Shown: positions 1-64,000 of the stretch, in pieces
Layout: every line of letters begins with the position of its first letter
How positions within the stretch are numbered: the first letter of the stretch is position 1
The notes under the pieces: model-generated
Seen by the model: the letters and a program-made list of their open reading frames with translations, nothing else
Databases searched by the model: none
Told to the model about the DNA's origin: nothing
Made by a program: the position numbers and the translations under genes
NCBI GenBank assembly: GCA_024279135.1
Contig: JAJRRU010000039.1
Coordinates: 62,001 to 126,000 of the forward strand
Length of the DNA stretch: 64,000 bases
Source: Alphaproteobacteria bacterium
GTDB lineage: Bacteria; Pseudomonadota; Alphaproteobacteria; Rhodospirillales; Casp-alpha2
Direction of reading: 5' to 3'

Positions 1-705
1 AAGGACTGCCGCAAGATGAGATTCGAAAACGCAGTTCAAGTTCACTTTTTCGGAATGGAGTGACAGGGTGAATTCAACAGCACGGCCAATAGCTGAGGAA
101 TCTGTATAGGCTAGATATGATAATGGGTTTTTGGCAGTGCCGGGTAATATTTGTGAGGGGCCTCCTGTCTCATCGGGAGCGGATACGGGCAACAATCTGT
201 CATCACCTACTTTGATGGACATAAAAAATTCTTCAGGAAGTTGAACATCTTCATGGGAATGAGTAGGACAAAGCATAAAATGGCATTCGCCCCGTAGCAA
301 CGCCTGTACGCAATTGCCGATTTGGTTTGAATCAAGCCGGGTTTGCAGGACGCCCAATTGTTCGTCCATTTTTCGTATCCAGCCGGGAAAAAACATAAGG
401 GATAAACTGTGGGTCGCTGAGAATGATATGGTGTTTTCTGTTATGTTCCCGGTTTGGCGAATATCATCACGTCCCTGATACAAACGGCGTAATATCTCTT
501 CGGCAATGGGGCGAAACTTCTCACCGGCAGGGGTCAGGGATATGGGTTGCTTGCTCCGGTCAAACATGATCGCACCAATCCACTCTTCTAGGGCTTTGAT
601 ACGTCGACTGAAAGCTGGTTGGGTCGTTGCCCTTTTGTCAGCAGAGCGGGAAAAATTACAGGTGTCTACCAGACATAAAAAATCTTCTAGCCATTTAACT
701 TCCAT
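1..705 (-). CDS. LysR-family regulator, HypT/YjiE-like (3' end outside window)
   Basis: The minus strand reads open from an ATG at 705 to the window edge, giving 235 codons without a stop; LysR proteins are usually about 300 residues, so roughly the last quarter is missing. The N-terminus (MEVKWLEDFLCL, then FSRSADKRATTQPAFSRRI) is the LysR winged helix-turn-helix, followed by the start of the effector domain. Wording such as TQPAFSRRIKALEEWIG and a SATHSLSL-type strand resemble E. coli HypT (YjiE), a hypochlorite-responsive regulator; this rests on recall. It is divergent from the aldehyde dehydrogenase gene across a 194-base spacer holding the palindrome ATATGCATAT at 781-790, so it may regulate that operon and itself. 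Family is sure; ligand is unknown. Confidence 0.88.
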   Translation of the reverse strand, partial: MEVKWLEDFLCLVDTCNFSRSADKRATTQPAFSRRIKALEEWIGAIMFDRSKQPISLTPAGEKFRPIAEEILRRLYQGRDDIRQTGNITENTISFSATHSLSLMFFPGWIRKMDEQLGVLQTRLDSNQIGNCVQALLRGECHFMLCPTHSHEDVQLPEEFFMSIKVGDDRLLPVSAPDETGGPSQILPGTAKNPLSYLAYTDSSAIGRAVEFTLSLHSEKVNLNCVFESHLAAVL

Positions 706-899
706 ATTTATTAATCCTAACCTAGCCCACTTAATAAAGATGGCGGAATAAGCATCACCGTAAATGGCTATCAGGTGAGAATATGCATATCCAGCATAGC
801 ATTATCATCAAATAACATTCGCTTAAGGTGACCAAACAGGCAACTATATAAAATAACATACACCGGGTTTGAGACTATACACACTTCGTGGAGCTTACA

Positions 900-2345
900 A
901 TGACGACGGAAATAAAATCATATTGGCAAAATTATATTAATGGTGAATGGGTGGATGGCGACAGTGGCGAAAGAATTGTGGTCAGCAACCCCGCAACGAA
1001 TAAACCGATCGCAGAAGTTGCCCGGGCTATGCCTGCCGATGTAGATAAAGCGGTTGCCGCAGCACGCAGGGCGTTTGACAGCCGTGTTCTGTGGGAAATG
1101 AGACCTCATTTTCGGGGAGATTTGATGATCGAGGTTGCCCATCAGCTTGGCAAACTTGTTGATCGAATTGCTGTTCTGGAGTGCCATGATAACGGTAAAA
1201 CACTCGCGGCGGGGCGAGCAGAGGTGGCACTGACCCAGCGTTACCTTAATTATTATGGTGGTATGGCAGATAAACTGGAGGGCCGTCAGATACCTCTCGG
1301 TGAAGGTATTCTCGACTATACCATAAATGCACCTTTTGGCGTATCGGCGCAAATTGTGCCCTGGAATGGCCCCCTCCCCGTCGGTGCCCGTTCAGTGGCC
1401 TGTGCTCTTGTCACCGGAAATACGGTGGTTTTGAAATCACCCGAAGATTCGCCACTGAGCCTTTTCTTGCTTGCTGAAGCCTGCGAAATGGCCGGTGTCC
1501 CCAAGGGCACCGTGAACATTATCTGTGGATATGGGCATGATACCGGAGCGGCACTGGCGGCACACAACGATATCGATCATATTGTGTTTACTGGCTCGGT
1601 CACCACCGGGCAGAGTGTCTTGCGAGCAGCTGCTGAGCGGGTTATCCCCTGCGTTATGGAATTAGGGGGGAAGTCTGCCGGAATTGTCTATGCTGATGCA
1701 GATTTGGAGCAGGCGTCAACCAGTGCGGCGCGTGGGGTTTTTCATCACGCGGGGCAAATTTGCTCAGCCGGATCGCGCCTGATCGTTCACCGTTCTATCC
1801 ATGATGAGTTTGTTGCCCGGCTTAAAGCCAGTGCCGAAGCCAGAACAGTTGGACCCGGCATCGATGGATTTGATATGGGTCCCTTGATCTCCGCGCGTCA
1901 GCTGAACAGTATTTTGGAACTGTGCCGGGTGGGAGTTGATGAAGGGGCGACCCTTCTGGTTGGGGGAAACCGCATGCCGGACACACCCGGAAATTTCATG
2001 CCGCCAACTATTTTTACAAATGTCACCCCTGATATGCGCATCGCCAAAGAGGAGTTTTTTGGCCCGGTCGTTGTTATTATTCCATTCGATACCCCGGAAG
2101 AGGCCATTGAGATCGCCAATAGTACGGATTATGGATTAGCTGCGGGTGTATATACCCGTGATTTGAAACTAGCCCTGTGGACTTCAGACCGACTGATTGC
2201 CGGTCAGGTTTACGTTAATGAGTGGTGGCTCGGCGGCATTGAGACTCCATTCGGCGGCACCAAGCGTTCCGGCTATGGGCGGGAGAAGGGCCAGGAGGCG
2301 CTTCTCGGATACGTTCAAACTAAAAATGTCGCAATTCGTATTTGA
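900..2345 (+). CDS. NAD(P)-dependent aldehyde dehydrogenase
   Basis: A cytoplasmic enzyme of 481 residues oxidising an aldehyde to a carboxylic acid. The ALDH landmarks are in order: PWNGPL near residue 160, the cofactor-binding FTGSVTTG, the general-base Glu in MELGGKS near residue 253, the catalytic Cys in HHAGQICSAG near residue 287, and the C-terminal PFGGTKRSGYGRE. I chose the ATG at 900 because GTGGAG at 888-893 lies at Shine-Dalgarno distance; a GTG at 888 would add four residues. The GMC oxidoreductase starts two bases after the stop, so the pair probably oxidises an alcohol through aldehyde to acid. The substrate cannot be read from sequence. Confidence 0.95.
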   Translation: MTTEIKSYWQNYINGEWVDGDSGERIVVSNPATNKPIAEVARAMPADVDKAVAAARRAFDSRVLWEMRPHFRGDLMIEVAHQLGKLVDRIAVLECHDNGKTLAAGRAEVALTQRYLNYYGGMADKLEGRQIPLGEGILDYTINAPFGVSAQIVPWNGPLPVGARSVACALVTGNTVVLKSPEDSPLSLFLLAEACEMAGVPKGTVNIICGYGHDTGAALAAHNDIDHIVFTGSVTTGQSVLRAAAERVIPCVMELGGKSAGIVYADADLEQASTSAARGVFHHAGQICSAGSRLIVHRSIHDEFVARLKASAEARTVGPGIDGFDMGPLISARQLNSILELCRVGVDEGATLLVGGNRMPDTPGNFMPPTIFTNVTPDMRIAKEEFFGPVVVIIPFDTPEEAIEIANSTDYGLAAGVYTRDLKLALWTSDRLIAGQVYVNEWWLGGIETPFGGTKRSGYGREKGQEALLGYVQTKNVAIRI

Positions 2346-2347
2346 GA

Positions 2348-3973
2348 ATGGCTGATACTTTTAACTATATCATCGTTGGTGCTGGGACTGCAGGCTCGGT
2401 CGTTACGGGACGTTTGTCGGAAAGCGGACAGGGGACAATTTGCGTACTTGAAGCAGGACCGCCGGATCGAAACCCGTTTATTCATATACCTGCGGCTGTA
2501 GTCTACACCTTGAATAATCCCAAAATTAACTGGATGTACAAAACCGAACCTAGCGAAGGTACCGGAGGTCGCAGCATTATTCAATCTCGCGGCAAAACCC
2601 TTGGCGGCTCAGGTTCAATCAATGGACATATTTATACCCGGGGTCACCGTTCAGATTTCGACGCCTGGGCTGCAAATGGATGTTCCGGCTGGAGCTATGC
2701 AGAAGTACTTCCTTATTTCAAACGCAATGAGCGGCGAATTGGCGAGGGCGATGATCGGTACAGAGGGCGGAACGGGCCTTTCACGATCACTGATATTGAA
2801 GAACCTGATGCCTTGTGTGAAGCCTTTATGGAGGGTGCCCAATCATTGGGTATCCCCCGCAACCCTGATTATAACGGGGCCAGCCAGGATGGAATTGGGT
2901 ATGTTCAGCGCAGTATCGACAAGGGTCTCCGGGTCAGCCCGGCACGGACATTCCTGTATCCGGCTCTGAAGCGTGGCAATGTTGATCTTCGAACCCATTC
3001 ACATGTTATGGAGATCATATTCAAGGGCAAGCGTGCTGTCGGGGTTCGATACCAACGGGGTGGGATCGAAGAAACTGTTTTTGCCCGTCAGGAAGTTATT
3101 CTTTGTGGAGGCGCAATAGCCTCGCCGCAACTTTTGCAAATTTCCGGCATCGGTCCCTCTGATTTACTTAATAAAATCGGAGTGCCTGTTATTCACGCGT
3201 TGCCAGGCGTTGGTGAAAATCTGACAGACCATTATGCCGCCCGTATGGTATCTCGCATCCACGGTTTGAAAACAATTAATGAGCGGGTGCGTGGATTAAA
3301 CCTGATTAAGGAAGTTCTTCGTTACGTCTTTACCCGGCGTGGGGCACTGGCCTTGACGCCGACATTGGTTTATTGCTTCTGGAAATCGATGGAAAATCTG
3401 GATCACGGCGATATTCAGGTTTCCTTTACTCCCGCAAGTTATCCGGAAGGGATATGGTCAGGCCTTGATAAATTCCCCGGTGCGACCATTGCCTGTTGGC
3501 AACAACGACCGAGAAGCAGAGGATACGTGCGGGCACGCTCATCCGATCCCTTTGAATATCCCGAATTACAACCCAACTATTTAAAGGATCCTGAAGACCA
3601 GCGAATGATTGTGGCGGCGATGCGTCTGGGAAGACAATTGATGAATAGTGAATCATTTGCCCCCTACTTTGATCAGGAACTCTGGCCTGGAAACCTGGTG
3701 CAAAGTGATGAAGATCTGCTCACCCATGCATACCAGACTGGTAACACGACCTATCACCCGATCGGAACCTGCAGTATGGGTGCCACTGAAAGCCCTGAAA
3801 CGGTGGTTGATTCTCAATTGCGAGTGATTGGAATTGAAAGACTACGCGTCGTTGATGCTTCTATTATTCCGAAAATGCCCGCCGCAAATACAAATGCAGC
3901 GGCCTTAATGATCGGCGAAAAAGCCGCAGATATGGTCCTTGGCAAAAGACCATTGGCGGCAACCGAGCTATAG
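2348..3973 (+). CDS. GMC-family FAD-dependent alcohol/choline-type dehydrogenase
   Basis: A 541-residue flavoprotein of the glucose-methanol-choline family. The N-terminus carries the FAD-binding GAGTAGSVV loop, then GKTLGGSGSINGHIYTRG (GMC signature 1) near residue 85 and a C-terminal block with YHPIGTCSMG and DASIIPKMPAANTNAA that contributes the active-site His and Asn. Length matches the choline dehydrogenase (BetA) branch. It is translationally linked to the aldehyde dehydrogenase upstream (2-base gap), which would take its aldehyde product. A TTG at 2342 is a possible earlier start but ATG 2348 is preferred. Members use many alcohols, so choline is only one possibility, and no betaine transport genes lie nearby. 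Confidence 0.94.
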   Translation: MADTFNYIIVGAGTAGSVVTGRLSESGQGTICVLEAGPPDRNPFIHIPAAVVYTLNNPKINWMYKTEPSEGTGGRSIIQSRGKTLGGSGSINGHIYTRGHRSDFDAWAANGCSGWSYAEVLPYFKRNERRIGEGDDRYRGRNGPFTITDIEEPDALCEAFMEGAQSLGIPRNPDYNGASQDGIGYVQRSIDKGLRVSPARTFLYPALKRGNVDLRTHSHVMEIIFKGKRAVGVRYQRGGIEETVFARQEVILCGGAIASPQLLQISGIGPSDLLNKIGVPVIHALPGVGENLTDHYAARMVSRIHGLKTINERVRGLNLIKEVLRYVFTRRGALALTPTLVYCFWKSMENLDHGDIQVSFTPASYPEGIWSGLDKFPGATIACWQQRPRSRGYVRARSSDPFEYPELQPNYLKDPEDQRMIVAAMRLGRQLMNSESFAPYFDQELWPGNLVQSDEDLLTHAYQTGNTTYHPIGTCSMGATESPETVVDSQLRVIGIERLRVVDASIIPKMPAANTNAAALMIGEKAADMVLGKRPLAATEL

Positions 3974-4057
3974 CTCTGGGTAGAAACGCAGGCATGCTGT
4001 AGCCCGAAAGAGACAAGCTATGAATTTTTTTGAAAAGTCGACAAACCCGGAGTCGCC

Positions 4058-4582
4058 TCAGGAAATATCCCGTAATTTGGTTTTATTCAGTTGCCATTTC
4101 TGAACATATTCGGTTGCCACTTTTGCAATATGGCTTTTTTGTTCGTCTGATAACACTCGCACAACTTTGCCAGGCGAACCCATCACCATCGAATCGTCAG
4201 GAATGTGTTTCCCTTCTGTGATAAGGGTGTTTGCGCCGATGATGCAATTTTTTCCGATTTTTGCACCATTCAAAATTATCGTACCTATACCAATCAGTGT
4301 GTTTTCACCAATTTCACATCCGTGCAGCATGGCCATATGTCCAATGGTGACGTTCGCGCCGATGAATAACGGAAAACCAGGATCGGCATGCAAAACGCAT
4401 CCATCCTGGACGTTACTGTTTTCACCGATGGTAATCAGGTCGCTGTCCCCTCGAACAACCGTATTCCACCAGACACTGGCATTTTTTTGGAGTTTGACGC
4501 TGCCAATAATGACAACGTTCGGTGCAATCCAGAAATCATCGCCGTCTGTCGTAAGTTCGGCATTACCCAGGGCGTACTTCAT
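4058..4582 (-). CDS. gamma-carbonic anhydrase-like hexapeptide-repeat protein (YrdA/PaaY type)
   Basis: A 174-residue left-handed beta-helix protein built from repeated hexapeptides (for example [20 protein letters not shown]). Three histidines sit where gamma-carbonic anhydrases bind metal: one in VLHAD and two in [12 protein letters not shown]. The length and C-terminal helix fit the YrdA/PaaY group, whose members are metal-dependent carbonic anhydrases or thioesterases; the reaction here is not determinable. The start lies four bases behind the stop of the GntR gene, so both are co-transcribed. Its place beside a catabolic regulator suggests an accessory role, perhaps hydrolysing a stray CoA ester as proposed for PaaY, but this is inference. 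Confidence 0.9.
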
Positions 4583-4586
4583 AATG

Positions 4587-5267
4587 TTAGTCCAACAGCT
4601 CTAAAAGTACCTTGAAGGATCCATCGATATCGGCATGGACCGCATTTCGAAGGGCAGGTTTATTTCCGTCAAGGATGGCGTTAAGGATAGCTTCGTGCTC
4701 CTGGTTGGACTCAGCATAGTTTCCTGATTCGTGAAGCAGGTTAAAATATGGGCTAATCTGCAACCAAAGATTTTCGATAATAGCCATCATGGTTTTTGAA
4801 CCAGAGGCTTGATATATTTCAAAATGGAAAGCCCGGTTTGCCCTCAAATACCCTTTTACATCACTTTTCGATGCCGCTTGCTTCATATCTTCAAGTTTTC
4901 GAGTAAGGGTAACCACCGCCAGGTCGTCAATCATATCAACAGCCCATTCGGCAGTGATCCCCTCAATTTGTTTGCGGACCCTGCGCAGATCTTTCAGTCG
5001 TTCAGAACTTAAAGGGGGAATACCTATGGATCTTCCTGAGATAACAGTCAGGGCATTGGCTTCCGTTAATCTTTTAAGAGCTTCGCGAACAGGCATCGTG
5101 CTCACACCAAAAGCGTTTGCCAATTCCTGAATTTTGACCCGTTGACCCGGTATAATCTCTCCATCGAGAATCATATCGGATAATTGGCGGAAGATACCAT
5201 CTTGCAAGGTATCGCGGGCCAGGGGAACTACGGGCAATTCGGTTTCAATTAATACGGCCTTATTCAT
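4587..5267 (-). CDS. GntR-family transcriptional regulator, FadR/FCD subgroup
   Basis: A 226-residue regulator with an N-terminal winged helix-turn-helix (about residues 20-85; [23 protein letters not shown]) and a helical FCD effector domain (about 95-220) with the conserved His of [11 protein letters not shown] and a later EHEAIL His, typical of metal- or organic-acid-binding FCD domains. It is divergent from the sugar-type ABC binding protein gene across 290 bases containing four TTTGATC boxes (5388-5451), the likely operator. The expected role is repression of the 5558-15015 catabolic and transport operon, released by a sugar acid or related ligand; this is inferred from arrangement. Confidence 0.93.
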
Positions 5268-5387
5268 GATTGGTCCTGTGAATTTGGTACATGTCGTCAG
5301 TTTTCTGCCTAATATTTATGTTCAGGATTCTTATATTACGTCGTTTTTTTAAAAGATATGCAACCTTGATAAAAATTCTGACTTGAC

Positions 5388-5451
5388 TGAATCAAAATCT
5401 TTGATCACTGTATCAATATCTTTGATCTTTGATCTATGATATTTGATCAAA
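5388..5451. promoter_or_regulatory. clustered TTTGATC boxes, probable GntR operator
   Basis: Four copies of TTTGATC lie at 5400-5406, 5421-5427, 5428-5434 and 5442-5448. The first is the right arm of an inverted repeat (TGAATCAAA 5388-5396, TTTGATCA 5400-5407) and the last is the centre of the palindrome TTTGATCAAA (5442-5451). The cluster is in the divergent region between the GntR gene and the ABC operon. The arrangement is visible; that GntR binds it is inference. Confidence 0.6.
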
Positions 5452-5557
5452 AGTTTAAAGACAAGGACCTATATACCAGCCGACTTCAATATTCTTTATC
5501 CGGCGGGTGATAGTTAAATTAATTAAAAGCTCGAGAACACAACAGGGAGATTTCGAA

Positions 5558-6685
5558 ATGCGATTAGTTTCCAAAGTTGCAAGTATCGCCATGATAGCGA
5601 TCTTTGCGCTAGGTTTGACCAGCATTCCTACAGATGCTGCGGCCAAGAAGTACAAAATTTTTCTTTCTATGAGTTTTATCGGTAACGACTGGCAAGCTGA
5701 AGCAGCCAATATGGTCAAAGCAATGGCTTTGCATAAAAACCTGGCTGACAAGGTTGACCTTCAGATTCAAGTCGCTGGCCCCAATGCCCAGCGTCAAATT
5801 CAGCAAATCAATGCGATGGTTCAGGCTGGTGCCGATGCTATTGTTGTTTACCCAATTTCACCCACTGCTCTGAATTCGGTTGTTAAAAATGCTTGTGCCA
5901 GGGGCGTTCTGATTTTTGCCTATGATGGTTCTATCTCTGAGCCTTGTGCTTACAACATTTCCATCGACCAGCTCGAAGCCGGTCGGGTCACCGCCGAGTG
6001 GTTGGTCAAGAAGTTGGACGGCAAGGGAGATATCATCGTTATTACCGGTGTTCCCGGTGTTTCTGTTGATACGCTGCGCACCAAGGCTGCAAAAGATGTC
6101 TTTGCCAAGCACCCTGGAATTAACATCGTTGCAGAATCCGTTGGCATGTGGAGCCAGGCTGTAGCCAGAACCGAGCTTTCAAAAATTCTTGCGACCCGCA
6201 ACTGGGACAGCATTGATGGCTTGTGGATGCAGGTCGGTTGCTATACCGCCAATGCCATGCAGTTGGAATCCGGCAAAAAACCTGCCGATCTGATGCCGTG
6301 TGCCGGCGAAGGTGCCAACGGCGGCCGTATTCAAATGTTGCCGATCGGTACTGAAGTTGAAGGTGCCTCCTCTCCGTATGCTCCGCTGAATGCACCGCGT
6401 ATTTCCTATGCGTCGCCTCCGTATTCGGGTGGTTATGCGCTGAAACTGGCGGTCGCTAAACTGGACGGCAAGGATGTACCACAAGAAATTGTGCTTCCTC
6501 TCCCTATCGTCACTAACGAGACGATCCAATTGTGCAATGAAGGCACCTGGGCGGAAATGAAGGCAGGTTGCAACGCCTTCCTGCCATCCATCGTTCCGAA
6601 CCCGGGCTGGTTTGCCTCCATTTTTTCGGAGAACACACCGGAAATTGGCTTGAATGGCGCTTTAGTAGGCCAACCTGAACTTTAA
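5558..6685 (+). CDS. ribose/sugar-type ABC transporter periplasmic binding protein
   Basis: A 375-residue exported binding protein of the Peripla_BP_4 (RbsB-like) fold. The first about 30 residues form a Sec signal peptide (MRLVSKVASIAMIAIFALG, cleavage near TDAAA). The mature start KYKIFLSMSFIGNDWQAE is the first strand and ligand loop typical of family 2 sugar binding proteins, and GADAIVVYPISPTAL fits the second. ATG 5558 is chosen because GGGAGA at 5545-5550 is at the right distance and the signal peptide follows directly; an upstream in-frame start at 5507 lacks this. A strong terminator-like hairpin follows, before the ATPase gene. The sugar bound is unknown. Confidence 0.93.
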   Translation: MRLVSKVASIAMIAIFALGLTSIPTDAAAKKYKIFLSMSFIGNDWQAEAANMVKAMALHKNLADKVDLQIQVAGPNAQRQIQQINAMVQAGADAIVVYPISPTALNSVVKNACARGVLIFAYDGSISEPCAYNISIDQLEAGRVTAEWLVKKLDGKGDIIVITGVPGVSVDTLRTKAAKDVFAKHPGINIVAESVGMWSQAVARTELSKILATRNWDSIDGLWMQVGCYTANAMQLESGKKPADLMPCAGEGANGGRIQMLPIGTEVEGASSPYAPLNAPRISYASPPYSGGYALKLAVAKLDGKDVPQEIVLPLPIVTNETIQLCNEGTWAEMKAGCNAFLPSIVPNPGWFASIFSENTPEIGLNGALVGQPEL

Positions 6686-6701
6686 GCCGTAAGTCACAAC
6701 C

Positions 6702-6738
6702 GAGCCGGAGGCATAAATACTGTCTCCGGCTCTTTTTT
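6702..6738 (+). terminator. rho-independent terminator/attenuator behind binding-protein gene
   Basis: GAGCCGGAG (6702-6710) pairs perfectly with CTCCGGCTC (6724-6732) and is followed by six T residues. It lies between the binding-protein gene and the ATPase gene of one operon, so it probably lets most transcripts stop after the binding protein and a minority continue. Confidence 0.85.
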
Positions 6739-6800
6739 CCCGGTAAAAAAACCGCATAACCTTATGGCTTGTGCGTGGAGTTCTATGAGAAGGTGGGTCA

Positions 6801-8351
6801 ATGACCGTCGCGAACGAGGCCGCTCAATCAGCCATCGCCCTGGAACATATCAGCAAGAGCTTCGGTGCAACTATCGCCCTTAATGATGTTACGTTCTCCA
6901 TCGACAAGGGTAGTGTGCATGCCCTGCTCGGCGAAAACGGTGCCGGCAAATCAACCATTGTAAAAATCCTCTCGGGCCTTCTTGAAGTTGATAACGGACA
7001 CACTCAGGTGCTCGGTGAAAGCGCCCGCCTGTTAAATCCCAGAATATCTCACAAGTTTGGTATTCAAACAGCATTTCAGGAAATGACCCTGGTGAAGGAC
7101 CTCAGCATTCTTGATAACATGCTGATGCCGTACGCACCGGTCAACATGATCGGAACAGTCAATCGGAGGGTCGCCGCTAAATTGGTACAGGAGCATTTTT
7201 CCTGGTTGGGCATGACCGAACTCGACATTTATGACTATGTCGAAACTCTTGATCTGGCCATTCAGCAAAAAATTGAAATTGCCAGAGCTATCTTCCGTAA
7301 ACCGCAAATTTTATTACTTGATGAACCGACTTCGACCTTAACGGGACGCGATGTTGATTGGCTGGGTGATGTGATAGAACGCCTGAAAGAAGATGGCGTT
7401 ACCATCGTATTTATCTCACACCGGATTCCAGAGGTCCGCGCCTTTTGCGACCGCTTGACCATATTGCGAAATGGCGAGCACATTACAACGGGCGACGTTG
7501 ATGATTTCTCAGATGCTGAAATTATCGAAATGATTATTGGCCGCTCGATTTCGCAAACATTCCCATCGCGCACAGGAAAATCACAAACCAGCGGCCCCGA
7601 AGTATTCGGCGTCAATGGCCTCACGGCGGGCGCAAAGCTTAAAGATATCTCGTTTCAGCTACACAAGGGCGAAATACTCGGTATCGCTGGCTTGCAGGGT
7701 ATGGGGCAACTTGACCTGTTCCTCGCCTGTTTCGGCATGACGGATGTACATAACGGAACTCTTTCGATTGATGGGAAAGAAGTGGTTATTACATCGCCCG
7801 TTGATGCCATACGCGCCAACATCGGAATGGGTATGGTGCCCGAGGATAGAAAAACTGAAGCTCTGTCACTTAAGCTGACGGGGAAACATAATGCCTCGCT
7901 TCCCGTAATCGAAAGATTTACCCGTTGGGGTATGATTGATAGTGCTGCCGAAAAAGACGCCATTGATCGCATTTTTAAACGGGTTGATATTGACCCCCGG
8001 GCCATGTGGGCTCGCGTCAGTTCATTTTCCGGTGGCAACCAGCAGAAAATAGCTATTGCAAAATGGCTTGTCGCTGAAAGCCGGGTTCTTTTGCTTTTTG
8101 ATCCCACCCGGGGAATTGATGTGGGCACCAAACATGAACTTTATCTGTTGATGCGGGAATTCGCCGATGCTGGCGGGTCCATTCTTTTCTTCTCAACGGA
8201 AATACCCGAACTGGTTAACCTCAGCGACCGGGTTCTGGTTCTTTATCAAGGACAGGTGGCTGAAGAAATTGCTGCCTCCGATCTTAGTGAAAACGCCATT
8301 ATCAGAGCTGCTCTTGGTGGTGATTCTGAAACCGAAGGGCAGGTTGCATGA
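6801..8351 (+). CDS. sugar ABC transporter ATPase with two nucleotide-binding domains (RbsA/MglA type)
   Basis: A 516-residue duplicated ATPase energising the neighbouring permease. Domain 1 has Walker A GENGAGKST, Walker B ILLLDEPTS and a degenerate signature (LDLAIQQKIEIARA). Domain 2 lacks a Walker A (GLQGMGQLD), as is usual in this family, but has an intact FSGGNQQK signature. In its Walker B the normal DEPT is LFDPT, so Asp-Glu is replaced by Phe-Asp; related transporters can show this, so it need not be inactivating. The gene overlaps the permease gene by four bases (ATGA), showing translational coupling. Confidence 0.95.
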   Translation: MTVANEAAQSAIALEHISKSFGATIALNDVTFSIDKGSVHALLGENGAGKSTIVKILSGLLEVDNGHTQVLGESARLLNPRISHKFGIQTAFQEMTLVKDLSILDNMLMPYAPVNMIGTVNRRVAAKLVQEHFSWLGMTELDIYDYVETLDLAIQQKIEIARAIFRKPQILLLDEPTSTLTGRDVDWLGDVIERLKEDGVTIVFISHRIPEVRAFCDRLTILRNGEHITTGDVDDFSDAEIIEMIIGRSISQTFPSRTGKSQTSGPEVFGVNGLTAGAKLKDISFQLHKGEILGIAGLQGMGQLDLFLACFGMTDVHNGTLSIDGKEVVITSPVDAIRANIGMGMVPEDRKTEALSLKLTGKHNASLPVIERFTRWGMIDSAAEKDAIDRIFKRVDIDPRAMWARVSSFSGGNQQKIAIAKWLVAESRVLLLFDPTRGIDVGTKHELYLLMREFADAGGSILFFSTEIPELVNLSDRVLVLYQGQVAEEIAASDLSENAIIRAALGGDSETEGQVA

Positions 8352-10441
8352 ATAGTTCAGCCACAGAACAGGCCGTAAAACAGCCAAATAATGAATTTCC
8401 TAAAAAACGAATGCGTCTGGGCCGCCATCGCGGTCTGATTATCGCACTTGTTGCTTTTACATCCCTATTCCTTTTGGTCGATATTATCAGTCCAGGGCCA
8501 ATCAGTTACTTCGAGATCAGCTTCCTTTCCAGCGGCGGCACAACCCTAGCCCTGGCTGCGGTGGGTGAAACTATTGTTATTCTGTCGGGTGGTTTTGATC
8601 TGTCGGCTGGCGCAGTCATTTCCTTGGTCAATGCCGTTGTAGCATCAAACATGGACCCCACCGACATGAATGCATCGGTTCCGTTGTGGACATTTATCGG
8701 AATATGTATTGGTGCCCTTGCAGGCGCGTTTAACGGTTTCTTTATAGCTTTCCTTCGCTTGCAGCCCATCGTCGTTACCCTTTCGACAATGTTTATTGTC
8801 CAGGGAATTACCCTTTTGGTCATGGATAAACCAGGTGGGTTCGTGTCGCCATCACTCGGTAATTTTTATATGGGAGACGCCATTCCCGAATTCTTGCCCA
8901 TGTCTATAATTCTGCTTGGCGTTGTGATCCTGCTTTGGCTATGGATCAAAAACACCCGTTTTGGCATTGGTATTTATGCGATAGGTAGTGACCCTGAATC
9001 CGCGCGTTCAACGGGACTTCGCGTCGACTGGATTCGCTTCGGTGTTTATGTCCTGGCTGGAGCCTTTTATGGCATGGCTGGGGTGTTTATCAGCGCCCAG
9101 ACCGGTTCTGGTGATCCACTGGTGGGTAATCCACTACTTTTACAAATCTTTGCTGCGGTTGTTCTTGGCGGTGCCCGCCTGGGCGGCGGTCGTGGCGGGT
9201 GTGTCGGTTCAATTTTCGGGGCTTATATCCTGATGATGGTCGTTAATGTTCTGCTGGTTCTCAATATTTCTGCTTATTTTGCGACCATCGCTGAAGGTGT
9301 AATTCTCATATTGGCCGTTCTTGGTTCTTCGGTCAGCAGAGATTCAATTCTCGCCCAGCATATTCGGGATCTTCGATCCCGTATTGCGGCATTTATGGCA
9401 GGTACATTACCCCGCAAACTTGGCAGCAAAAACACTAGACTTAAATTGCCAGGGATTACTGATACTAAAGGGCAAAACAACACTGTCGTTGTGCCCGGCT
9501 TCCTGAGCCGCCACGCAGAAACACTACGTTATGCCTTACCCGCATACATTTGTTTTATCCTTGTGATATTAGTTACCCAGTTAGTGCTCGGAAATGCCCT
9601 CTTCAGCTGGAACTACTATAACTCACTCATCGTTCTTTCCAGCTTTTTAGCGATTCTGGCATTGGGGCAAGGAACGGTAATCCTTACCGGAGGGCTTGAT
9701 CTTTCCATTCCATGGACCATTGGCCTTTGTGGGATATTGTTGGCTGGTATGGTTAAAGGATCAGACGAGGCACTTATTTACGCTTTGCCACTGGTTCTGT
9801 TTATCGGATGCTTGATCGGCGTAATCAATGGTCTAGGAATAGTTTTCCTGGGCATTTCTCCCATCGTTATGACGTTGGCGACCAATGGAGTATTGCAGGG
9901 ACTGGCCTTAATTTATTCCGGTGGCACGCCTGATGGATTTTCGTCGCCTATGTTACGCTGGTTTATGACAAGTAAAGATTATGGCGTGACACCGGTTGTG
10001 TTTCTTGTTGCCCTACTTGCTGTCGTCGCCGTACTGCTTCTTGGCCGTACCCCATTCGGGCGCCGTGTCTACGCCATTGGTAATGGCCAGCGAGTAGCAG
10101 AACTTTCAGGCATCAATGTCGATGTTACGATTGTACTTGTTTACGCCCTGTCGGGTCTGTGTGCAGCTATAGTCGGCGTATTGCTGACCGGATTTTCTGG
10201 TCAGGCAAGCCTTGGCATGGGAGACGAGTATCTTCTTCCTTCCATAGCTGTGGTTGTCGTCGGTGGGGCTTTGATCACGGGAGGGCGAGGACATTACCTG
10301 GGAATGTTGGGCGGGGTGTTCTTGCTAACATCTCTTCTTACACTTTTGGCCGGAACGACATTACCTTACGCTACGCGGGCAATTTTATTCGGGCTGGTCG
10401 TACTTGGCGCTGTTATCGCATTGCGCGAAAGACGAACCTAA
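8348..10441 (+). CDS. fused double ABC sugar permease (two RbsC-like domains)
   Basis: At 697 residues this is about twice the usual RbsC length and holds two BPD_transp_2 permease domains in one chain, about residues 30-335 and 395-690, joined by a hydrophilic linker (about 336-390, containing SRIAAFMAG and KLPGITDTKG). Each half repeats the family landmarks: GGFDLSAGAVISL / GGLDLSIPWTIGL, NGFFIAFLRLQPIVVTLST / NGLGIVFLGISPIVMTLAT, and G-rich VVLGGARLGGGRGG / VVVGGALITGGRGH. The chain would therefore supply the whole membrane dimer alone. It is coupled to the ATPase gene by a four-base overlap. RbsC homodimers are the norm, so the fusion allows the two halves to diverge. Confidence 0.93.
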   Translation: MNSSATEQAVKQPNNEFPKKRMRLGRHRGLIIALVAFTSLFLLVDIISPGPISYFEISFLSSGGTTLALAAVGETIVILSGGFDLSAGAVISLVNAVVASNMDPTDMNASVPLWTFIGICIGALAGAFNGFFIAFLRLQPIVVTLSTMFIVQGITLLVMDKPGGFVSPSLGNFYMGDAIPEFLPMSIILLGVVILLWLWIKNTRFGIGIYAIGSDPESARSTGLRVDWIRFGVYVLAGAFYGMAGVFISAQTGSGDPLVGNPLLLQIFAAVVLGGARLGGGRGGCVGSIFGAYILMMVVNVLLVLNISAYFATIAEGVILILAVLGSSVSRDSILAQHIRDLRSRIAAFMAGTLPRKLGSKNTRLKLPGITDTKGQNNTVVVPGFLSRHAETLRYALPAYICFILVILVTQLVLGNALFSWNYYNSLIVLSSFLAILALGQGTVILTGGLDLSIPWTIGLCGILLAGMVKGSDEALIYALPLVLFIGCLIGVINGLGIVFLGISPIVMTLATNGVLQGLALIYSGGTPDGFSSPMLRWFMTSKDYGVTPVVFLVALLAVVAVLLLGRTPFGRRVYAIGNGQRVAELSGINVDVTIVLVYALSGLCAAIVGVLLTGFSGQASLGMGDEYLLPSIAVVVVGGALITGGRGHYLGMLGGVFLLTSLLTLLAGTTLPYATRAILFGLVVLGAVIALRERRT

Positions 10442-10479
10442 ATATAAAATTTTGTTGAAAATAATACGGAGGCAATGTC

Positions 10480-11283
10480 ATGCAAGATGAAACGGGCTTA
10501 ACTCCTTCCCAGGGGAACGGCATAGAAGGTCAGCGGGTCATCATTACAGCGGGAGCATCCGGCATTGGCCGCGCGATAACTGATTTGCTGATTTCAAACG
10601 GTGCGCGGGTGCATATTTGTGATGTAAATGATGATTTCCTGGAAGAATTTTCAGCAACCTATCCGGATGCCGGTTTCACCAAAGCGGATGTAGCTAGTGA
10701 AGCGGATGTTGATCGTCTTTTTGACGAGGCATCAAGGCAGCTTGGAGGGCTGGATGCGCTTATAAACAATGCCGGGATTGCCGGCGCGACCGGGGGAATA
10801 GATGAAATTGATCCCGCGGATTGGCGGCGTTGTATCGACATTAATCTAACCGGACAATTCCTGTGCGCCCGCCGCGCTACACCCATGCTTAAAGCGGCTG
10901 GCGGTGGGGCAATCGTTTCAATATCTTCTGTTGCCGGAAAGTATGGTTATGCCTTCCGCACCCCGTATTCATCAACAAAATTTGCGGTCATAGGCTTGGC
11001 TCTGAGCCTGGCCAAAGAACTGGGGCCAGATAATATTCGGGTCAACGCGATCTTGCCCGGCATTGTCGAGGGACCAAGGATAGAATCTGTTATCCGTGAC
11101 CGTGCTAAGCAGGTCGGGCTCAGCTATGAGAAAATGGAAAAAGAATATCTGCAAAAAGTCTCACTTCGTCGAATGGTAACAGCTCGCGATGTTGCAGATA
11201 TGGTTTGTATGCTTCTGTCAAATGCCGGGAAAAATATTTCCGGCCAATCCATTGCCGTCGATGGCAACGTTGAAACGCTTTAG
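10480..11283 (+). CDS. short-chain dehydrogenase/reductase (SDR)
   Basis: A 267-residue classical SDR using NAD(P). The cofactor motif is TAGASGIGRA near residue 20, with an acidic residue at the end of strand 2 (HICDVND) that favours NAD over NADP. NNAGIAG follows, and the catalytic Ser-Tyr-Lys set is in SISSVAGKYGYAFRTPYSSTK. The C-terminus ends in SGQSIAVDGN. It stands 38 bases behind the permease gene and 11 bases before the next dehydrogenase, inside the catabolic operon. A plausible job is oxidising the imported polyol or sugar to the lactone or keto form, but the substrate is unknown. Confidence 0.94.
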   Translation: MQDETGLTPSQGNGIEGQRVIITAGASGIGRAITDLLISNGARVHICDVNDDFLEEFSATYPDAGFTKADVASEADVDRLFDEASRQLGGLDALINNAGIAGATGGIDEIDPADWRRCIDINLTGQFLCARRATPMLKAAGGGAIVSISSVAGKYGYAFRTPYSSTKFAVIGLALSLAKELGPDNIRVNAILPGIVEGPRIESVIRDRAKQVGLSYEKMEKEYLQKVSLRRMVTARDVADMVCMLLSNAGKNISGQSIAVDGNVETL

Positions 11284-11294
11284 GGAGAAAGAAA

Positions 11295-12242
11295 TTGGCG
11301 CGTATAGCTATAATCGGAAGCGGTTTCATTGGACGCGCCTGGGCGATAAGTTACGCTCGGGCCGGTCATGATGTCGTTCTTTGGGATGCTGTTGACGGGG
11401 CGCCTGAACAAGCCATCGACTACATCAAAGGCGTGCTGTCAGATTTGTCGGAGAATGGATTGTTAGGCGATTATTCTCCCCAGCAGGTAGAAGAAAGGCT
11501 GTTCACGGCATCAACAATGGAAGAAGCCTTGAATGGTGTTGAATATGTTCAGGAAAACACGCCTGAGAACCTTGATGTCAAGCGTAAGGTATATGCCCAG
11601 CTGGACGCTGCTGCTCCTGACAATGCCATTCTAGCCAGCTCGACGTCGGCTATTTTGCCTTCCTCCTTTACCGAAGATCTTCCCGGAAGGCATCGATGCC
11701 TGGTCGTGCACCCGATAAACCCGCCCTATCTGGTCCCCGCAGCCGAGATCGTTCCGGCTCCCTGGACTGATCCAGAGGTTATTGAACGAACGAAGGAGCT
11801 GCTTATTTCCGCAGGCCATGCCCCGATTGTAATGACTAAGGAGCTTGATGGATTTGTCATGAATCGACTTCAAGGGGCCTTGCTGAATGAAGCTTTCAGG
11901 CTGGTAGCCGATGGGTATGCATCAATTGAAGACATCGATATCGGCATTCGCGAGGGGTTGGCTCTTCGCTGGTCGTTCATGGGGCCATTTGAAACCATTG
12001 ATTTGAACGCGCCCGATGGCGTCCGCGATTACGTGGCAAGGTATCAAGGAGTTTATGAACAGATATTCACTACCCAGCAACGGATTGTCGATTGGTCCGG
12101 TGAGGTTATGGATCAGGTTGAAGCAGATCGCCGAAAAAAACTTTCGGCCGACAAACTGATGGAAAGACAGGTGTGGCGAGACCGCCGGTTAATGGCGCTG
12201 GCCGTACACAAACGTCTGGCCGATGAAGATATCGGCAAGTAA
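11295..12242 (+). CDS. L-gulonate 3-dehydrogenase/lambda-crystallin-like 3-hydroxyacid dehydrogenase
   Basis: A 315-residue NAD enzyme of the 3-hydroxyacyl-CoA dehydrogenase superfamily. The Rossmann motif is GSGFIGRAWA with an Asp closing strand 2 (VVLWDA). HPINPPYLVPAAEIVPAP and DGFVMNRLQGALLNEAFRL match lambda-crystallin/L-gulonate 3-dehydrogenase closely, as do SFMGPFETIDLNAPDG residues, whereas fatty-acid enzymes differ there. Translation starts at TTG 11295 behind GGGAG (11283-11287). The family makes beta-keto acids; the next gene cleaves beta-keto acids, which strongly suggests consecutive steps. Carnitine 3-dehydrogenase is a related alternative, also paired with BKACE enzymes in carnitine degradation, but the sugar-type importer and lactonases here favour a sugar acid. 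Confidence 0.88.
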   Translation: MARIAIIGSGFIGRAWAISYARAGHDVVLWDAVDGAPEQAIDYIKGVLSDLSENGLLGDYSPQQVEERLFTASTMEEALNGVEYVQENTPENLDVKRKVYAQLDAAAPDNAILASSTSAILPSSFTEDLPGRHRCLVVHPINPPYLVPAAEIVPAPWTDPEVIERTKELLISAGHAPIVMTKELDGFVMNRLQGALLNEAFRLVADGYASIEDIDIGIREGLALRWSFMGPFETIDLNAPDGVRDYVARYQGVYEQIFTTQQRIVDWSGEVMDQVEADRRKKLSADKLMERQVWRDRRLMALAVHKRLADEDIGK

Positions 12243-12276
12243 CGATTTAATTTTATTCGAGCGAGGAGATATTATC

Positions 12277-13209
12277 ATGTCTACCGAAGGAAAAGTTGTC
12301 ATCACCTGTGCCATAACTGGCGCAATTCACACCCCGACGATGACACCGTATCTTCCAATTACACCCGATGAGATCACCGCAGAGGCAATTGCCGCTGCTG
12401 AAGCTGGCGCGGCTATTTTACATCTCCATGCACGCGATCCGGAAACTGGCCAACCGGACCAGACACCCGAAGCTTTTGGTCGTTTTTTACCCCGGATCAA
12501 ACAGGGAACCAACGCGGCAATCAACATCACGACCGGCGGCAGCCCGTACATGAAGGTCGAAGAACGCGTTCTACCCGCGGCACAATTCGAACCTGAAGTC
12601 GCATCCCTGAACATGGGGTCAATGAACTTCGGTCTCTATCCGTTGTTAGATAAATACAAGGACTTCAAGTTTGAATGGGAGCGCGAACATCTTGAAGCCA
12701 CCCGCGATCTTGTCTTCCGCAACAGCTTTCAGAACATCGAATTTATTCTTGAAACCTGCTACAATAATGGCACACGTTTTGAATTCGAATGCTACGATAT
12801 TTCCCACCTTTATAATCTTTCACACTTTGCTGATCGCGGATTGGTTAAACCACCATTTTTTGTCCAATCGGTCTTTGGCCTTCTTGGCGGGATTGGATCG
12901 CACCCCGAAGATGTAGCACACATGAAGCGCACGGCTGATCGACTTTTCGGATCTGATTATCGTTGGTCGGTATTGGGTGCCGGTGCCAGCCAGTTGAGGA
13001 TTGCTGCACAAGCCGTTGCGCTGGGCGGAAATATCCGCGTTGGCTTGGAAGATAGTATCTGGGCGGGAAAAGGAATTCTCGCCAAATCCAACGTCGATCA
13101 GGTCAAATTAGCCCGCAAAATTATTGAAGGGCTGGGGATGCAGGTGGCGACCCCCGATGAAGCCCGGGAGATACTGGCTTTAAAAGGCGGCGATCAAGTC
13201 AACTTCTAA
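12277..13209 (+). CDS. beta-keto acid cleavage enzyme (BKACE, DUF849)
   Basis: A 310-residue TIM-barrel enzyme of the 3-keto-5-aminohexanoate cleavage family, which joins a beta-keto acid with acetyl-CoA to give acetoacetate and a shortened acyl-CoA. Visible signatures are CAITGAIHTPTMTPYLP at the N-terminus, the zinc-binding His pair in HLHARDPETG, INITTGG, and GLEDSIWAGKG with the catalytic acidic pair. ATG 12277 follows GAGGAG; a start at 12223 would lie inside the preceding gene. It directly follows the 3-hydroxyacid dehydrogenase. Specificity within BKACE varies widely, so the acid must be inferred from the operon: probably a 3-keto sugar acid. Confidence 0.92.
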   Translation: MSTEGKVVITCAITGAIHTPTMTPYLPITPDEITAEAIAAAEAGAAILHLHARDPETGQPDQTPEAFGRFLPRIKQGTNAAINITTGGSPYMKVEERVLPAAQFEPEVASLNMGSMNFGLYPLLDKYKDFKFEWEREHLEATRDLVFRNSFQNIEFILETCYNNGTRFEFECYDISHLYNLSHFADRGLVKPPFFVQSVFGLLGGIGSHPEDVAHMKRTADRLFGSDYRWSVLGAGASQLRIAAQAVALGGNIRVGLEDSIWAGKGILAKSNVDQVKLARKIIEGLGMQVATPDEAREILALKGGDQVNF

Positions 13210-13227
13210 ACTAAAAGGGCTGAATTA

Positions 13228-14106
13228 ATGTTGCGTGTGGAATTACTGGTAGACGCCAGGGCCTCGTTGGGTGAAGGCCCCCTTTGGGATGTCAGCGAAC
13301 AACGTCTGTACTGGATCGATAGTTTCGGCAACAAGGTTCACCGCTGCGATGCAGCAGGCGGTGAGCGACGATCATGGAATGTACCTGAAAATATCGGCTC
13401 GATGGCGCTGCGCGAACAAGGTGGAGCAATTTGTTCCCTGCGAAACGGCTTTCATTCGCTCGACTTTGCAGATGGCGCTGTCGAACTGATTATTGATCCT
13501 GAACCGGACAATCAAAAAGTCCGCATGAACGACGGCAAAGTAGACCGGCAAGGGCGTTTCGTCGCCGGATACATGGATGATGGGGAAAAAGACCCGATCG
13601 CCAGGCTATACCGGCTCAATACTGATCACAGCTTACACGAACTGGATAGCGGTATCATTTGTTCGAACGGCCCATGCTGGAGCAAGGATGGGAAGACCTT
13701 CTATTTCGCAGACAGCTTTAAAAAGACAATTTATGCTTATGATTATGACACGGTTAACGGCGAGGTCTCAAACAAACGTTCCTTTGCCAACTTCGAAAAG
13801 TTGGGGCTCAGCGGTGTTCCTGACGGAGCCACGGTTGATGAGGAAGATCACATCTGGAGTGCCGAAGTGTTTCGGGGAAGACTTGTCCGGCTGTCACCGG
13901 ATGGCAAAATTGATCGACTTGTCGGCCTGCCGGTGGAGAGCACAACCAGCCTCACATTTGGCGGAGCAGATCTTGATATAGCTTATGTAACGTCAATGGC
14001 ACGGCCAATAGGCGGCGTAGCCCCCCCAGAACGCGAAGCCGGTGGTGTTTTTGCCGTTCACGGGTTGGGTGTCAGAGGCCTGCCTGAACCCAGGTTTGCC
14101 GGATAA
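13228..14106 (+). CDS. SMP-30/gluconolactonase-family lactonase, copy 1
   Basis: A 292-residue six-bladed beta-propeller hydrolase that opens sugar lactones with a divalent metal. The metal Glu is in LGEGPLWD near residue 15; further family landmarks are RMNDGKVDRQGRFVAGYMD, SNGPCWSKDGKTFYFADS and PDGATVDEEDHIWSAE. It follows the BKACE gene by 18 bases and is followed 33 bases later by a close paralogue with the same motif order, a tandem duplication. In the operon it would hydrolyse the lactone made by a dehydrogenase. The insertion PIGGVAPPEREAGG near the C-terminus is absent from copy 2, so specificities may differ. Confidence 0.93.
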   Translation: MLRVELLVDARASLGEGPLWDVSEQRLYWIDSFGNKVHRCDAAGGERRSWNVPENIGSMALREQGGAICSLRNGFHSLDFADGAVELIIDPEPDNQKVRMNDGKVDRQGRFVAGYMDDGEKDPIARLYRLNTDHSLHELDSGIICSNGPCWSKDGKTFYFADSFKKTIYAYDYDTVNGEVSNKRSFANFEKLGLSGVPDGATVDEEDHIWSAEVFRGRLVRLSPDGKIDRLVGLPVESTTSLTFGGADLDIAYVTSMARPIGGVAPPEREAGGVFAVHGLGVRGLPEPRFAG

Positions 14107-14139
14107 AAATTAGAATTTACTTAAATAAGGGAGGATAAA

Positions 14140-15015
14140 ATGCGGATAGAAGTCTTGATTGACGTGAAAACAATTCTTGGTGAAGGCCCCCTCTGGGATG
14201 TCGATGAACAAAGGCTTTATTTTATCGATAGCTTTGGGTGCAATGTATTTCGCTGCACAGCCGACGGTGGCGAAGTTCGCGCATGGGATGTCCCTTCTAA
14301 GATTGGTTCCATGGCACTTCGCAACAAAGGAGGAGCGGTCGTTTCGCTGGTCGATGGCTTTTATTTTCTGGATTTCGATTCCGGTGATGTTGACTTGATA
14401 GTCGATCCTGAACCCGGCAAAGTTAACAATCGCATTAACGATGGCAAAGTGGATAAACGAGGCCGTTTCATAGCGGGCTCTATGGACACAATGGAAGATG
14501 GGCCCAATGGCGCACTTTATCGCCTGGACCCGGACTTGTCTCTTCACACACTTGATACCGGTATAATCGTTTCAAATGGCCCTTGTTGGAGCCCTGATGG
14601 CAAAATCCTTTATTTCGCGGACTCATGGTCAGGTGAAATTTGGGCTTATGACTACGACCTTGATACCGGTAACGTCTCCAATAAACGTACCTTTGTCACT
14701 ATTGACACCTCGACCGGTGGCGCTGCCGATGGTGCCACCGTCGATGCGGAAGGATATTTGTGGAGCGCACAGGTTTATGACGGAAAAGTCATTCGTTATG
14801 CTCCCGATGGAAAGGTCGACAGGGTAATAGAAATGCCCGTCAAAAAAGTAACCAGTTGCATGATCGGTGGCCCGAACATGGACATTCTGTATGTGACGAC
14901 AATGGCCAAACCGCCTTTGCCCCGTTTTCCCGCAGACGGTGTGCTCCGCGGCAGCCTATTTGCAATTCATGACCTTGGTATTCAAGGTGTGCCGGAACCG
15001 CGTTTCGGGGGATAA
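14140..15015 (+). CDS. SMP-30/gluconolactonase-family lactonase, copy 2
   Basis: A 291-residue paralogue of the preceding gene, sharing LGEGPLWDV near the start, RINDGKVDKRGRFIAGSMD, SNGPCWSPDGKILYFADS and DGATVDAEGYLWSAQV, so the metal Glu, Asn and Asp ligands of the propeller are retained. AGGGAGG upstream of ATG 14140 is a strong ribosome-binding site. It appears to be the last gene of the catabolic operon; a hairpin overlaps its stop codon. Two active copies could process two lactones (for example from two sugars or ring sizes). Nothing in the sequence indicates inactivation. Confidence 0.93.
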   Translation: MRIEVLIDVKTILGEGPLWDVDEQRLYFIDSFGCNVFRCTADGGEVRAWDVPSKIGSMALRNKGGAVVSLVDGFYFLDFDSGDVDLIVDPEPGKVNNRINDGKVDKRGRFIAGSMDTMEDGPNGALYRLDPDLSLHTLDTGIIVSNGPCWSPDGKILYFADSWSGEIWAYDYDLDTGNVSNKRTFVTIDTSTGGAADGATVDAEGYLWSAQVYDGKVIRYAPDGKVDRVIEMPVKKVTSCMIGGPNMDILYVTTMAKPPLPRFPADGVLRGSLFAIHDLGIQGVPEPRFGG

Positions 15016-15024
15016 ATTCCCCCG
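15006..15024 (+). terminator. hairpin overlapping the stop of lactonase copy 2
   Basis: CGGGGGA (15006-15012) and TCCCCCG (15018-15024) form a perfect 7-base-pair stem around the TAA stop. There is no T tract behind it, so it may stabilise the 3' end rather than terminate transcription intrinsically. Confidence 0.35.
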
Positions 15025-15166
15025 AGTACGTACATATCCAAAGCAGATCGCTCAAAAATATCGTGGTGGTAAAAGATACCAGCTACATGCCGATGTTCTG
15101 AATCAGCCGGGGAATTGCTACGGATTACTCTACGGCTTAGCCGACCCAACTTTTCCTAAGGATGGA

Positions 15167-15289
15167 TCATACCTGATTGGGGTGAACCTTGTGACGGCTC
15201 GCTATCTCTTGAATGGTCCTGTCACCTCGCAAAGCCTCAAGGGCAACCTTGGCTTTGAAATCATCGCTAAAACTGCGGCGTGTCGTCAT
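15167..15289 (-). pseudogene. IS3-family transposase OrfA fragment
   Basis: The minus strand from ATG 15289 reads MTTRRSFSDDFKAKVALEAL, then RGDRTIQEIASRHKVHPNQV, and stops at a TGA at 15167-15169. This is the N-terminal helix-turn-helix of IS3-family OrfA, about 40 of the usual 90-100 residues. About 60 bases upstream of the start, TGAGGTGGTCCCAGAAAACC (minus strand, from 15357) looks like an IS3-type terminal repeat beginning with TG. No OrfB is present, so this is the left end of a decayed element. The open plus-strand reading frame over this stretch is a shadow. Confidence 0.75.
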
Positions 15290-15559
15290 CTTGATATACC
15301 TCCATTATACGGCGAAATACACCTTAACACCCTGCCCGGTTTTCTGGGACCACCTCAGTTGTGTATACGAAAGCCTGACTATGCTAGTTGTTTGTCGCAG
15401 TTCCTTACAAAGATCGCAGCGTTATCGCGTGACAACATTTTATCTGACAGCACCCGTTAAATCATCTGATATCTGTTTATGTAGACAACTAGGTAACTCA
15501 TTTCCTAATATTGACAAATAATTTAATTTGCCAGTATATTTTTGATTTATGGAGACCCT

Positions 15560-16534
15560 ATGAAATTCAAGAACCTAGGTAGAACAGGTGTTAAAGTCTC
15601 ACAATTGTGTTTTGGCACTATGTCTTTTGGTGGCGATGCTGATGCATCAGAATCAGCGAAAATGTACGCGACCTGTCGTGACAAGGGCATTAATTTTTTC
15701 GATTGTGCCAATGTGTATAGCCAGGGCAAAGCCGAAAAAATTCTCGGAAATCTGATAGCTGGCGAACGTGACGAGCTTATTATCACATCAAAGTGTGTAT
15801 CTCCGATGGGCGATGATGTAAACGCTCGTGGCGCTAACCGCCTAAATATCATGGCATCGGTAGAGGCCAGCCTAAAACGACTGGATACGGACCGTCTGGA
15901 TGTATTATTCATGCATCAATGGGATGATACTGTGCCGTTGGAAGAAACCCTGCGTGCGCTAGAAAATCTGGTGGCACAAGGCAAGGTCCTGTATCTCGGT
16001 GCCAGCAATTACGCTGCATGGCAAGTCGCTAAGGGACTGGGTATATCCTCGTGCAACGGCTGGCCCCGATTTGATGTCCTTCAGCCTATGTACTCTCTCG
16101 TAAAGCGTCAGGTAGAAGTAGAAATCCTGCCACTGGCAACGGCTGAGAACCTCGGTATTATTTCTTATAGCCCCATTGGCGGGGGGTTACTGAGCGGTAA
16201 ATACTCCACGCTAACCCGGCCAGAAACTGGCCGAATTGTCAATGTCGACACATACACTTTACGTTACGGTGAAGATTGGGTCTTTGAGGTGGCTGGCCGC
16301 TTTACAGAATTAGCCCGCCAAAAAGGCATTCATCCAGTTTCTCTTGCTGTGGCGTGGGTAGAAGCAAATCCAGCCATTACCAGTCCGATTATTGGCGCCC
16401 GAAATATTGAACAACTGCAGCCTGCCTTGGGCTCCGTTGATGTCGAAATGACGTCAACGCTTTATACCGAGATTTCCCTTCTTAGCCGCAACCCGCCACC
16501 GGCGACCGATCGACTGGAAATGCAGCAGCAATAA
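15560..16534 (+). CDS. aldo/keto reductase
   Basis: A 324-residue NADPH-dependent TIM-barrel oxidoreductase of the YghZ/Tas-like branch. MKFKNLGRTGVKVSQLCFGTMSFGG is the standard N-terminus; the catalytic Asp is in NFFDCANVYSQG with the Tyr four residues on, the Lys in IITSKC and the His in VLFMHQWD. The C-terminal NADPH-binding IIGARNIEQL is present. ATG 15560 follows GGAGA (15551-15555). The gene stands alone between two transposase remnants (15167-15289 and 16618-16824), so it may have come in with mobile DNA. The substrate, a carbonyl compound, is unknown. Confidence 0.94.
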   Translation: MKFKNLGRTGVKVSQLCFGTMSFGGDADASESAKMYATCRDKGINFFDCANVYSQGKAEKILGNLIAGERDELIITSKCVSPMGDDVNARGANRLNIMASVEASLKRLDTDRLDVLFMHQWDDTVPLEETLRALENLVAQGKVLYLGASNYAAWQVAKGLGISSCNGWPRFDVLQPMYSLVKRQVEVEILPLATAENLGIISYSPIGGGLLSGKYSTLTRPETGRIVNVDTYTLRYGEDWVFEVAGRFTELARQKGIHPVSLAVAWVEANPAITSPIIGARNIEQLQPALGSVDVEMTSTLYTEISLLSRNPPPATDRLEMQQQ

Positions 16535-16617
16535 CCCATTCCGTCATCTCAAAACATTAGCCAAATACCAAGATGTGCCCATAATTTCCGTTAATGACCC
16601 AGGCTGTGTAAAAACGA

Positions 16618-16824
16618 GACACTCTTAGCCGAGACGCACCGCTTTCCCGCTGGGAACATGAACATGTTCTCGAGGCTGTCCAGCAACGTCTTGATGAACA
16701 CCCTGAGAAAATGCGCCAGCGTCGTGAGACAGTAGAGCATCCGTTCGGAACCATTAAATCCTGGATGGGATACACCCACTTCCAGATGAAAACCCTGAAA
16801 CGGGTCGGCACCGAAACGCCTGAA
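16618..16824 (+). pseudogene. IS1182-type transposase C-terminal fragment
   Basis: Read in the frame of 16711, this segment gives LSRWEHEHVLEAVQQRLDE, then RRETVEHPFGTIKSWMG and THFQMKTLKRVGTE, the conserved C-terminal part of DDE transposases of the IS1182 kind (the Glu of RRETVEHPFG is the last catalytic acid). The N-terminal 300 or so residues are missing, and after GTE the similarity breaks off into unrelated sequence. It is a dead fragment, with no inverted repeats that I can see. Confidence 0.8.
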
Positions 16825-16897
16825 TTCGGAATTTCAATCTGGTTCACAATACCAATACAGCTGAAGCATTTATGTGCGGGAGTGACTTTTACATGAA

Positions 16898-16913
16898 AAG
16901 TAAACGTTTACTT
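16898..16913. promoter_or_regulatory. perfect palindrome, probable LacI-family operator
   Basis: AAGTAAACGTTTACTT is a perfect 16-base palindrome with a central CG, the classical form of LacI/GalR operators. It lies 65 bases upstream of a LacI-family gene that heads an ABC operon, so autoregulation of the whole cluster is likely by inference. Confidence 0.65.
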
Positions 16914-16978
16914 CTTGCCGCAAATGGGCCTAAGGTAACTTAATGATCGCAAAACTATGATCTCTGGGGGGGTGTTTA

Positions 16979-18040
16979 TTGACACCAACAATCAAAACAG
17001 TTGCTGAGCATGCTGGCGTTTCCATAGCCACAGTTTCGCGCTACATTAACGGATTCGGGTCGGTTCGCCCGGCAAACGTTGAGCGCGTCCGGAAGGCAAT
17101 CGAAGAATTGAATTTCCGCCCCAATGTTATCGGTCGCAGTTTACGAACGGCTCAGACCAGATCATTTGGCGTGATGATCCCAAGCCTGGCAAATCCAGTG
17201 TTCGCCGAAGCGATGGCTGGCATTCAGGAAGGTGCAAAAGAAGCTGGTTACACCACCGTCATCACGAATACGGATTACAGTATCGAGGAGGAGCCCGTCG
17301 CCGTCCACGCCATGTTGTCAAATCAGGTCGATGGGTTAATTCTCACCGTTACACAAGCTGACGACAACTTGCTTCTTGATCAGCTCGACTCAGAGCAGGT
17401 ACCCTATGTTCTTCTTTACAATCAGACGGACAAACCAGGACGGTGCGCTGTCAGCGTCGATAACGTCGCCGCAGCCCGAGAGGTCGCTGAGCGGTTCCTA
17501 TTATTGGGGCATGAACGGGTGTGTATGGTGACAGGTAGAATTGCCGCATCCGATCGTGCCGAGGCACGCAGACGTGGCTTTCTGGATGGGCTGCGCTCTG
17601 GCGGCATTGATCATGCGTCGGTAGTTGAGGTCGATTTTGTTAATATGGATGTAACTGAAGTATTACATAGTCTGTTCGCTTCACCAGCACCGCCGACGGC
17701 TTTGTTCTGTTCTAACGATGCATTGGCAATCGCCGTGATCGCCGCATTGCGCACACTTGGCATACGGGTTCCCAGAGATGTTTCTATCATCGGTTTTGAT
17801 GGAATTTCAATTGGCGAACTTATCGAACCCTGCCTGACGACGGTCGAGCAACCGTCCCGGGAAATGGGCAGGACAGCGGTTCAGCATCTGCTGGATATCC
17901 TGTCCGGCGAAGCGACAAGAAACATGGTGTTCCTTCCGCATCGCCTAAGAACTGGTGCTACGACGGGGCCGGTATCTGACACCGCCCCCGTCGTTCTCCA
18001 AAATCCTAAACATCACTCGCAAAAGGAAAACAAGACATGA
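16979..18040 (+). CDS. LacI-family transcriptional regulator
   Basis: A 353-residue repressor-type regulator: an N-terminal LacI helix-turn-helix (TIKTVAEHAGVSIATVSRYING, hinge near residue 50 with RPNVIGRSLRT) and a periplasmic-binding-like effector domain (FGVMIPSLANPVFAEAM onward) ending in the family motif TTVEQPSREMGRTAVQHLL. Translation appears to start at TTG 16979 after a G-rich Shine-Dalgarno (16965-16973). Its stop overlaps the binding-protein gene by four bases (ATGA), so it is the first gene of the operon it probably controls. The operator candidate is at 16898-16913. The effector is presumably the transported compound or a product of it. Confidence 0.94.
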   Translation: MTPTIKTVAEHAGVSIATVSRYINGFGSVRPANVERVRKAIEELNFRPNVIGRSLRTAQTRSFGVMIPSLANPVFAEAMAGIQEGAKEAGYTTVITNTDYSIEEEPVAVHAMLSNQVDGLILTVTQADDNLLLDQLDSEQVPYVLLYNQTDKPGRCAVSVDNVAAAREVAERFLLLGHERVCMVTGRIAASDRAEARRRGFLDGLRSGGIDHASVVEVDFVNMDVTEVLHSLFASPAPPTALFCSNDALAIAVIAALRTLGIRVPRDVSIIGFDGISIGELIEPCLTTVEQPSREMGRTAVQHLLDILSGEATRNMVFLPHRLRTGATTGPVSDTAPVVLQNPKHHSQKENKT

Positions 18041-19050
18041 TAATCAGGACTCTGAAATTGTTTGTTGGGGCTGCAATTATTGCCGTCTCCATCAACCCTT
18101 CGCAGACAATCGCTGCCGATGCTATCTGTTACAATTGTCCACCACAATGGGCCGACTGGGCATCGCAATTAAAAGCTATCAAGAAAAATTTAGACATTAA
18201 CCTCCCGCATGACAATAAAAATTCGGGCCAGACCCTATCGCAGTTATTGGCAGAAAAAGACAATCCGGTCGCCGATGTCGCATATTACGGTGTTTCGTTT
18301 GGTATTCAAGCGAAAGAAAAGGGAGTGGTGGCCGCTTACAAACCGAAGCACTGGGACGAAATTCCTGATGGTCTCAAAGACCCTGATGGTCGTTGGTTTA
18401 CCATTCATTCGGGGACCCTTGGTTTATTTGTCAACAAGGACGCCCTTGAAGGTGCGCCGGTACCGACATCGTGGAATGATTTGCTAAAGCCAGTATACAA
18501 GGGAATGGTCGGCTATCTTGATCCGAGCAGTGCTTTTGTCGGATATGCAGGTGCTGTTGCGGTTAATCAAGCCATGGGTGGTACGCTTGACGATTTCACA
18601 CCAGCCATCAATTACTTTAAGGCCCTGTCTAAAAATAATCCGATTGTGCCCAAACAAACATCTTACGCACGGGTACTTTCTGGAGAGATTCCGATCCTCT
18701 TTGATTATGACTTCAATGCCTACCGGGCGATTTACAAGGACAAGGCCAACGTTTCGTTCGTAATCCCGGCAGAAGGCTCGGTGGTTGTTCCTTACGTGAT
18801 GAGCCTGGTTAAGAATGCGCCGCATCCAGAACTCGGCAAGAAAGTTCTTGACTTCATTATGTCGGATAAAGGCCAGGCAGTATGGGCCAATGCTTTCCTT
18901 CGTCCCGTGAGGGCCAGTGCCATGTCGAAGGAGGCTGCTGCAAAATTTTTGCCAGCGTCTGACTACGCCCGTGCCAAGCCGCTTGACTACGGAAAAATGG
19001 CGGCGGTCCAAAATGCCTTCAAAGAAAGGTATTTGGACGAAGTGCGCTAA
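18037..19050 (+). CDS. ABC transporter substrate-binding protein (family 1, PotD/iron-type fold)
   Basis: A 337-residue exported binding protein. The N-terminus (LKLFVGAAIIAVSINPSQTIAADA) is a signal peptide. The mature protein has the two-lobe family 1 layout with the typical VADVAYYGVSFGIQAKEKG, GTLGLFVNKDAL and FIMSDKGQAVWANAFLRPVR segments. A short Cys pair (ICYNCPP) lies at the mature N-terminus. It overlaps the LacI gene by four bases and is followed by a terminator-like hairpin before the permease genes. Because the operon ends in a phosphodiesterase of the GpdQ type, a phosphodiester ligand is a reasonable inference; iron or polyamine binding cannot be excluded. Confidence 0.92.
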   Translation: MIIRTLKLFVGAAIIAVSINPSQTIAADAICYNCPPQWADWASQLKAIKKNLDINLPHDNKNSGQTLSQLLAEKDNPVADVAYYGVSFGIQAKEKGVVAAYKPKHWDEIPDGLKDPDGRWFTIHSGTLGLFVNKDALEGAPVPTSWNDLLKPVYKGMVGYLDPSSAFVGYAGAVAVNQAMGGTLDDFTPAINYFKALSKNNPIVPKQTSYARVLSGEIPILFDYDFNAYRAIYKDKANVSFVIPAEGSVVVPYVMSLVKNAPHPELGKKVLDFIMSDKGQAVWANAFLRPVRASAMSKEAAAKFLPASDYARAKPLDYGKMAAVQNAFKERYLDEVR

Positions 19051-19063
19051 ACTTTCTCCCTGT

Positions 19064-19103
19064 GGGTGACGGCTCAGAAGCGGAGTCGTCACCCGAATTT
19101 TTT
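19064..19103 (+). terminator. terminator/attenuator hairpin behind binding-protein gene
   Basis: GGGTGACGGCTC (19064-19075) pairs with GAGTCGTCACCC (19083-19094), a 12-pair stem with one G-U pair, followed by GAATTTTTT. It lies between the binding-protein gene and the first permease gene of the same operon. Confidence 0.8.
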
Positions 19104-19132
19104 ATTTTATGTAGCAGGAAAGAGATTTCTTC

Positions 19133-19954
19133 ATGAACCGCCATGAATATCGTAATCTGGTAATTCTGGTGCTGCCCACTGCAATCGTCTGCATCGCGTT
19201 TTTTATTCTGCCCATGGCCAAACTAGTGATGATTGGCGGTAGCGGTGAGCGCGGCTTGGTAGCCTATTTGGACATCCTCACGAAGCCGCGTCATTTCGAG
19301 AGTCTGATTGCGACGCTTTTGCTGTCGATATTGGTGACGGTAACCGCCTTGGCGGTGGCGACAATCTCTGGATTGTTCCTCGAGCGGAACCGATTTCGTG
19401 GCCGAGGCCTGTTGATCTCCATGTTGACATTTCCACTCGCCTTTCCGGGCGTCGTTATCGGTTTTATGGTCATTATGCTGGGCGGTCGTCAGGGACTGGT
19501 CAGTGAAATCAGTAAGGCGGTGACCGGTGATAAAATCGTATTTGCCTATTCCATCGTGGGTCTTTTCGTCGGATATATGTATTTTTCAATTCCACGTGTG
19601 ATTCTGACGATCATGGCGGCGGCAGAAAAACTGGACCCAGCACTCGAAGAAGCCGCGCGGTCTTTGGGTGCACCCCAGTGGCGGGTTGTTCTTGATGTTA
19701 TCCTACCCGCGTTGAAGCCCGGGCTTATCGCTTCCGGGGCCATTTGTTTTGCCACGTCCATGGGTGCGTTTGGCACCGCCTTCACCCTGGCTACAAACAT
19801 CGATGTCCTGCCGATGACCATTTATACAGAGTTTACCTTAAACGCGAATATCGTTGGTGCGGCAACGTTGAGCATCGTGCTCGGCATAATTACTTGGACG
19901 GCGCTTTACATTGCCCGAAGCCTGTCCGGGTCGAACGCAGTGGCTGCGGGTTAG
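19133..19954 (+). CDS. ABC transporter permease, first subunit
   Basis: A 273-residue inner-membrane protein with about six transmembrane helices and the BPD_transp_1 EAA loop (EEAARSLGAPQWRVVLDVILPALKP) that docks on the ATPase, about 60 residues before the C-terminus. N-terminal hydrophobic stretch is VILVLPTAIVCIAFFILPMA. It pairs with the next permease, which starts eight bases after its stop. Type: spermidine/iron/phosphonate (PotB/PhnU-like) permease family. It follows the hairpin behind the binding-protein gene. Confidence 0.93.
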   Translation: MNRHEYRNLVILVLPTAIVCIAFFILPMAKLVMIGGSGERGLVAYLDILTKPRHFESLIATLLLSILVTVTALAVATISGLFLERNRFRGRGLLISMLTFPLAFPGVVIGFMVIMLGGRQGLVSEISKAVTGDKIVFAYSIVGLFVGYMYFSIPRVILTIMAAAEKLDPALEEAARSLGAPQWRVVLDVILPALKPGLIASGAICFATSMGAFGTAFTLATNIDVLPMTIYTEFTLNANIVGAATLSIVLGIITWTALYIARSLSGSNAVAAG

Positions 19955-19962
19955 GAGCGGAT

Positions 19963-20805
19963 ATGAGAAGACCTTGGCTGTTTTATTCTCAATTGGCGTT
20001 TACGCTTTGCGTATGCGCCTTTTTGATCGTGCCTGTCATTATGTCAATGATGGCTGGCGTTACAGAAAACTACTTCTACGGCATCAAAAGCGGTATCACG
20101 TTGCGTTGGATATACGAAGTTTTGGATATTTACCTCGACACTATTTACCTGTCTCTTATGATTGCCGTCGCTTGCCTGGCTGTAACACTTATTCTTGGCG
20201 TTCCGACAGCATATGTTCTGGCTAAAAAATCCGGCCGATTGGCGCGTATGTTTGAAGAATTTCTGGTTCTGCCTGTCGCTATTCCGGGATTGGCCATCGC
20301 GCTTGCACTGATCATCACCTACGGCGGGTTCCGGGATTTCCGCTCGAGCTGGGGGTTCATTCTTGTTGGGCATGTCCTTTATACCCTGCCATTTATGGTC
20401 CGTTCAGTATTGGCGGTATTGTCGAGTATTGATTTCAAAACTCTGGAAGAAGGTGCCGCCAGCCTAGGGGCCAGTTTCTGGCAACGGTTTTTTGGGGTGA
20501 TTCTGCCAAACTGTCGCTCGGGTATTCTCGCCGGGTCGTTGATGGTGGTAACGCTTTCCGTCGGCGAGTTTAACTTGACCTGGATGCTACATACCCCTCT
20601 GACAAAAACTCTGCCGGTCGGGCTCGCTGACAGTTACGCTTCCATGCGTCTGGAGGTCGGCAGCGCTTATACGCTGGTTTTTCTAATCATGATCATGCCG
20701 CTGCTGGCAGGCTTGCAAATGTTTGGCACACCAAAAGACCGCAAACCTGAGGCGCAGAGTGATGATATGACGGGGAAGACAAGTCTTAAGGAGAAAAATC
20801 TATGA
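19963..20805 (+). CDS. ABC transporter permease, second subunit
   Basis: A 280-residue inner-membrane permease with about six helices and an EAA loop (LEEGAASLGASFWQRFFGVILPNCRSG). I place the start at ATG 19963 behind AGGAG (19953-19957); the longer open frame back to 19744 runs inside the previous permease gene and encodes no membrane helix. The stop overlaps the ATPase start by four bases. It forms the heterodimeric membrane channel with the 19133-19954 product. Confidence 0.93.
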   Translation: MRRPWLFYSQLAFTLCVCAFLIVPVIMSMMAGVTENYFYGIKSGITLRWIYEVLDIYLDTIYLSLMIAVACLAVTLILGVPTAYVLAKKSGRLARMFEEFLVLPVAIPGLAIALALIITYGGFRDFRSSWGFILVGHVLYTLPFMVRSVLAVLSSIDFKTLEEGAASLGASFWQRFFGVILPNCRSGILAGSLMVVTLSVGEFNLTWMLHTPLTKTLPVGLADSYASMRLEVGSAYTLVFLIMIMPLLAGLQMFGTPKDRKPEAQSDDMTGKTSLKEKNL

Positions 20806-21860
20806 GTGGCTCTAGAGACCATGGAACTGCAATAAAACTACTTTCCTGCGCCAAGACTTTTGGCGGTGGCACAGTCCGGGCGCTGGAGTCGCTTGATCTG
20901 GAAATCACTGGTGGCGAAACAGTGGTTCTGCTCGGGCCGTCTGGTTGCGGCAAGACGACGACACTCAGGATTGTAGCGGGTCTGGAGGAGCCGGACCCCG
21001 GAGGGCGCGTGTTCTTCGGTGACGACGATGTGACCAGATTACCAATCGAGAAACGTAATATCGGTATGGTGTTTCAGTCCTATGCGCTGTTTCCCAATAT
21101 GAATGTGCGCGAGAACATCGCCTATGGCCTTAAAGTTCGTAAAATGCCAAAGGTGGAAATTGACCGCCGCGTTGGTGAAATGGTCGAAATGATGCACATG
21201 GGTGAGTTGGAGTTCCGCCGAATTGATCAACTTTCAGGTGGCCAACGCCAACGTGTGGCTCTGGCCCGAGCTATTGTCGTCCGACCACGCGTTTTATTGC
21301 TTGATGAACCGCTGACCGCTCTCGACGCGATCCTCCGCACCCGCCTAAGGGTTGAGATTGACGAGTTGCTGAGAAGGCTTGGAATCACGGCGGTTTATGT
21401 GACACATGATCAGGGCGAAGCAATGTCTCTTGGTGATCGCATCGTCGTCATGAGTAATGGAAAGGTGGAGCAGATCGGGACGCCACGCGATATTTACTAT
21501 AAGCCAAATAGCGAATTTGTTGCTGAATTTATTGGCAGTATAAACCGCCTGCATGGAATTGCTTGTGGTGATCACGTCGAGGTGGCTGGGGGCACTGTAC
21601 CATGGTTACTGAACCAATCTAGTGGCAAAGTTGAGATACTGTTCCGCCCGGAGAATGTGGGCATTTGCGACGTCTCAGTAGCACAACTCAAAGGGAAAGT
21701 TGTAACCTCGTTTTTTCAAGGAGATCGCACTCGATTAATCGTTGGTGGTTTGGGCGAGCGCGATATAGTGATTGAAACAACAGATCGAACTGAATATATC
21801 AGCGGGCAAGACATAGGGTTTCAGGTCGACCCTGATTCCATAATTGTTCTAGAAAAGTAG
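20802..21860 (+). CDS. ABC transporter ATPase (PotA/FbpC type)
   Basis: A 352-residue ATPase with Walker A GPSGCGKTT, Q-loop QSYALFPNM, signature LSGGQRQRVALARA, Walker B VLLLDEPLTALD and switch His in VTHDQGEAMSLGD. The C-terminal about 100 residues form a TOBE regulatory domain (FRPENVGICDV). It is coupled by four-base overlap to the upstream permease and lies nine bases ahead of the phosphodiesterase gene, so all are one operon. It drives import through the two permeases above. Confidence 0.95.
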   Translation: MSGSRDHGTAIKLLSCAKTFGGGTVRALESLDLEITGGETVVLLGPSGCGKTTTLRIVAGLEEPDPGGRVFFGDDDVTRLPIEKRNIGMVFQSYALFPNMNVRENIAYGLKVRKMPKVEIDRRVGEMVEMMHMGELEFRRIDQLSGGQRQRVALARAIVVRPRVLLLDEPLTALDAILRTRLRVEIDELLRRLGITAVYVTHDQGEAMSLGDRIVVMSNGKVEQIGTPRDIYYKPNSEFVAEFIGSINRLHGIACGDHVEVAGGTVPWLLNQSSGKVEILFRPENVGICDVSVAQLKGKVVTSFFQGDRTRLIVGGLGERDIVIETTDRTEYISGQDIGFQVDPDSIIVLEK

Positions 21861-21868
21861 ATTATCCA

Positions 21869-22690
21869 ATGCTCATCGCACAAATTACTGATCCGCATAT
21901 CAAAGAATCGCGTCAGTTCGCCTACAACCGTGTCGACACAGCAGGGTTTTTGGAGGCCGCAATTGAACACGTCAATGCGTTCGCACCTGCTATTGACGCT
22001 GTGATGGTAACGGGTGACCTTACAGATAAGGGACGTACTGAAGAATACGCTTGTATCCGGCCAATTTTAGACAGGCTATCCGTACCATGGTACCCCCTGC
22101 CTGGAAATCATGACCAGCGTGAAAATTTTATTCAGGCTTTTGCCGATCATGATTATCTCAACGAAGATGCAGATTTTGTACAATACGCGATTGAGGACTA
22201 TTCGGCTCGATTGATAGGCCTAGATACCAGTGTCCCTGGGGATAATTACGGCTTTTTGTGTTCAGATCGACTTGAATGGCTGGACTCTTGTCTTAGGGCA
22301 GAGCCCTTGAAACCCACGTTGTTGTTTATGCATCACCCACCATTTGAGACCGGTATCAAGCACATGGATGTACAGAACCTACGTAATGCTGAGGCCCTGT
22401 TTGCAACGATAGCAAATCATGGGCAGGTCCGTCATATTGCTTGTGGACACATACATCGAGCGGTTGAAACCTGCATAAACGGGATCCCGATAAGTATCGC
22501 CCCGAATTCTGCACATTCAGTAACATTAGACTTGCATTCGGAGGGAATACCAAGCTTCACAATGGACCCGCCAGCACTGAGAATTTTCCGCGTCAGCGAT
22601 GACGGCAATGTCGTCACACATTTGAGCTTCATTGGCAGTTTTGATGGCCCACACCCTTTCTTTGCCGCTGACGGCTCATTGGTTGACTAG
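21869..22690 (+). CDS. GpdQ-type metallophosphodiesterase
   Basis: A 273-residue calcineurin-like phosphodiesterase. The binuclear metal ligands are all present and fall almost exactly at the numbering of glycerophosphodiesterase GpdQ: D8 and H10 (TDPH), D50 (TGDLTDKG), N80 (GNHDQ), H156 (MHHPP), H194 and H196 (CGHIH). Length is also that of GpdQ. There is no signal peptide, so it acts in the cytoplasm on what the coupled ABC system brings in. The family includes CpdA cAMP phosphodiesterases, but a catabolic role on an imported phosphodiester is favoured by the operon. The exact substrate is inference. Confidence 0.93.
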   Translation: MLIAQITDPHIKESRQFAYNRVDTAGFLEAAIEHVNAFAPAIDAVMVTGDLTDKGRTEEYACIRPILDRLSVPWYPLPGNHDQRENFIQAFADHDYLNEDADFVQYAIEDYSARLIGLDTSVPGDNYGFLCSDRLEWLDSCLRAEPLKPTLLFMHHPPFETGIKHMDVQNLRNAEALFATIANHGQVRHIACGHIHRAVETCINGIPISIAPNSAHSVTLDLHSEGIPSFTMDPPALRIFRVSDDGNVVTHLSFIGSFDGPHPFFAADGSLVD

Positions 22691-22744
22691 GCTATCGATC
22701 GATTGATAAAGCAATTAATATTTCGTACTTCGCACAATTGAAGC

Positions 22745-22897
22745 AATAACTGTTTTGTATGGTAATGCCGTAAGTCATGGAAGCGAATGTGCTTGAGACC
22801 TGACCGGTGAATGAACGTAGCGAAGTTTGTTGAGAGTGAGTCCAGTGGCATTGGCGAACCATCTGGACGCGGGAATACCGTATCCCCCCTGAAATGT
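22745..22897. other. non-coding structured-looking stretch, origin uncertain
   Basis: Between the phosphodiesterase and the minus-strand ABC operon lies about 150 bases that do not look like coding sequence on either strand (a 60-codon minus-strand frame exists but has no credible start signal). Purine-rich runs such as GAATGAACGTAGCGAAG and GTTGAGAGTGAGTCC remind me of group II intron domain I, but no reverse transcriptase gene or intron boundaries are visible. A fragment of a structured RNA is only a guess. Confidence 0.2.
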
Positions 22898-22944
22898 GAA
22901 AAACAGGGGTGGCAATGTCACAGAAAATGCGACCTTGCCACCCC
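22898..22944 (-). terminator. rho-independent terminator of the peptide ABC operon
   Basis: GGGGTGGCAA (22906-22915) and TTGCCACCCC (22935-22944) form a perfect 10-pair stem. Read on the minus strand the stem is followed by a T-rich tail (TGTTTTTC), just behind the stop of the last gene of the minus-strand operon. Confidence 0.8.
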
Positions 22945-22967
22945 CGGAGATTAACAAACTAGGGAGG

Positions 22968-24485
22968 TTAGTTTTTCACGGTGTCTTCCAGGAAGAACCG
23001 TCCGAGAGGGTTCTGGTAAAAACCCTCGATGTTGTTGCGTGATACATTGCGGTACGGGCTGTAGTAGAGATCAATCCAGTGAGCATCTTCTTTAGCGGTT
23101 TTCTGAATATCGATATACATCTGCTCGCGTTTCGCTGTATCCATTTCGACGCGGGCGTCAGATACCAACTGTTTGACCCTGTCATTATTGTACCGGGTCA
23201 TATAGTTCATGTTGGCATCATGTCCGACCACGAACGTGGTCTTTTGATCTGGATCCAGAATATCGTTGGTCCAGTACATGACAGACAGGTCAAATTCACC
23301 GTCGACCAGCATGTCCCAGGTCGTGCTCGAGTCCATCTTTCGCAGATTGACCGTTATGCCAGCTTCAGCAAGTTGTTGCTGTAAAAGCACAGCGATCTGT
23401 TCGTCTACTTCATCACCGGCATTGACCAGATAGTTAAGAGTCAGGTCGCTGGCACCGGCATCAGCCAGCATCTGCTTCGCCTTGGCAGGGTCATGTGGGC
23501 GCTTAAGGTTGTCGTAGTTGTGATAGAGGGCGCCTTTTGGAATAAAAGAGTAGGCGACTTCGCCAATGCCAAACGTTACAGCATCAACAATCGCCTGCTT
23601 ATCGATGGCCATATCCAGTGCCTGACGGACTTCTTTCTTAGCCAAGGCACCACTTTCATGGTTGATGAGCAGGTGATCTTCACGGGTTGAGGTATCAAGG
23701 TGGACCGTCAGATTTGGATCATTCCTAAGCTCTTCAATCCTTGAGAAAGGAACAAAGATCGCGGCATCCAACTCACCAGCCTGGATTTTCAGAACACGGG
23801 TGTTGTCGTCGGGGATAGCAATCCATTCAACACCATCCAGCTGAACCCGGTCAGCTTCCCAGAAATTGGGGTTTTTCTTCAAGATAACGCGGTCACCACG
23901 CATCCACTCGTCAACTGTGAAAGCGCCGGAAGCAACGGGATTCTCGGCATATGCTTCAACGCCCATACTCTCCATGCCCTTCTGGGAAATAATAGAGATA
24001 CCGGGCATAGCCAATGACGAAAGGAAAGGTGCAGACGCTTCCTTAAGCGTAACAACCAGCGTGCGGGTATCGGGTGCAGTCATTTTGTCAATGACCTGAT
24101 AGGATTCACTCCACAGGGAGCCAGCATCGTCTCGGATGCGGGTCAGGCTGAACATGGCGTCTGCTGCGGTGATTGTGGAGCCATCCGAGAATTTGGCATC
24201 ACGCATATGGAACGTGTAAACCAGACCATCGTCTGAAATATCCCAGCTTTCTGCGAGACCAGGTTCCATCTTGGAGCCGGTTTTATCTACTCGGACAAGA
24301 ACGTCATAGACATTTGCGAACACCCAGAAATCTATGTTCTGTGCCGTCGCAATCGGATCGAACGTCGAACTATCTTCACGGCGGCCAATGGTCAAGACGC
24401 CAGCGGCTTCGGCAGCTGCCGTGCCGAAGGCGATGAAAACCATCGTCACGGCAATGGCAAATCGTATCCATTTCTTCTGTATCAT
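22968..24485 (-). CDS. peptide/dipeptide-type ABC transporter substrate-binding protein
   Basis: A 505-residue family 5 (SBP_bac_5, DppA-like) periplasmic protein with a Sec signal peptide (IRFAIAVTMVFIAFGTAAAEA). The mature start LTIGRREDSSTFDPIATAQNIDFWVFANVYDVLV and the YTFHMRDAKFSDGSTITAADAMFSL segment are diagnostic. It is the last gene of a minus-strand operon that begins with the proline iminopeptidase, 59 bases behind the second ATPase gene, and ends at a strong terminator. In PipR-type systems a similar importer takes up the signal compound; by context this protein may bind an ethanolamine derivative or small peptide rather than a general dipeptide. That ligand is inference. Confidence 0.94.
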   Translation of the reverse strand: MIQKKWIRFAIAVTMVFIAFGTAAAEAAGVLTIGRREDSSTFDPIATAQNIDFWVFANVYDVLVRVDKTGSKMEPGLAESWDISDDGLVYTFHMRDAKFSDGSTITAADAMFSLTRIRDDAGSLWSESYQVIDKMTAPDTRTLVVTLKEASAPFLSSLAMPGISIISQKGMESMGVEAYAENPVASGAFTVDEWMRGDRVILKKNPNFWEADRVQLDGVEWIAIPDDNTRVLKIQAGELDAAIFVPFSRIEELRNDPNLTVHLDTSTREDHLLINHESGALAKKEVRQALDMAIDKQAIVDAVTFGIGEVAYSFIPKGALYHNYDNLKRPHDPAKAKQMLADAGASDLTLNYLVNAGDEVDEQIAVLLQQQLAEAGITVNLRKMDSSTTWDMLVDGEFDLSVMYWTNDILDPDQKTTFVVGHDANMNYMTRYNNDRVKQLVSDARVEMDTAKREQMYIDIQKTAKEDAHWIDLYYSPYRNVSRNNIEGFYQNPLGRFFLEDTVKN

Positions 24486-24544
24486 TGTTTGTCTCCTGTG
24501 AGGAGCGTTGTTGTGTCGTAATTCAATGTCAATGCGATCATCTC

Positions 24545-25546
24545 CTACGTGGGTTGTGGGAAAATACTTTCGGAAGAAAATATACAGGCGGACAGATGAC
24601 CGTCTTCGCCTCGGAGTGCAGGAACTGGACTGTCACGGCATTTGTCCTGTGCTATCGGGCACCGGGGGTGGAAGGCGCAGCCATTGGGCAGTGAAATTGG
24701 GCTCGGTGGTTCACCGCCCAAGAGCTGTTCAGGCAAAGGTTTGTCCGGGTCAATTTCCGGTATGGCGCTGATCAGAGACTGCGTGTAGGGATGGCACGGT
24801 GCGTTGAAAACCCGGTCTGTGGGGCCTTCTTCCACGATTCGACCCAGATACATAACTGCCACCCGGTCGCACAGGCGGCGCACGATGGCCAGATCATGGG
24901 CAATAAAGATCATGGATAACTTCATCTTCTCCCTTAGCTCAATGAGAAGATTTATGATCTGACCCTGGATCGATACGTCGAGAGCCGCAACACATTCGTC
25001 GGCTACAATAAGCCGGGGCTCAATGGCAAGTGCACGGGCAATGCCCACGCGCTGACATTGACCACCACTCAGATCAGCAGGGCGGCGCGACGCCAGTTCG
25101 GTGTCCATTCCCACCAGCGCAAGGAGTTCTTGCACGCGCTCGTTGAGCTTTGCTGTGGGAATCTTGTTGTGGACTGTGAGAACTTCGGCGATTGCATCTC
25201 CGACAGTCATACGAGGATTCAAGGCCCCATAGGGGTCCTGAAAGACCATTGCCGTTTCGCGCCGCAACCACGCAATATCTCCGCTCGTGCCATTGGCGAC
25301 CTCTACGCCATCAAACAGAACCGAGCCGGATGTCAACTCGCCCAGCCGCAGAATAGCGCGGCCAAACGTACTCTTGCCGCTACCTGACTCACCTACCAAC
25401 CCCAACGTCTCGCCAGAACGTATCGTCATCGACACCGAGTTGAGAGCTTTCACCGTTTGGTCTGAACGATTGAACAAGCCCATCGTGCTGCCAGCGAAGT
25501 GTACAACGAGATCGTTCACTTCAAGCAGTGGTACAGAGGAATTCAT
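24545..25546 (-). CDS. peptide ABC transporter ATPase, OppF/DppF type
   Basis: A 333-residue ATPase: Walker A GESGSGKSTF, Q-loop QDPYGALNPRMTV, signature LSGGQCQRVGIARA, Walker B IVADECVAALDVS and switch His in FIAHDLAIVRR. In the Walker B segment the usual DEPVSALD is DECVAALD, so Pro is Cys while the catalytic Glu stays. The C-terminal CAFHPRCPIAQDKC segment is the Cys-rich oligopeptide-transporter tail that binds an iron-sulfur cluster in relatives. It overlaps the partner ATPase gene by four bases. Confidence 0.95.
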   Translation of the reverse strand: MNSSVPLLEVNDLVVHFAGSTMGLFNRSDQTVKALNSVSMTIRSGETLGLVGESGSGKSTFGRAILRLGELTSGSVLFDGVEVANGTSGDIAWLRRETAMVFQDPYGALNPRMTVGDAIAEVLTVHNKIPTAKLNERVQELLALVGMDTELASRRPADLSGGQCQRVGIARALAIEPRLIVADECVAALDVSIQGQIINLLIELREKMKLSMIFIAHDLAIVRRLCDRVAVMYLGRIVEEGPTDRVFNAPCHPYTQSLISAIPEIDPDKPLPEQLLGGEPPSPISLPNGCAFHPRCPIAQDKCRDSPVPALRGEDGHLSACIFSSESIFPQPT

Positions 25547-26541
25547 GCCCTTCCCCCTTCATTGATTTCGCCAATCGGGTGATGGCAGGCCAGCATGTGG
25601 TTAGGCTGATAGTCGACCGCTGCAGGCTCTGTCTGTGCGCATTCTTTTGTGGCATGAGCACAACGTGGGTGAAAAGCGCAACCCGTTGGCATTGATCCCT
25701 GGCTGGGTGGTTGGCCAGCAATGGTCTTTACCAAGCCACGGTGCGAACCGCCACTGGGTTGGCAATCGATCAGACCAGTTGTGTACGGATGGTGGGCATC
25801 AAGAATGATTTCGCGCTTCGGCCCACGCTCACATATGCGCCCGCCGTACATGACGGCCACGGTATCGCACACCTGCGCCACCACACCCAGATCATGAGTG
25901 ATCAGAATAATTGAAAGTTCACGCTTCTCCCGCAGGTCCATGAGCAGGCGAAGAATCTGTGCCTGCACTGTAACATCCAAGGCGGTTGTCGGCTCATCGG
26001 CAATCAAAATTTCCGGGTTGCAGGCCAGCGCTACTGCGATCATCGCTCGTTGACGCATGCCGCCAGAAAACTCGTGTGGATAGTCATCTATTCGTTGGGC
26101 GGGGTCGGAAATACCTACCTGGTGCAGTATTTCTATGGCTCTATTGCGGGCTTCTGCACGGTTAACCTGATGATGATAACGAATACTTTCGGTGATTTGA
26201 CCACCAATGGACATAACCGGGTCCAGATGGCTGGAGGGGTTCTGGAAAATCATTCCGATGTCACCACCGCGGACTTTTCGCATGTCAGATTCTTCCAGAT
26301 GCGTCAGGTCTGATTTTCCGCGTAAAATAACTGACCCGCCGGAAATTGATATGCGCGAACTGGGTAATAACCCGATTATGGCGCGGCACGTCATACTCTT
26401 TCCCGAACCACTTTCGCCAACAAGCCCCAAAATCTCTCCGCGATTCAACTCAAACGAAACCCGGTCAACAAGTGTCTGTGGCCCTTGATCTGTTTTTGCG
26501 ATCACTGATAAGTCTCGCACACTGAGGACAGGAGGGCTCAT
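25543..26541 (-). CDS. peptide ABC transporter ATPase, OppD/DppD type
   Basis: A 332-residue ATPase with Walker A GESGSGKSMT, QNPSSHLDPVMS, signature FSGGMRQRAMIAVALA, Walker B ILIADEPTTALDVT and LITHDLGVVAQV. The C-terminus has the oligopeptide-type CAFHPRCAHATKEC cluster. It overlaps both neighbours by four bases (permease upstream, ATPase downstream), so stoichiometric synthesis is expected. It forms the ATPase heterodimer with the 24545-25546 product. Confidence 0.95.
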   Translation of the reverse strand: MSPPVLSVRDLSVIAKTDQGPQTLVDRVSFELNRGEILGLVGESGSGKSMTCRAIIGLLPSSRISISGGSVILRGKSDLTHLEESDMRKVRGGDIGMIFQNPSSHLDPVMSIGGQITESIRYHHQVNRAEARNRAIEILHQVGISDPAQRIDDYPHEFSGGMRQRAMIAVALACNPEILIADEPTTALDVTVQAQILRLLMDLREKRELSIILITHDLGVVAQVCDTVAVMYGGRICERGPKREIILDAHHPYTTGLIDCQPSGGSHRGLVKTIAGQPPSQGSMPTGCAFHPRCAHATKECAQTEPAAVDYQPNHMLACHHPIGEINEGGRA

Positions 26542-27392
26542 TGCCGCACCCCCAAGATTTCGCCCAGGCCATCAGCCAGCATGCTGAACCCCATGGCAAG
26601 CAAGACGATGGCAAGGCCCGGGAATGTGGTGATCCACCACCCGATGGTGATGAACCCCTGGCCTTCAGCGATCATGGTGCCCCATTCAGCCGTGGGTGGC
26701 TGGACCCCCAATCCCAAATAACTGATAGCCGCACCGTTGAGCAGTACAAGAACAGCATCGGACATAGAGAACACAATTGAGCCAAGGATCGCGTTGGGTA
26801 GAAGATGGCGGAACATCACGCGCTTATGGCTATAGCCGAGGCTGACAGCCGCAATGGCGAAATCAGAGTTTTTCAGTACCAGAAACTGAGCCCGGATCAA
26901 ACGGGCATAGGACACCCACCCAACCAAGGCCATAGCGACGTAGAAGCTACCCAGGCCTGGCCCCAGAATGACGATGATGGTCAGCATCAAGACCAGGAAT
27001 GGAAAGGCCAGGACCACATCGATCAGTCGCATGAGTACCATATCCACCCAGCCACCATAATAGCCGGCAATGCTGCCCACCGTTGTTCCGATCACGAATG
27101 CAAAAACGACCCCGAACGTGGCGATTTGCAAATCGATACGGGCACCCCAGATAACCCGTGACAGAACGTCACGCCCAAAATTGTCCGTTCCGAACGGATG
27201 AGCCATGCTGGGTGGCTTGAGCCGAACAGCCGCGTCCTGAAAGATTGGATCATAAGGTGCCAGCAAGGGAGCGAAAATGGCAACCAACAGCCAGCCACCG
27301 AGTATGGATATTCCAATGATGAGGGGCACCACACCACTATTGAATTTGAGCCGCCAGCCAAAGCGCGCGTTGACGGATCGTGAGATATTCAC
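26538..27392 (-). CDS. peptide ABC transporter permease, DppC type
   Basis: A 284-residue inner-membrane permease. An N-terminal OppC-type leader (about residues 1-50, one helix IIGISILGGWLLVAIFAPLLAPYDP) precedes HPFGTDNFGRDVLSRVIWGARI, the hallmark of DppC proteins, and five further helices. The EAA loop region is AVSLGYSHKRVMFRHLLPN. It overlaps the partner permease (27389) and the ATPase gene by four bases each. Confidence 0.95.
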   Translation of the reverse strand: MNISRSVNARFGWRLKFNSGVVPLIIGISILGGWLLVAIFAPLLAPYDPIFQDAAVRLKPPSMAHPFGTDNFGRDVLSRVIWGARIDLQIATFGVVFAFVIGTTVGSIAGYYGGWVDMVLMRLIDVVLAFPFLVLMLTIIVILGPGLGSFYVAMALVGWVSYARLIRAQFLVLKNSDFAIAAVSLGYSHKRVMFRHLLPNAILGSIVFSMSDAVLVLLNGAAISYLGLGVQPPTAEWGTMIAEGQGFITIGWWITTFPGLAIVLLAMGFSMLADGLGEILGVRQ

Positions 27393-28327
27393 AACTTCAC
27401 CCGTGGGTCAATGGTTACGGTCAATACATCGGCCATGAAATTTACGAATACCGTGGCGCAGGCAAACGTCATAGCGACGCCTTGCACCACCATGTAGTCG
27501 CGGGTGAAAATACCCCGGATCAGTAACTGGCCCATGCCGGGAATGGCAAAAACGCTTTCGATGACCACTGTGCCGCTGATGAGCCAACCGATGTTTATGG
27601 CCAGTAGATTTACAGTCGGGACGAGCGAATTAGGCATGACATGACGCCAGAATACGACACTTTCCGGCAGTCCTCTGGCTCTGGCCGCTGTAGCCTGATC
27701 GGAATGTAGCTCTGCTAGAATGCTGGCCCTTAAATTCCGGGTCAGTACTGCGGATAAGGCCAGTGCGACTGTCAGCCAGGGCAAAATCATGTGGTGAAGT
27801 TTCTCGCCAAAGGTTTTGCCATACCCGGCTACTGGGAACAGGTCCAATTGTATGCTGAACAGCAGGATCAACATGATTGCCAGCCAAAAGGCCGGAAAAC
27901 CAAGCCCGGCGGTCGACATCAATCGGATAATGTGGTCGACCGGACGACCACGATACTTGGCTGCGATGGCGGCCAATGGCACGGCTATCAACAGGGCAAG
28001 AAGGACGCTGCCGCCAACCAACACGAGCGTTGGTTCAATTCTGGTGCCGATCAATTCCAGGACGTCGATTTTGTAAAGTATCGATCGGCCCATTTCGCCC
28101 TTAAATAGATTTTCGATGAAATAGAAATATTGCGTCCAGAGTGGCTCATCCAGACCGAATTGGGCGCGAATTCGCAATATGGACTCAGGTGTTCCGCGCG
28201 CGCCCAGAAGTGCCCTCACCGGATCACCCGGAATAGAACGGACGAGAACAAAGATAATGATGCTGATGCCGATCAGAACCGGCAGCAGCTGTATGGGTCG
28301 GTAGAGGATGAATCTATACCGGTGCAT
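27389..28327 (-). CDS. peptide ABC transporter permease, DppB type
   Basis: A 312-residue inner-membrane permease with six helices. The N-terminus RYILYRPIQLLPVLIGISIIIFVLVRSIPGDPVRALLG is typical of DppB, and the EAA loop is ATAARARGLPESVVFWRHVMPNSLVPT. It starts five bases behind the stop of the iminopeptidase gene and overlaps the DppC-type gene by four bases, tying transport to the peptidase in one transcript. Confidence 0.95.
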   Translation of the reverse strand: MHRYRFILYRPIQLLPVLIGISIIIFVLVRSIPGDPVRALLGARGTPESILRIRAQFGLDEPLWTQYFYFIENLFKGEMGRSILYKIDVLELIGTRIEPTLVLVGGSVLLALLIAVPLAAIAAKYRGRPVDHIIRLMSTAGLGFPAFWLAIMLILLFSIQLDLFPVAGYGKTFGEKLHHMILPWLTVALALSAVLTRNLRASILAELHSDQATAARARGLPESVVFWRHVMPNSLVPTVNLLAINIGWLISGTVVIESVFAIPGMGQLLIRGIFTRDYMVVQGVAMTFACATVFVNFMADVLTVTIDPRVKL

Positions 28328-28332
28328 AATTA

Positions 28333-29226
28333 TCAGTCTTTGCTACTATTTCGGACCAGAAAATCCAGTAGAACAGGGAAGAAGGCGTGCGGTTCCTCAA
28401 AGAACGGCATATGGCTTGAGTTCGGGAATACATGTAATTCCGCTTGCGGCATTTGTTCCTTCATTCTAAGTGCACAGGCTGGTGTCAATTCGTCATGCTG
28501 TCCTGTGGTGATCAGAACCGGTGCAGTGATCTTGTGAAGGTCAGGAACACGGTTCCAGTCTTTCAAATTGCCGGTGTACAGGAACTCGTTTGGGCCTTGT
28601 ATGGCCATATAGGGGCCCATATTCCAGTCATTCAAGGAACGCTGTACAGGCGCTGGCCAATCACTCAACCGGCATACATGCCGATAGTTCAACAAGGTTA
28701 TGGCAGCCTGATACTCGGGGTGGTCAAGCGTTCCCTCCGCTTCGTGTCGCTGCATCATTGCCACCGTTTCTGAACCGAGAGCAGCCCGCAAACGATGGAG
28801 TTCTGATACCAGATGAGGGATATCGGCCACAGTGTTTTCCAGAATCAAAGATTTCAAGGCTTCTGGGTGGGTCAGGGCATAGTCGATTGCCATCCATCCA
28901 CCCCAGGATTGGCCCACCAAATGAACCTTGCCCAGGCCGAGGGTCTGTCGAACGGTTTCAGCTTCCGCCACGTATCGCTCAATGGTCCACAGTGAGTCAT
29001 CATCTGGGCGATCCGAGAATCCCGTGTCCAGTTGATCATAAGCAACCACGCGATAGCCTTCTAACTTAAGGCATGAATGTGAGTCCCGCAGATAGTCACA
29101 CGGTAGGCCAGGGCCACCATTCAAACACAGGACTACTTCGTCGCCCTCGCCAAAACTATAGGTTTTTATGGTGTAACCATCGACGGTTACGTCCTGACAT
29201 TCATCGGGTTCCAGTTCTTGCCACAT
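28333..29226 (-). CDS. pip: proline iminopeptidase-family alpha/beta hydrolase
   Basis: A 297-residue cytoplasmic serine hydrolase of peptidase family S33. The oxyanion-hole motif is LNGGPGLPCDYL near residue 40, the nucleophile Ser is in VGQSWGGWMA near residue 110, the acid in GQHDELTP and the His in SSHMPFFEEP. ATG 29226 is chosen for the strong GGGAGGAAGA site before it; a longer frame to 29325 has none. It heads the peptide ABC operon and is divergent from a LuxR solo. This pip-luxR pairing with a peptide importer is the hallmark of OryR/XccR/PipR signalling loci, where PipA-type enzymes act on the imported signal compound. General peptide trimming is the alternative. Confidence 0.9.
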   Translation of the reverse strand: MWQELEPDECQDVTVDGYTIKTYSFGEGDEVVLCLNGGPGLPCDYLRDSHSCLKLEGYRVVAYDQLDTGFSDRPDDDSLWTIERYVAEAETVRQTLGLGKVHLVGQSWGGWMAIDYALTHPEALKSLILENTVADIPHLVSELHRLRAALGSETVAMMQRHEAEGTLDHPEYQAAITLLNYRHVCRLSDWPAPVQRSLNDWNMGPYMAIQGPNEFLYTGNLKDWNRVPDLHKITAPVLITTGQHDELTPACALRMKEQMPQAELHVFPNSSHMPFFEEPHAFFPVLLDFLVRNSSKD

Positions 29227-29392
29227 GGTCTTCCTCCTCCCGTTAGTCTTCTTATTGCTGCGGTTTTCCGCTAATTTTTTAAACAATGACTCTAGGCTTT
29301 GGATCAGCGGCTGCATACCCCTCAAATCTTATGGGTTGGATTTGATTTGTCCGGACGCGCGACCTGTGGCTAAATATGTGATATAAACAGCT

Positions 29393-29414
29393 TTGACCAC
29401 CTAACGGTGACCAA
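29393..29414. promoter_or_regulatory. imperfect dyad, candidate LuxR binding site
   Basis: TTGACCACCTAACGGTGACCAA is an imperfect 22-base dyad (7 of 11 positions pair) about seven bases before the LuxR start and in the divergent region shared with the iminopeptidase operon. Length and symmetry resemble a lux-type box, but the match is weak. Confidence 0.25.
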
Positions 29415-29420
29415 GAACAG

Positions 29421-30206
29421 ATGTTTAGGACACAGGAGATGCTTGAGACTCTTGATCAATTGGAAGGGATGTTCGTCGGCAATAATACGCTCGACGGTGC
29501 AATTGATATCGCACTCAGCCAAGTCAATGAACTGGGTTTCAGTACCTTAATCTATGATTATAGCCCGGTTGCGACGGCACTGAATGGTGAACTTATTACG
29601 CCGTCCTATGTCAATATGCGAAACGTCCCGGATGATATGGTCGATTTGTGGTGCCATGGGGGGTTTTATCAGCGTGATCCTGTGCAACAGATGGCATTGG
29701 CCTCGGCCAAGCCGTTCATATGGTCTTATCGCCGCAACAAGAACTCCACGGCGCTGGCAGACTGCCTGACCGAAAAACATCAGCCGGTCGCCTCCTATTT
29801 ACATGATGCCGATCTTATCAGCGGGGTGACCGTTCCTATTCAGCGAACCCGTGGCGACTTTGCGACCTGCACCGCTATTTGGCATGGTGCGCGCACGACC
29901 TTCGAAAAGGACGCCCGGCAAAACCTGTCAATATTTGCGCTTATTGGCCATGTTTTTCATGAACATGCGTATACGTTATTCAGCAAACAGCAGCGCCGTG
30001 GCAACTATGTTCATCTGACGCCGCGCGAGCAGGAATGCCTACGCTATTCAGCGGACGGTCTAACCGCCAAGGAAATAGCCTATCGACTCGACCGTTCCGT
30101 ACCAACCATCACGCAGCATCTTCAGACAGCAGCAAACAAACTTGGTGCACGGAACCGCGTACATGCCGTAACGCTGGCCCACCATTACCGACTACTGGAA
30201 TCGTGA
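29421..30206 (+). CDS. LuxR-family solo regulator, plant-signal (OryR/XccR/PipR) subgroup
   Basis: A 261-residue regulator with an autoinducer-binding domain (about 20-175) and a C-terminal GerE helix-turn-helix (LTPREQECLRYSADGLTAKEIAYRL). Aligned to TraR, the ligand pocket keeps D70, P71, W85 and G113 (here D86, P87, W101, G135) but has Met at the W57 position (M73) and Trp at the Y61 position (W77). These two swaps define LuxR solos that answer plant-derived compounds instead of acyl-homoserine lactones. No luxI-type synthase is in the window. The gene is divergent from pip and the peptide importer, the arrangement seen with PipR. The ligand is therefore probably an exogenous eukaryote-derived molecule; PipR itself answers an ethanolamine derivative. 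Confidence 0.9.
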   Translation: MFRTQEMLETLDQLEGMFVGNNTLDGAIDIALSQVNELGFSTLIYDYSPVATALNGELITPSYVNMRNVPDDMVDLWCHGGFYQRDPVQQMALASAKPFIWSYRRNKNSTALADCLTEKHQPVASYLHDADLISGVTVPIQRTRGDFATCTAIWHGARTTFEKDARQNLSIFALIGHVFHEHAYTLFSKQQRRGNYVHLTPREQECLRYSADGLTAKEIAYRLDRSVPTITQHLQTAANKLGARNRVHAVTLAHHYRLLES

Positions 30207-30485
30207 CGGTGTCGTAATGCGATTGCGTCGAGTTTCCTCAATTGATAACTATAAAATCTCAAGCCGATGTTGCTTTGCATGGCAGATGTGGCCCAATATT
30301 GGAGGCAAGTTCATCATATAGAAGACCGCTCCGTCTGAACGATCAGTTACAGGGGCCCGGGATCTTGCAAAGGCTCGGACGGTCTTCAGAGCAGATAACC
30401 CTAGTACAGAAAAAATACAGAGATGAACACAGTATTGAAAGCAACTCTGTAATTCACAACACAAGCCTGAGCTGGCAACCGGGTG

Positions 30486-31571
30486 CTAAATACCCAGTGC
30501 CATAACCTGATCATTGGCAACGAGCAGTCCGACAGATGCGCCCACTTGATGAACCTTGTTCCCCTTGTGATGTGGATCATCAACAAGGATGGTTTCGCCC
30601 GAGACATCGATCGCATAACGTACGATACTACCAAGAAACTCCATATGTATCACCCTGCCACTCATAGCAGTATTATTGCCGTTTGATGCAATTGGGTCAT
30701 CGCTGATCCTGACGTTCTGGGGCCTGAAGATGATTGACCGCACATCTTTGCCGGCTTTATCAAATGGGATGGTCGTTCCCCCTTTCGTGCGAAATACAGT
30801 TTCTCCACCCGTTTCATGAAGTTCACCCGCCAGCACATTTACGGTGCCCAGAAAGTTGGCGACGAATAGATTATGCGGTTTATCATACAATTCCACAGGG
30901 GTGCCAATTTGTTGGATAACCCCCTGATCAAGAACGGCCATGCGATCTGAAATTGTATTGGCCTCTTCCTGGTCATGAGTCACAAATATAGTCGTCAATT
31001 TGAGCTTCTGTTGCAGTTCACGGATATCACGCCGCATCTGCACACGTAAATTGGCATCCAGATTGGATAACGGCTCATCCAGCAACAAAACCCGAGGTTC
31101 TATCACGATGGTCCGGGCGAGGGCTATGCGCTGTTGCTGCCCGCCCGATAGCTGTGACGGTCTGCGATCCGCCAGATCGAGAAGTCCGACCATGTCCAGC
31201 GCTGCATCGACTCGATTATTGATCTCCGGCGTTGCAATTTTGCGTTCTTCCAGTCCGAAGGATACGTTTTGCCTGACCGTCATATGCGGCCACAAGGCGT
31301 AGCTCTGGAACACCATCCCCACATTGCGCTTCCATGGCGGCAGGTGGGCAACTTCATCGCCGCCGATCAGGATTTTTCCGCCGGGTGTGGGACCGAACCC
31401 GGCAATGGCCCGCAACAGAGTTGATTTGCCCGAGCCTGATGGACCGAGGAAGGCAAAAAACTCTCCCTGTTTGATTTCAAGATCAATCCCCTTCAGGACG
31501 TGCGTATTACCAAAGGACAGGGTTAATCCCTGAATACTGACACCTGCCGCCTGTGTCTCAATTTTCGTCAT
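30486..31571 (-). CDS. ABC transporter ATPase (FbpC/AfuC type)
   Basis: A 361-residue ATPase with Walker A GPSGSGKSTL, Q-loop QSYALWPHM, signature LSGGQQQRIALART, Walker B VLLLDEPLSNLD, His in VTHDQEEANTIS and a C-terminal TOBE domain with FRPQNVRISD. It overlaps the fused permease gene by four bases and is the last gene of the transporter operon. Family members energise import of iron, polyamines, phosphonates or sugar phosphates; the linked Pgt-like control genes favour a phosphorylated organic compound. Confidence 0.94.
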   Translation of the reverse strand: MTKIETQAAGVSIQGLTLSFGNTHVLKGIDLEIKQGEFFAFLGPSGSGKSTLLRAIAGFGPTPGGKILIGGDEVAHLPPWKRNVGMVFQSYALWPHMTVRQNVSFGLEERKIATPEINNRVDAALDMVGLLDLADRRPSQLSGGQQQRIALARTIVIEPRVLLLDEPLSNLDANLRVQMRRDIRELQQKLKLTTIFVTHDQEEANTISDRMAVLDQGVIQQIGTPVELYDKPHNLFVANFLGTVNVLAGELHETGGETVFRTKGGTTIPFDKAGKDVRSIIFRPQNVRISDDPIASNGNNTAMSGRVIHMEFLGSIVRYAIDVSGETILVDDPHHKGNKVHQVGASVGLLVANDQVMALGI

Positions 31572-33286
31572 GGTGTTGCTCCTTCTGTTACCGGGACTGA
31601 CGCCTCGCGTGCGCGCTTGCTGCGTTCAATGATGCGATGGGACATGTATGTACCAAAGCCGACAAACAAGACGGCTATGATACCCAGCGCTGCACCTGGA
31701 CCGCGCCCCGATGCCGATTGCATGTATTCGTAAATTCCGAAAGCCAGAGGCGCATCGGATTCAGTTGCCACAAGCATAATAGTTGCTGACAGCTCGACAG
31801 AAGCGGTGGCAAAACTGGTAACGAAACCGGCCAGAATGCCACCTGACATCAATGGCACAACAATCCGCCATACGGTGCGGCTTTTGGTTGCCCCCACGTT
31901 TTCTGCGGCCTCCTCGAGCATGATGCTGACCTGTTGCAGAGCGGCCATGCACGATCGCAGGGCATAGGGCAGCCTACGGATAGTCAATGCAATAACGATA
32001 ATAACCCACCAGGAAGCCAACGGCTTGTCAATGAGCGGGACATCGACACTGTGGAACAGCCGGAGATAACCGATGCCCAGAACAACTCCGGGTACGGCCA
32101 GTGCCGCCGTTGCACCATAGTCCAGCCATTTGCGACCCCGGATCCCTGTGCGTAAAACGACATAGGCGATGGCCGTCCCCAAGATAACATCGAAAGTTGC
32201 AGCCAGTCCCGCGTAGAGCAAGGTGTTGGTGATGTACTGCGAAGCACTGCTAAACACGGTGATATAATGATCGAAGGTGTAGGCATCCGGTAAAACCGCA
32301 TATGACCAGATTGTTCCAAAGGAAAGCAGGAAAAGACCGATGTGGGGTGACAACACAAGCATCAGGATAAAGATAACCAGTGAATAGCACCCGATTTTTT
32401 CCCAGAAGCGAAGGTCGCGCTTCATCAGTCCGCCACCGCCTTTTTGTGTGGTTGCGTAGTCTTTGCCCTTAAGTGCAAGCAGGGACACATACAGCGATAA
32501 CAAAGAGAAACCGACCAGGATTACAGAAATCACATACCCCATGGGATCTGAAATCCCTATGGATGTAATACGAAGAAAGGCCTGCGGGGCCAGCATGTTG
32601 TTAACGTTGAGCAACAAGGGGGTGCCCAGGTCATCAAAGACTTTGATAAAGACCAGCGCAGCACCGGCCACATATCCCGGCATAGCCAATGGAAATACAA
32701 TACGGCGGAACAACCGTAACCCGCTGGACCCCAAATTCTGTGCTGCCTCTTCCATTGAACGGTCAATATTTACCAGTGCGGCGGAAAGGTTAATCAGGAT
32801 GAACGGGAAATAGTGAATACTTTCAACGAAGATCACCCCATTCAGGCCTTCCATAAACGGGATCGTAAATCCAAACCATTCATCGAGTAACAGATTGACC
32901 GAGCCATTGCTGCCAAACAACAATTGCATGGCTACGGCCCCGACAAAGGGGGGCATGATCAAGGGAATAATGCCAAGAGTCTGGATAATCAAAGCCCCGC
33001 TAAAATTGAACCGGGTTGTGAAATAGGCAAGTGGTACCGAGATGAGTGTGGCCACCAACACCGACATTATGGCAACGTAAAATGAGTTAAAGAAAGATTC
33101 TTGAAACAATGATGTATTAAAAAAATCGACAAAGTTAATAAACGTAAATTCGCCAGTCGCGGGATCCTGAAAGGCGACGAAGATAACTTTGAGCACGGGC
33201 AAGGCCAAAAACAAAATCAGGAACAGGGCGATGATAATCCCAATAGTAGCCGGGCCGCGCTGAACGGATGAGATTGGCTGTGCCAT
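31568..33286 (-). CDS. fused double ABC permease (FbpB/AfuB type)
   Basis: A 572-residue inner-membrane protein made of two BPD_transp_1 halves in one chain, each with about six helices and an EAA loop (MEEAAQNLGSSGLRLFRRIVFPLAMPG in the first half and LEEAAENVGATKSRTVWRIVVPLMSGG in the second). A short cytoplasmic linker (about 275-295, KGKDYATTQKGGGG) joins them. One polypeptide thus replaces two permease subunits, as in FbpB and AfuB. It starts behind CCGGAGA, 91 bases downstream of the binding-protein stop with a hairpin between. Confidence 0.93.
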   Translation of the reverse strand: MAQPISSVQRGPATIGIIIALFLILFLALPVLKVIFVAFQDPATGEFTFINFVDFFNTSLFQESFFNSFYVAIMSVLVATLISVPLAYFTTRFNFSGALIIQTLGIIPLIMPPFVGAVAMQLLFGSNGSVNLLLDEWFGFTIPFMEGLNGVIFVESIHYFPFILINLSAALVNIDRSMEEAAQNLGSSGLRLFRRIVFPLAMPGYVAGAALVFIKVFDDLGTPLLLNVNNMLAPQAFLRITSIGISDPMGYVISVILVGFSLLSLYVSLLALKGKDYATTQKGGGGLMKRDLRFWEKIGCYSLVIFILMLVLSPHIGLFLLSFGTIWSYAVLPDAYTFDHYITVFSSASQYITNTLLYAGLAATFDVILGTAIAYVVLRTGIRGRKWLDYGATAALAVPGVVLGIGYLRLFHSVDVPLIDKPLASWWVIIVIALTIRRLPYALRSCMAALQQVSIMLEEAAENVGATKSRTVWRIVVPLMSGGILAGFVTSFATASVELSATIMLVATESDAPLAFGIYEYMQSASGRGPGAALGIIAVLFVGFGTYMSHRIIERSKRAREASVPVTEGATP

Positions 33287-33319
33287 TTATTATCTCCGGA
33301 AAATTAAGTTGAAAGATTG

Positions 33320-33355
33320 GGGTTCGAGGCCCAGGAGAGATCAGGCCTCGAACCC
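33320..33355 (-). terminator. hairpin between binding-protein and permease genes
   Basis: GGGTTCGAGGCC (33320-33331) and GGCCTCGAACCC (33344-33355) form a perfect 12-pair stem with a 12-base loop. The minus-strand tail is only weakly T-rich (CAATCTTTC), so mRNA stabilisation or partial termination behind the binding-protein gene is more likely than full termination. Confidence 0.55.
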
Positions 33356-33377
33356 AATAGGTTAGCATTGTATATGC

Positions 33378-34712
33378 CTAGAGCATGGATTTGGCTTTTT
33401 CAGCGAGAGCCTTGGCCTTGGCGTAATTGGCCTTAACCATTTCATCCCATTTCTGCTCGACTTCAGCCTGACGTCCGGCAACCTTGTCCGTTGCCTTTTT
33501 GCGTTTTTTGGTAAAAATGGCACTGAAATCAGGGTCATTGGCTGTCGCCTCATCGATGGGCAATTCGCTGATCAAGGCGCGCGCCTCGGTGATCAGTTTT
33601 TTCGCACCGGCGTTGGATTGACCCGCAAGCGCCTTTTCTGCGTCCTGAATAGCCTTGGTTGCCTCGCGTAAATCATTAAGGCGATAGGTAATCATCACAT
33701 CGAACAGGGAATTGACGACATTGTACCGGTTCTTGGAAAGTGCCAGATCGAATTTAACGGCAGAGCCGATAGAACTATCTTTAAACGGATTTGGGAAATC
33801 AGCCGGTGCCTTGGCATAGGTTTCCGGGTTGACAGGCAAGCGGCGGATTTTCGGGTCGAGCAGAAGTTCCTGCCCCTGCGTTGAGAGCAAGAAATCCACG
33901 AAAGCACCTGCGGCTTCGGGGTTGGGGCCATTTTTAACCAAAGCAATATTGGCGGGCACCAGTGTTGTTACAGTCGGGTATACAAATTCAACCGGGAAGC
34001 CCGATGCCTGGGAAGACAGGCCGAAGAAGTCGATGACCACACCAAGGCCGAAATTGCCGCTGTTGACACCGTCGGGCACACCGAAGCTCCGTTCGGTGAC
34101 GGTTTTGAAGTTGCCGGCAATGGCTTTCCATTCGGCCCAGCCTGCATCCCAACCCAAACCTTGAATCAGAGTTTCAACAGTCAGGTGTGTGGTTCCGGAT
34201 CGTGACGGTGCGCTCATACCTACATGACCAAAATACTCCGATTTTTTCAGGTCTGCCCATTCTTTGGCGGGAAGGAGTTTTTTGGCTTTCAGGTAACGTG
34301 TGTTCCACATGATACCGTAACCGGATGCTGCGAAACCCAGGTAATACCCATCCGGGTCATTGATTGGGAATGCACCAACCTTTTCCGGGATGCCCGAAAC
34401 GTTTGACTTGTATTTGACCAGCAAGTCGCTGTCTTTCAGGACCTCAAAGGCATCTGGCGCAGAGGCCCAGAACATATCGGAATTATTATTATCCGAGGTT
34501 TCCTGAAGATACTTGATCCCTGCTGATGTCTTTTTCTTCAGCATCTCGACTTTAAGGCCGGGATATTTGCTTTCAAATGCTTTCTTGAATGTTCCCGTGG
34601 TATCCGTTGGATACGAGGTCACGATCGTCAACGTGCCTTCAACAGCCATGGCGGCTGAAGATATCAGTGAAAGACCGAGGGCGGCCGCACATAATATTGA
34701 TATATATTTCAT
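33378..34712 (-). CDS. ABC transporter substrate-binding protein, paralogue of the PgtC-like protein
   Basis: A 444-residue periplasmic binding protein of the iron/PgtC/AfuA fold. The signal peptide is YISILCAAALGLSLISSAAMA; the mature start LTIVTSYPTDTTGTFKKAF, the KKKTSAGIKYLQET segment and FWASAPDAFEVLK closely match the 38216-39640 product. About 100 residues of charged helix follow the usual two lobes, again as in the paralogue. ATG 34712 follows GGGAGTG; the frame extends to 34763 without a good start. The gene lies behind an exact sigma-54 core promoter (34779-34793), so it is the probable target of the adjacent NtrC-type regulator. The ligand is likely an organophosphate by family comparison; this is inference. 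Confidence 0.92.
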   Translation of the reverse strand: MKYISILCAAALGLSLISSAAMAVEGTLTIVTSYPTDTTGTFKKAFESKYPGLKVEMLKKKTSAGIKYLQETSDNNNSDMFWASAPDAFEVLKDSDLLVKYKSNVSGIPEKVGAFPINDPDGYYLGFAASGYGIMWNTRYLKAKKLLPAKEWADLKKSEYFGHVGMSAPSRSGTTHLTVETLIQGLGWDAGWAEWKAIAGNFKTVTERSFGVPDGVNSGNFGLGVVIDFFGLSSQASGFPVEFVYPTVTTLVPANIALVKNGPNPEAAGAFVDFLLSTQGQELLLDPKIRRLPVNPETYAKAPADFPNPFKDSSIGSAVKFDLALSKNRYNVVNSLFDVMITYRLNDLREATKAIQDAEKALAGQSNAGAKKLITEARALISELPIDEATANDPDFSAIFTKKRKKATDKVAGRQAEVEQKWDEMVKANYAKAKALAEKAKSML

Positions 34713-34778
34713 TAAATACACTCCCGTTATGAATTGCCAATGCTGTGCTTCATGCGACAGCATGCGACCCCTTAGGTA

Positions 34779-34793
34779 GCAAGGGGTATGCCA
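34779..34793 (-). promoter_or_regulatory. sigma-54 (-24/-12) promoter
   Basis: On the minus strand TGGCATACCCCTTGC has the -24 GG and -12 GC elements at exactly the canonical 12-base distance, matching the consensus TGGCAC-N5-TTGC at all but one position. It lies about 67 bases upstream of the binding-protein start at 34712 and immediately downstream of a sigma-54-dependent regulator gene. Confidence 0.82.
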
Positions 34794-34867
34794 AACCGGG
34801 AAAACAGGCTGTAAGCTACTGTACTCAGGGGTTCTTGAGAATCCGACATAAAATCCGGCTTGAAAAA

Positions 34868-34885
34868 TGGGTCATAATTGACCCA
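34868..34885. promoter_or_regulatory. palindromic enhancer site for the sigma-54 activator (candidate)
   Basis: TGGGTCA (34868-34874) and TGACCCA (34879-34885) are perfect 7-base inverted arms around TAAT. The dyad sits about 75 to 105 bases upstream of the sigma-54 promoter on the minus strand, the usual place for an NtrC-family enhancer. Confidence 0.6.
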
Positions 34886-34920
34886 AAATGAACCCCGGTT
34901 TCGGTCAAATTAGGGACGAA

Positions 34921-36273
34921 CTATCGATAATCATCACGCCGCAAGCCATTTTTCTGCATACGGAGGTACAGGGTCTTTCGAGAAAGCCCCAGTGCGTCGG
35001 CGGTTTCTCCGATCCGGCCACCATGTTCATTCAGGGCATTGGCAATAACCGAGCGTTCAAACTGGTCGACCTGGTCGGACAGTGTTCCCTTAACCGACCC
35101 GGTAGTATTAACGGTATCAGGATCTGCGCCGCCTGCCCGTGACATGCCGAGCACAAATCGTTCGGCCGCATTGCGAAGTTCACGCACATTTCCGGGCCAG
35201 GCTCGTTGCATTAAATTACGAATACGCTCAGCCGTGATTTCTGGCTTGGGTCGCCGGTAACGTGTGGCAGCGGCGTCTGCAAACTGGTTAAACAAAAGGA
35301 GGATATCAGCCTGGCGGTCACGCAGCGTTGGCAGCTCAATACTCGCCACATGGAGGCGGTAATAGAGATCTTCGCGGAACGATCCATTATCAGAGGCTTC
35401 CAGCAAATTAATTTTTGATGCAGCAACGACGCGGATATCCACAGGTATTGACTGATTGCCCCCCAGTCTTTCAATGGTCCGTTCCTGAAGAACCCGGAGA
35501 ATTCGGACCTGAATTGCGGGTGCCATGCTCTCGATCTCATCGAGAAACAGGGTGCCGCCATTAGCATATTCAATTTTACCGATGCGCTGTTTTGTTGCCC
35601 CCGTAAAAGCACCGGGTTCATGCCCGAATAGTTCGCTTTCAATAACACTTTCGGGTAAAGCACCGCAATTCAGGGCGACAAAACGGTTCTTTCGGCGGGA
35701 ACCAAAATCGTGAAGACAGCGTGCTATCAGTTCCTTTCCGGTCCCCGTTTCTCCGACGATCAGAATATCAACCTGGGTATCGGCCAAATCCATAGTGGCG
35801 GTGCGCAGCTTGTCCATGACCGGGGTTTTACCGATAATCCGTCGCTCCATTTCACTGAGGGAGTCAATCTCCAGGCGAAGGCCACGGTTTTCAATTTCAA
35901 GCCTTCGCTTATCCAGGGCGCGACGAACCACATCAATCAGGTGATCAGGATCGGCCGGTTTTTCAATAAAGTCATATGCCCCTTTACGCATGGCGTGTAC
36001 GGCCAGGGAAATATCGGCGTGACCGGTGATTAAAATGACCGGGACCGCCGGGTCAATCTCTAGCACTTTATCCAACAGTGCGATGCCATCCATGTTCGGC
36101 ATTTTAATATCACTGACAATGATACCCGGCCAATTATGGGTCAGGTGATTGAGGGCCAATTCAGCCCGGTCCAGCGCGATTGTATTAAACCCTTCAATTT
36201 CCAGAGTTTGACAGCCTGACAGGCGGACCTCTTCTTCATCGTCAATAAACAGAATTTCCCCCATGGCGGTCAT
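34921..36273 (-). CDS. sigma-54-dependent response regulator (PgtA/DctD type)
   Basis: A 450-residue NtrC-family activator. The receiver domain has the acidic pair D11-D12 and the phospho-accepting Asp near residue 55 ([13 protein letters not shown]). The AAA+ domain follows (about 140-380) with Walker A GETGTGKE, the sigma-54-contacting GAFTGA loop, and Walker [11 protein letters not shown]. The C-terminal Fis-type helix-turn-helix is [21 protein letters not shown]. It shares one base with the kinase gene upstream (TAATG), making kinase and regulator a coupled pair. The target is probably the importer operon beginning just downstream, which has a sigma-54 promoter and a palindrome. Confidence 0.95.
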
Positions 36274-38216
36274 TATAAATCACTCCCCGGAACCTTATCG
36301 AGAACAATGGTGAATGTTGTTCCTGTATCTTCTTTGCTTTTTACACGCATCGAGCCCTTGAAGTCCTTGATGATATTATATGAGATACTCAAGCCTAATC
36401 CCAACCCTTCACCAACTTGTTTCGTCGTGAAGAATGGATCAAAAACATGCTCGAGGTTATCGTCGGCAATACCGCTTCCGGTATCGGTTATGAGCATTTC
36501 TACCCGTTTGGTATTCTCAATGATCTCTATTCCAAACTCGCGCCGCGACCTTCCTGTCATGGCGTCGATAGCATTACCAAACAGATTTATCAGCACCTGT
36601 TCCAACCGGATGGCTTCGGCCTGAATAAATATATCGTGGCCAGGGAACGTCCTGGTTATGGATATATCTTCATCACGAAAGCGAATATCGAGAAGAGACA
36701 TGGCGTCCTCGCATACGGCTTTTACATCAACGGGTTCAAGATCGGAAGAAGACCGCCGTGCGAGGGTTCTCAAATGATTAATCGTCCCACCCATTCGTTC
36801 CGTCAAACGTGAAATTTTTTCCAGTGTTTGGATCGCCTCTGGTCCCTGGTTCATTTCGATCAAGCGCCGCGAGTTATGGGCATATGACCTGAGAGCCGCA
36901 AGGGGTTGATTGAGCTCGTGGGCCACACCGGCCGATAATTGGCCGAGGGCCGCCAGCTTGCCGGCCTGAACAAGTTCGGCCTGGGTGTCGGCCAGCTTAT
37001 CGCGAAATGTACGAAGGGAGACTGCCATGGCACCTATTTCATCTCTGCCTTCAACGGGTACATTTGCCTTTAAATCCCCATCCGCAATCGAGTGCATGCT
37101 GGAATTGAGCCGTATAATTCGGCCAACCATATTTCGGCCAACATACAGCCAGACAATGAGCACCGCAAACAACAGGCTGGCCCCGACGGTTGCCAGCATT
37201 AATGCCTTACCCTGGCGAATGGATTGCTGGGACTTGTTGGTTGCGGCTTTTGCGATGGACCTCGCAAGTTGGACACGGGCCGCAATCAAGCTGCCGAGAT
37301 TATGGACTTGCTCACGATTCCGTTCGAGAAGCACGCTGCCATTTTTCTGTGTTTCGAGTTCATCATGGCGAAGCCCGAACAGGCTTTTTTCTCCTTCGGA
37401 AAATGAAAGGATATCCTCAATGGCCTGGCGTAGAGAAATAATGCCGGGCATTTCCTTTATATTCTTTAAATTGTCCGTGACCCGGGTCTGCACTTCACGC
37501 AAATAAAGTTCTGTTGCACGAAGCGAGTCAAAGTCCGCCAGGTTGGCCGCCCGGCCAATTAACCCAATCAATAAATTGCCGTCGGCATTAATTCGAAGCA
37601 GGGCTTGCTGATTGTCTGAAGCCCTCTTTAATATTATTTCACTTCTGCCGATGCGAATACTGCCGGTGTTCGATGCATTCTGCTCAAGGGTGATATCGAT
37701 AATAAATTTAATATCATCGAGCATGGGCTCAACTTCATCCAGAAAGTCGGCCGATACCCAACGCAAGCGTTCCATCAGCTCTTCTTTCTGAGAACTGTAC
37801 CATAATTTACGACGGACATTCTCGTCTAGATCCCGAAGATTGGAGCTCAGGGCTGCAACCAGATCTTTCAGGCTCTCATGGGATGCAGTGTCGCGAACAT
37901 CATTGTCTAATTCTTCATTAAATTTACTCATGAGGGTCAGGTTTCTGGACAGCTCCTTCCAGATACGGTCCCGTTCGGATTCGTTCGGAGCTGCCGCAAG
38001 GGCTGGTGCCATACCGATAATAGCAGAACCCTCTTCAGCCAGTTCTGTAACCAGCGTCATGGCCGGAATGTTTGTCTCAACAACCTGATTTAAGCTATCA
38101 CCCAGCCGTGTATAGAAAACCCAGCCAATAATACTGGCAGCAACAGTCATGGCGGCGACGGCCCCGAAGGCCAGGAATAATCTGCCACGAATACCGATTC
38201 GGACCGGGACTTCCAT
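36273..38216 (-). CDS. membrane sensor histidine kinase (PgtB-like)
   Basis: A 647-residue kinase. A first membrane helix (about 11-35), a long periplasmic helical region (about 36-335), a second helix (around residue 345) and a HAMP linker (IADGDLKANVPVEGRDEIGAMA) precede the HisKA box, where H433 in GVAHELNQPLAAL is the phosphorylation site. The HATPase domain has NLFGNAIDAM, DTGSGI and GLGLGLSISYNI. The large periplasmic part suits contact with a ligand-loaded binding protein, such as the PgtC-like product encoded just before it (genes share one base). Confidence 0.94.
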   Translation of the reverse strand: MEVPVRIGIRGRLFLAFGAVAAMTVAASIIGWVFYTRLGDSLNQVVETNIPAMTLVTELAEEGSAIIGMAPALAAAPNESERDRIWKELSRNLTLMSKFNEELDNDVRDTASHESLKDLVAALSSNLRDLDENVRRKLWYSSQKEELMERLRWVSADFLDEVEPMLDDIKFIIDITLEQNASNTGSIRIGRSEIILKRASDNQQALLRINADGNLLIGLIGRAANLADFDSLRATELYLREVQTRVTDNLKNIKEMPGIISLRQAIEDILSFSEGEKSLFGLRHDELETQKNGSVLLERNREQVHNLGSLIAARVQLARSIAKAATNKSQQSIRQGKALMLATVGASLLFAVLIVWLYVGRNMVGRIIRLNSSMHSIADGDLKANVPVEGRDEIGAMAVSLRTFRDKLADTQAELVQAGKLAALGQLSAGVAHELNQPLAALRSYAHNSRRLIEMNQGPEAIQTLEKISRLTERMGGTINHLRTLARRSSSDLEPVDVKAVCEDAMSLLDIRFRDEDISITRTFPGHDIFIQAEAIRLEQVLINLFGNAIDAMTGRSRREFGIEIIENTKRVEMLITDTGSGIADDNLEHVFDPFFTTKQVGEGLGLGLSISYNIIKDFKGSMRVKSKEDTGTTFTIVLDKVPGSDL

Positions 38217-39640
38217 TAACCCTTTTCCTGGCGAAGAATTATCAGAACCTCTGTTGCAATTAAAAGCGCTTCATTGTGTCTGTCGCGGAAATATACTCGC
38301 CATTTCTTTTCCAGTTCCAGTTGACGCTCAGATAAGGGGAGCCCCGGTTTATGTCTTTTAAATTTCGCAGTGAAAGACACATCGGTGGCTTCAAATTTAC
38401 TTACCGGTACTTCGCTGACGAGTTGCCGGGATCGGTTTATTTTTTTTGCAAGTTCAGGATGATTGCCATTAATGAGTAAAGTTTCGGCCTGATGAATGAC
38501 TTGCCAGACCCTTCTCAGGCTCTGCGCCCGATAAGTTGCGAGCACATCAAACAACGAATTGACAAGGTGGTAACGCTGCCAGGACAAGCGACTGTTGAAA
38601 TTAATACCGTTTTTTATAAGCGTTTCATTAAACGGGTTGGGATAATCAGTCGGTGCTGTTCGGTAGATAGACGGGCGAATTGGCAGGCGGCTGATCTCTG
38701 GTTCGAAAAGCAGCTGTTGTCCCGCGTCGGACAAAAGGTAGTCAATAAAGGCTCTTGCCGCGATTGGATTGGTAGAGCGTTTGACGATGGCGATATTGGC
38801 AGGAACGAATACTGTGTTCTCCGGGTAGCTAAAATCAACAGGGGCCCCCAGGGCTTTGGCGGAAAGCCCGAAAAAATCTATCACCGGGCCAATCCCGAAA
38901 CGGCCAGAGCGCACGCCATCCAGGACGCCGAAGCTTCTGGCGGTGATCGTCACCAGATTACCGGCTATTTCAGATATGCTGGCCCAACCTTTCTCCCAGC
39001 CTTGATGTTGTAAAATGGTTTCAATGATCACATGTGCGGTCCCGGACCTTGATGGGGCGGTAAATCCAATATGACCCGTATAACTCGATTGTTTCAGATC
39101 GTTCCAGCTCTTTGGTACAGGCAGGTTGTTTCTGAGCAAATAGGGGATGTTCCAGATAAGCCCGTAGCCGGATATGGCAAAGCCTTTGTAAAACCCTTCG
39201 GGGTCATCAAGGGGATAGTCTCCCAGCTTCGTGCCATTTTCAGTCGCGTCAAAAGCTTTCAGTAAGGAGCCAGACTGTTTCAAGACTTCAAAGGCATCGG
39301 GAGCAGATGCCCAGAAAATGTCGGCAGCCTCTCGGGCTCTTTCTTCTACAAATGAAATGCCCGCCGATGTTTTTTTGCTTCTGATATAAATTTTTACCTC
39401 TGGGTAGAGATTTATGAACTCTTCTTTAAATCGGGAGAAGACCGCCTCTGGGAATGACGTCACGATTACCAGTGGGCCTTTCGGCGGGGCGGCGTTTGCT
39501 TCGGGAAGAATACTGAAATAAGCACAAAATACACATATCAGGAGCAATACCTGTCTGCGCAGAATAGTAAAAATATTCTTTCGCTGGCCAGAATTCCGAC
39601 AGTACAGGGGTGTGGTTCTACGTTTCATGTCCATACCCAT
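38216..39640 (-). CDS. PgtC-like periplasmic regulatory binding protein
   Basis: A 474-residue exported protein. After a signal segment (RRQVLLLICVFCAYFSILPEANA) the mature protein resembles the transport binding protein at 33378-34712: LVIVTSFPEAVFSRFKEEFI, RSKKTSAGISFVEE, FWASAPDAFEVLK, GFTAPSRSGTAHV. It is the first gene of a kinase-regulator operon rather than of a transporter, exactly the place of PgtC in the Salmonella phosphoglycerate regulatory system. I infer that it binds the ligand and reports to the PgtB-like kinase. Three in-frame ATGs (39640, 39634, 39628) are possible starts. A second transport binding protein is an alternative role. Confidence 0.88.
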   Translation of the reverse strand: MGMDMKRRTTPLYCRNSGQRKNIFTILRRQVLLLICVFCAYFSILPEANAAPPKGPLVIVTSFPEAVFSRFKEEFINLYPEVKIYIRSKKTSAGISFVEERAREAADIFWASAPDAFEVLKQSGSLLKAFDATENGTKLGDYPLDDPEGFYKGFAISGYGLIWNIPYLLRNNLPVPKSWNDLKQSSYTGHIGFTAPSRSGTAHVIIETILQHQGWEKGWASISEIAGNLVTITARSFGVLDGVRSGRFGIGPVIDFFGLSAKALGAPVDFSYPENTVFVPANIAIVKRSTNPIAARAFIDYLLSDAGQQLLFEPEISRLPIRPSIYRTAPTDYPNPFNETLIKNGINFNSRLSWQRYHLVNSLFDVLATYRAQSLRRVWQVIHQAETLLINGNHPELAKKINRSRQLVSEVPVSKFEATDVSFTAKFKRHKPGLPLSERQLELEKKWRVYFRDRHNEALLIATEVLIILRQEKG

Positions 39641-39905
39641 ACCCTACACGTAATGTGGGATCAAACTAGGGAATTCACATACAGTTTCTATCATTCTAGA
39701 TTAAATGAAGACTTTAAAACATGTGCCTTGGCATAGGGATAAGTTGATTGATTAGAACCCACCTCTACAACAGAAACATGTTTGGTCCATCCGAACGACC
39801 CTTAAACTTGGTGGGCGCATCCATGCTTTAGCCCTCTTCAATCTTGCAATTGCGGAGCAGGTTGACGTTTAAAATGCAGCTGCAGATCAACATGTTCTGC
39901 CCCAC

Positions 39906-40806
39906 TTGCGTCATCTTGTTTTGCTCTGCTTTCTGGTTATGAATGTCTGCTCAACCGCCTCATTGCAGACATTTTTCGAGGTTGTAGTTCATAGTCTCAG
40001 ATTAGCCATTTCCAGACTATCGCCATACGAAGTGATACAGAAGGTGAAACCAGTTCCCTTGAGGAAAGCCGATGGTCAGATCATCGATTACTGGAAACTG
40101 TGGTCAAAGAAGACCGGCATCGCCATCCAGTTCGTACCGGCGACCTGAAATCAAACTCTAAAAAACGTCCGCGACGGTAAAGGCCGACGCTACTCAAGGT
40201 AACTTGGCCATTCTGAGCTACCTTATTCAGAAAAATTATTTGGCAAATCTTAAAGTCGCGGCTCCGTCGGCTACTCAAGGCAGCAAACTTGCCGTGGGTG
40301 TGCGCAAGGATTGGCCGGAATTCGTCACTATACTTGAAAAGGCCCTGAAATCCATTGCCGAGGAGGAACGCCAAAAAATTCGAAGCAAATGGGTCACTAT
40401 TGCTGCCACGGAAACACAAAGAGACAAGCTTGGTCTCAGTGTCCGTGAACAAGAATGGCTGTCCACACACGAGACAATGCGTCTTGGGATTGATACCGCC
40501 TGGTCACCTTTCGAATTCCTCGATGAAGAGGGAAAACACGGCCAGGACGGTGAGTCAGATGCCGGTATGGAACTCGGTGTTTGTTATTTTGTTCCCGATG
40601 GTAAAGCAATGAATTTTGCCAGCGCCCGATTCGACCTTTATCAATTTGCAAACGGTGAGGTCACAATCATCAAACCCACCAAAAGCGGTATAGGCTATCG
40701 CGGTATCCCCTTCGAACAGAAAGAAGCCATTTACCAGGCCCTGCTCGATTATCAAGGTGATCAAAACCGTCGTGACGATGTCTCAGTTATCGGCTTTAGG
40801 GTCTAA
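39906..40806 (+). pseudogene. broken BvgS-like binding domain / SpoIIE-phosphatase sensor gene
   Basis: A decayed gene readable in pieces. 39906-40148 encodes the start of a SBP_bac_3 sensor domain (ADGQIIDYWKLWSKKTGIAIQFVPAT) that ends at a TGA in the place of a Trp codon; the homologous NQTLKNVRDGK continues past it, then a one-base shift near 40177 leads to the frame of 40204-40806. That frame has NLAILSYLIQKNY, a second sensor repeat start (ETMRLGIDTAWSPFEFLDEEG), and abruptly the C-terminal part of a PP2C/SpoIIE phosphatase (FASARFDLYQFANGEV, ending RRDDVSVIGFRV). At least two internal deletions are implied. The original was probably a membrane sensor phosphatase of the SiaA/RsbU sort. 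Confidence 0.75.
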
Positions 40807-41151
40807 CTGTTTTTTTTACGTTGGAACTTCCGGGTTGGGTCAAAAGTGACGGTCAAAGGCTGCCTATTTTCTAGGCCGCTTAGCCCTTTATAACCGGAAG
40901 TGGTAATTGAGAATTTCTATTTTCTCCTTTGTATGACCGGTCTATGCACTATAAAGCGCATGCGCTTATACCGATAGTGCAGCTTGCTGTGGTGGTTGTG
41001 TGTCAAATTCGCAATACTACGGAGCGCATTTTCCAATTTATTTATATCCAACAGAACTTAGATATAATGCTGAATCAATTTACCCAAAATTAACCAGGAT
41101 CATGCAATTACTGTACCAACCTATAATTGATTTAAATAACGGTTGGGTTCA
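40807..41151. other. 345-base spacer with inverted repeats, no gene
   Basis: No coding frame is supported. It contains ACTTCCGG/CCGGAAGT arms at 40826-40833 and 40894-40901 and a nested dyad at 40946-40980 (listed separately). The composition is AT-rich toward the right end. Confidence 0.6.
40946..40980. repeat. nested palindrome
   Basis: Outer arms GCACTAT (40946-40952) and ATAGTGC (40974-40980) flank the perfect 14-base palindrome AAGCGCATGCGCTT (40954-40967). It could be an operator or a relict hairpin; nothing intact nearby clearly depends on it. Confidence 0.5.
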
Positions 41152-41515
41152 ATGAGGTTGCAAGAAAATAAAAAATGCCGTGGAAAGATAAAATCGGATC
41201 TGTTCAAAAAATCTCGTGCAGGTGTTCTATTACTTAGTATTGGTGCCGTTTTTATTTCGGGCTGCAGTGTGGAAACATTTCCAGTCACTCTCCATGAACG
41301 GACCTTTCAGGCTGAGCAAGATTTAAAAGCAATTTTTGAAACGCAAGAACCCGTTACCTTGAGCTTTTCGATTTCCGAAGCAATTGCACGCGCTATTAAG
41401 TACAATATCGATCATCGAATGCAGATGATGGAGATCGCAGTTGCCCAGAAAGCCAGTGATCTTTCCTACTATGATATGATGCCACGGATAGCTGCGAACG
41501 CGGGAGTTGTTTACC
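41152..41515 (+). pseudogene. TolC-family outer-membrane lipoprotein, N-terminal fragment
   Basis: From ATG 41152 the frame encodes a lipoprotein signal (GVLLLSIGAVFISGC, Cys being the lipidated residue) and then LSISEAIARAIKYNIDHRMQMMEIAVAQ, the first helices of a TolC/OEP-type efflux channel. Such proteins have about 450 residues; here only about 120 remain before the sequence switches, near 41507-41515, into the tail of an oligopeptide ABC ATPase gene in another frame. The gene is therefore cut by a deletion or recombination junction and should be non-functional. Confidence 0.75.
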
Positions 41516-41731
41516 GCGCCGCGCCATCCCTATACTGAAGCATTGATGTCGGCCGTACCCTCACCAGTTCCCGGCAGCCGCAGAGACCGAATCTCCCTTG
41601 GCGGTGAGACGCCGAGCCCCATCAATCCTCCATCGGGCTGTGTCTTCCACACCCGTTGTCGATATGTCAAAGCCGAATGTGCGCAAAATCGGCCAGCGCA
41701 AAAAAATGTATTCGCGACGATCTTTCCCTGA
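41507..41731 (+). pseudogene. oligopeptide ABC ATPase (OppF type), C-terminal fragment
   Basis: In the frame starting at 41507 the sequence reads [17 protein letters not shown], then [28 protein letters not shown], the terminal 65 or so residues of an OppF/DppF ATPase with its Cys-rich tail. Walker motifs and the whole front are missing. It joins directly to the TolC fragment. The FAD oxidoreductase gene starts 41 bases further on, so that enzyme probably once followed a complete peptide or opine importer. Confidence 0.78.
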
Positions 41732-41772
41732 CCACGACCATTGCATCTGTCTCAATATAAGGAGTGCGCCAA

Positions 41773-43098
41773 ATGAACCCGATTTTTTCGCCCTTCGACA
41801 CAACTCTGTGGCACGCCACTGCCAATCCTGCGCCCAATACGGATTGTCTTGAAGAAACGATTACCGCAGACGTCTGCGTTGTCGGTGGGGGGTATACCGG
41901 CATGACCACAGCCCTTGAACTGGTAGCCGATGGCACTTCGGTGGTCGTCTTGGAGGCACAGGAAATGGGGTTTGGCGGATCGGGTCGGAACGCCGGTCAT
42001 TGCACGCCGACGTTCACTTATCACGCACTGGACGAATTGCGCACTATGTTAGGCCAGGAACGGGCGGAACGCTTGATCGCTCTTCAGGTCAGCGGTGCGG
42101 ATATGGCCGCCAATCTGATCCGCAACTATCAAATCGACTGCGAATGGCAGCAAAATGGCTACATCCAAGGGGCGTTGACCCCTTCCAACTTACACGAACT
42201 GGAAAAAAAGGCTTCCTCCTACGCCGATGTCGGCGCGCCATCTGGCATGATTGATTCGGAGGAAGCAGAAAGACTGACCGGATCAAGTCGTTTTTATGGC
42301 GCCTGGTTGCTGAAATCCGGTGGTCATCTCAATCCCCTGTCCTACGCCAGGGGCATCGCCAAAGCCCTGATACAGAAAGGTGTCCGGGTCTTTACCGATT
42401 CCAAAGTAATCGACGTGACGCCTCATAAAGGCGCCTGGTCGGTCAATACAAAAAAAGGTGCGGTGATAGCCGACAAAGTGGTCATGTGCACTGGTGCCTA
42501 TACGGAAGACGCATGGAAGGGCCTTGACCGTACATTCAAGATACAAAAAGTCTTTTTGGCTGCCACAAACCCGATGTCCGATGCGGTGCGCGAAAAAGTT
42601 CTACCATTCAACGGCACGATGCATGACGGACGAGGGGATATTTTTGTCTATAAGTACGATCGCGCCGGACGTCTTATTGTGTCCATGTTCCCCATGGGAA
42701 GGCGAGGTCGCGATCTGGATTATACCCATCAGGTTCTACTCGACCGGCTGCGCTGGTTACATCCCCAAGTTCCGGCCGATACAACCTGGGATTATTACTG
42801 GACCGGTGAGTTGGATATGCAGCGCAAAGTCATTCCCCGACTCTATGATGTGGCACCAGGAGTAGTCGCCTGCACCGGTTTGTCGGGGCGCGGTGTTCCA
42901 ACCGGCACCATGCTCGGCGGGATCATCGCCGACTGGGTGCGAGGAGTTCCGGAAAAAGACCTGGCACTGCCCCTGGAAAAATTAAAATCCACGCCAGCCT
43001 ATATGAATTTAGCACCGACAATGGTGCTGCGGTGGTATCGGCTACGCGACAAACTGATGGCAAAATGGGAGGGAGCCGAACTGCCCCCGCATGCTTAA
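41773..43098 (+). CDS. FAD-dependent amine/amino-acid oxidoreductase (DadA/PuuB family)
   Basis: A 441-residue flavoprotein of the DAO family. It has the N-terminal FAD loop VCVVGGGYTGMTTALELVADG with Glu closing strand 2 (VVVLEAQ), the GGSGRNAGHCTP segment typical of gamma-glutamylputrescine oxidase-like enzymes, and a C-terminal CTGLSGRGVPTGTMLGG FAD-contact segment. ATG 41773 follows AAGGAG. The family oxidises the alpha-carbon of amino acids or amines to imines with reduction of FAD. It sits behind the ABC ATPase fragment, so an imported amine or peptide was its probable substrate source. No downstream aldehyde dehydrogenase is coupled. Confidence 0.93.
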   Translation: MNPIFSPFDTTLWHATANPAPNTDCLEETITADVCVVGGGYTGMTTALELVADGTSVVVLEAQEMGFGGSGRNAGHCTPTFTYHALDELRTMLGQERAERLIALQVSGADMAANLIRNYQIDCEWQQNGYIQGALTPSNLHELEKKASSYADVGAPSGMIDSEEAERLTGSSRFYGAWLLKSGGHLNPLSYARGIAKALIQKGVRVFTDSKVIDVTPHKGAWSVNTKKGAVIADKVVMCTGAYTEDAWKGLDRTFKIQKVFLAATNPMSDAVREKVLPFNGTMHDGRGDIFVYKYDRAGRLIVSMFPMGRRGRDLDYTHQVLLDRLRWLHPQVPADTTWDYYWTGELDMQRKVIPRLYDVAPGVVACTGLSGRGVPTGTMLGGIIADWVRGVPEKDLALPLEKLKSTPAYMNLAPTMVLRWYRLRDKLMAKWEGAELPPHA

Positions 43099-43550
43099 AG
43101 CGCCGGTATTAAGGAATTGGACAAGCGCCAACAGTATCCGTTTGTACGCCGATTTAGAACCCTTTGTCGCCGGAATGACTGATGTGAATTTACGGCTCGA
43201 TTGTTAAGCCAGCAGCCAGTCTCTCGGCGGGGGTGATTTAGGCAGCAGGGAAGTCAGATTTTCTAATGAGATATTTTACGCCTGATCCATCTAACACACG
43301 GATAACGACATTGTGATATTGGAGGAATTCAAAAGTATCTAATGAGAGAATGGCCAATTTATCGTCTTTATGGTGCCACACTTGTGGCGCAACAGTTGCG
43401 ATAATGCGACCATTTGCTACAATTGCATCAATTATCCAGATTATTGAAAACAAGGAAAATATTTAAAATTGTTTTGGCATAACTTTTACGATGTTCAATT
43501 ATTAGGACAAAAGTATCTAGTTTGAATGATGACCCGACAAAGAGATGTAA
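43099..43550. other. 452-base intergenic stretch without a supported gene
   Basis: The region between the oxidoreductase and acoX holds only a 71-codon minus-strand frame (43238-43453) beginning with TTG and lacking a ribosome-binding site. A small dyad GCCACACTTGTGGC occurs near 43374. The aco promoter presumably lies here, but no convincing sigma-54 or sigma-70 elements were found by eye. Confidence 0.6.
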
Positions 43551-44576
43551 ATGAATAAGATGCTGCCAACAGTTGGAATTATCGCTAATCCGGTTTCGGC
43601 ACGTGATATTCGCCGGATTGTCGCGCATGCCGGCAATCTGCAAGTCACTGATCGGGCCAATATTGTTCTGCGATTGCTCGCGGGTTTGGGGGCTGTGGGT
43701 ATCAGGCAAGTCCTGATGATGCCGGAAAATGCCGGCATCCGGCACCACGTCACGCGCGACCTGAAACGATCAGTCAACATGGGCGAGCGGCGATTCCCTG
43801 ATGTTGACTATCTCGATATGGCTGTAACCGCATCAACCGACGACAGTGTTCGTGCCGCGCGTATGATGCGCGAAGCCAGGGTCTCAGCCATCATTGTTTT
43901 GGGTGGTGATGGAACGCATCGGGCCGTGGTCTCGGCTTGTGGCGATGTGCCGATTGCCGGGGTGTCTTCGGGTACCAATAATGCCTTTCCAAAATTCAAG
44001 GAGCCGACAATCGTTGGCCTTGCAGTCGGATTAACAGCGATGGGTGCCGTGCCACCCGAAGTCGCTTTTCAGAGCAATAAAATGCTAGAGGTGGACATCT
44101 CGGGTCGCAAGGAAATAGCCCTTGTCGATGTGGCTATCGTGGCAGAGCGTTTTGTTGGTGCAAGGGCGCTTTGGCATACTGAAAATTTCAAAGAACTATA
44201 CGTCTCTTTTGCAGAAACAGAGGTCATCGGCATGTCGGTCGTGGCGGGGATTCTTGATCCGGTTGACCGCAAAACGCCTGAAGGCCGACGTGTCGTCTTC
44301 GATAATTCAAATCCTCCCAGGCACTTATTACAGGCGCCGATTGCACCTGGTGTGATTGCAGATATCGGCATCGATTACTGGGAGGTGTTGTTGCCTGACG
44401 TTGCTTTTCCCATAGCAGAAAAAGAAGGCTCCATCGCTTTGGATGGAGAACGGGAGTTGTCTTTCTCAAAAAATGACCAGCCGACGGTTACGTTGCGCAC
44501 CAATGCGTTCCGGACCATTGACGTAGCGGCCTGCATGAAGTCAGGCGCGAAAACCAGGCTTCTACGTATTAACTAG
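43551..44576 (+). CDS. acoX: AcoX, NAD-kinase-like protein of the acetoin operon
   Basis: A 341-residue protein with a diacylglycerol/NAD-kinase-like fold. VGIIANPVSARDIRRIVAHAG opens the protein and GGDGTHRAV near residue 120 is the nucleotide-binding motif; SSGTNNAFP follows. It lies 34 bases before the E1-alpha gene, the standard acoXABC order. AcoX accompanies acetoin dehydrogenase in many bacteria but its reaction is not established. Confidence 0.92.
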   Translation: MNKMLPTVGIIANPVSARDIRRIVAHAGNLQVTDRANIVLRLLAGLGAVGIRQVLMMPENAGIRHHVTRDLKRSVNMGERRFPDVDYLDMAVTASTDDSVRAARMMREARVSAIIVLGGDGTHRAVVSACGDVPIAGVSSGTNNAFPKFKEPTIVGLAVGLTAMGAVPPEVAFQSNKMLEVDISGRKEIALVDVAIVAERFVGARALWHTENFKELYVSFAETEVIGMSVVAGILDPVDRKTPEGRRVVFDNSNPPRHLLQAPIAPGVIADIGIDYWEVLLPDVAFPIAEKEGSIALDGERELSFSKNDQPTVTLRTNAFRTIDVAACMKSGAKTRLLRIN

Positions 44577-44610
44577 ACTAATTAACACGCAACCAAAAGG
44601 GAGTATTGAA

Positions 44611-45594
44611 ATGAGCAAAAATCCATTTCCGCTAAGCAAGGATGATCTCCTCATAGCTTACCGCATGATGAAAACGATCCGCGAATTTGAAGAGCGATTA
44701 CACGTCGACTTCGGTCGTGGCGAGATACCTGGTTTCGTACATCTTTATGCTGGCGAAGAAGCCTCGGCCGTCGGCATCATGATGCACTTGAACGACCAGG
44801 ATCAAATCGCCTCCAATCACCGTGGTCATGGCCACTGTATCGCCAAGGGTGTCGATGTGAAGGAAATGATGGCCGAAATTTACGGCAAGGTCTCCGGCTC
44901 GTGCCGGGGCAAGGGTGGCTCGATGCATATCGCTGATTTGTCCAAGGGAATGATGGGTGCAAACGGCATTTTGGGCGCTGGATCACCGCTGGCTTGCGGA
45001 GCAGGGCTGGCGGCGCAAAAACTTGGCCATAATGGCATCGGAATGAGTTTTACCGGTGACGGAGCATCGAACCAGGGCACATTTCTGGAAAGCCTGAACC
45101 TGGCAGCCGTGTGGAATCTGCCTGTAATTTTTGTCGTTGAAAACAACGGCTATGCGGAATCGACTTCGGTCGATTGGGCTGTCGCAGTCGATTCTTATGT
45201 TGATCGGGCCGCTGGTTTCGGCCTTCCGGGTGTAACGGTTGACGGCACGGAATTCTTCGCTGTCTACGAGGCGGCGGGAGAATTGATCAAGCGAGCCCGC
45301 GAAGGCGGTGGCCCATCATTGCTCGAATGTAAAATGATTCGCTTTTTCGGCCACTTCGAAGGCGATGCGCAAACTTATAAGGCTGAAGGCGAGAATGAGT
45401 ATAATCGCAAGCATCATGATTGCCTGAAAATTTTCCGCGCTCACGTCACCAAAGCCGGAGTCCTTAGCGATGAGGAATTGGACGCGATTGATACCCAAGT
45501 CCTGGCCTTGATCGACGCCGCAGTCGAAGAAGCAATATCCGCACCCCTGCCTACGGCAGATGACCTCACAACTGATGTATATGTGTCCTACTAA
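44611..45594 (+). CDS. acoA: acetoin dehydrogenase E1 component, alpha subunit
   Basis: A 327-residue thiamine-diphosphate enzyme subunit that with AcoB cleaves acetoin oxidatively, giving acetaldehyde and an acetyl group carried to AcoC. The ThDP motif runs GDGASNQGTFLESLNLAAVWNLPVIFVVENN; the phosphorylation-loop-like region is present as GHFEGDAQTYK. AAGGGAG precedes the ATG. The downstream acoB and acoC genes, plus acoX upstream, identify it as AcoA rather than a pyruvate dehydrogenase E1-alpha. Confidence 0.93.
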   Translation: MSKNPFPLSKDDLLIAYRMMKTIREFEERLHVDFGRGEIPGFVHLYAGEEASAVGIMMHLNDQDQIASNHRGHGHCIAKGVDVKEMMAEIYGKVSGSCRGKGGSMHIADLSKGMMGANGILGAGSPLACGAGLAAQKLGHNGIGMSFTGDGASNQGTFLESLNLAAVWNLPVIFVVENNGYAESTSVDWAVAVDSYVDRAAGFGLPGVTVDGTEFFAVYEAAGELIKRAREGGGPSLLECKMIRFFGHFEGDAQTYKAEGENEYNRKHHDCLKIFRAHVTKAGVLSDEELDAIDTQVLALIDAAVEEAISAPLPTADDLTTDVYVSY

Positions 45595-45633
45595 GGTCTT
45601 GATACATAGGTAAATTATGAAAGGAATAATAAA

Positions 45634-46641
45634 ATGGCTCGTACATTAAGCTTTAAGGACGCCGTAAACGAAGCAATAGACCAAGAGATGACTCGCGATC
45701 CTACGGTAATCATGATGGGTGAGGACATTGTCGGCGGCACCGGATCACCCGGCGAAGCAGACGCCTGGGGTGGTGTTCTTGGCGTGACCAAAGGACTCTA
45801 TGCCAAGCACGGTGACAGACTGATGGATACGCCGTTATCGGAAAGTGCTTATATCGGCGCGGCTATCGGTGCCGCAACCTGCGGTCTGAGGCCGATTGCG
45901 GAATTGATGTTTCTTGACTTCCTCGGAGTCTGCTTCGACCAGATGTACAATCAGGCTGCCAAGTTCCGTTATATGTTTGGTGGCAAGGCAGAAACGCCTG
46001 TGACAATCCGAGCGATGGTTGGAGGTGGTTTCCGTGCTGCTGCCCAGCACAGCCAGATGTTAACGCCGATCATCACCCATGTTCCTGGATTGAAAGTTGT
46101 TTGTCCGTCCAACGCCTATGACGCCAAAGGCCTGCTCATCCAGTCCATCAGGGATAATGATCCTGTTATTTTCTGTGAGCATAAGAACCTCTACGCTCAC
46201 GAAGTCGATGTGCCAGAGGAATCCTACGCTATCCCCTTTGGTGAGGCCAATATTGCCCGTGAAGGAACTGACGCAACGATTGTCGCCTATGGCCTTATGG
46301 TCCACCGCGCAACCGAGGCGGCGGAAAATCTTGCCAAAGACGGTATCGACTGTGAAGTTATTGATCTGCGCACATTGTCGCCAATCGACATGGACACGGT
46401 ATATGAAAGTGTCGAGAGCACGGGGCGCTTAATTTGTGTCGATGAAGCAAACCCGCGCTGTTCGATTGCATCTGACGTCACTGCCTCAGTTACGCAGGAG
46501 ATTTTCAGTTCTCTCAAGGCGGCTCCGCAACTGGTCACCGCACCGCACACACCGGTGCCTTTCTCACCTGTGCTTGAAGATCTTTATATCCCAAGTGCCG
46601 AACAAGTTGCGGACGCCGTTCGCAAAACCATGGCCACTTGA
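45634..46641 (+). CDS. acoB: acetoin dehydrogenase E1 component, beta subunit
   Basis: A 335-residue transketolase-type subunit (ARTLSFKDAVNEAIDQEMTRDPTVIMMGEDI at the N-terminus; conserved Glu in GED, and PIAELMFLDFLG). The C-terminal domain has the GTDATIVAYGLMVH and LICVDEANPRCSI segments usual for E1-beta. It is 39 bases behind acoA and 13 bases before acoC. It forms the alpha2-beta2 E1 with AcoA. Confidence 0.94.
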   Translation: MARTLSFKDAVNEAIDQEMTRDPTVIMMGEDIVGGTGSPGEADAWGGVLGVTKGLYAKHGDRLMDTPLSESAYIGAAIGAATCGLRPIAELMFLDFLGVCFDQMYNQAAKFRYMFGGKAETPVTIRAMVGGGFRAAAQHSQMLTPIITHVPGLKVVCPSNAYDAKGLLIQSIRDNDPVIFCEHKNLYAHEVDVPEESYAIPFGEANIAREGTDATIVAYGLMVHRATEAAENLAKDGIDCEVIDLRTLSPIDMDTVYESVESTGRLICVDEANPRCSIASDVTASVTQEIFSSLKAAPQLVTAPHTPVPFSPVLEDLYIPSAEQVADAVRKTMAT

Positions 46642-46654
46642 AAGGGGCGCGTTT

Positions 46655-47770
46655 ATGAGTGATGAAAAGATAACCCCCCTGATCATGCCAAAATGGGGGC
46701 TTTCCATGAAGGAAGGAAAGCTCTCTGATTGGCTGATTGAAGAAGGAACCAACATTGCCGTCGGCGACGAGATCATGGAGGTTGAAACCGACAAGATCGC
46801 TAACGTTGTCGAGGCTGCTGATCCAGGCTTGTTACGCCGCCGGGTTGCGACTGCCGGCGAGACATATCCGGTACGGGCTTTGTTGGGGGTTTTGGCGTCG
46901 GAAGATATCAGTGATGCAGACGTTGACGCCTTCATTGAAGCCTTTGAAATGCCAGTAATTGAAGATGATGATGACGCTGAAGCGGCTCCGCTATACGAGT
47001 TCGCCGAGACATCAGTGGGTCGTTTGCGTTATGCGGTTCGCGGTAACGAGGGGCCGGTGGTCCTTCTGATCCACGGATTTGGCGGGGACCTGGACAATTG
47101 GCTTTTTAATATTGACGCACTGGCGACAAGCGCCAAAGTTTACGCGCTTGACTTGCCAGGGCACGGCCAATCGACCAAACAACTTGCCGGCGCGGATTTG
47201 TCCGGGCTTGCCACCGCTGTACTGGCGTTCATGGATACCGTCGGAGTGGAATCAGCCCACCTTGTCGGTCATTCCGTGGGTGGCGGCGTGGCCGCTACGA
47301 TGGCATTCGATGCCCCGGATCGGGTTTTGTCGTTATCTCTCATAAGCAGTGCCGGACTGGGCAGGGAAATCAATTCCCAATACATCGACGGGTTTGTCAA
47401 TTCCGTATCACGGCGCGAACTAAAACCGGTATTGATAAATCTGTTCGCCGATTCGAAACTTGTCAGCCGATCTCTGATAGATGATCTGTTGAAATACAAG
47501 CGCATTGACGGTGTTCAGGGCGCTTTGGAAAGTTTGTCAGCGGCACTTTTCGCCGATGGCGAGCAAAAAACTATTTTGACAGAAAAAATCTCAAGCCTGG
47601 ATGTGAAAACACTTGTCGTCTGGGGAGCCGTTGATGAGATCATCCCTGCGTCCCATGCTCAGTCCCTGGAGAATGCGGACGTTCAGGTTATTCAGGGTGC
47701 CGGCCACATGGTTCAAATGGAGCAGGCATCCCAGGTAAACGATCTGATTAAAGAGCACATTGCTGGCTGA
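46655..47770 (+). CDS. acoC: acetoin dehydrogenase E2 (lipoyl domain plus alpha/beta hydrolase domain)
   Basis: A 371-residue protein with the two-domain layout typical of AcoC: an N-terminal lipoyl domain with the lipoylated K47 in VETDKIANVVEA, an acidic linker (about 110-125), and an alpha/beta hydrolase domain (about 130-370) with LIHGFGGDLDNW, nucleophile Ser in LVGHSVGGG and a His near the C-terminus (GAGHMVQME). ATG 46655 follows GGGGCG weakly; a longer frame back to 46436 lies inside acoB and is rejected. A terminator follows. No E3 (dihydrolipoamide dehydrogenase) gene is linked, so the general cellular E3 must serve. Confidence 0.94.
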   Translation: MSDEKITPLIMPKWGLSMKEGKLSDWLIEEGTNIAVGDEIMEVETDKIANVVEAADPGLLRRRVATAGETYPVRALLGVLASEDISDADVDAFIEAFEMPVIEDDDDAEAAPLYEFAETSVGRLRYAVRGNEGPVVLLIHGFGGDLDNWLFNIDALATSAKVYALDLPGHGQSTKQLAGADLSGLATAVLAFMDTVGVESAHLVGHSVGGGVAATMAFDAPDRVLSLSLISSAGLGREINSQYIDGFVNSVSRRELKPVLINLFADSKLVSRSLIDDLLKYKRIDGVQGALESLSAALFADGEQKTILTEKISSLDVKTLVVWGAVDEIIPASHAQSLENADVQVIQGAGHMVQMEQASQVNDLIKEHIAG

Positions 47771-47773
47771 CGT

Positions 47774-47809
47774 CGTTGCCCGTCGTTTCGGCGGCGGGCA
47801 ACGCATTTT
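47774..47809 (+). terminator. rho-independent terminator of the aco operon
   Basis: CGTTGCCCGTCG (47774-47785) pairs with CGGCGGGCAACG (47792-47803), one G-U pair, loop of six, followed by CATTTT. It begins four bases after the acoC stop. Confidence 0.75.
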
Positions 47810-47889
47810 AAGGCTCATAGAAGCGATGTAGCTATAATTCCGCTAGAGGTGTAGCGGCTGGATTATATCAGCGCTACCATAACTCTCAA

Positions 47890-48213
47890 TCAAAGTTGAC
47901 GTACACATCCCCCATGTTGCAGGGGAAGTTCGGGGCTAACACTTACTTTTTCGTTGGCTGGCGTGAGGCACTCCTCACAATCGAACTCACTTCGCACCAG
48001 CCCAGAATTCGTTATAGCCGCCCATCGAACGGCTTGCACGCTGAGGTCAACACCGTGTTTCTCATCCATTAGTACGCCAATGGGTTCGCCCTCGCTGATT
48101 GATATTTCGCCATAGCCTCCATAGACTCCGCCAATTGTCACAATGGAAAAAAGGAACGTTGAAATCACTACAACCACGACCAATACGGATACGGTCTGAA
48201 ACAGGTTAATCAT
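47890..48213 (-). CDS. small membrane-anchored protein of unknown function
   Basis: A 107-residue protein. The N-terminal about 30 residues (FQTVSVLVVVVVISTFLFSIVTIGGVYGG) form one membrane helix or uncleaved signal; the rest is hydrophilic with a Cys-rich FDCEECLTPANEK. AGAGGTG lies five bases before ATG 48213, supporting translation. I do not recognise the family. It is transcribed toward the acoC end and away from the AhpD-like gene, separated from the latter by 300 AT-rich bases. Neighbouring redox genes would suit a periplasmic thiol protein, but that is speculation. Confidence 0.6.
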   Translation of the reverse strand: MINLFQTVSVLVVVVVISTFLFSIVTIGGVYGGYGEISISEGEPIGVLMDEKHGVDLSVQAVRWAAITNSGLVRSEFDCEECLTPANEKVSVSPELPLQHGGCVRQL

Positions 48214-48439
48214 GAAACACCTCTTTTGATTTATGCTCAGTAATTAAATAGGAATTTTTTGGATTAACCGTAGAGTGAATTCGTTCAAATCTTCGTGAGC
48301 TAATAAACCTAGCCGTCACACTAGCGTTCAAATCATTAAATAAAATACGAATTTTTGTAATTTATACACAGTTATAAATATGTGAGAAGTGTGTATAAAA
48401 CCGATTTTTTTATAGTTAAGCATATAAATAATTTAATCT

Positions 48440-48469
48440 TGTAACGTTTCCTGCCGCCTGAACGTCTAA
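48440..48469 (+). promoter_or_regulatory. ECF-type promoter (candidate)
   Basis: TGTAAC (48440-48445), a 17-base spacer and CGTCTAA (48463-48469) have the -35/-10 form of promoters read by ECF sigma factors. The AhpD-like gene starts 44 bases downstream, and an ECF sigma factor gene lies just beyond it. Confidence 0.5.
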
Positions 48470-48513
48470 GGAGTAAGACAGCAATTTTATTCAGTACTCA
48501 GGAGACTAAAATT

Positions 48514-48990
48514 ATGACAAATTTGGCCATGCAAATGCAATCCGAACCTTGCATGCAAAACAATGTAGAAAGGGTCGCGTTAATAAACGTTGTTGAAGAA
48601 AATGAGGCTACCGGGAAAGTTAAAGAAGTCTATGAAGATATCAAACAAACCCTTGGAATTGATTTTGTTCCAAATATGTACAAAGCAATGGCAAACAATC
48701 CGGCGTACCTCGAAGCTTCCTGGAATAAAATTCAGGCAACAATGTCAAATGAAGGCAAGATCGATAATGAGACCAAGGATATCGTTGCATTCGTTGTATC
48801 GCTCATGAGCGGGTGTGACTATTGTATTGGTGTTTATACGGACGCGTTAAAACATAATGGATTGGATGATGAAGCTCTAACAGAACTGTTTTCCATTGTT
48901 GATACTTACTCTGGCCTTAACAGGGTGAATATTGCATGGGGTGTTAAGCCTGACAAAAAACCATGGCATGGTTGCGGGGGGAACAGATAA
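48514..48990 (+). CDS. carboxymuconolactone decarboxylase/AhpD-like protein
   Basis: A 158-residue all-helical protein of the CMD/AhpD fold. The redox pair is C101 and C104 (SGCDYCIGVYTDAL). Family peroxidase partners have CxxCxxxH; here the fourth position after the second Cys is Y108, so the usual proton-relay His is absent. The C-terminus has KKPWHGCGGNR with a further Cys. CAGGAG precedes ATG 48514. Convergent with the ECF sigma factor gene and behind an ECF-like promoter, it may be a target of that sigma factor in an oxidative or thiol stress response. Real enzymatic activity is uncertain. Confidence 0.88.
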   Translation: MTNLAMQMQSEPCMQNNVERVALINVVEENEATGKVKEVYEDIKQTLGIDFVPNMYKAMANNPAYLEASWNKIQATMSNEGKIDNETKDIVAFVVSLMSGCDYCIGVYTDALKHNGLDDEALTELFSIVDTYSGLNRVNIAWGVKPDKKPWHGCGGNR

Positions 48991-49003
48991 AGAGTCCTTG
49001 CGG

Positions 49004-49023
49004 GGCAACAAAATCATGTTGCC
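49004..49023. terminator. terminator between convergent AhpD-like and sigma factor genes
   Basis: GGCAACA (49004-49010) and TGTTGCC (49017-49023) form a perfect 7-pair stem with a six-base loop; the plus strand continues ACCTTTATTCATTTTTT. It may serve the AhpD-like gene and perhaps both. Confidence 0.5.
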
Positions 49024-49027
49024 ACCT

Positions 49028-49582
49028 TTATTCATTTTTTGTTACAGGCTCGCAGGGGATATCGTCCTGACCTAATGAGAGGACGCAATTTTGCTTCAGG
49101 ATTTGTCGCAACGCCTCACGCCCCCGATGCAGCAGAACCCGTGAGTTAGCTTCACTCAGATTGAGTTGAGCAGCAATTTCTCTGTGACTGAGATCAGCCT
49201 TGTCATGCAAAATCACCACGTCGTATTGAGGGCGAGGTAATTGGCCAGCAAGCCGGGCAATACAGGATGACATTTCCTCTTTCAAAATGACTTGCTCAGA
49301 GGTTTCATGAACATCGGGTATGGCTTCCAGTACGGATTTTTCTATTGTGGTTTCCGGATGGCGGGCAACCTTGCGAAAATGGTCCCGAACAAGATTCAGG
49401 GCAATAGCAATCACCCAACTCTGAAGGCTTGAATCACTACGGAATTCTGCGGATTTTTGTATCGCCCTGATAAGGGCCTCCTGGGCAACGTCTTCCGCCA
49501 AGGCATGATTACCCACCAGCTTGAGGACAAACGCAACAATTGCGGGTCTGCAGCTAAGAATATCCGTTTCTTCAAGGGGCAT
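49028..49582 (-). CDS. ECF-family RNA polymerase sigma factor
   Basis: A 184-residue sigma-70 family factor with region 2 (about residues 10-75; AEDVAQEALIRAIQKSAEF, LQSWVIAIALNLVRDHFRK) and region 4 (about 115-165; LSHREIAAQLNLSEANSRVLLHRGREALR). The tail carries two Cys (KQNCVLSLGQDDIPCEP), as in sigma factors paired with zinc-type anti-sigma proteins. No anti-sigma gene is linked. ATG 49582 is preferred to TTG 49588. It is convergent with the AhpD-like gene, whose upstream sequence has an ECF-like promoter. It is too short to be an ECF41 factor, although those also neighbour CMD genes. Confidence 0.92.
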   Translation of the reverse strand: MPLEETDILSCRPAIVAFVLKLVGNHALAEDVAQEALIRAIQKSAEFRSDSSLQSWVIAIALNLVRDHFRKVARHPETTIEKSVLEAIPDVHETSEQVILKEEMSSCIARLAGQLPRPQYDVVILHDKADLSHREIAAQLNLSEANSRVLLHRGREALRQILKQNCVLSLGQDDIPCEPVTKNE

Positions 49583-49767
49583 GATCAAGTCTTCTCGGCC
49601 AGGTATTTCTTACCGACAAGACTAACCTGAATCAATAGGTGATACTAGGGTCAGGACCCATTAATTCCATACAATTTTTGTTTATCAGGAAGGATAGTTT
49701 TATCTTATCTCCAAAGGTGGCCGAGTGAATATGACTGATATAGTAACTAAGATAACGACCGTCACCC

Positions 49768-50964
49768 TCAAGCAAGTGATCTTCTGAGCATCATGGTCAA
49801 GGGAAGTGTCAAGAGGGCGCTTAGGCCGATGATGATCAGAGCGTAGGTGATGCTGGAGTAGTCGCTAACCATTCCGTAGACTATCGGTGAAATGGCTCCC
49901 GCACCAATGCCAAGGGTGTAAAACAAGCCATAGGCACGAGGCAGGCGGTTCGGATCGATAAATTCAGCAACGGTTCCGTAGAGAACTGAGGACGTGCCAT
50001 TCAAGGCCAGCCCCGTCAATGGCAGAATAATCCAGACCCACGTTATCGGCAGGGAAACAATACCCAGAATGCAAATGCAGGTTAACAGCTCTGTGATAAT
50101 GACTGTTCGCAGTATCCCGACTCTCTCGGCGGCCAGCCCACACACAAGTTTACCTATCGCCCCGCCAGAAAAAATTAAACCCAGAGCAAAGCCGATTGAA
50201 GCCCCCTCAACCCCTTTACCGATGAGCAGAAAAGGAACAAACGTCAAAAAAGCAGCCCGACAGGACGTGTCTATCATGCTGATAGAAGCGAGCACGGAAA
50301 ATCCGCGCCGATCCTGTATTCCCCATCCTTTCAGGGTAATTTTGGGTTTTTCCGTGGTTTTCTTTACCGGGGCCAATTTACCAATCAGAATGAAGAAAAT
50401 AACTCCCGACAGAATGACCGTGGCACCATAGGCATGAACACTGGCGCGCCACCCCCACAGGGCAATCATGGCGGAAACGGCAAATGGCACGACAACTTTA
50501 CCCAGATCACCTGCAAAATTATAAGTTCCAAGGGCAGCCCGTATACGCCCATCCCGATAGGCCCGAGAAATAAGTGAAGAGGCCAAAGGATGCTGTGTTG
50601 ACGCGCCACAACCGAGAACCAGAATTCCAGCTAGCAGGCCGATATATCCCGTGACGAACCCGGCAAAGACGAGTCCCAGCCCACCCAGCATGGTGCCCAA
50701 AGCAAGAATGCTTCGTTCACCAAACTTCTCGGCTAACAACCCGGCGGGAACCTGCAGTGCGGCCAGTGCGCCTGAGCTACACATTTTGATTAATCCAACC
50801 TGGGCATGGGTTAATCCAAAGGCTCCTGCCCACACAGGCAACAATACATACAGACAATCGGTCAGGCCATCATGAATGAAATGGGCAAAGCCACCCGCGA
50901 GCAGTGTACCCCGGCGTTGGGAGGTGGAATTCTCTGTACTCTTACCTGAATTGCCCGGAGTCAT
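49768..50964 (-). CDS. major facilitator superfamily exporter (Fsr-like)
   Basis: A 398-residue membrane protein with twelve predicted helices. GGFAHFIHDGLTDCLYVLLPVWAGAFGLTHAQVG at the N-terminus, QVPAGLLAEKFGERSILALG (motif A region) and CGASTQHPLASSLISRAY resemble the fosmidomycin-resistance (Fsr) branch. It stands 24 bases behind the second phnE-like gene on the same strand and is probably the last gene of the phosphonate operon. Export of a phosphonate product or antimetabolite is thus plausible, since fosmidomycin is itself a phosphonate; this is inference. Confidence 0.9.
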   Translation of the reverse strand: MTPGNSGKSTENSTSQRRGTLLAGGFAHFIHDGLTDCLYVLLPVWAGAFGLTHAQVGLIKMCSSGALAALQVPAGLLAEKFGERSILALGTMLGGLGLVFAGFVTGYIGLLAGILVLGCGASTQHPLASSLISRAYRDGRIRAALGTYNFAGDLGKVVVPFAVSAMIALWGWRASVHAYGATVILSGVIFFILIGKLAPVKKTTEKPKITLKGWGIQDRRGFSVLASISMIDTSCRAAFLTFVPFLLIGKGVEGASIGFALGLIFSGGAIGKLVCGLAAERVGILRTVIITELLTCICILGIVSLPITWVWIILPLTGLALNGTSSVLYGTVAEFIDPNRLPRAYGLFYTLGIGAGAISPIVYGMVSDYSSITYALIIIGLSALLTLPLTMMLRRSLA

Positions 50965-50988
50965 TTTAACCTGCCGGCATAATTTTGA

Positions 50989-51855
50989 TTATTTTGCTTT
51001 GGAAACACGTATCCTGGCCCAGGCAGATACAAATTCAGAAATCACGACAAGTCCTACAATCGAAATAAGGATTGCAGCGACCCGCTCGGTTTCAATTTGC
51101 ATCACATTGCGTTTCAGATACCAACCCATGCCCCCGGCACCAACAAAGCCGACAACCGTTGCCGCGCGGAATGCCACATCCCATGTGTAAATGGCAATGC
51201 CGGTAAAGGCGACCCGGACCTGCGGGAATACGCCATAGACAAAGACTTGCAGATGGTTTCCGCCCATGGCGCGAATGGCTTCGACCTGGCCCATTTGTAT
51301 GGATTCAATCTCCTCAGCGAACAACTTACCGGAAAAACCGATCGAGAACATGGTCAAGGCCAGCACCCCAGGCAACAAACCAAATCCCAAAATGGTAACG
51401 AACAAAATAGCCCAGATCATCTCATGAACCGAACGACAGCCCATGGTCAGCAACCGTGCAATGGGATAAATATATTTTGGTGATGGGCTTACATTATGGG
51501 CGGCAAACCAGCCAAGAACGATTGAAATCAACAATCCGAACAACGAGCCCAGATAAGCCATTTGAATGGTTTCAATAATCGCATCCAGATAACCAAGGTC
51601 AACTATATAGTCCATATCAGGCGGGAAGTAACGATCCGCCATAAGATCACCCAGCCGTCCAAACATTCCCATTATGCGTTCAAGCGGGATATTCAAATAG
51701 TACACCGAGTATGAGAAAAACAACAAAATACCCAATAGAATCCCGTAATTGATCAGTGACCGGGGAAACTTGAATCGACTCCATTCACGATGAACACCGT
51801 CCCCGCCAACAGAAGAATGAACCGGTAAATTATGCTCCCCTGTTTTATTTGCCAT
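50989..51855 (-). CDS. phnE: phosphonate-type ABC permease, PhnE copy 2
   Basis: A 288-residue inner-membrane permease of the PhnE family: an N-terminal cytoplasmic tail and helix (INYGILLGILLFFSYSVYYL), then TIQMAYLGSLFGLLISIVLGWFAAHNVSP and the PhnE-type EAA loop VEAIRAMGGNHLQVFVYGVFPQ. It shares one base with the preceding phnE-like gene and has the same helix order, so both form a heterodimer. The MFS gene follows 24 bases later. Confidence 0.93.
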   Translation of the reverse strand: MANKTGEHNLPVHSSVGGDGVHREWSRFKFPRSLINYGILLGILLFFSYSVYYLNIPLERIMGMFGRLGDLMADRYFPPDMDYIVDLGYLDAIIETIQMAYLGSLFGLLISIVLGWFAAHNVSPSPKYIYPIARLLTMGCRSVHEMIWAILFVTILGFGLLPGVLALTMFSIGFSGKLFAEEIESIQMGQVEAIRAMGGNHLQVFVYGVFPQVRVAFTGIAIYTWDVAFRAATVVGFVGAGGMGWYLKRNVMQIETERVAAILISIVGLVVISEFVSAWARIRVSKAK

Positions 51856-52673
51856 CAGTTCAGAGCTTTCCGGGAGTAATGAGACGTAATTTCTCCGACA
51901 ACAATGAGTCCGAAAATGGCCAGAATGACTGTTGTCACGCCTGGATAATTAAACGTATTCATTTGGCGGAAGAACACCAAACCAAGCCCGCCTGCCCCGA
52001 CTAGTCCCAGAATTGCGGAACGCCGGATATTGATTTCCCATTCAAAAATGACAATCCCCAGTATGACCGGCAACACTTGCGGCATAATGCCATAGAGCAT
52101 CACCTGCAAATTACTGCCCCCCATTGCCCGGATGGCTTCAACCGGTTTGGGATCTATATTTTCAATCGCCTCGGCCGACATTTTGGCGATAAAACCCAAT
52201 GATCTTACGGCAATGGCAAGGATACCTGCAAAGGCTCCCAAACCAACGGCAGAGACAAAAATTAGCGCCCAGACAATCTCATGAATGGAGCGGCTGAGTG
52301 TCATGGCAATTCGCGCAAGTGGATATGTTATGGGCTTATAAGGTGTAACATTGAGAGCTCCGAACCACATGGCAGGAAGACAGATGATCAACCCGAGTAT
52401 GGTCCCGATACAGGCTATCATGAAGGTCTCGATTGTCGGACCCAACAAGTTAGGGATCAGCGCGAAATCAATGCCGATAAAGTGGGATACGGATTTTCCG
52501 ATATCAGCCAGTGAGCCTATTCTTTCCCAGTCGGTATCATCAATCACCGTAGCCTGAATGCTCCACAACACCAGAATAAATAGGATAAAATAAAACCCGA
52601 ACTGCACGGTTTGCTTTTTTCGGCGGAGCCGGACGATATCATCAACGGTCAGCGGCACGCTTGAAGTTTGCAT
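51855..52673 (-). CDS. phnE: phosphonate-type ABC permease, PhnE copy 1
   Basis: A 272-residue permease. TIETFMIACIGTILGLIICLPAMWFGALNVTPYKPI and the loop PVEAIRAMGGSNLQVMLYGIMPQ are the same features as in copy 2. I start it at ATG 52673, one base after the phnC stop; the open frame to 52847 lies inside phnC and codes no helix. Two PhnE-type subunits are usual for PhnCDE1E2 and PtxABC-like systems. Confidence 0.92.
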   Translation of the reverse strand: MQTSSVPLTVDDIVRLRRKKQTVQFGFYFILFILVLWSIQATVIDDTDWERIGSLADIGKSVSHFIGIDFALIPNLLGPTIETFMIACIGTILGLIICLPAMWFGALNVTPYKPITYPLARIAMTLSRSIHEIVWALIFVSAVGLGAFAGILAIAVRSLGFIAKMSAEAIENIDPKPVEAIRAMGGSNLQVMLYGIMPQVLPVILGIVIFEWEINIRRSAILGLVGAGGLGLVFFRQMNTFNYPGVTTVILAIFGLIVVGEITSHYSRKALN

Positions 52674-52674
52674 G

Positions 52675-53427
52675 TTACAAAACTTCCATGGAGTAAATTT
52701 CATCCAGGCTGCTCTGATCGAGGGACGGTGTCGGCCCATCAAACATTTTAATGCCGTCCTGAAGGCCAATAATCTTGTTGCAGAATTCTTTTGCCAGTTG
52801 AACATCGTGGATATTACACAAGACAGGAACTTTAAGCTCGGTGGCAATCGTTCGAATCAACTGCATGACTTCGCGTGAAATTTTAGGGTCCAGTGCGGAT
52901 GTTGGCTCATCCAGCAATAGCAGGTTTGGCTCCTGCATCAAGGCACGAGCAATTCCGACCCGCTGACGCTGGCCACCGGAAAGCTGATCGGCTCGCTTGT
53001 CTACATGGTCTTGCAATCCAACCCGTTCCAGAAGCTCCAGGGCACGTTGAATATCATGGTTATTGAAGGTGCGAAAAATACTGCGTATGGCGCCGACATA
53101 GCCAAGCCGTCCGGACAATACATTATCCATAACCGACATCCGGTCGATCAGATTGAATTCCTGAAAGATCATGCCAATATGGCGACGCATTTTACGTAGT
53201 TCCGTGGCATTCAGGCTTAATACATCTATGCCATGGAGGTTGATACTTCCAGATGTGGGTTCAATCAGACGGTTTATACAACGAATCAATGTTGATTTTC
53301 CGGCTCCACTCGGCCCAATGATGGCAAAGAAATCATCTTCCTCTACCTCAAAACTGATCCCTTTCAGGATTTCCGGTCCTCGTGAGCTGTATCTAGACCG
53401 TAGTTCACTTACTTCAAGAATTGCCAT
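52675..53427 (-). CDS. phnC: phosphonate ABC transporter ATPase PhnC
   Basis: A 250-residue ATPase: Walker A GPSGAGKSTLIRCINRL, Q-loop QEFNLIDRMSVMDNVLSGRLG (a PhnC hallmark), signature LSGGQRQRVGIARA, Walker B LLLLDEPTSALDP and His in NIHDVQLAKEF. It is separated from phnD by 135 bases containing a long hairpin. It drives import through the two PhnE-type permeases. Confidence 0.95.
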   Translation of the reverse strand: MAILEVSELRSRYSSRGPEILKGISFEVEEDDFFAIIGPSGAGKSTLIRCINRLIEPTSGSINLHGIDVLSLNATELRKMRRHIGMIFQEFNLIDRMSVMDNVLSGRLGYVGAIRSIFRTFNNHDIQRALELLERVGLQDHVDKRADQLSGGQRQRVGIARALMQEPNLLLLDEPTSALDPKISREVMQLIRTIATELKVPVLCNIHDVQLAKEFCNKIIGLQDGIKMFDGPTPSLDQSSLDEIYSMEVL

Positions 53428-53494
53428 TGCATAACCGCTCTAAAAAATCCATCACACATGGAAATTATGAATATTAGATGTTAAAAACACATAC

Positions 53495-53554
53495 TCTCCA
53501 TGTGAACGACGTTGCAGGAAAAATCGCAACCTGCAACGTCGTCCCACAGGGAGA
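53495..53554 (-). terminator. long hairpin behind phnD
   Basis: ACGACGTTGCAGG (53506-53518) and CCTGCAACGTCGT (53530-53542) pair perfectly over 13 bases, and outer TCTCC/GGAGA arms (53495-53499, 53550-53554) extend the stem. On the minus strand a T-rich stretch (TGTTTTTAA) lies a few bases further on. It sits between phnD and phnC, fitting partial termination or mRNA protection. Confidence 0.65.
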
Positions 53555-53562
53555 AATTATAT

Positions 53563-54516
53563 TTATTGTTTTTTAGCATCCTTAGCCTTCTTCAAATCAC
53601 GAATCACATCGTAATCTGCGGAAGACATGGAAACGAAAGTGTTCGACTTAACGTTGTCCAGGAAGGCTTGTGCACTCGGGTCATCCTTCAGGCCGAGGAA
53701 TGTTTCACGAATGTTGGCCTTGATGTTATCACAAAGCGGGCTGCGGTAAACAAACGGGTCTTGCGGAATAGCTGGTGAAGACCATAGCACATTGAAGTCT
53801 TCAAGCTTCACTTCACCCTTGGCAACGACGTTATCAAAGCGATGTGACGCGACGAAAGCGGCATCTACTTTACCCTGATACACGGCAACCGTAGAAAGTT
53901 CATGTGAGCCGGTATAGACAGCTTTCTTGAAGAAATCATCGATATCCATACCGATAACTTTCGAGAAGACAACACGTGGCACGAGATTGCCGGAGGTACT
54001 TCCCGGATCGGTCAAACCAACCAGTTTTCCTTTCAGGCTGTCAATCGATGTAAGGCCTGAACCTTTCTTGGTTACCAGGACACCCTTATAACCAGGGCCT
54101 TCTTCCTGAAGATAGCCAGGCTTTTTGGCATAGGTTGCGAAGACTTCGATATCTTGGTCTTTGCTGTTGGCAATCACATAGGAATAGGGGCCAAGCACCG
54201 CGACATCTACGAACTTACTGAGCAGTCCTTCAACAACGGATGCATACGATGTTGGCATGAAGAATTCAATTTTCTTGCCGGTCAGTTTTGCCATCCGGTC
54301 TGTAAGCGGTTTATACAATTGCAGTTCTGCCACTGTTTCTTCTGTCGGGATAATGGCAAATGTCAAACTGTCAGGATTTTCGCAGGACGCTGCTATTGCA
54401 TCTGAACTGGTCGACAGGTTCAATCCCATCGCCAAAGCAACTGCGCCTACACCTAAAGTCAGCCCCTTCCCCAACATGGATACGGGTATTGGTAGTTTCC
54501 AAATTTTTCTTAGCAT
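53563..54516 (-). CDS. phnD: phosphate/phosphite/phosphonate-binding protein PhnD
   Basis: A 317-residue periplasmic protein with a long signal region (LTLGVGAVALAMGLNLSTSSDAIAA). LTFAIIPTEETVAELQLYKPLTDRMAKLTGK is the standard PhnD mature start, and DPGSTSGNLVPRVVF is the phosphonate-contacting loop. It is the first transport gene behind the iron alcohol dehydrogenase (80-base spacer), with a long hairpin after its stop. Family members bind phosphonates, phosphite or phosphate esters. Which compound is bound here is not determinable, though the linked alcohol dehydrogenase suggests an organophosphonate. Confidence 0.93.
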   Translation of the reverse strand: MLRKIWKLPIPVSMLGKGLTLGVGAVALAMGLNLSTSSDAIAASCENPDSLTFAIIPTEETVAELQLYKPLTDRMAKLTGKKIEFFMPTSYASVVEGLLSKFVDVAVLGPYSYVIANSKDQDIEVFATYAKKPGYLQEEGPGYKGVLVTKKGSGLTSIDSLKGKLVGLTDPGSTSGNLVPRVVFSKVIGMDIDDFFKKAVYTGSHELSTVAVYQGKVDAAFVASHRFDNVVAKGEVKLEDFNVLWSSPAIPQDPFVYRSPLCDNIKANIRETFLGLKDDPSAQAFLDNVKSNTFVSMSSADYDVIRDLKKAKDAKKQ

Positions 54517-54595
54517 TGTTTCTCTCCTGTTATTTTCTGTTTAATTTATTATTCCCGCTTTTATCAACGGAATTATTATGGTGATTCATTGTTGT

Positions 54596-55708
54596 TTAAA
54601 GTGTGAAATTCTCCAGTACCCGCTCCTTGGTACCGATAAAGTTACGCCCCCGTTCACCGGCCAAGGCTGTCGTCAGTAACTCTATCCACTCCTCGCTCTG
54701 AACCCCATAGCTTGATGCTTTTGTCGAGACATCAAGATCATGCAGCAAATTTTCCAGAATTGATACTGCTGCATCAAGATCATTACCGAAGATACGCCGA
54801 AGATTTTGATCACATGTTTCATCTTCGCCGATCACACTGTTCATGATTTTGGGCAGGCTGAATGAGCAGGCCAATCCATGGGGTACATTATATTTCAGAG
54901 TAATTGGGTAGGAGACTGAATGGGCAAGTGCCGTCTTGGTATTCGAAAAGGCCAGGCCAGCAAACAAACTGGCCCGTGCTACACGCGATCTCAACTCAAG
55001 GTTTTGACGATCACGTGCCAGTTTTGGCAAGGCCTCGATCATTTCACGCGCCGCGAACACGGCATGATTTGCGGAAACCGGATTGCTATTTCTGTTCCAC
55101 AGACTTTCAAGCGCATGTGACAAGGCATCCAGGCCAGTACTGATCGTCAGGTCCTTGGGCAGGCCCAGCATTAACTCAGGATCAATCACCGCATGACTCG
55201 GATATAGAGCATAGCGCGCAAGCGAGTATTTTTTCTGTGATACAGTATCCCAGACAGTTGCCCAGTGCGTGACTTCACTACCGGTGCCTGCCGTTGTCGG
55301 AATTGCAATAATTGGGTAGTTCCCTAACGAGTCTTCGCCCTCACCAGTCTCCAGAAATCGTTGAACAACTTTGAAGCCATTATTGCTGGAGGCCAGAACC
55401 TTGACTGCATCAATTACTGAGCCGCCCCCCAGGGCGATAATGACTGTATCTTTACTGACCTTGTTGGAAAATTGACGGCAAGACTCACCCAGTGTCAAGA
55501 AATCCGGGTTGGGCGTAATGTTGTTAATAATTGATTCTGGGGGGCCTGCGCTGGCAATCAGTTTCTGGCTCAATTCCATAAAGTACGGCTCATCATACGT
55601 AACCAGACAATATGGGCGTCCATCAATGAGTTTGTTTACAGACCCAAAGAATCCATTTCCAAAACAGATTTTAACCGGGTTCTCAAACTTCCACACAAAC
55701 TTCTCCAC
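54596..55708 (-). CDS. iron-containing alcohol dehydrogenase (phosphonate-linked)
   Basis: A 370-residue group III alcohol dehydrogenase. NAD-binding GGGSVIDAVK near residue 95, IPTTAGTGSEVT near 137, and the metal ligands Asp (VIDPEL), His (LDALSHALE), His (LAHSVSYP) and His (NVPHGLACS) are all present. Its position before phnD in the phosphonate importer operon recalls phosphonoacetaldehyde reductases and hydroxyalkylphosphonate dehydrogenases, so it may oxidise an imported hydroxyphosphonate or reduce a phosphonoaldehyde. A general primary alcohol dehydrogenase remains possible. It is divergent from a LysR gene across 96 bases. Confidence 0.9.
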   Translation of the reverse strand: MEKFVWKFENPVKICFGNGFFGSVNKLIDGRPYCLVTYDEPYFMELSQKLIASAGPPESIINNITPNPDFLTLGESCRQFSNKVSKDTVIIALGGGSVIDAVKVLASSNNGFKVVQRFLETGEGEDSLGNYPIIAIPTTAGTGSEVTHWATVWDTVSQKKYSLARYALYPSHAVIDPELMLGLPKDLTISTGLDALSHALESLWNRNSNPVSANHAVFAAREMIEALPKLARDRQNLELRSRVARASLFAGLAFSNTKTALAHSVSYPITLKYNVPHGLACSFSLPKIMNSVIGEDETCDQNLRRIFGNDLDAAVSILENLLHDLDVSTKASSYGVQSEEWIELLTTALAGERGRNFIGTKERVLENFTL

Positions 55709-55804
55709 TATACATTCTATATATTTTTTCTATTGACTAAAATCTTCCACAATATTAAACATCTGACAAATACATATATACAATCAGTTCTATTGGTTTT
55801 ATCA

Positions 55805-56683
55805 ATGCTGCATTCACAACTCAGATCTTTTCACGCGGTCGCCACGGAAGGCGGTTTTACCGCTGCTTCAAAAGCCATCAACGTTGGTCAGCCAACTATA
55901 TCCACTCAAATCAAAGCCTTGGAAGATATGTATGAGGTAACCTTGTTCCACAGACGGGGGCACAAAGTACAACTTTCTGACTGCGGGCAAGCCCTGTTTC
56001 GGGTTAGTCAGCGGATATTAAAGCTAGAGGAAGAAGCCCGTGATTTATTGAATAATTATGGCGGAATTTTAACCGGGAACCTGAAAGTCGGTGCTGTGGG
56101 GCCTTATCATGCAAACGAAATGTTAGCCCGATTTAACGCATACCACCCCGGTATAAAACTGTCAGTCAGCCTTGGAAACTCAGTGGAAATGGTAGATTCA
56201 TTGTTGAATTATTCCGTCGATGTTGCCGTTCTGGCCCATACTGAGGAGAATCCGGCGTTATACACCCGCTCGTTCAGCCGCCATCCGGTTGTTGTGTTTG
56301 TGAACTTATCACATCCCTTTGCCGGGCAGACCAGCATTCGCCTGGAGGAGCTTCAGGGACAGCGCTTTATCCAGCGTGAAATCGGATCAACCACGCGTCT
56401 TGCTTTTGAAGAGGCCCTGAAACAATCGGGCATCACTGTCGATACGGTCATGGAAATAGGGAGTCGTGAAGCGGTTTGGCTGGCTGTCGAAAAAGGGATT
56501 GGAATTGGCGTGGTTTCAGAAATTGAGTTTAACCCGCACCCCAATCTCAAAACTCTCGAAATATCAAATGCAGAAATTTACACCACCGCACACGTTACCT
56601 GCCTGGATGACCGCAAAGAATCTAAAATCATCAAAATTTTCTTTGAAATAGCCGAAACGCTAAAACAGAATCATATGCGCTAG
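55805..56683 (+). CDS. LysR-family regulator of the phosphonate cluster
   Basis: A 292-residue LysR protein: HTH LRSFHAVATEGGFTAASKAINVGQPTISTQIKALE, then an effector domain from about residue 95 (LKVGAVGPYHANEMLARFN). ATG 55805 gives the standard LysR beginning although no clear ribosome-binding site precedes it; the frame is open to a TTG at 55733. It is divergent from the alcohol dehydrogenase/phn operon, so it is the likely regulator of that operon, with its ligand probably a phosphonate. Confidence 0.93.
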   Translation: MLHSQLRSFHAVATEGGFTAASKAINVGQPTISTQIKALEDMYEVTLFHRRGHKVQLSDCGQALFRVSQRILKLEEEARDLLNNYGGILTGNLKVGAVGPYHANEMLARFNAYHPGIKLSVSLGNSVEMVDSLLNYSVDVAVLAHTEENPALYTRSFSRHPVVVFVNLSHPFAGQTSIRLEELQGQRFIQREIGSTTRLAFEEALKQSGITVDTVMEIGSREAVWLAVEKGIGIGVVSEIEFNPHPNLKTLEISNAEIYTTAHVTCLDDRKESKIIKIFFEIAETLKQNHMR

Positions 56684-56929
56684 GAATATTAAATTTCACC
56701 CTTGAGTGATAAGTACATGGCTCGGGCTTTATCACAAATGAGTCGCGTCATGTATGAGCAAGCTCAATATAAAATGCTCACAAGGCATATAATAATTCAA
56801 TAATCCAAACCTGCCGAGTCCATAGCATATATGTATTGGCTATTGACGAGATGCTGCATCTAACTCCACGATGGTGAAAATACAACACTGATGGATTAAG
56901 TTTGGCTGTGTTATCGGGAAAATATTGGC

Positions 56930-59275
56930 TTAATCACTACCGTCGCCATCCGCGACGTCACCCTTGTCTTGGACGATTTGTACTTTTTCAGACACCGTAG
57001 ATTTGGTTCGAGTTTGATCGAGTATCCGTTTATCTTCCATAACAATGCGACCGGCAACGGAATTGCCTTGTTTATCTTCTCCGAAGGTAATGGTCTGATG
57101 GGGAAAGGGAATCTCAATACCCAGTTCATCGAAACGGTTCTTCATGCGGTGGTTGAATTCCCGTTTCATACCCCATTGTGTTCCTGCCTTGACTTTCATC
57201 TTGGCGCGAATGACCACGGCGGAATCATCCAGACTGTTCACACCCTGCACTTCCAGGGGCATAATAATATCAGGGGCAAGAATTGGATCAGCCGTCATTT
57301 CCTGGCCCAGTTCAACGATTACTTTCATGACTTCATCAACGTTTTCACGGTAGGCGATGCCAATGTTCAATACGACGTAGGAATAATCCCTGGTGTAATT
57401 AAGCACTGTGCCCACATCGCTAAACGGTACCGTATGCACATTTCCCGAAGGATCACGCAAGCGGATGGTACGGATAGAAAGTGACTCTACAGTCCCTGCA
57501 TGGCCACCGACATCCACATAATCGCCGACGGAAATTGTGTCTTCAACGAGGATGAATAACCCAGTAATAACGTCCTTAACAAGTGTCTGGGCGCCAAAAC
57601 CAATAGCAAGGCCAACGACCCCGGCACCCGCTAGTAACGGACCGATGTTAATACCCAATTCGGAAAGTACAATCAGTGACGCCATCACCGCCAGAACTGT
57701 AAATACAACCTTACGAAACAGCGGTAATAAAGTACGGATACGAGCACTTCGTTCGACCAATGCACCGTCATCATCTTTTTGGTTCAGGTATCGTTCAACG
57801 CCAGAGTTGACAGCTTCCCAAAATATCATCGTCAAAACCACCACGGCGATGATGCTGAAGGCGCTTTCGGCTATCTGCTTGCCCAGGGGGGTATCCAGCC
57901 AACCCAATGCGTCCACACCCCAGGTTTCCAACAGGGCCATAGCAGCGATCAACCCCACCACCCAGCGCAACAACAAACGCAGGGCGGGCAGATAGCGATT
58001 GGCTCTTTCTTCCAAGGTAGGGAAGCGATCACGAATTTCAGGGCGAATGGCAAAGCCCCGTTTCACCAGCCGGTTTAGGGTCGTCATGATCAGCCGGGCT
58101 GCAATAAGAATCACGGCAGTTACCGCCGTTGCCTGGGCCATGTACTGGAAGCCACCTTCTATGCCCAGCACCCAAACACCAAAGATAGCGACAACATAAA
58201 TGACCGCCAGAACATGCCAGATGTCGGCAAGCCGGTCGCGTAATCGTCCAATCCCTTCAGCTTTTCCTTCTCCCTGGATCCAGGCCGCAACAGGCGTTTT
58301 GTTCTGCAATAAGAAAACCACCAGCAAGCCGGTAATAACCAAACCGAGCAGACGCAGCAGTCCGGTATATCCACCTGCCGGCAAGCCCAGCAACAATGTT
58401 GCCTCGGCGAAGAAATAACCAGAAACGGAAAATCCCGTTAGTCGCCGGATCCAGATAAACAGATAATTGGCGGTTACGTCACTAAGCGGTACAATGCGAA
58501 GGGTTTCCACCGTTGGCGCTAATATCATCCTGGCCACGACCAAAACGCCGCGAACGATCAGGTAAGCGTTAATCAGGGTTAACGCCATGACATGGACTTG
58601 GGCCGAGGGCTGCGTCACTGGGACCATGGCATAAGCGGCAGCCGCAAAAGCGGCGATGGGTACCAGATCCAGTACTGTCCGACCAGCCAGCAGGGGCAAG
58701 CGGACCCATAGGGTGTCGGCGTCCTGTTCCTCCAGAGCTCGTCGGGGTCGCCTGAGCAAAAGGCGGACCAGCCGTTCGGCCCCCCCGCCGACTAACAAAA
58801 TCAATGCCACCTTGATAATCATCTCAAACCAGCGTTGCCTTGTTTCCGGGTTGCCCACCTGATTTTGTGCCCAAGTGAACAGTAATGGCACATCACGAAG
58901 CGCATCGGCGGCGGTCACCAACTGGCGGCTGGTTTCCTTCATATTTTCTGAAAGAGCGGCAATCAACTGTGCGCCAGTACTTTTCACAGGCAACTGAGCC
59001 TGGGTGCTCTTACTGGTGGCGATTAAAGTACGAATTCGGGAAAGCAATTGTTCCCTGGCCGCTTCGTCTTCCATTACAACGGCCAGATCTTCCAGTTCCT
59101 GGATGGCAACAGTCGGGTCAGGCTCGACTTGCTGAGCCTGTGCGAAGAATGGCGCCGATAAAAGAAAAACAAAAACAAAGCAAAAAAGGATTAAATGTTT
59201 GGTCTTCAATCTAAATTCCGAAAGGTCCAAAAGGGAAGGCAACTGCAGATTCCATAAGTTGGTGTAAATATTCAT
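56930..59275 (-). CDS. large MscS-family mechanosensitive channel
   Basis: A 781-residue membrane protein. A signal segment (LILFCFVFVFLLSAPFFAQAQ) leads to a periplasmic helical domain (to about 160), then about ten membrane helices. The MscS core (about 500-720) has the pore-lining helix LLAGAGVVGLAIGFGAQTLVKDVITGLFI and the beta-domain VGDYVDVGGHAGTVESLSIRTIRLRD. The C-terminal IEIPFPHQTI is typical. The size fits the YbdG/MscM-like extended class. It stands alone, convergent with the LysR gene. It should release solutes on hypo-osmotic shock. Confidence 0.93.
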   Translation of the reverse strand: MNIYTNLWNLQLPSLLDLSEFRLKTKHLILFCFVFVFLLSAPFFAQAQQVEPDPTVAIQELEDLAVVMEDEAAREQLLSRIRTLIATSKSTQAQLPVKSTGAQLIAALSENMKETSRQLVTAADALRDVPLLFTWAQNQVGNPETRQRWFEMIIKVALILLVGGGAERLVRLLLRRPRRALEEQDADTLWVRLPLLAGRTVLDLVPIAAFAAAAYAMVPVTQPSAQVHVMALTLINAYLIVRGVLVVARMILAPTVETLRIVPLSDVTANYLFIWIRRLTGFSVSGYFFAEATLLLGLPAGGYTGLLRLLGLVITGLLVVFLLQNKTPVAAWIQGEGKAEGIGRLRDRLADIWHVLAVIYVVAIFGVWVLGIEGGFQYMAQATAVTAVILIAARLIMTTLNRLVKRGFAIRPEIRDRFPTLEERANRYLPALRLLLRWVVGLIAAMALLETWGVDALGWLDTPLGKQIAESAFSIIAVVVLTMIFWEAVNSGVERYLNQKDDDGALVERSARIRTLLPLFRKVVFTVLAVMASLIVLSELGINIGPLLAGAGVVGLAIGFGAQTLVKDVITGLFILVEDTISVGDYVDVGGHAGTVESLSIRTIRLRDPSGNVHTVPFSDVGTVLNYTRDYSYVVLNIGIAYRENVDEVMKVIVELGQEMTADPILAPDIIMPLEVQGVNSLDDSAVVIRAKMKVKAGTQWGMKREFNHRMKNRFDELGIEIPFPHQTITFGEDKQGNSVAGRIVMEDKRILDQTRTKSTVSEKVQIVQDKGDVADGDGSD

Positions 59276-59654
59276 AAGCGGCTTAATAAGCTCCAGTTAA
59301 TAAGTATGATGAAAAAAACATAGCCGTCACCGCACGTTTATAGTACCGCTCTCTTCGCAGTAAAAGTCCAGTTTCTTTATCACTGTTCTGAGACAGTTAA
59401 TACGGCATAGCATAACCTGATATTTTTTGTGCAAATTTCTACCCAGGAGGGCAAAGAGGGACAATTTTCAGACCGTCAAAAAGTCTGCCGTTGACGCAGT
59501 GGGTGGCTCCCGCTTTAGGCATCACGATATACCATAATTGTGGTTCAGCCGATGATCCGGGAATGCCTCTTTATAGCTATAAGCGGAAGTGAAATTATCA
59601 CCCTGAAGAGGGCTGCTTCTGACCCGAAATAGGCTTATAAACCCTCAGATTCGT
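59276..59654. other. 379-base intergenic stretch without a supported gene
   Basis: It lies upstream of the MscS-family gene and downstream of the PatB-like gene, both on the minus strand. No coding frame, tRNA or strong hairpin was found; the mscS promoter presumably lies near its left end. Confidence 0.6.
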
Positions 59655-60842
59655 CTACCTTGTTAGGCTAATGGCATTTTTGAGATTATTAAGCGCAGTT
59701 TCAAGTTTTGAATGTGTGCAAGCTATATTGAGTCGTGCAAATCCTTCTCCCTCCTGACCAAACGCCTGCCCTCGTGTCATCGCCCATTTTGCCTTTTCCC
59801 TGAGGAAAATCGTCAGCTCTTCCAATGTGTACCTTAATCCCCGGAAATCCAGCCATAGCAAAAACGTCCCTTCCGGTTCGATCAAATGAACATTCGGAAG
59901 GTCGTTCAGACAGCGCCTGACCAGATCAACATTGTTTTCGAGATAAACGAGAACATCATCCAGCCAAGGCCCACCATCTCTATATGCTGCTTCCATGGCG
60001 ACACTGGCGAATGCGTTGTTCTTGTTCACGGTTAATCGGCTGTTCTCAACTTGAAATAATTTGCGGAGGCTATCATTGGATATAATTGTAAACGCCGAGC
60101 AACAGGCTGCAATGTTGAAGCTTTTTGCCGGGGACAGGCAGGTGATACTGTTAGCGGCATGCTTTGGCCCGAGGGAGGCAAAGGGTATGTAAGTTTGGTT
60201 TGAAAACGTGATATCGCCATGAATTTCATCGGCCACGACCAGAACATTATGCCGCGCGCAAATATCACCAAGCGTACGCAATTCATCCCCACTCCAGACT
60301 CGTCCAACCGGGTTGTGTGGATTACAAAGGAAAATCATCTTTGTTCGGGGGGCAGAAGCCTTTTGTTCAAGGTCTTCAAAATCCATGCGGTAGCGGCCAT
60401 CCTCCATAATCAGAGGATTAGCAATCAATGTCCGATGGTTTTCACGAAGAATATCAAAGAAATCAAAAAATACAGGCGGCTGGACAATGATGCCGTCACC
60501 TTCTTTGGTAAACACAGAGGCTGCAATGGCTAGCACATTGAGAATATTTGGAGCCCGAAGAATATGGCCCGGATCGACCTGCCAGTTATGGCGGGTCGAT
60601 AACCACCCGGTGAGGGCAGGAAACAATCCATTTGGCACAGCCTCATATCCAAAAATGCCATGATCAAGACGATTTTGCAGGGCCTCTAACACGACCGGTG
60701 GGGCTTTGAAATCCATATCGGCAACACCAGCGGCAAACAGATTCTCACCATCTTCGCCCAGCACTATGGGATGAACCTTTAGCGCGGGTGTAGAACGTCG
60801 GTCTATATCATCAAATAATGACTCTAATTTGTTATCTGCCAT
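59655..60842 (-). CDS. PLP-dependent C-S lyase/aminotransferase (PatB/MalY family)
   Basis: A 395-residue fold type I PLP enzyme. AAGVADMDFKAPPVVLEALQNRLDHGIFGYE is the PatB/MalY N-terminus; the Asn in CNPHNPVGRVWS, the Asp in VADEIHGDITF and the PLP Lys in SPAKSFNIAAC follow. The family cleaves cystathionine or cysteine conjugates to pyruvate, ammonia and a thiol. It is the last gene of the arsA operon, 28 bases after the aquaporin gene. A link to thiol or sulfur metabolism in metalloid stress is possible but inferred. Confidence 0.93.
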   Translation of the reverse strand: MADNKLESLFDDIDRRSTPALKVHPIVLGEDGENLFAAGVADMDFKAPPVVLEALQNRLDHGIFGYEAVPNGLFPALTGWLSTRHNWQVDPGHILRAPNILNVLAIAASVFTKEGDGIIVQPPVFFDFFDILRENHRTLIANPLIMEDGRYRMDFEDLEQKASAPRTKMIFLCNPHNPVGRVWSGDELRTLGDICARHNVLVVADEIHGDITFSNQTYIPFASLGPKHAANSITCLSPAKSFNIAACCSAFTIISNDSLRKLFQVENSRLTVNKNNAFASVAMEAAYRDGGPWLDDVLVYLENNVDLVRRCLNDLPNVHLIEPEGTFLLWLDFRGLRYTLEELTIFLREKAKWAMTRGQAFGQEGEGFARLNIACTHSKLETALNNLKNAISLTR

Positions 60843-60870
60843 GCGAAGATCTTCCCTAGTAGTTCAATGT

Positions 60871-61533
60871 CTATTCGGCCTCGGCTCGTGCATCCAATAA
60901 CCAATTGAAAACCACTGTTGCCAGGACTGCCGCGAATAATTGTACGGCAATAAACGCCGCAATATTGTCCGGCTGAATTCCGGCGAAGGTATTGGAAAAT
61001 CCTCGTGCGATGGTTACCGCCGGGTTAGCAAAGGACGTTGAAGAAGTAAACCAGTAGGCGGCTGTGATGTATAGACCAACCGCAAAAGGGACCGCTTCGG
61101 GCCGAGCTTTCAGGCAACCGAGGATTGTTCCGATTAATCCAAAGGTAGCAACAAATTCACCAACCCATTGTCCAAGACCTGCACGAACGGTGGTCGATGG
61201 GTCGATCAATGCATTGTCAAACATCACATGAGCAATCAGAACACCCGAAATGCCACCCAGAACTTGTACCAACACATATAAAACTGAATCTCGTACAGCA
61301 ATTTCCCGGCGTATGGCAAAGGCGAGTGTTACCGCCGGATTAAAGTGTGCCCCCGAAATTGGCCCGAATACCAAGATCAGGACAACCAGAATGGAACCGG
61401 TCGGAATGGTATTGCCCAACAGTGCAATGGCGATATTTCCGCCTGCCAGCCGTTCCGCCATAATGCCCGAACCGACAACAGTCGCCAATAGAAAAAAGGT
61501 CCCTAGCCATTCGGCGAAAAGCTTGCGTTTCAT
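60871..61533 (-). CDS. aquaporin/MIP-family channel (AqpS-like, arsenic-associated)
   Basis: A 220-residue six-helix channel with both Asn-Pro-Ala boxes (GAHFNPAVTL and FANPAVTIAR). MKRKLFAEWLGTFFLLATVVGSGIMAERL and ISGAHFNPAVT closely resemble aquaglyceroporins found in ars operons of alphaproteobacteria (AqpS), where they let arsenite leave the cell. It is co-transcribed with arsA upstream through the PLP lyase gene (51-base gap). Water or glycerol movement is the generic alternative. Confidence 0.9.
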   Translation of the reverse strand: MKRKLFAEWLGTFFLLATVVGSGIMAERLAGGNIAIALLGNTIPTGSILVVLILVFGPISGAHFNPAVTLAFAIRREIAVRDSVLYVLVQVLGGISGVLIAHVMFDNALIDPSTTVRAGLGQWVGEFVATFGLIGTILGCLKARPEAVPFAVGLYITAAYWFTSSTSFANPAVTIARGFSNTFAGIQPDNIAAFIAVQLFAAVLATVVFNWLLDARAEAE

Positions 61534-61584
61534 AAAACAGGCTCCCTCAATGTTCAGTATTCATGCACGGCTGTGGTGGTGCAT

Positions 61585-62604
61585 TCATATAAATTTTTTT
61601 TCTACCTCGCTGAGTATTTTGCAATAACATGCAGCATCAACATTGCCGCCCGTCGCTATGACAGCAATGGATTGACCTTCAATTTTTATTTTCCCGGCCA
61701 GGACAGCCGCCAACCCGACACAGGCCCCGGGTTCGATTACAACCTTGTAATGATCGAATGCAAACCGCATTGCATTACGAACTTCGTTATCACTGACTGT
61801 TAATACGCCGCTCAGTCGATCGCGGTTGATTGAAAACGTCAATTTACCGGGCCTATCCGTCATGATCGCATCGCAAATGGTTTTCCGGCCCTTCGGGTTG
61901 GCAAGGCGTTCACCAGCCTCAAACGACCTGCGTGTATCATCAAAAAGCTTTGGCTCGACGCCGTACACCTTTGTCGTGGGGCACAGCGCTTCAAAAACGA
62001 GTGCCGTCGCAGCCGTCAGACCACCGCCCCCACATGGCACAAGAACGACGTCCAACACGGTATCACGTAGTTTCGCTTGATTTATGAGTTCCAGCGCCAT
62101 TGTACCGGCACCTGCGAGAATGCGTAAATCTTCATTTGGCGGGATCATAACCATATTGCGTTCGCCCCCGATACGCTCCGCGACATCTTCACGGGATTCA
62201 GTAGCGCGGTTATACATTACGATCTCAGCCCCCAGCTCCTGCGTGCGTGCAATTTTATAGGCAGGCGCATCGTCCGGCATGACGATAAGAGCTTCGATGC
62301 CGAACAATCCCGCAGCACAAGCGACGGCTTGCGCATGATTGCCGGATGAATAGGCAATGACGCCACGTTTCCGCGCCGCATTGTCCATTTGTCTAATACG
62401 GTTATAAGCGCCCCGAAACTTGAAAGATCCAGTTCGTTGCGATATTTCACTTTTTATCAGCAGCCTGCCGGACAGCTCAGAATTCACTTCGCTATTTTCA
62501 AGCAGCGGCGTTGTAATACCAATACCATTCAACGCCTGTGCCGCATCCTTAACCTGCAATAGTGTTGGTGCTTCAACCCATTGATCGGGTGTTTCTTCAG
62601 ACAT
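61585..62604 (-). CDS. threonine/serine ammonia-lyase-type PLP enzyme
   Basis: A 339-residue fold type II PLP enzyme with the cofactor Lys in TGSFKFRGAYNRI near residue 55 and the phosphate-binding glycine loop PCGGGGLTAA near 180. Length fits catabolic threonine dehydratase or serine racemase-like enzymes without the ACT regulatory domain. ATG 62604 overlaps the end of arsA by eight bases, so the two are translationally linked. Products would be 2-oxobutanoate or pyruvate and ammonia. Why it is coupled to arsA is not obvious. Confidence 0.92.
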   Translation of the reverse strand: MSEETPDQWVEAPTLLQVKDAAQALNGIGITTPLLENSEVNSELSGRLLIKSEISQRTGSFKFRGAYNRIRQMDNAARKRGVIAYSSGNHAQAVACAAGLFGIEALIVMPDDAPAYKIARTQELGAEIVMYNRATESREDVAERIGGERNMVMIPPNEDLRILAGAGTMALELINQAKLRDTVLDVVLVPCGGGGLTAATALVFEALCPTTKVYGVEPKLFDDTRRSFEAGERLANPKGRKTICDAIMTDRPGKLTFSINRDRLSGVLTVSDNEVRNAMRFAFDHYKVVIEPGACVGLAAVLAGKIKIEGQSIAVIATGGNVDAACYCKILSEVEKKFI

Positions 62605-64000
62605 GGATATTTGAGGTCTTGAACAAGGCGCGTAGTTTTTCAACCCCAACAGGTTCTTCGTGTTGCATGGGGACGACAGCATAATGTTTAGTCAGGTTAT
62701 CGCGAACTTTAGATATTTGATCAATTTCAGAATTTGCCCGACACCGTAATAACGGATGTTTTGTTTCAGCCGCCAAGAGGCTTGAGTTGATGATCCAGCC
62801 CGATGGCTTAATGCCTGCTCGATTAAGATCATTCTGAAGGTGCTCGGCTTCCAGTACCGGTGTCGTTTCCGGCAGGGTTACGATCACAATGCTGGTCCGT
62901 TTCGGGTCCTGAAGCCGCATCATGGGCGTAATTAGTTTACTTGGCTGCTTGCCAGATGAAGAGTGCCGAACAATATCGCGGTGATATGAACCCGTGGCAT
63001 CAAGCAGCAGCAGAGTGTGTCCGGTCGGGGCCGTGTCCATAACGACAAACTTTTTCGTACTTTCGCGAATGGCCCGGGAAAAAGCCTGAAACACAGCTAT
63101 TTCTTCCGTACAAGGTGAGCGGAGGTCTTCTTCCAGTATTGCAAGGCCTTCGGCATCCAGATCTTTACCTTTGGTGCTCAAAACCTGTTCACGGTAACGC
63201 GCGATTTCCACTTCCGGGTCAATCCGGCTTACCGTTAAGTTTTGCAGGTCCTGGCCCAATGTTTCGGTGAGATGGGCAGCAGGATCGGTCGTTGTCAGCA
63301 AGACAGCATGACCGCGCGATGCAAGTTCTGTTGCAAATGCAGCAGCCATGGTTGTTTTACCGACACCACCTTTGCCCATAAACATAATCAACCCCTTGCC
63401 TCGTTGCTCCATATCCCCAATGAGCGCACTTAAAGTTGGCAGTTCTGTCTGATCATCAATTTCACTGTTTAATGTTAACGCCTCGATTTCGCTCGATGCA
63501 AATCGCCTGAGTGCATCTTTACCGACCAGATTTTCGGATCGTAACCGGAAAGTGTTCCGGGGAAGTTTCGCCAGTTCGCTATCCATTGATACCAGCGCGT
63601 CCTGATCTTTCCTGCTTAGTGCGGCTGCAAGCGGGTCAGAGTTTTCATCGTCAGGCATCAAGCCATTAATGGCGAGGTGTTGGTTTTTTATTCCAATGCC
63701 TGCAAGCTCCCGAGAGGTGCGGGCAAGTTCCGTCATTGCTGAGTGGCGTGGGCGAGCGACAAGAATGAGCCTGGTCAAATCAGCGTCACCCAGGCGGTCA
63801 ACCGCAGCCGCGTAACGTTCACGCTGTTTTTCAAGACCAGCGAGCGGACCAAGGCATGAGGCATCGCCCGTTCCGGTCTTAAGGAAATCCGTCCATGCTC
63901 CCGGTAATTTGAGCAGACGGATGGTGTGCCCTGTTGGTGCGGTGTCGAACACGACGTGATCATATTCATCGACAAGATCAGCATTTGTAAGGAGACCGGT
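62597..64000 (-). CDS. arsA: arsenite-transporting ATPase ArsA (5' end outside window)
   Basis: The frame is open to the window edge, giving 467 residues of a protein usually near 580; the first P-loop lies outside. The visible part has FDTAPTGHTIRLLKLPGAW and GDASCLGPLAGLEKQ of the first half, then the second half with P-loop MGKGGVGKTTMAAAFA, DPAAHLTETLG, LRSPCTEEIAVFQAFS and VMDTAPTGHTLLLLD. The Cys in ASCLGP and in RSPCTEE match metalloid-binding Cys113 and Cys422 of the plasmid R773 ArsA. It energises arsenite extrusion together with an ArsB-type pump, expected upstream of this window. It overlaps the ammonia-lyase gene by eight bases. Confidence 0.95.
   Translation of the reverse strand, partial: TGLLTNADLVDEYDHVVFDTAPTGHTIRLLKLPGAWTDFLKTGTGDASCLGPLAGLEKQRERYAAAVDRLGDADLTRLILVARPRHSAMTELARTSRELAGIGIKNQHLAINGLMPDDENSDPLAAALSRKDQDALVSMDSELAKLPRNTFRLRSENLVGKDALRRFASSEIEALTLNSEIDDQTELPTLSALIGDMEQRGKGLIMFMGKGGVGKTTMAAAFATELASRGHAVLLTTTDPAAHLTETLGQDLQNLTVSRIDPEVEIARYREQVLSTKGKDLDAEGLAILEEDLRSPCTEEIAVFQAFSRAIRESTKKFVVMDTAPTGHTLLLLDATGSYHRDIVRHSSSGKQPSKLITPMMRLQDPKRTSIVIVTLPETTPVLEAEHLQNDLNRAGIKPSGWIINSSLLAAETKHPLLRCRANSEIDQISKVRDNLTKHYAVVPMQHEEPVGVEKLRALFKTSNIHV

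Follow-up and report, generated by a model that had tools for sequence, protein, structure and literature searches.

What does a LuxR-type receptor perceive in an alphaproteobacterium of the order Rhodospirillales in whose genome no synthase for acyl-homoserine lactones (AHLs) is found, and which genes does it serve? This question is raised by a locus lying in a 64,000-nucleotide stretch of DNA (henceforth the window) from a 3.65 Mb draft genome of 39 contigs that is 98% complete. The features on which the argument turns, in window coordinates, are the following:

29421..30206, plus strand: LuxR solo assigned to the OryR/PipR subfamily, 261 aa, with pocket residues M73, W77, Q89, V123 and L127
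29317..29336, no strand, luxR-aapA intergenic region: candidate operator ACCCCTCAAATCTTATGGGT, a degenerate copy of the family palindrome
28333..29226, minus strand: predicted aapA-type proline iminopeptidase-family hydrolase, 297 aa (TIGR01250, 274.7 bits against a cut-off of 167.65)
27389..28327, minus strand: aapB-like peptide ABC permease, OppB type (PF00528)
26538..27392, minus strand: aapC-like peptide ABC permease, OppC type (PF00528, OppC_N)
25543..26541, minus strand: aapD-like ABC ATPase, OppD type (PF00005 and oligo_HPY)
24545..25546, minus strand: aapE-like ABC ATPase, OppF type (PF00005 and oligo_HPY)
22968..24485, minus strand: predicted AapF-type periplasmic substrate-binding protein, family 5 (phmmer against the PDB)

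The product of the receptor gene combines an autoinducer-binding domain (PF03472 Autoind_bind; E 6.7e-22, 78 bits) with a DNA-binding GerE domain (PF00196; E 3.8e-14, 52.5 bits), both above cut-off. It is the sole PF03472 protein that a profile search found in the host genome, and a search of the same 39-contig draft with the AHL-synthase profile PF00765, which was positive in all three plasmid records carrying such a synthase, found no luxI. The protein was hence correctly termed a LuxR solo in the initial annotation, and the pairing of these two domains without a cognate luxI is a trait of the OryR/PipR subfamily. PF00765 likewise had no match in the genomes of four of the five nearest relatives. 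The genome of Tobar14m (L040, G700) codes for an OryR-type LuxR and has two AHL-synthase matches on other contigs, so that receptors of this type are not restricted to luxI-less genomes. A structural model of the window LuxR (mean pLDDT 90) superimposed on RhlR (VIA-align Z 20.7, rmsd 5.5, 238 aligned) and on TraR 1l3l (Z 16.8, rmsd 4.9, 227 aligned), showing a LuxR-family fold. Among viral contigs we recovered two weak matches to the protein, both confined to its DNA-binding part.

We numbered the ligand pocket by alignment to TraR (234 aa, a 100% match to the traR of pGV2260). This alignment recovers the two swaps originally noticed by eye, namely W57 to M73 and Y61 to W77, and the four residues said to be kept, with D70, P71, W85 and G113 corresponding to D86, P87, W101 and G135; further pocket changes are Y53 to V69, V73 to Gln, F101 to Val and A105 to Leu. 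Positions 57, 61, 73, 101 and 105 constitute the specificity patch described for OryR/PipR receptors in two studies (PMC3821632; PMC7301841). The patch is complete in the window LuxR as M/W/Q/V/L, a combination present in 72 of 88 family rows, the window counted. W61 is found in all 88 of these rows and M57 in 79, the other nine, which are all the Pseudomonas rows of the family, being W57/W61. Six of seven other plasmid LuxRs (TraR, SdiA, three encoded beside an AHL synthase and one from Salipiger) have W57/Y61, and the remaining one, from Sulfitobacter, has W57/V61. Given these distributions, the M73/W77 swaps are not a matter of chance. Tyr53 is absent from the 88 family rows counted and present in all six comparison rows listed, and in place of the AHL-receptor signature W57, Y61, Y53 the window LuxR has M, W and V.

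In these alignments W61 is the constant swap of the OryR/PipR family and M57 an inconstant one. The initial annotation had held that both residues define the subgroup, PipR included, a statement that stands for W61 and fails for M57 on account of PipR and the nine Pseudomonas rows. PipR of Pseudomonas GM79 is described as retaining the conserved tryptophan at 57 (PMC4981722), and a second paper places W104 of PipR where PsrR has methionine (PMC7301841). The misattribution has a source, in that a review attributes M and W to the entire subclass, PipR among them (PMC10134790). One divergent LuxR retrieved by the profile searches of the order and class (L157, genome G679) is W57/W61 without a pip gene or importer in the stretch read and was excluded from the family; this suggests that W61 by itself does not identify a family member. 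At the variability patch (49/53/58/62) the window LuxR is alone among the 88 rows in reading NVVC, and its ligand may therefore differ in detail. Its pocket core, DPVWLGT, occurs in 8 of the 88 rows and departs from the majority form (74 rows) at position 110 alone, with Leu in place of Met.

The tree comprised 52 rows from named genomes and plasmids, namely the window LuxR, 33 of the 87 other family members and 18 other LuxRs, the family being represented by sequences other than OryR, XccR, PsoR, PipR and NesR themselves. A branch supported at 100/100 separates the 34 OryR-family rows from the 18 others; the program flagged long branches among the latter and between the family and one of these. 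The window LuxR is united with its counterpart from OFTM192 (80% identical) at 100/100, the pair is joined by Tobar14m (a Rhodospirillum MAG), Roseibium marinum and Rhodobacterales BW5 at 98/92, and Hyphomicrobiales UR115 follows at 99/96, so that the protein clusters with the OryR/PipR subfamily regardless of taxonomy. Among the matches listed (60 of 287 records), plasmid-borne proteins divide into two bands by similarity to the window LuxR: 42-50% identity in the subfamily band and about 31% or less over comparable length for other plasmid LuxRs, one 41.5% row aligning only across the DNA-binding quarter. These results bear directly on the possibility of an eavesdropping solo that responds to AHLs through a pocket tuned to unusual ones. 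Such a receptor would share the fold that the window LuxR has in common with RhlR, QscR, SdiA and TraR, and would account for the retained D70, W85 and G113; nevertheless, W57, Y61, Y53, V73, F101 and A105 are all replaced, the phylogenetic check proposed at the outset places the protein with the non-AHL subfamily at 100/100, and PipR and OryR do not answer AHLs according to the GM79 study (PMC4981722). We accordingly reject an AHL-type receptor on pocket residues and tree, and regard it as highly improbable.

The strongest evidence, which had escaped the initial annotation, is the neighborhood. The genes for the peptidase, two permeases, two ATPases and the binding protein are divergent from luxR and closely packed, the aapC-like gene overlapping each neighbor by 4 bases, and all seven reading frames are open. 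An adjacent proline iminopeptidase (pip) gene is a further hallmark of the OryR/PipR subfamily. The ORF list starts this gene at a TTG at 29325; an ATG at 29226 that follows GGAGG fits the starts of the three AapA proteins compared. With 71-73% identity to three AapA-type proteins and 34-36% to five of the PipA type, the peptidase is of the former kind, and it has in place GQSWGG and the later D and H, which we take to be the triad of the proline iminopeptidase family. Downstream, the letters of aapD and aapE were given by gene order. The binding protein has a signal-peptide-like start by eye and in a phmmer search of the PDB matched AapF (7kz8/7kz9) at 764 bits, the next best match scoring 175 bits. 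With AapF of Pseudomonas PDC86, described as bound to HEHEAA in structure 7KZ9 (PMC11168924), it shares 69% identity; its own model is middling (mean pLDDT 77). By these sequence comparisons the protein is of the AapF type, encoded in an operon ordered as aapB-F. Residues, tree and neighbors, and more weakly the candidate operator discussed below, thus support membership of the window LuxR in the OryR/PipR subgroup, as originally suggested for a plant-signal receptor.

To place this arrangement, we compared 86 loci picked for their resemblance to a set of aligned pip-linked LuxRs used as seed (the best 80 of 220; L003 and L037 are one contig), a selection by which the counts speak for a context shared among close relatives and not for every member. 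A pip gene lies beside luxR in all 86, divergently in 77, downstream in 77 and on both sides in 68; the nine loci without the divergent copy are from Rahnella and six Pseudomonas, together with L108 and L040 (cut). The aapB-like permease is 68-92% identical to the syntenic product in 83 of the 86, about 30% in two, and has no counterpart in one cut locus, while 81 encode an AapF-type protein with at least 66% identity, three loci ending before it and two having a distant one. Hence the expectation that the gene context widens the picture does not hold: pip with a peptide ABC importer is the canonical arrangement, and we rejected a novel gene context. As a separate observation, L033, L108 and a further genome (L151) link an OryR-type LuxR and pip to a different peptide ABC importer, with a binding protein about 25% identical to AapF, which points to a second importer type in the family.

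On the other side of the window luxR, where most relatives have a pip gene, no pipA was found downstream, and aapA is the only gene of the host genome above the TIGR01250 cut-off. Nine of the compared loci have no downstream pip: L003, L037 and L079 end early, and the rest (L033, L052, L065, L074, L086 and L109) are from Aureimonas, Mangrovicella or Jiella. That side of the window is instead occupied by a minus-strand set at 30486-34763 coding for an ABC importer (ATPase, permease and binding protein), with best profile scores, below cut-off, for PhnT2/PhnU2/PhnS2 (2-aminoethylphosphonate); it is followed by genes for a sigma-54 response regulator and a histidine kinase at 34921-38216. Elsewhere in the window, on the plus strand, are genes for an aldehyde dehydrogenase and a GMC oxidoreductase (888-3973), and for an SDR, a 3-hydroxyacyl-CoA-dehydrogenase-like protein and a BKACE protein (10480-13209), sets that presumably resemble those for choline and carnitine breakdown.

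Among known systems, the closest match in organization is PipR-AapA-F of Pseudomonas GM79, which is described with a LuxR solo having W61 and a divergent aminopeptidase, two permeases, two ATPases and AapF in the same order (PMC4981722). Unlike that system, the window locus has M57 where PipR has W57 (the PipR residue as given in the literature), has no pipA on the other side and has a degenerate operator, and its owner is an alphaproteobacterium. The OryR-family loci of Rhizobium and Phyllobacterium share M57/W61, the AapA-type pip and, at about 68-75% identity, the permease and binding protein of the importer; in contrast, most of them carry a second, downstream pip, and their LuxRs are only 45-49% identical to that of the window. 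NesR of Sinorhizobium meliloti is grouped with these loci on the strength of the literature, and OryR and XccR of Xanthomonas share the subfamily-defining residues and the adjacent pip by literature description (PMC4338825). The nearest counterpart is OFTM192, a Rhodospirillales MAG (L037), with LuxR 80% and AapA 91% identical, the same divergent arrangement and the same operator block. Its contig breaks off within the importer genes on one side and some 360 bases past luxR on the other, and an other-strand frame begins right after luxR, so that it has no pip directly downstream.

A palindrome with the consensus AcCTATcAgatcTgATAGgT is strongly enriched upstream of luxR in 51 family regions, the window included, of less than 60% ungapped identity, with a log-likelihood of 582 against 33-38 in three shuffles run with fewer restarts, a value to which the relatedness of the genomes contributes. 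This consensus has the CT(N12)AG that is described as the signature of known lux boxes (PMC4338825). The candidate site of the window, ACCCCTCAAATCTTATGGGT, is without the CT(N12)AG bases and scores 11.9 bits on a matrix of 14 distinct sites from other genomes, a score attained in 18 of 5000 resamplings of the intergenic region; it ranks third on the plus strand of the 64 kb, two other sites being slightly higher. The exact pattern of the window and OFTM192, which has AGCCCTCAAATCTTATAGGG at the matching position, occurs once in the whole genome; allowing up to three mismatches there are 10 matches, the exact one included, versus 8 in a backward control. In the recognition helix, Gln235 is confined to the window and OFTM192 among the 88 rows (Asn in 80), and Gln232 and Asn239 are found in the window alone. 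Thus, over residues 224-245, the helix departs at Q232, Q235 and N239, and the operator half-sites depart from CTAT towards CCCT/CCCA. The candidate operator and the recognition helix may have changed together, a lead that comes from one lineage. A consensus scan of 29200-30500 found no sigma-70 consensus promoter; the same region has two terminator-like sites, where shuffled sequence gave a mean of 1.1, and a search of 28000-31000 against Rfam gave no match.

Might these departures instead mark a ligand-independent regulator, or a remnant decaying after horizontal transfer? The missing pipA, the weak operator, the scattered occurrence (in 2 of the 37 genomes of the taxonomic family) and the three recognition-helix letters that are rare or unique in the OryR/PipR family would agree with this. 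On the other hand, the seven open frames, the near-consensus pocket core with its single departure at 110, and the retention of the set in a second genus (LuxR 80%, AapA 91% and AapB 92% identity) argue against it, and we deem it very improbable.

Taken together, we consider it probable that the window locus constitutes a signal-uptake circuit of the PipR/OryR type. By analogy with GM79 and PDC86, the AapF-type protein would bind a small peptide-like or ethanolamine-derived compound in the periplasm, and the Aap ABC transporter would import it. In the cytoplasm the compound would bind the LuxR solo, in whose pocket the lactone-reading residues are replaced, and the loaded receptor would then bind the candidate palindrome at 29317-29336 and activate transcription of the aapA-F operon, divergent from luxR. 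As a member of an aminopeptidase family, AapA would then trim the imported peptide or signal and damp the response as the GM79 peptidases do. Here the loop would act on aapA-F alone; since there is no pipA and one such site was found, it probably operates locally, governing import and the use of peptides. What the sequence of the locus itself gives is the kind of receptor and its pocket, the types of importer and peptidase, the order of the genes and the candidate site. The need for import, the activation of peptidase genes and the damping are carried over from GM79, where Aap import of the signal is reported to be needed, an aapB mutant being blind to it, and where the receptor activates peptidase genes and peptidase mutants over-respond, the peptidases acting as dampers (PMC4981722). 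The ligand cannot be carried over in the same way, because a close homolog of the importer binding protein does not bind HEHEAA (PMC10134790), and PsrR of Kosakonia gave no response to HEHEAA or root macerate (PMC7301841).

The same circuit might alternatively serve nutrition, with the receptor sensing imported peptides or amino-alcohols of any origin and controlling their use, and no host signal being involved. This differs from the signal-uptake circuit in the meaning of the ligand, and the probabilities of the two overlap; we give it an appreciable, minority chance. The adjoining genes do code for a peptide importer and a peptidase, PipR is reported to answer protein hydrolysates and Ser-His-Ser as well (PMC4981722), and the owner and its nearest relatives are without an established plant life. 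Conversely, Ser-His-Ser is described as active in GM79 only at relatively high concentration (PMC4981722), HEHEAA is given as the identified inducer there (PMC10134790), and the specificity patch is conserved.

The signal-uptake circuit has a sporadic distribution. At E <= 1e-30 the receptor is matched in six of 317 genomes of the order, one of which (G044) is of the W57/Y61 type, and in five of 385 genomes of an even draw of the class, three of which, the host genome included, have the M/W pocket; the profile matches in G044 and G516, both W57/Y61, are not family members. A close relative occurs in two of the 37 genomes of the taxonomic family, the host genome counted and the second being OFTM192, and none in a same-genus genome that is 78% complete. 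Within this part of the class the receptor is thus uncommon and scattered, probably through transfer or loss. The five nearest relatives, which include Roseibium marinum and two metagenome bins, have none named as a plant isolate, and Roseibium marinum is of marine origin. As a marine marker we tried the DMSP lyase family PF16867, whose matches are no proof of DMSP cleavage: it has two genes above cut-off in the host genome (G000:C31:32422-32865 and G000:C19:436934-437362) and is found in three of the five nearest relatives and in four of 21 other family members. These four are three Rhizobium and one Phyllobacterium, so the profile does not separate the groups and does not show habitat. NqrA, looked for as another marine marker, was not found.

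Hence, we have here a known kind of system in a new owner, on a patchy branch that comprises a Rhodospirillales MAG, Roseibium marinum and others; what is mildly new is the owner, the absence of pipA, and the altered operator and recognition helix. The initial annotation had described the subgroup as known mostly from gamma- and betaproteobacteria with some rhizobia, a description that needs amending in that a 2015 survey already places Rhodobacter and Citreicella, alphaproteobacteria outside the rhizobia, in this group (PMC4338825). Among the papers listed from the open-licence literature on marine and algal settings and on the strain names, no report of the OryR/PipR family in Rhodospirillales appeared, and no paper retrieved by strain name dealt, to judge by its title, with these genomes. 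According to a review of 31,034 proteobacterial genomes, the subgroup-0 (plant-associated-bacteria, PAB) solos all come from plant or terrestrial bacteria (PMC10134790). A complete receptor-peptidase-importer set in a lineage that counts Roseibium marinum among its relatives calls this boundary into question, and the window locus, with one peptidase and one candidate site, is a simple version in which to ask the identity of the ligand. As a speculative and less probable extension, a putatively aquatic branch made up of the window lineage, OFTM192, Tobar14m, Roseibium marinum, BW5 and UR115 might sense ethanolamine- or peptide-type compounds of phytoplankton or algae through Aap, with the window lineage as a stripped form that is without pipA and in which operator and recognition helix have shifted jointly. 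If true, algal partners would come within the reach of a circuit hitherto ascribed to plant and terrestrial bacteria alone.
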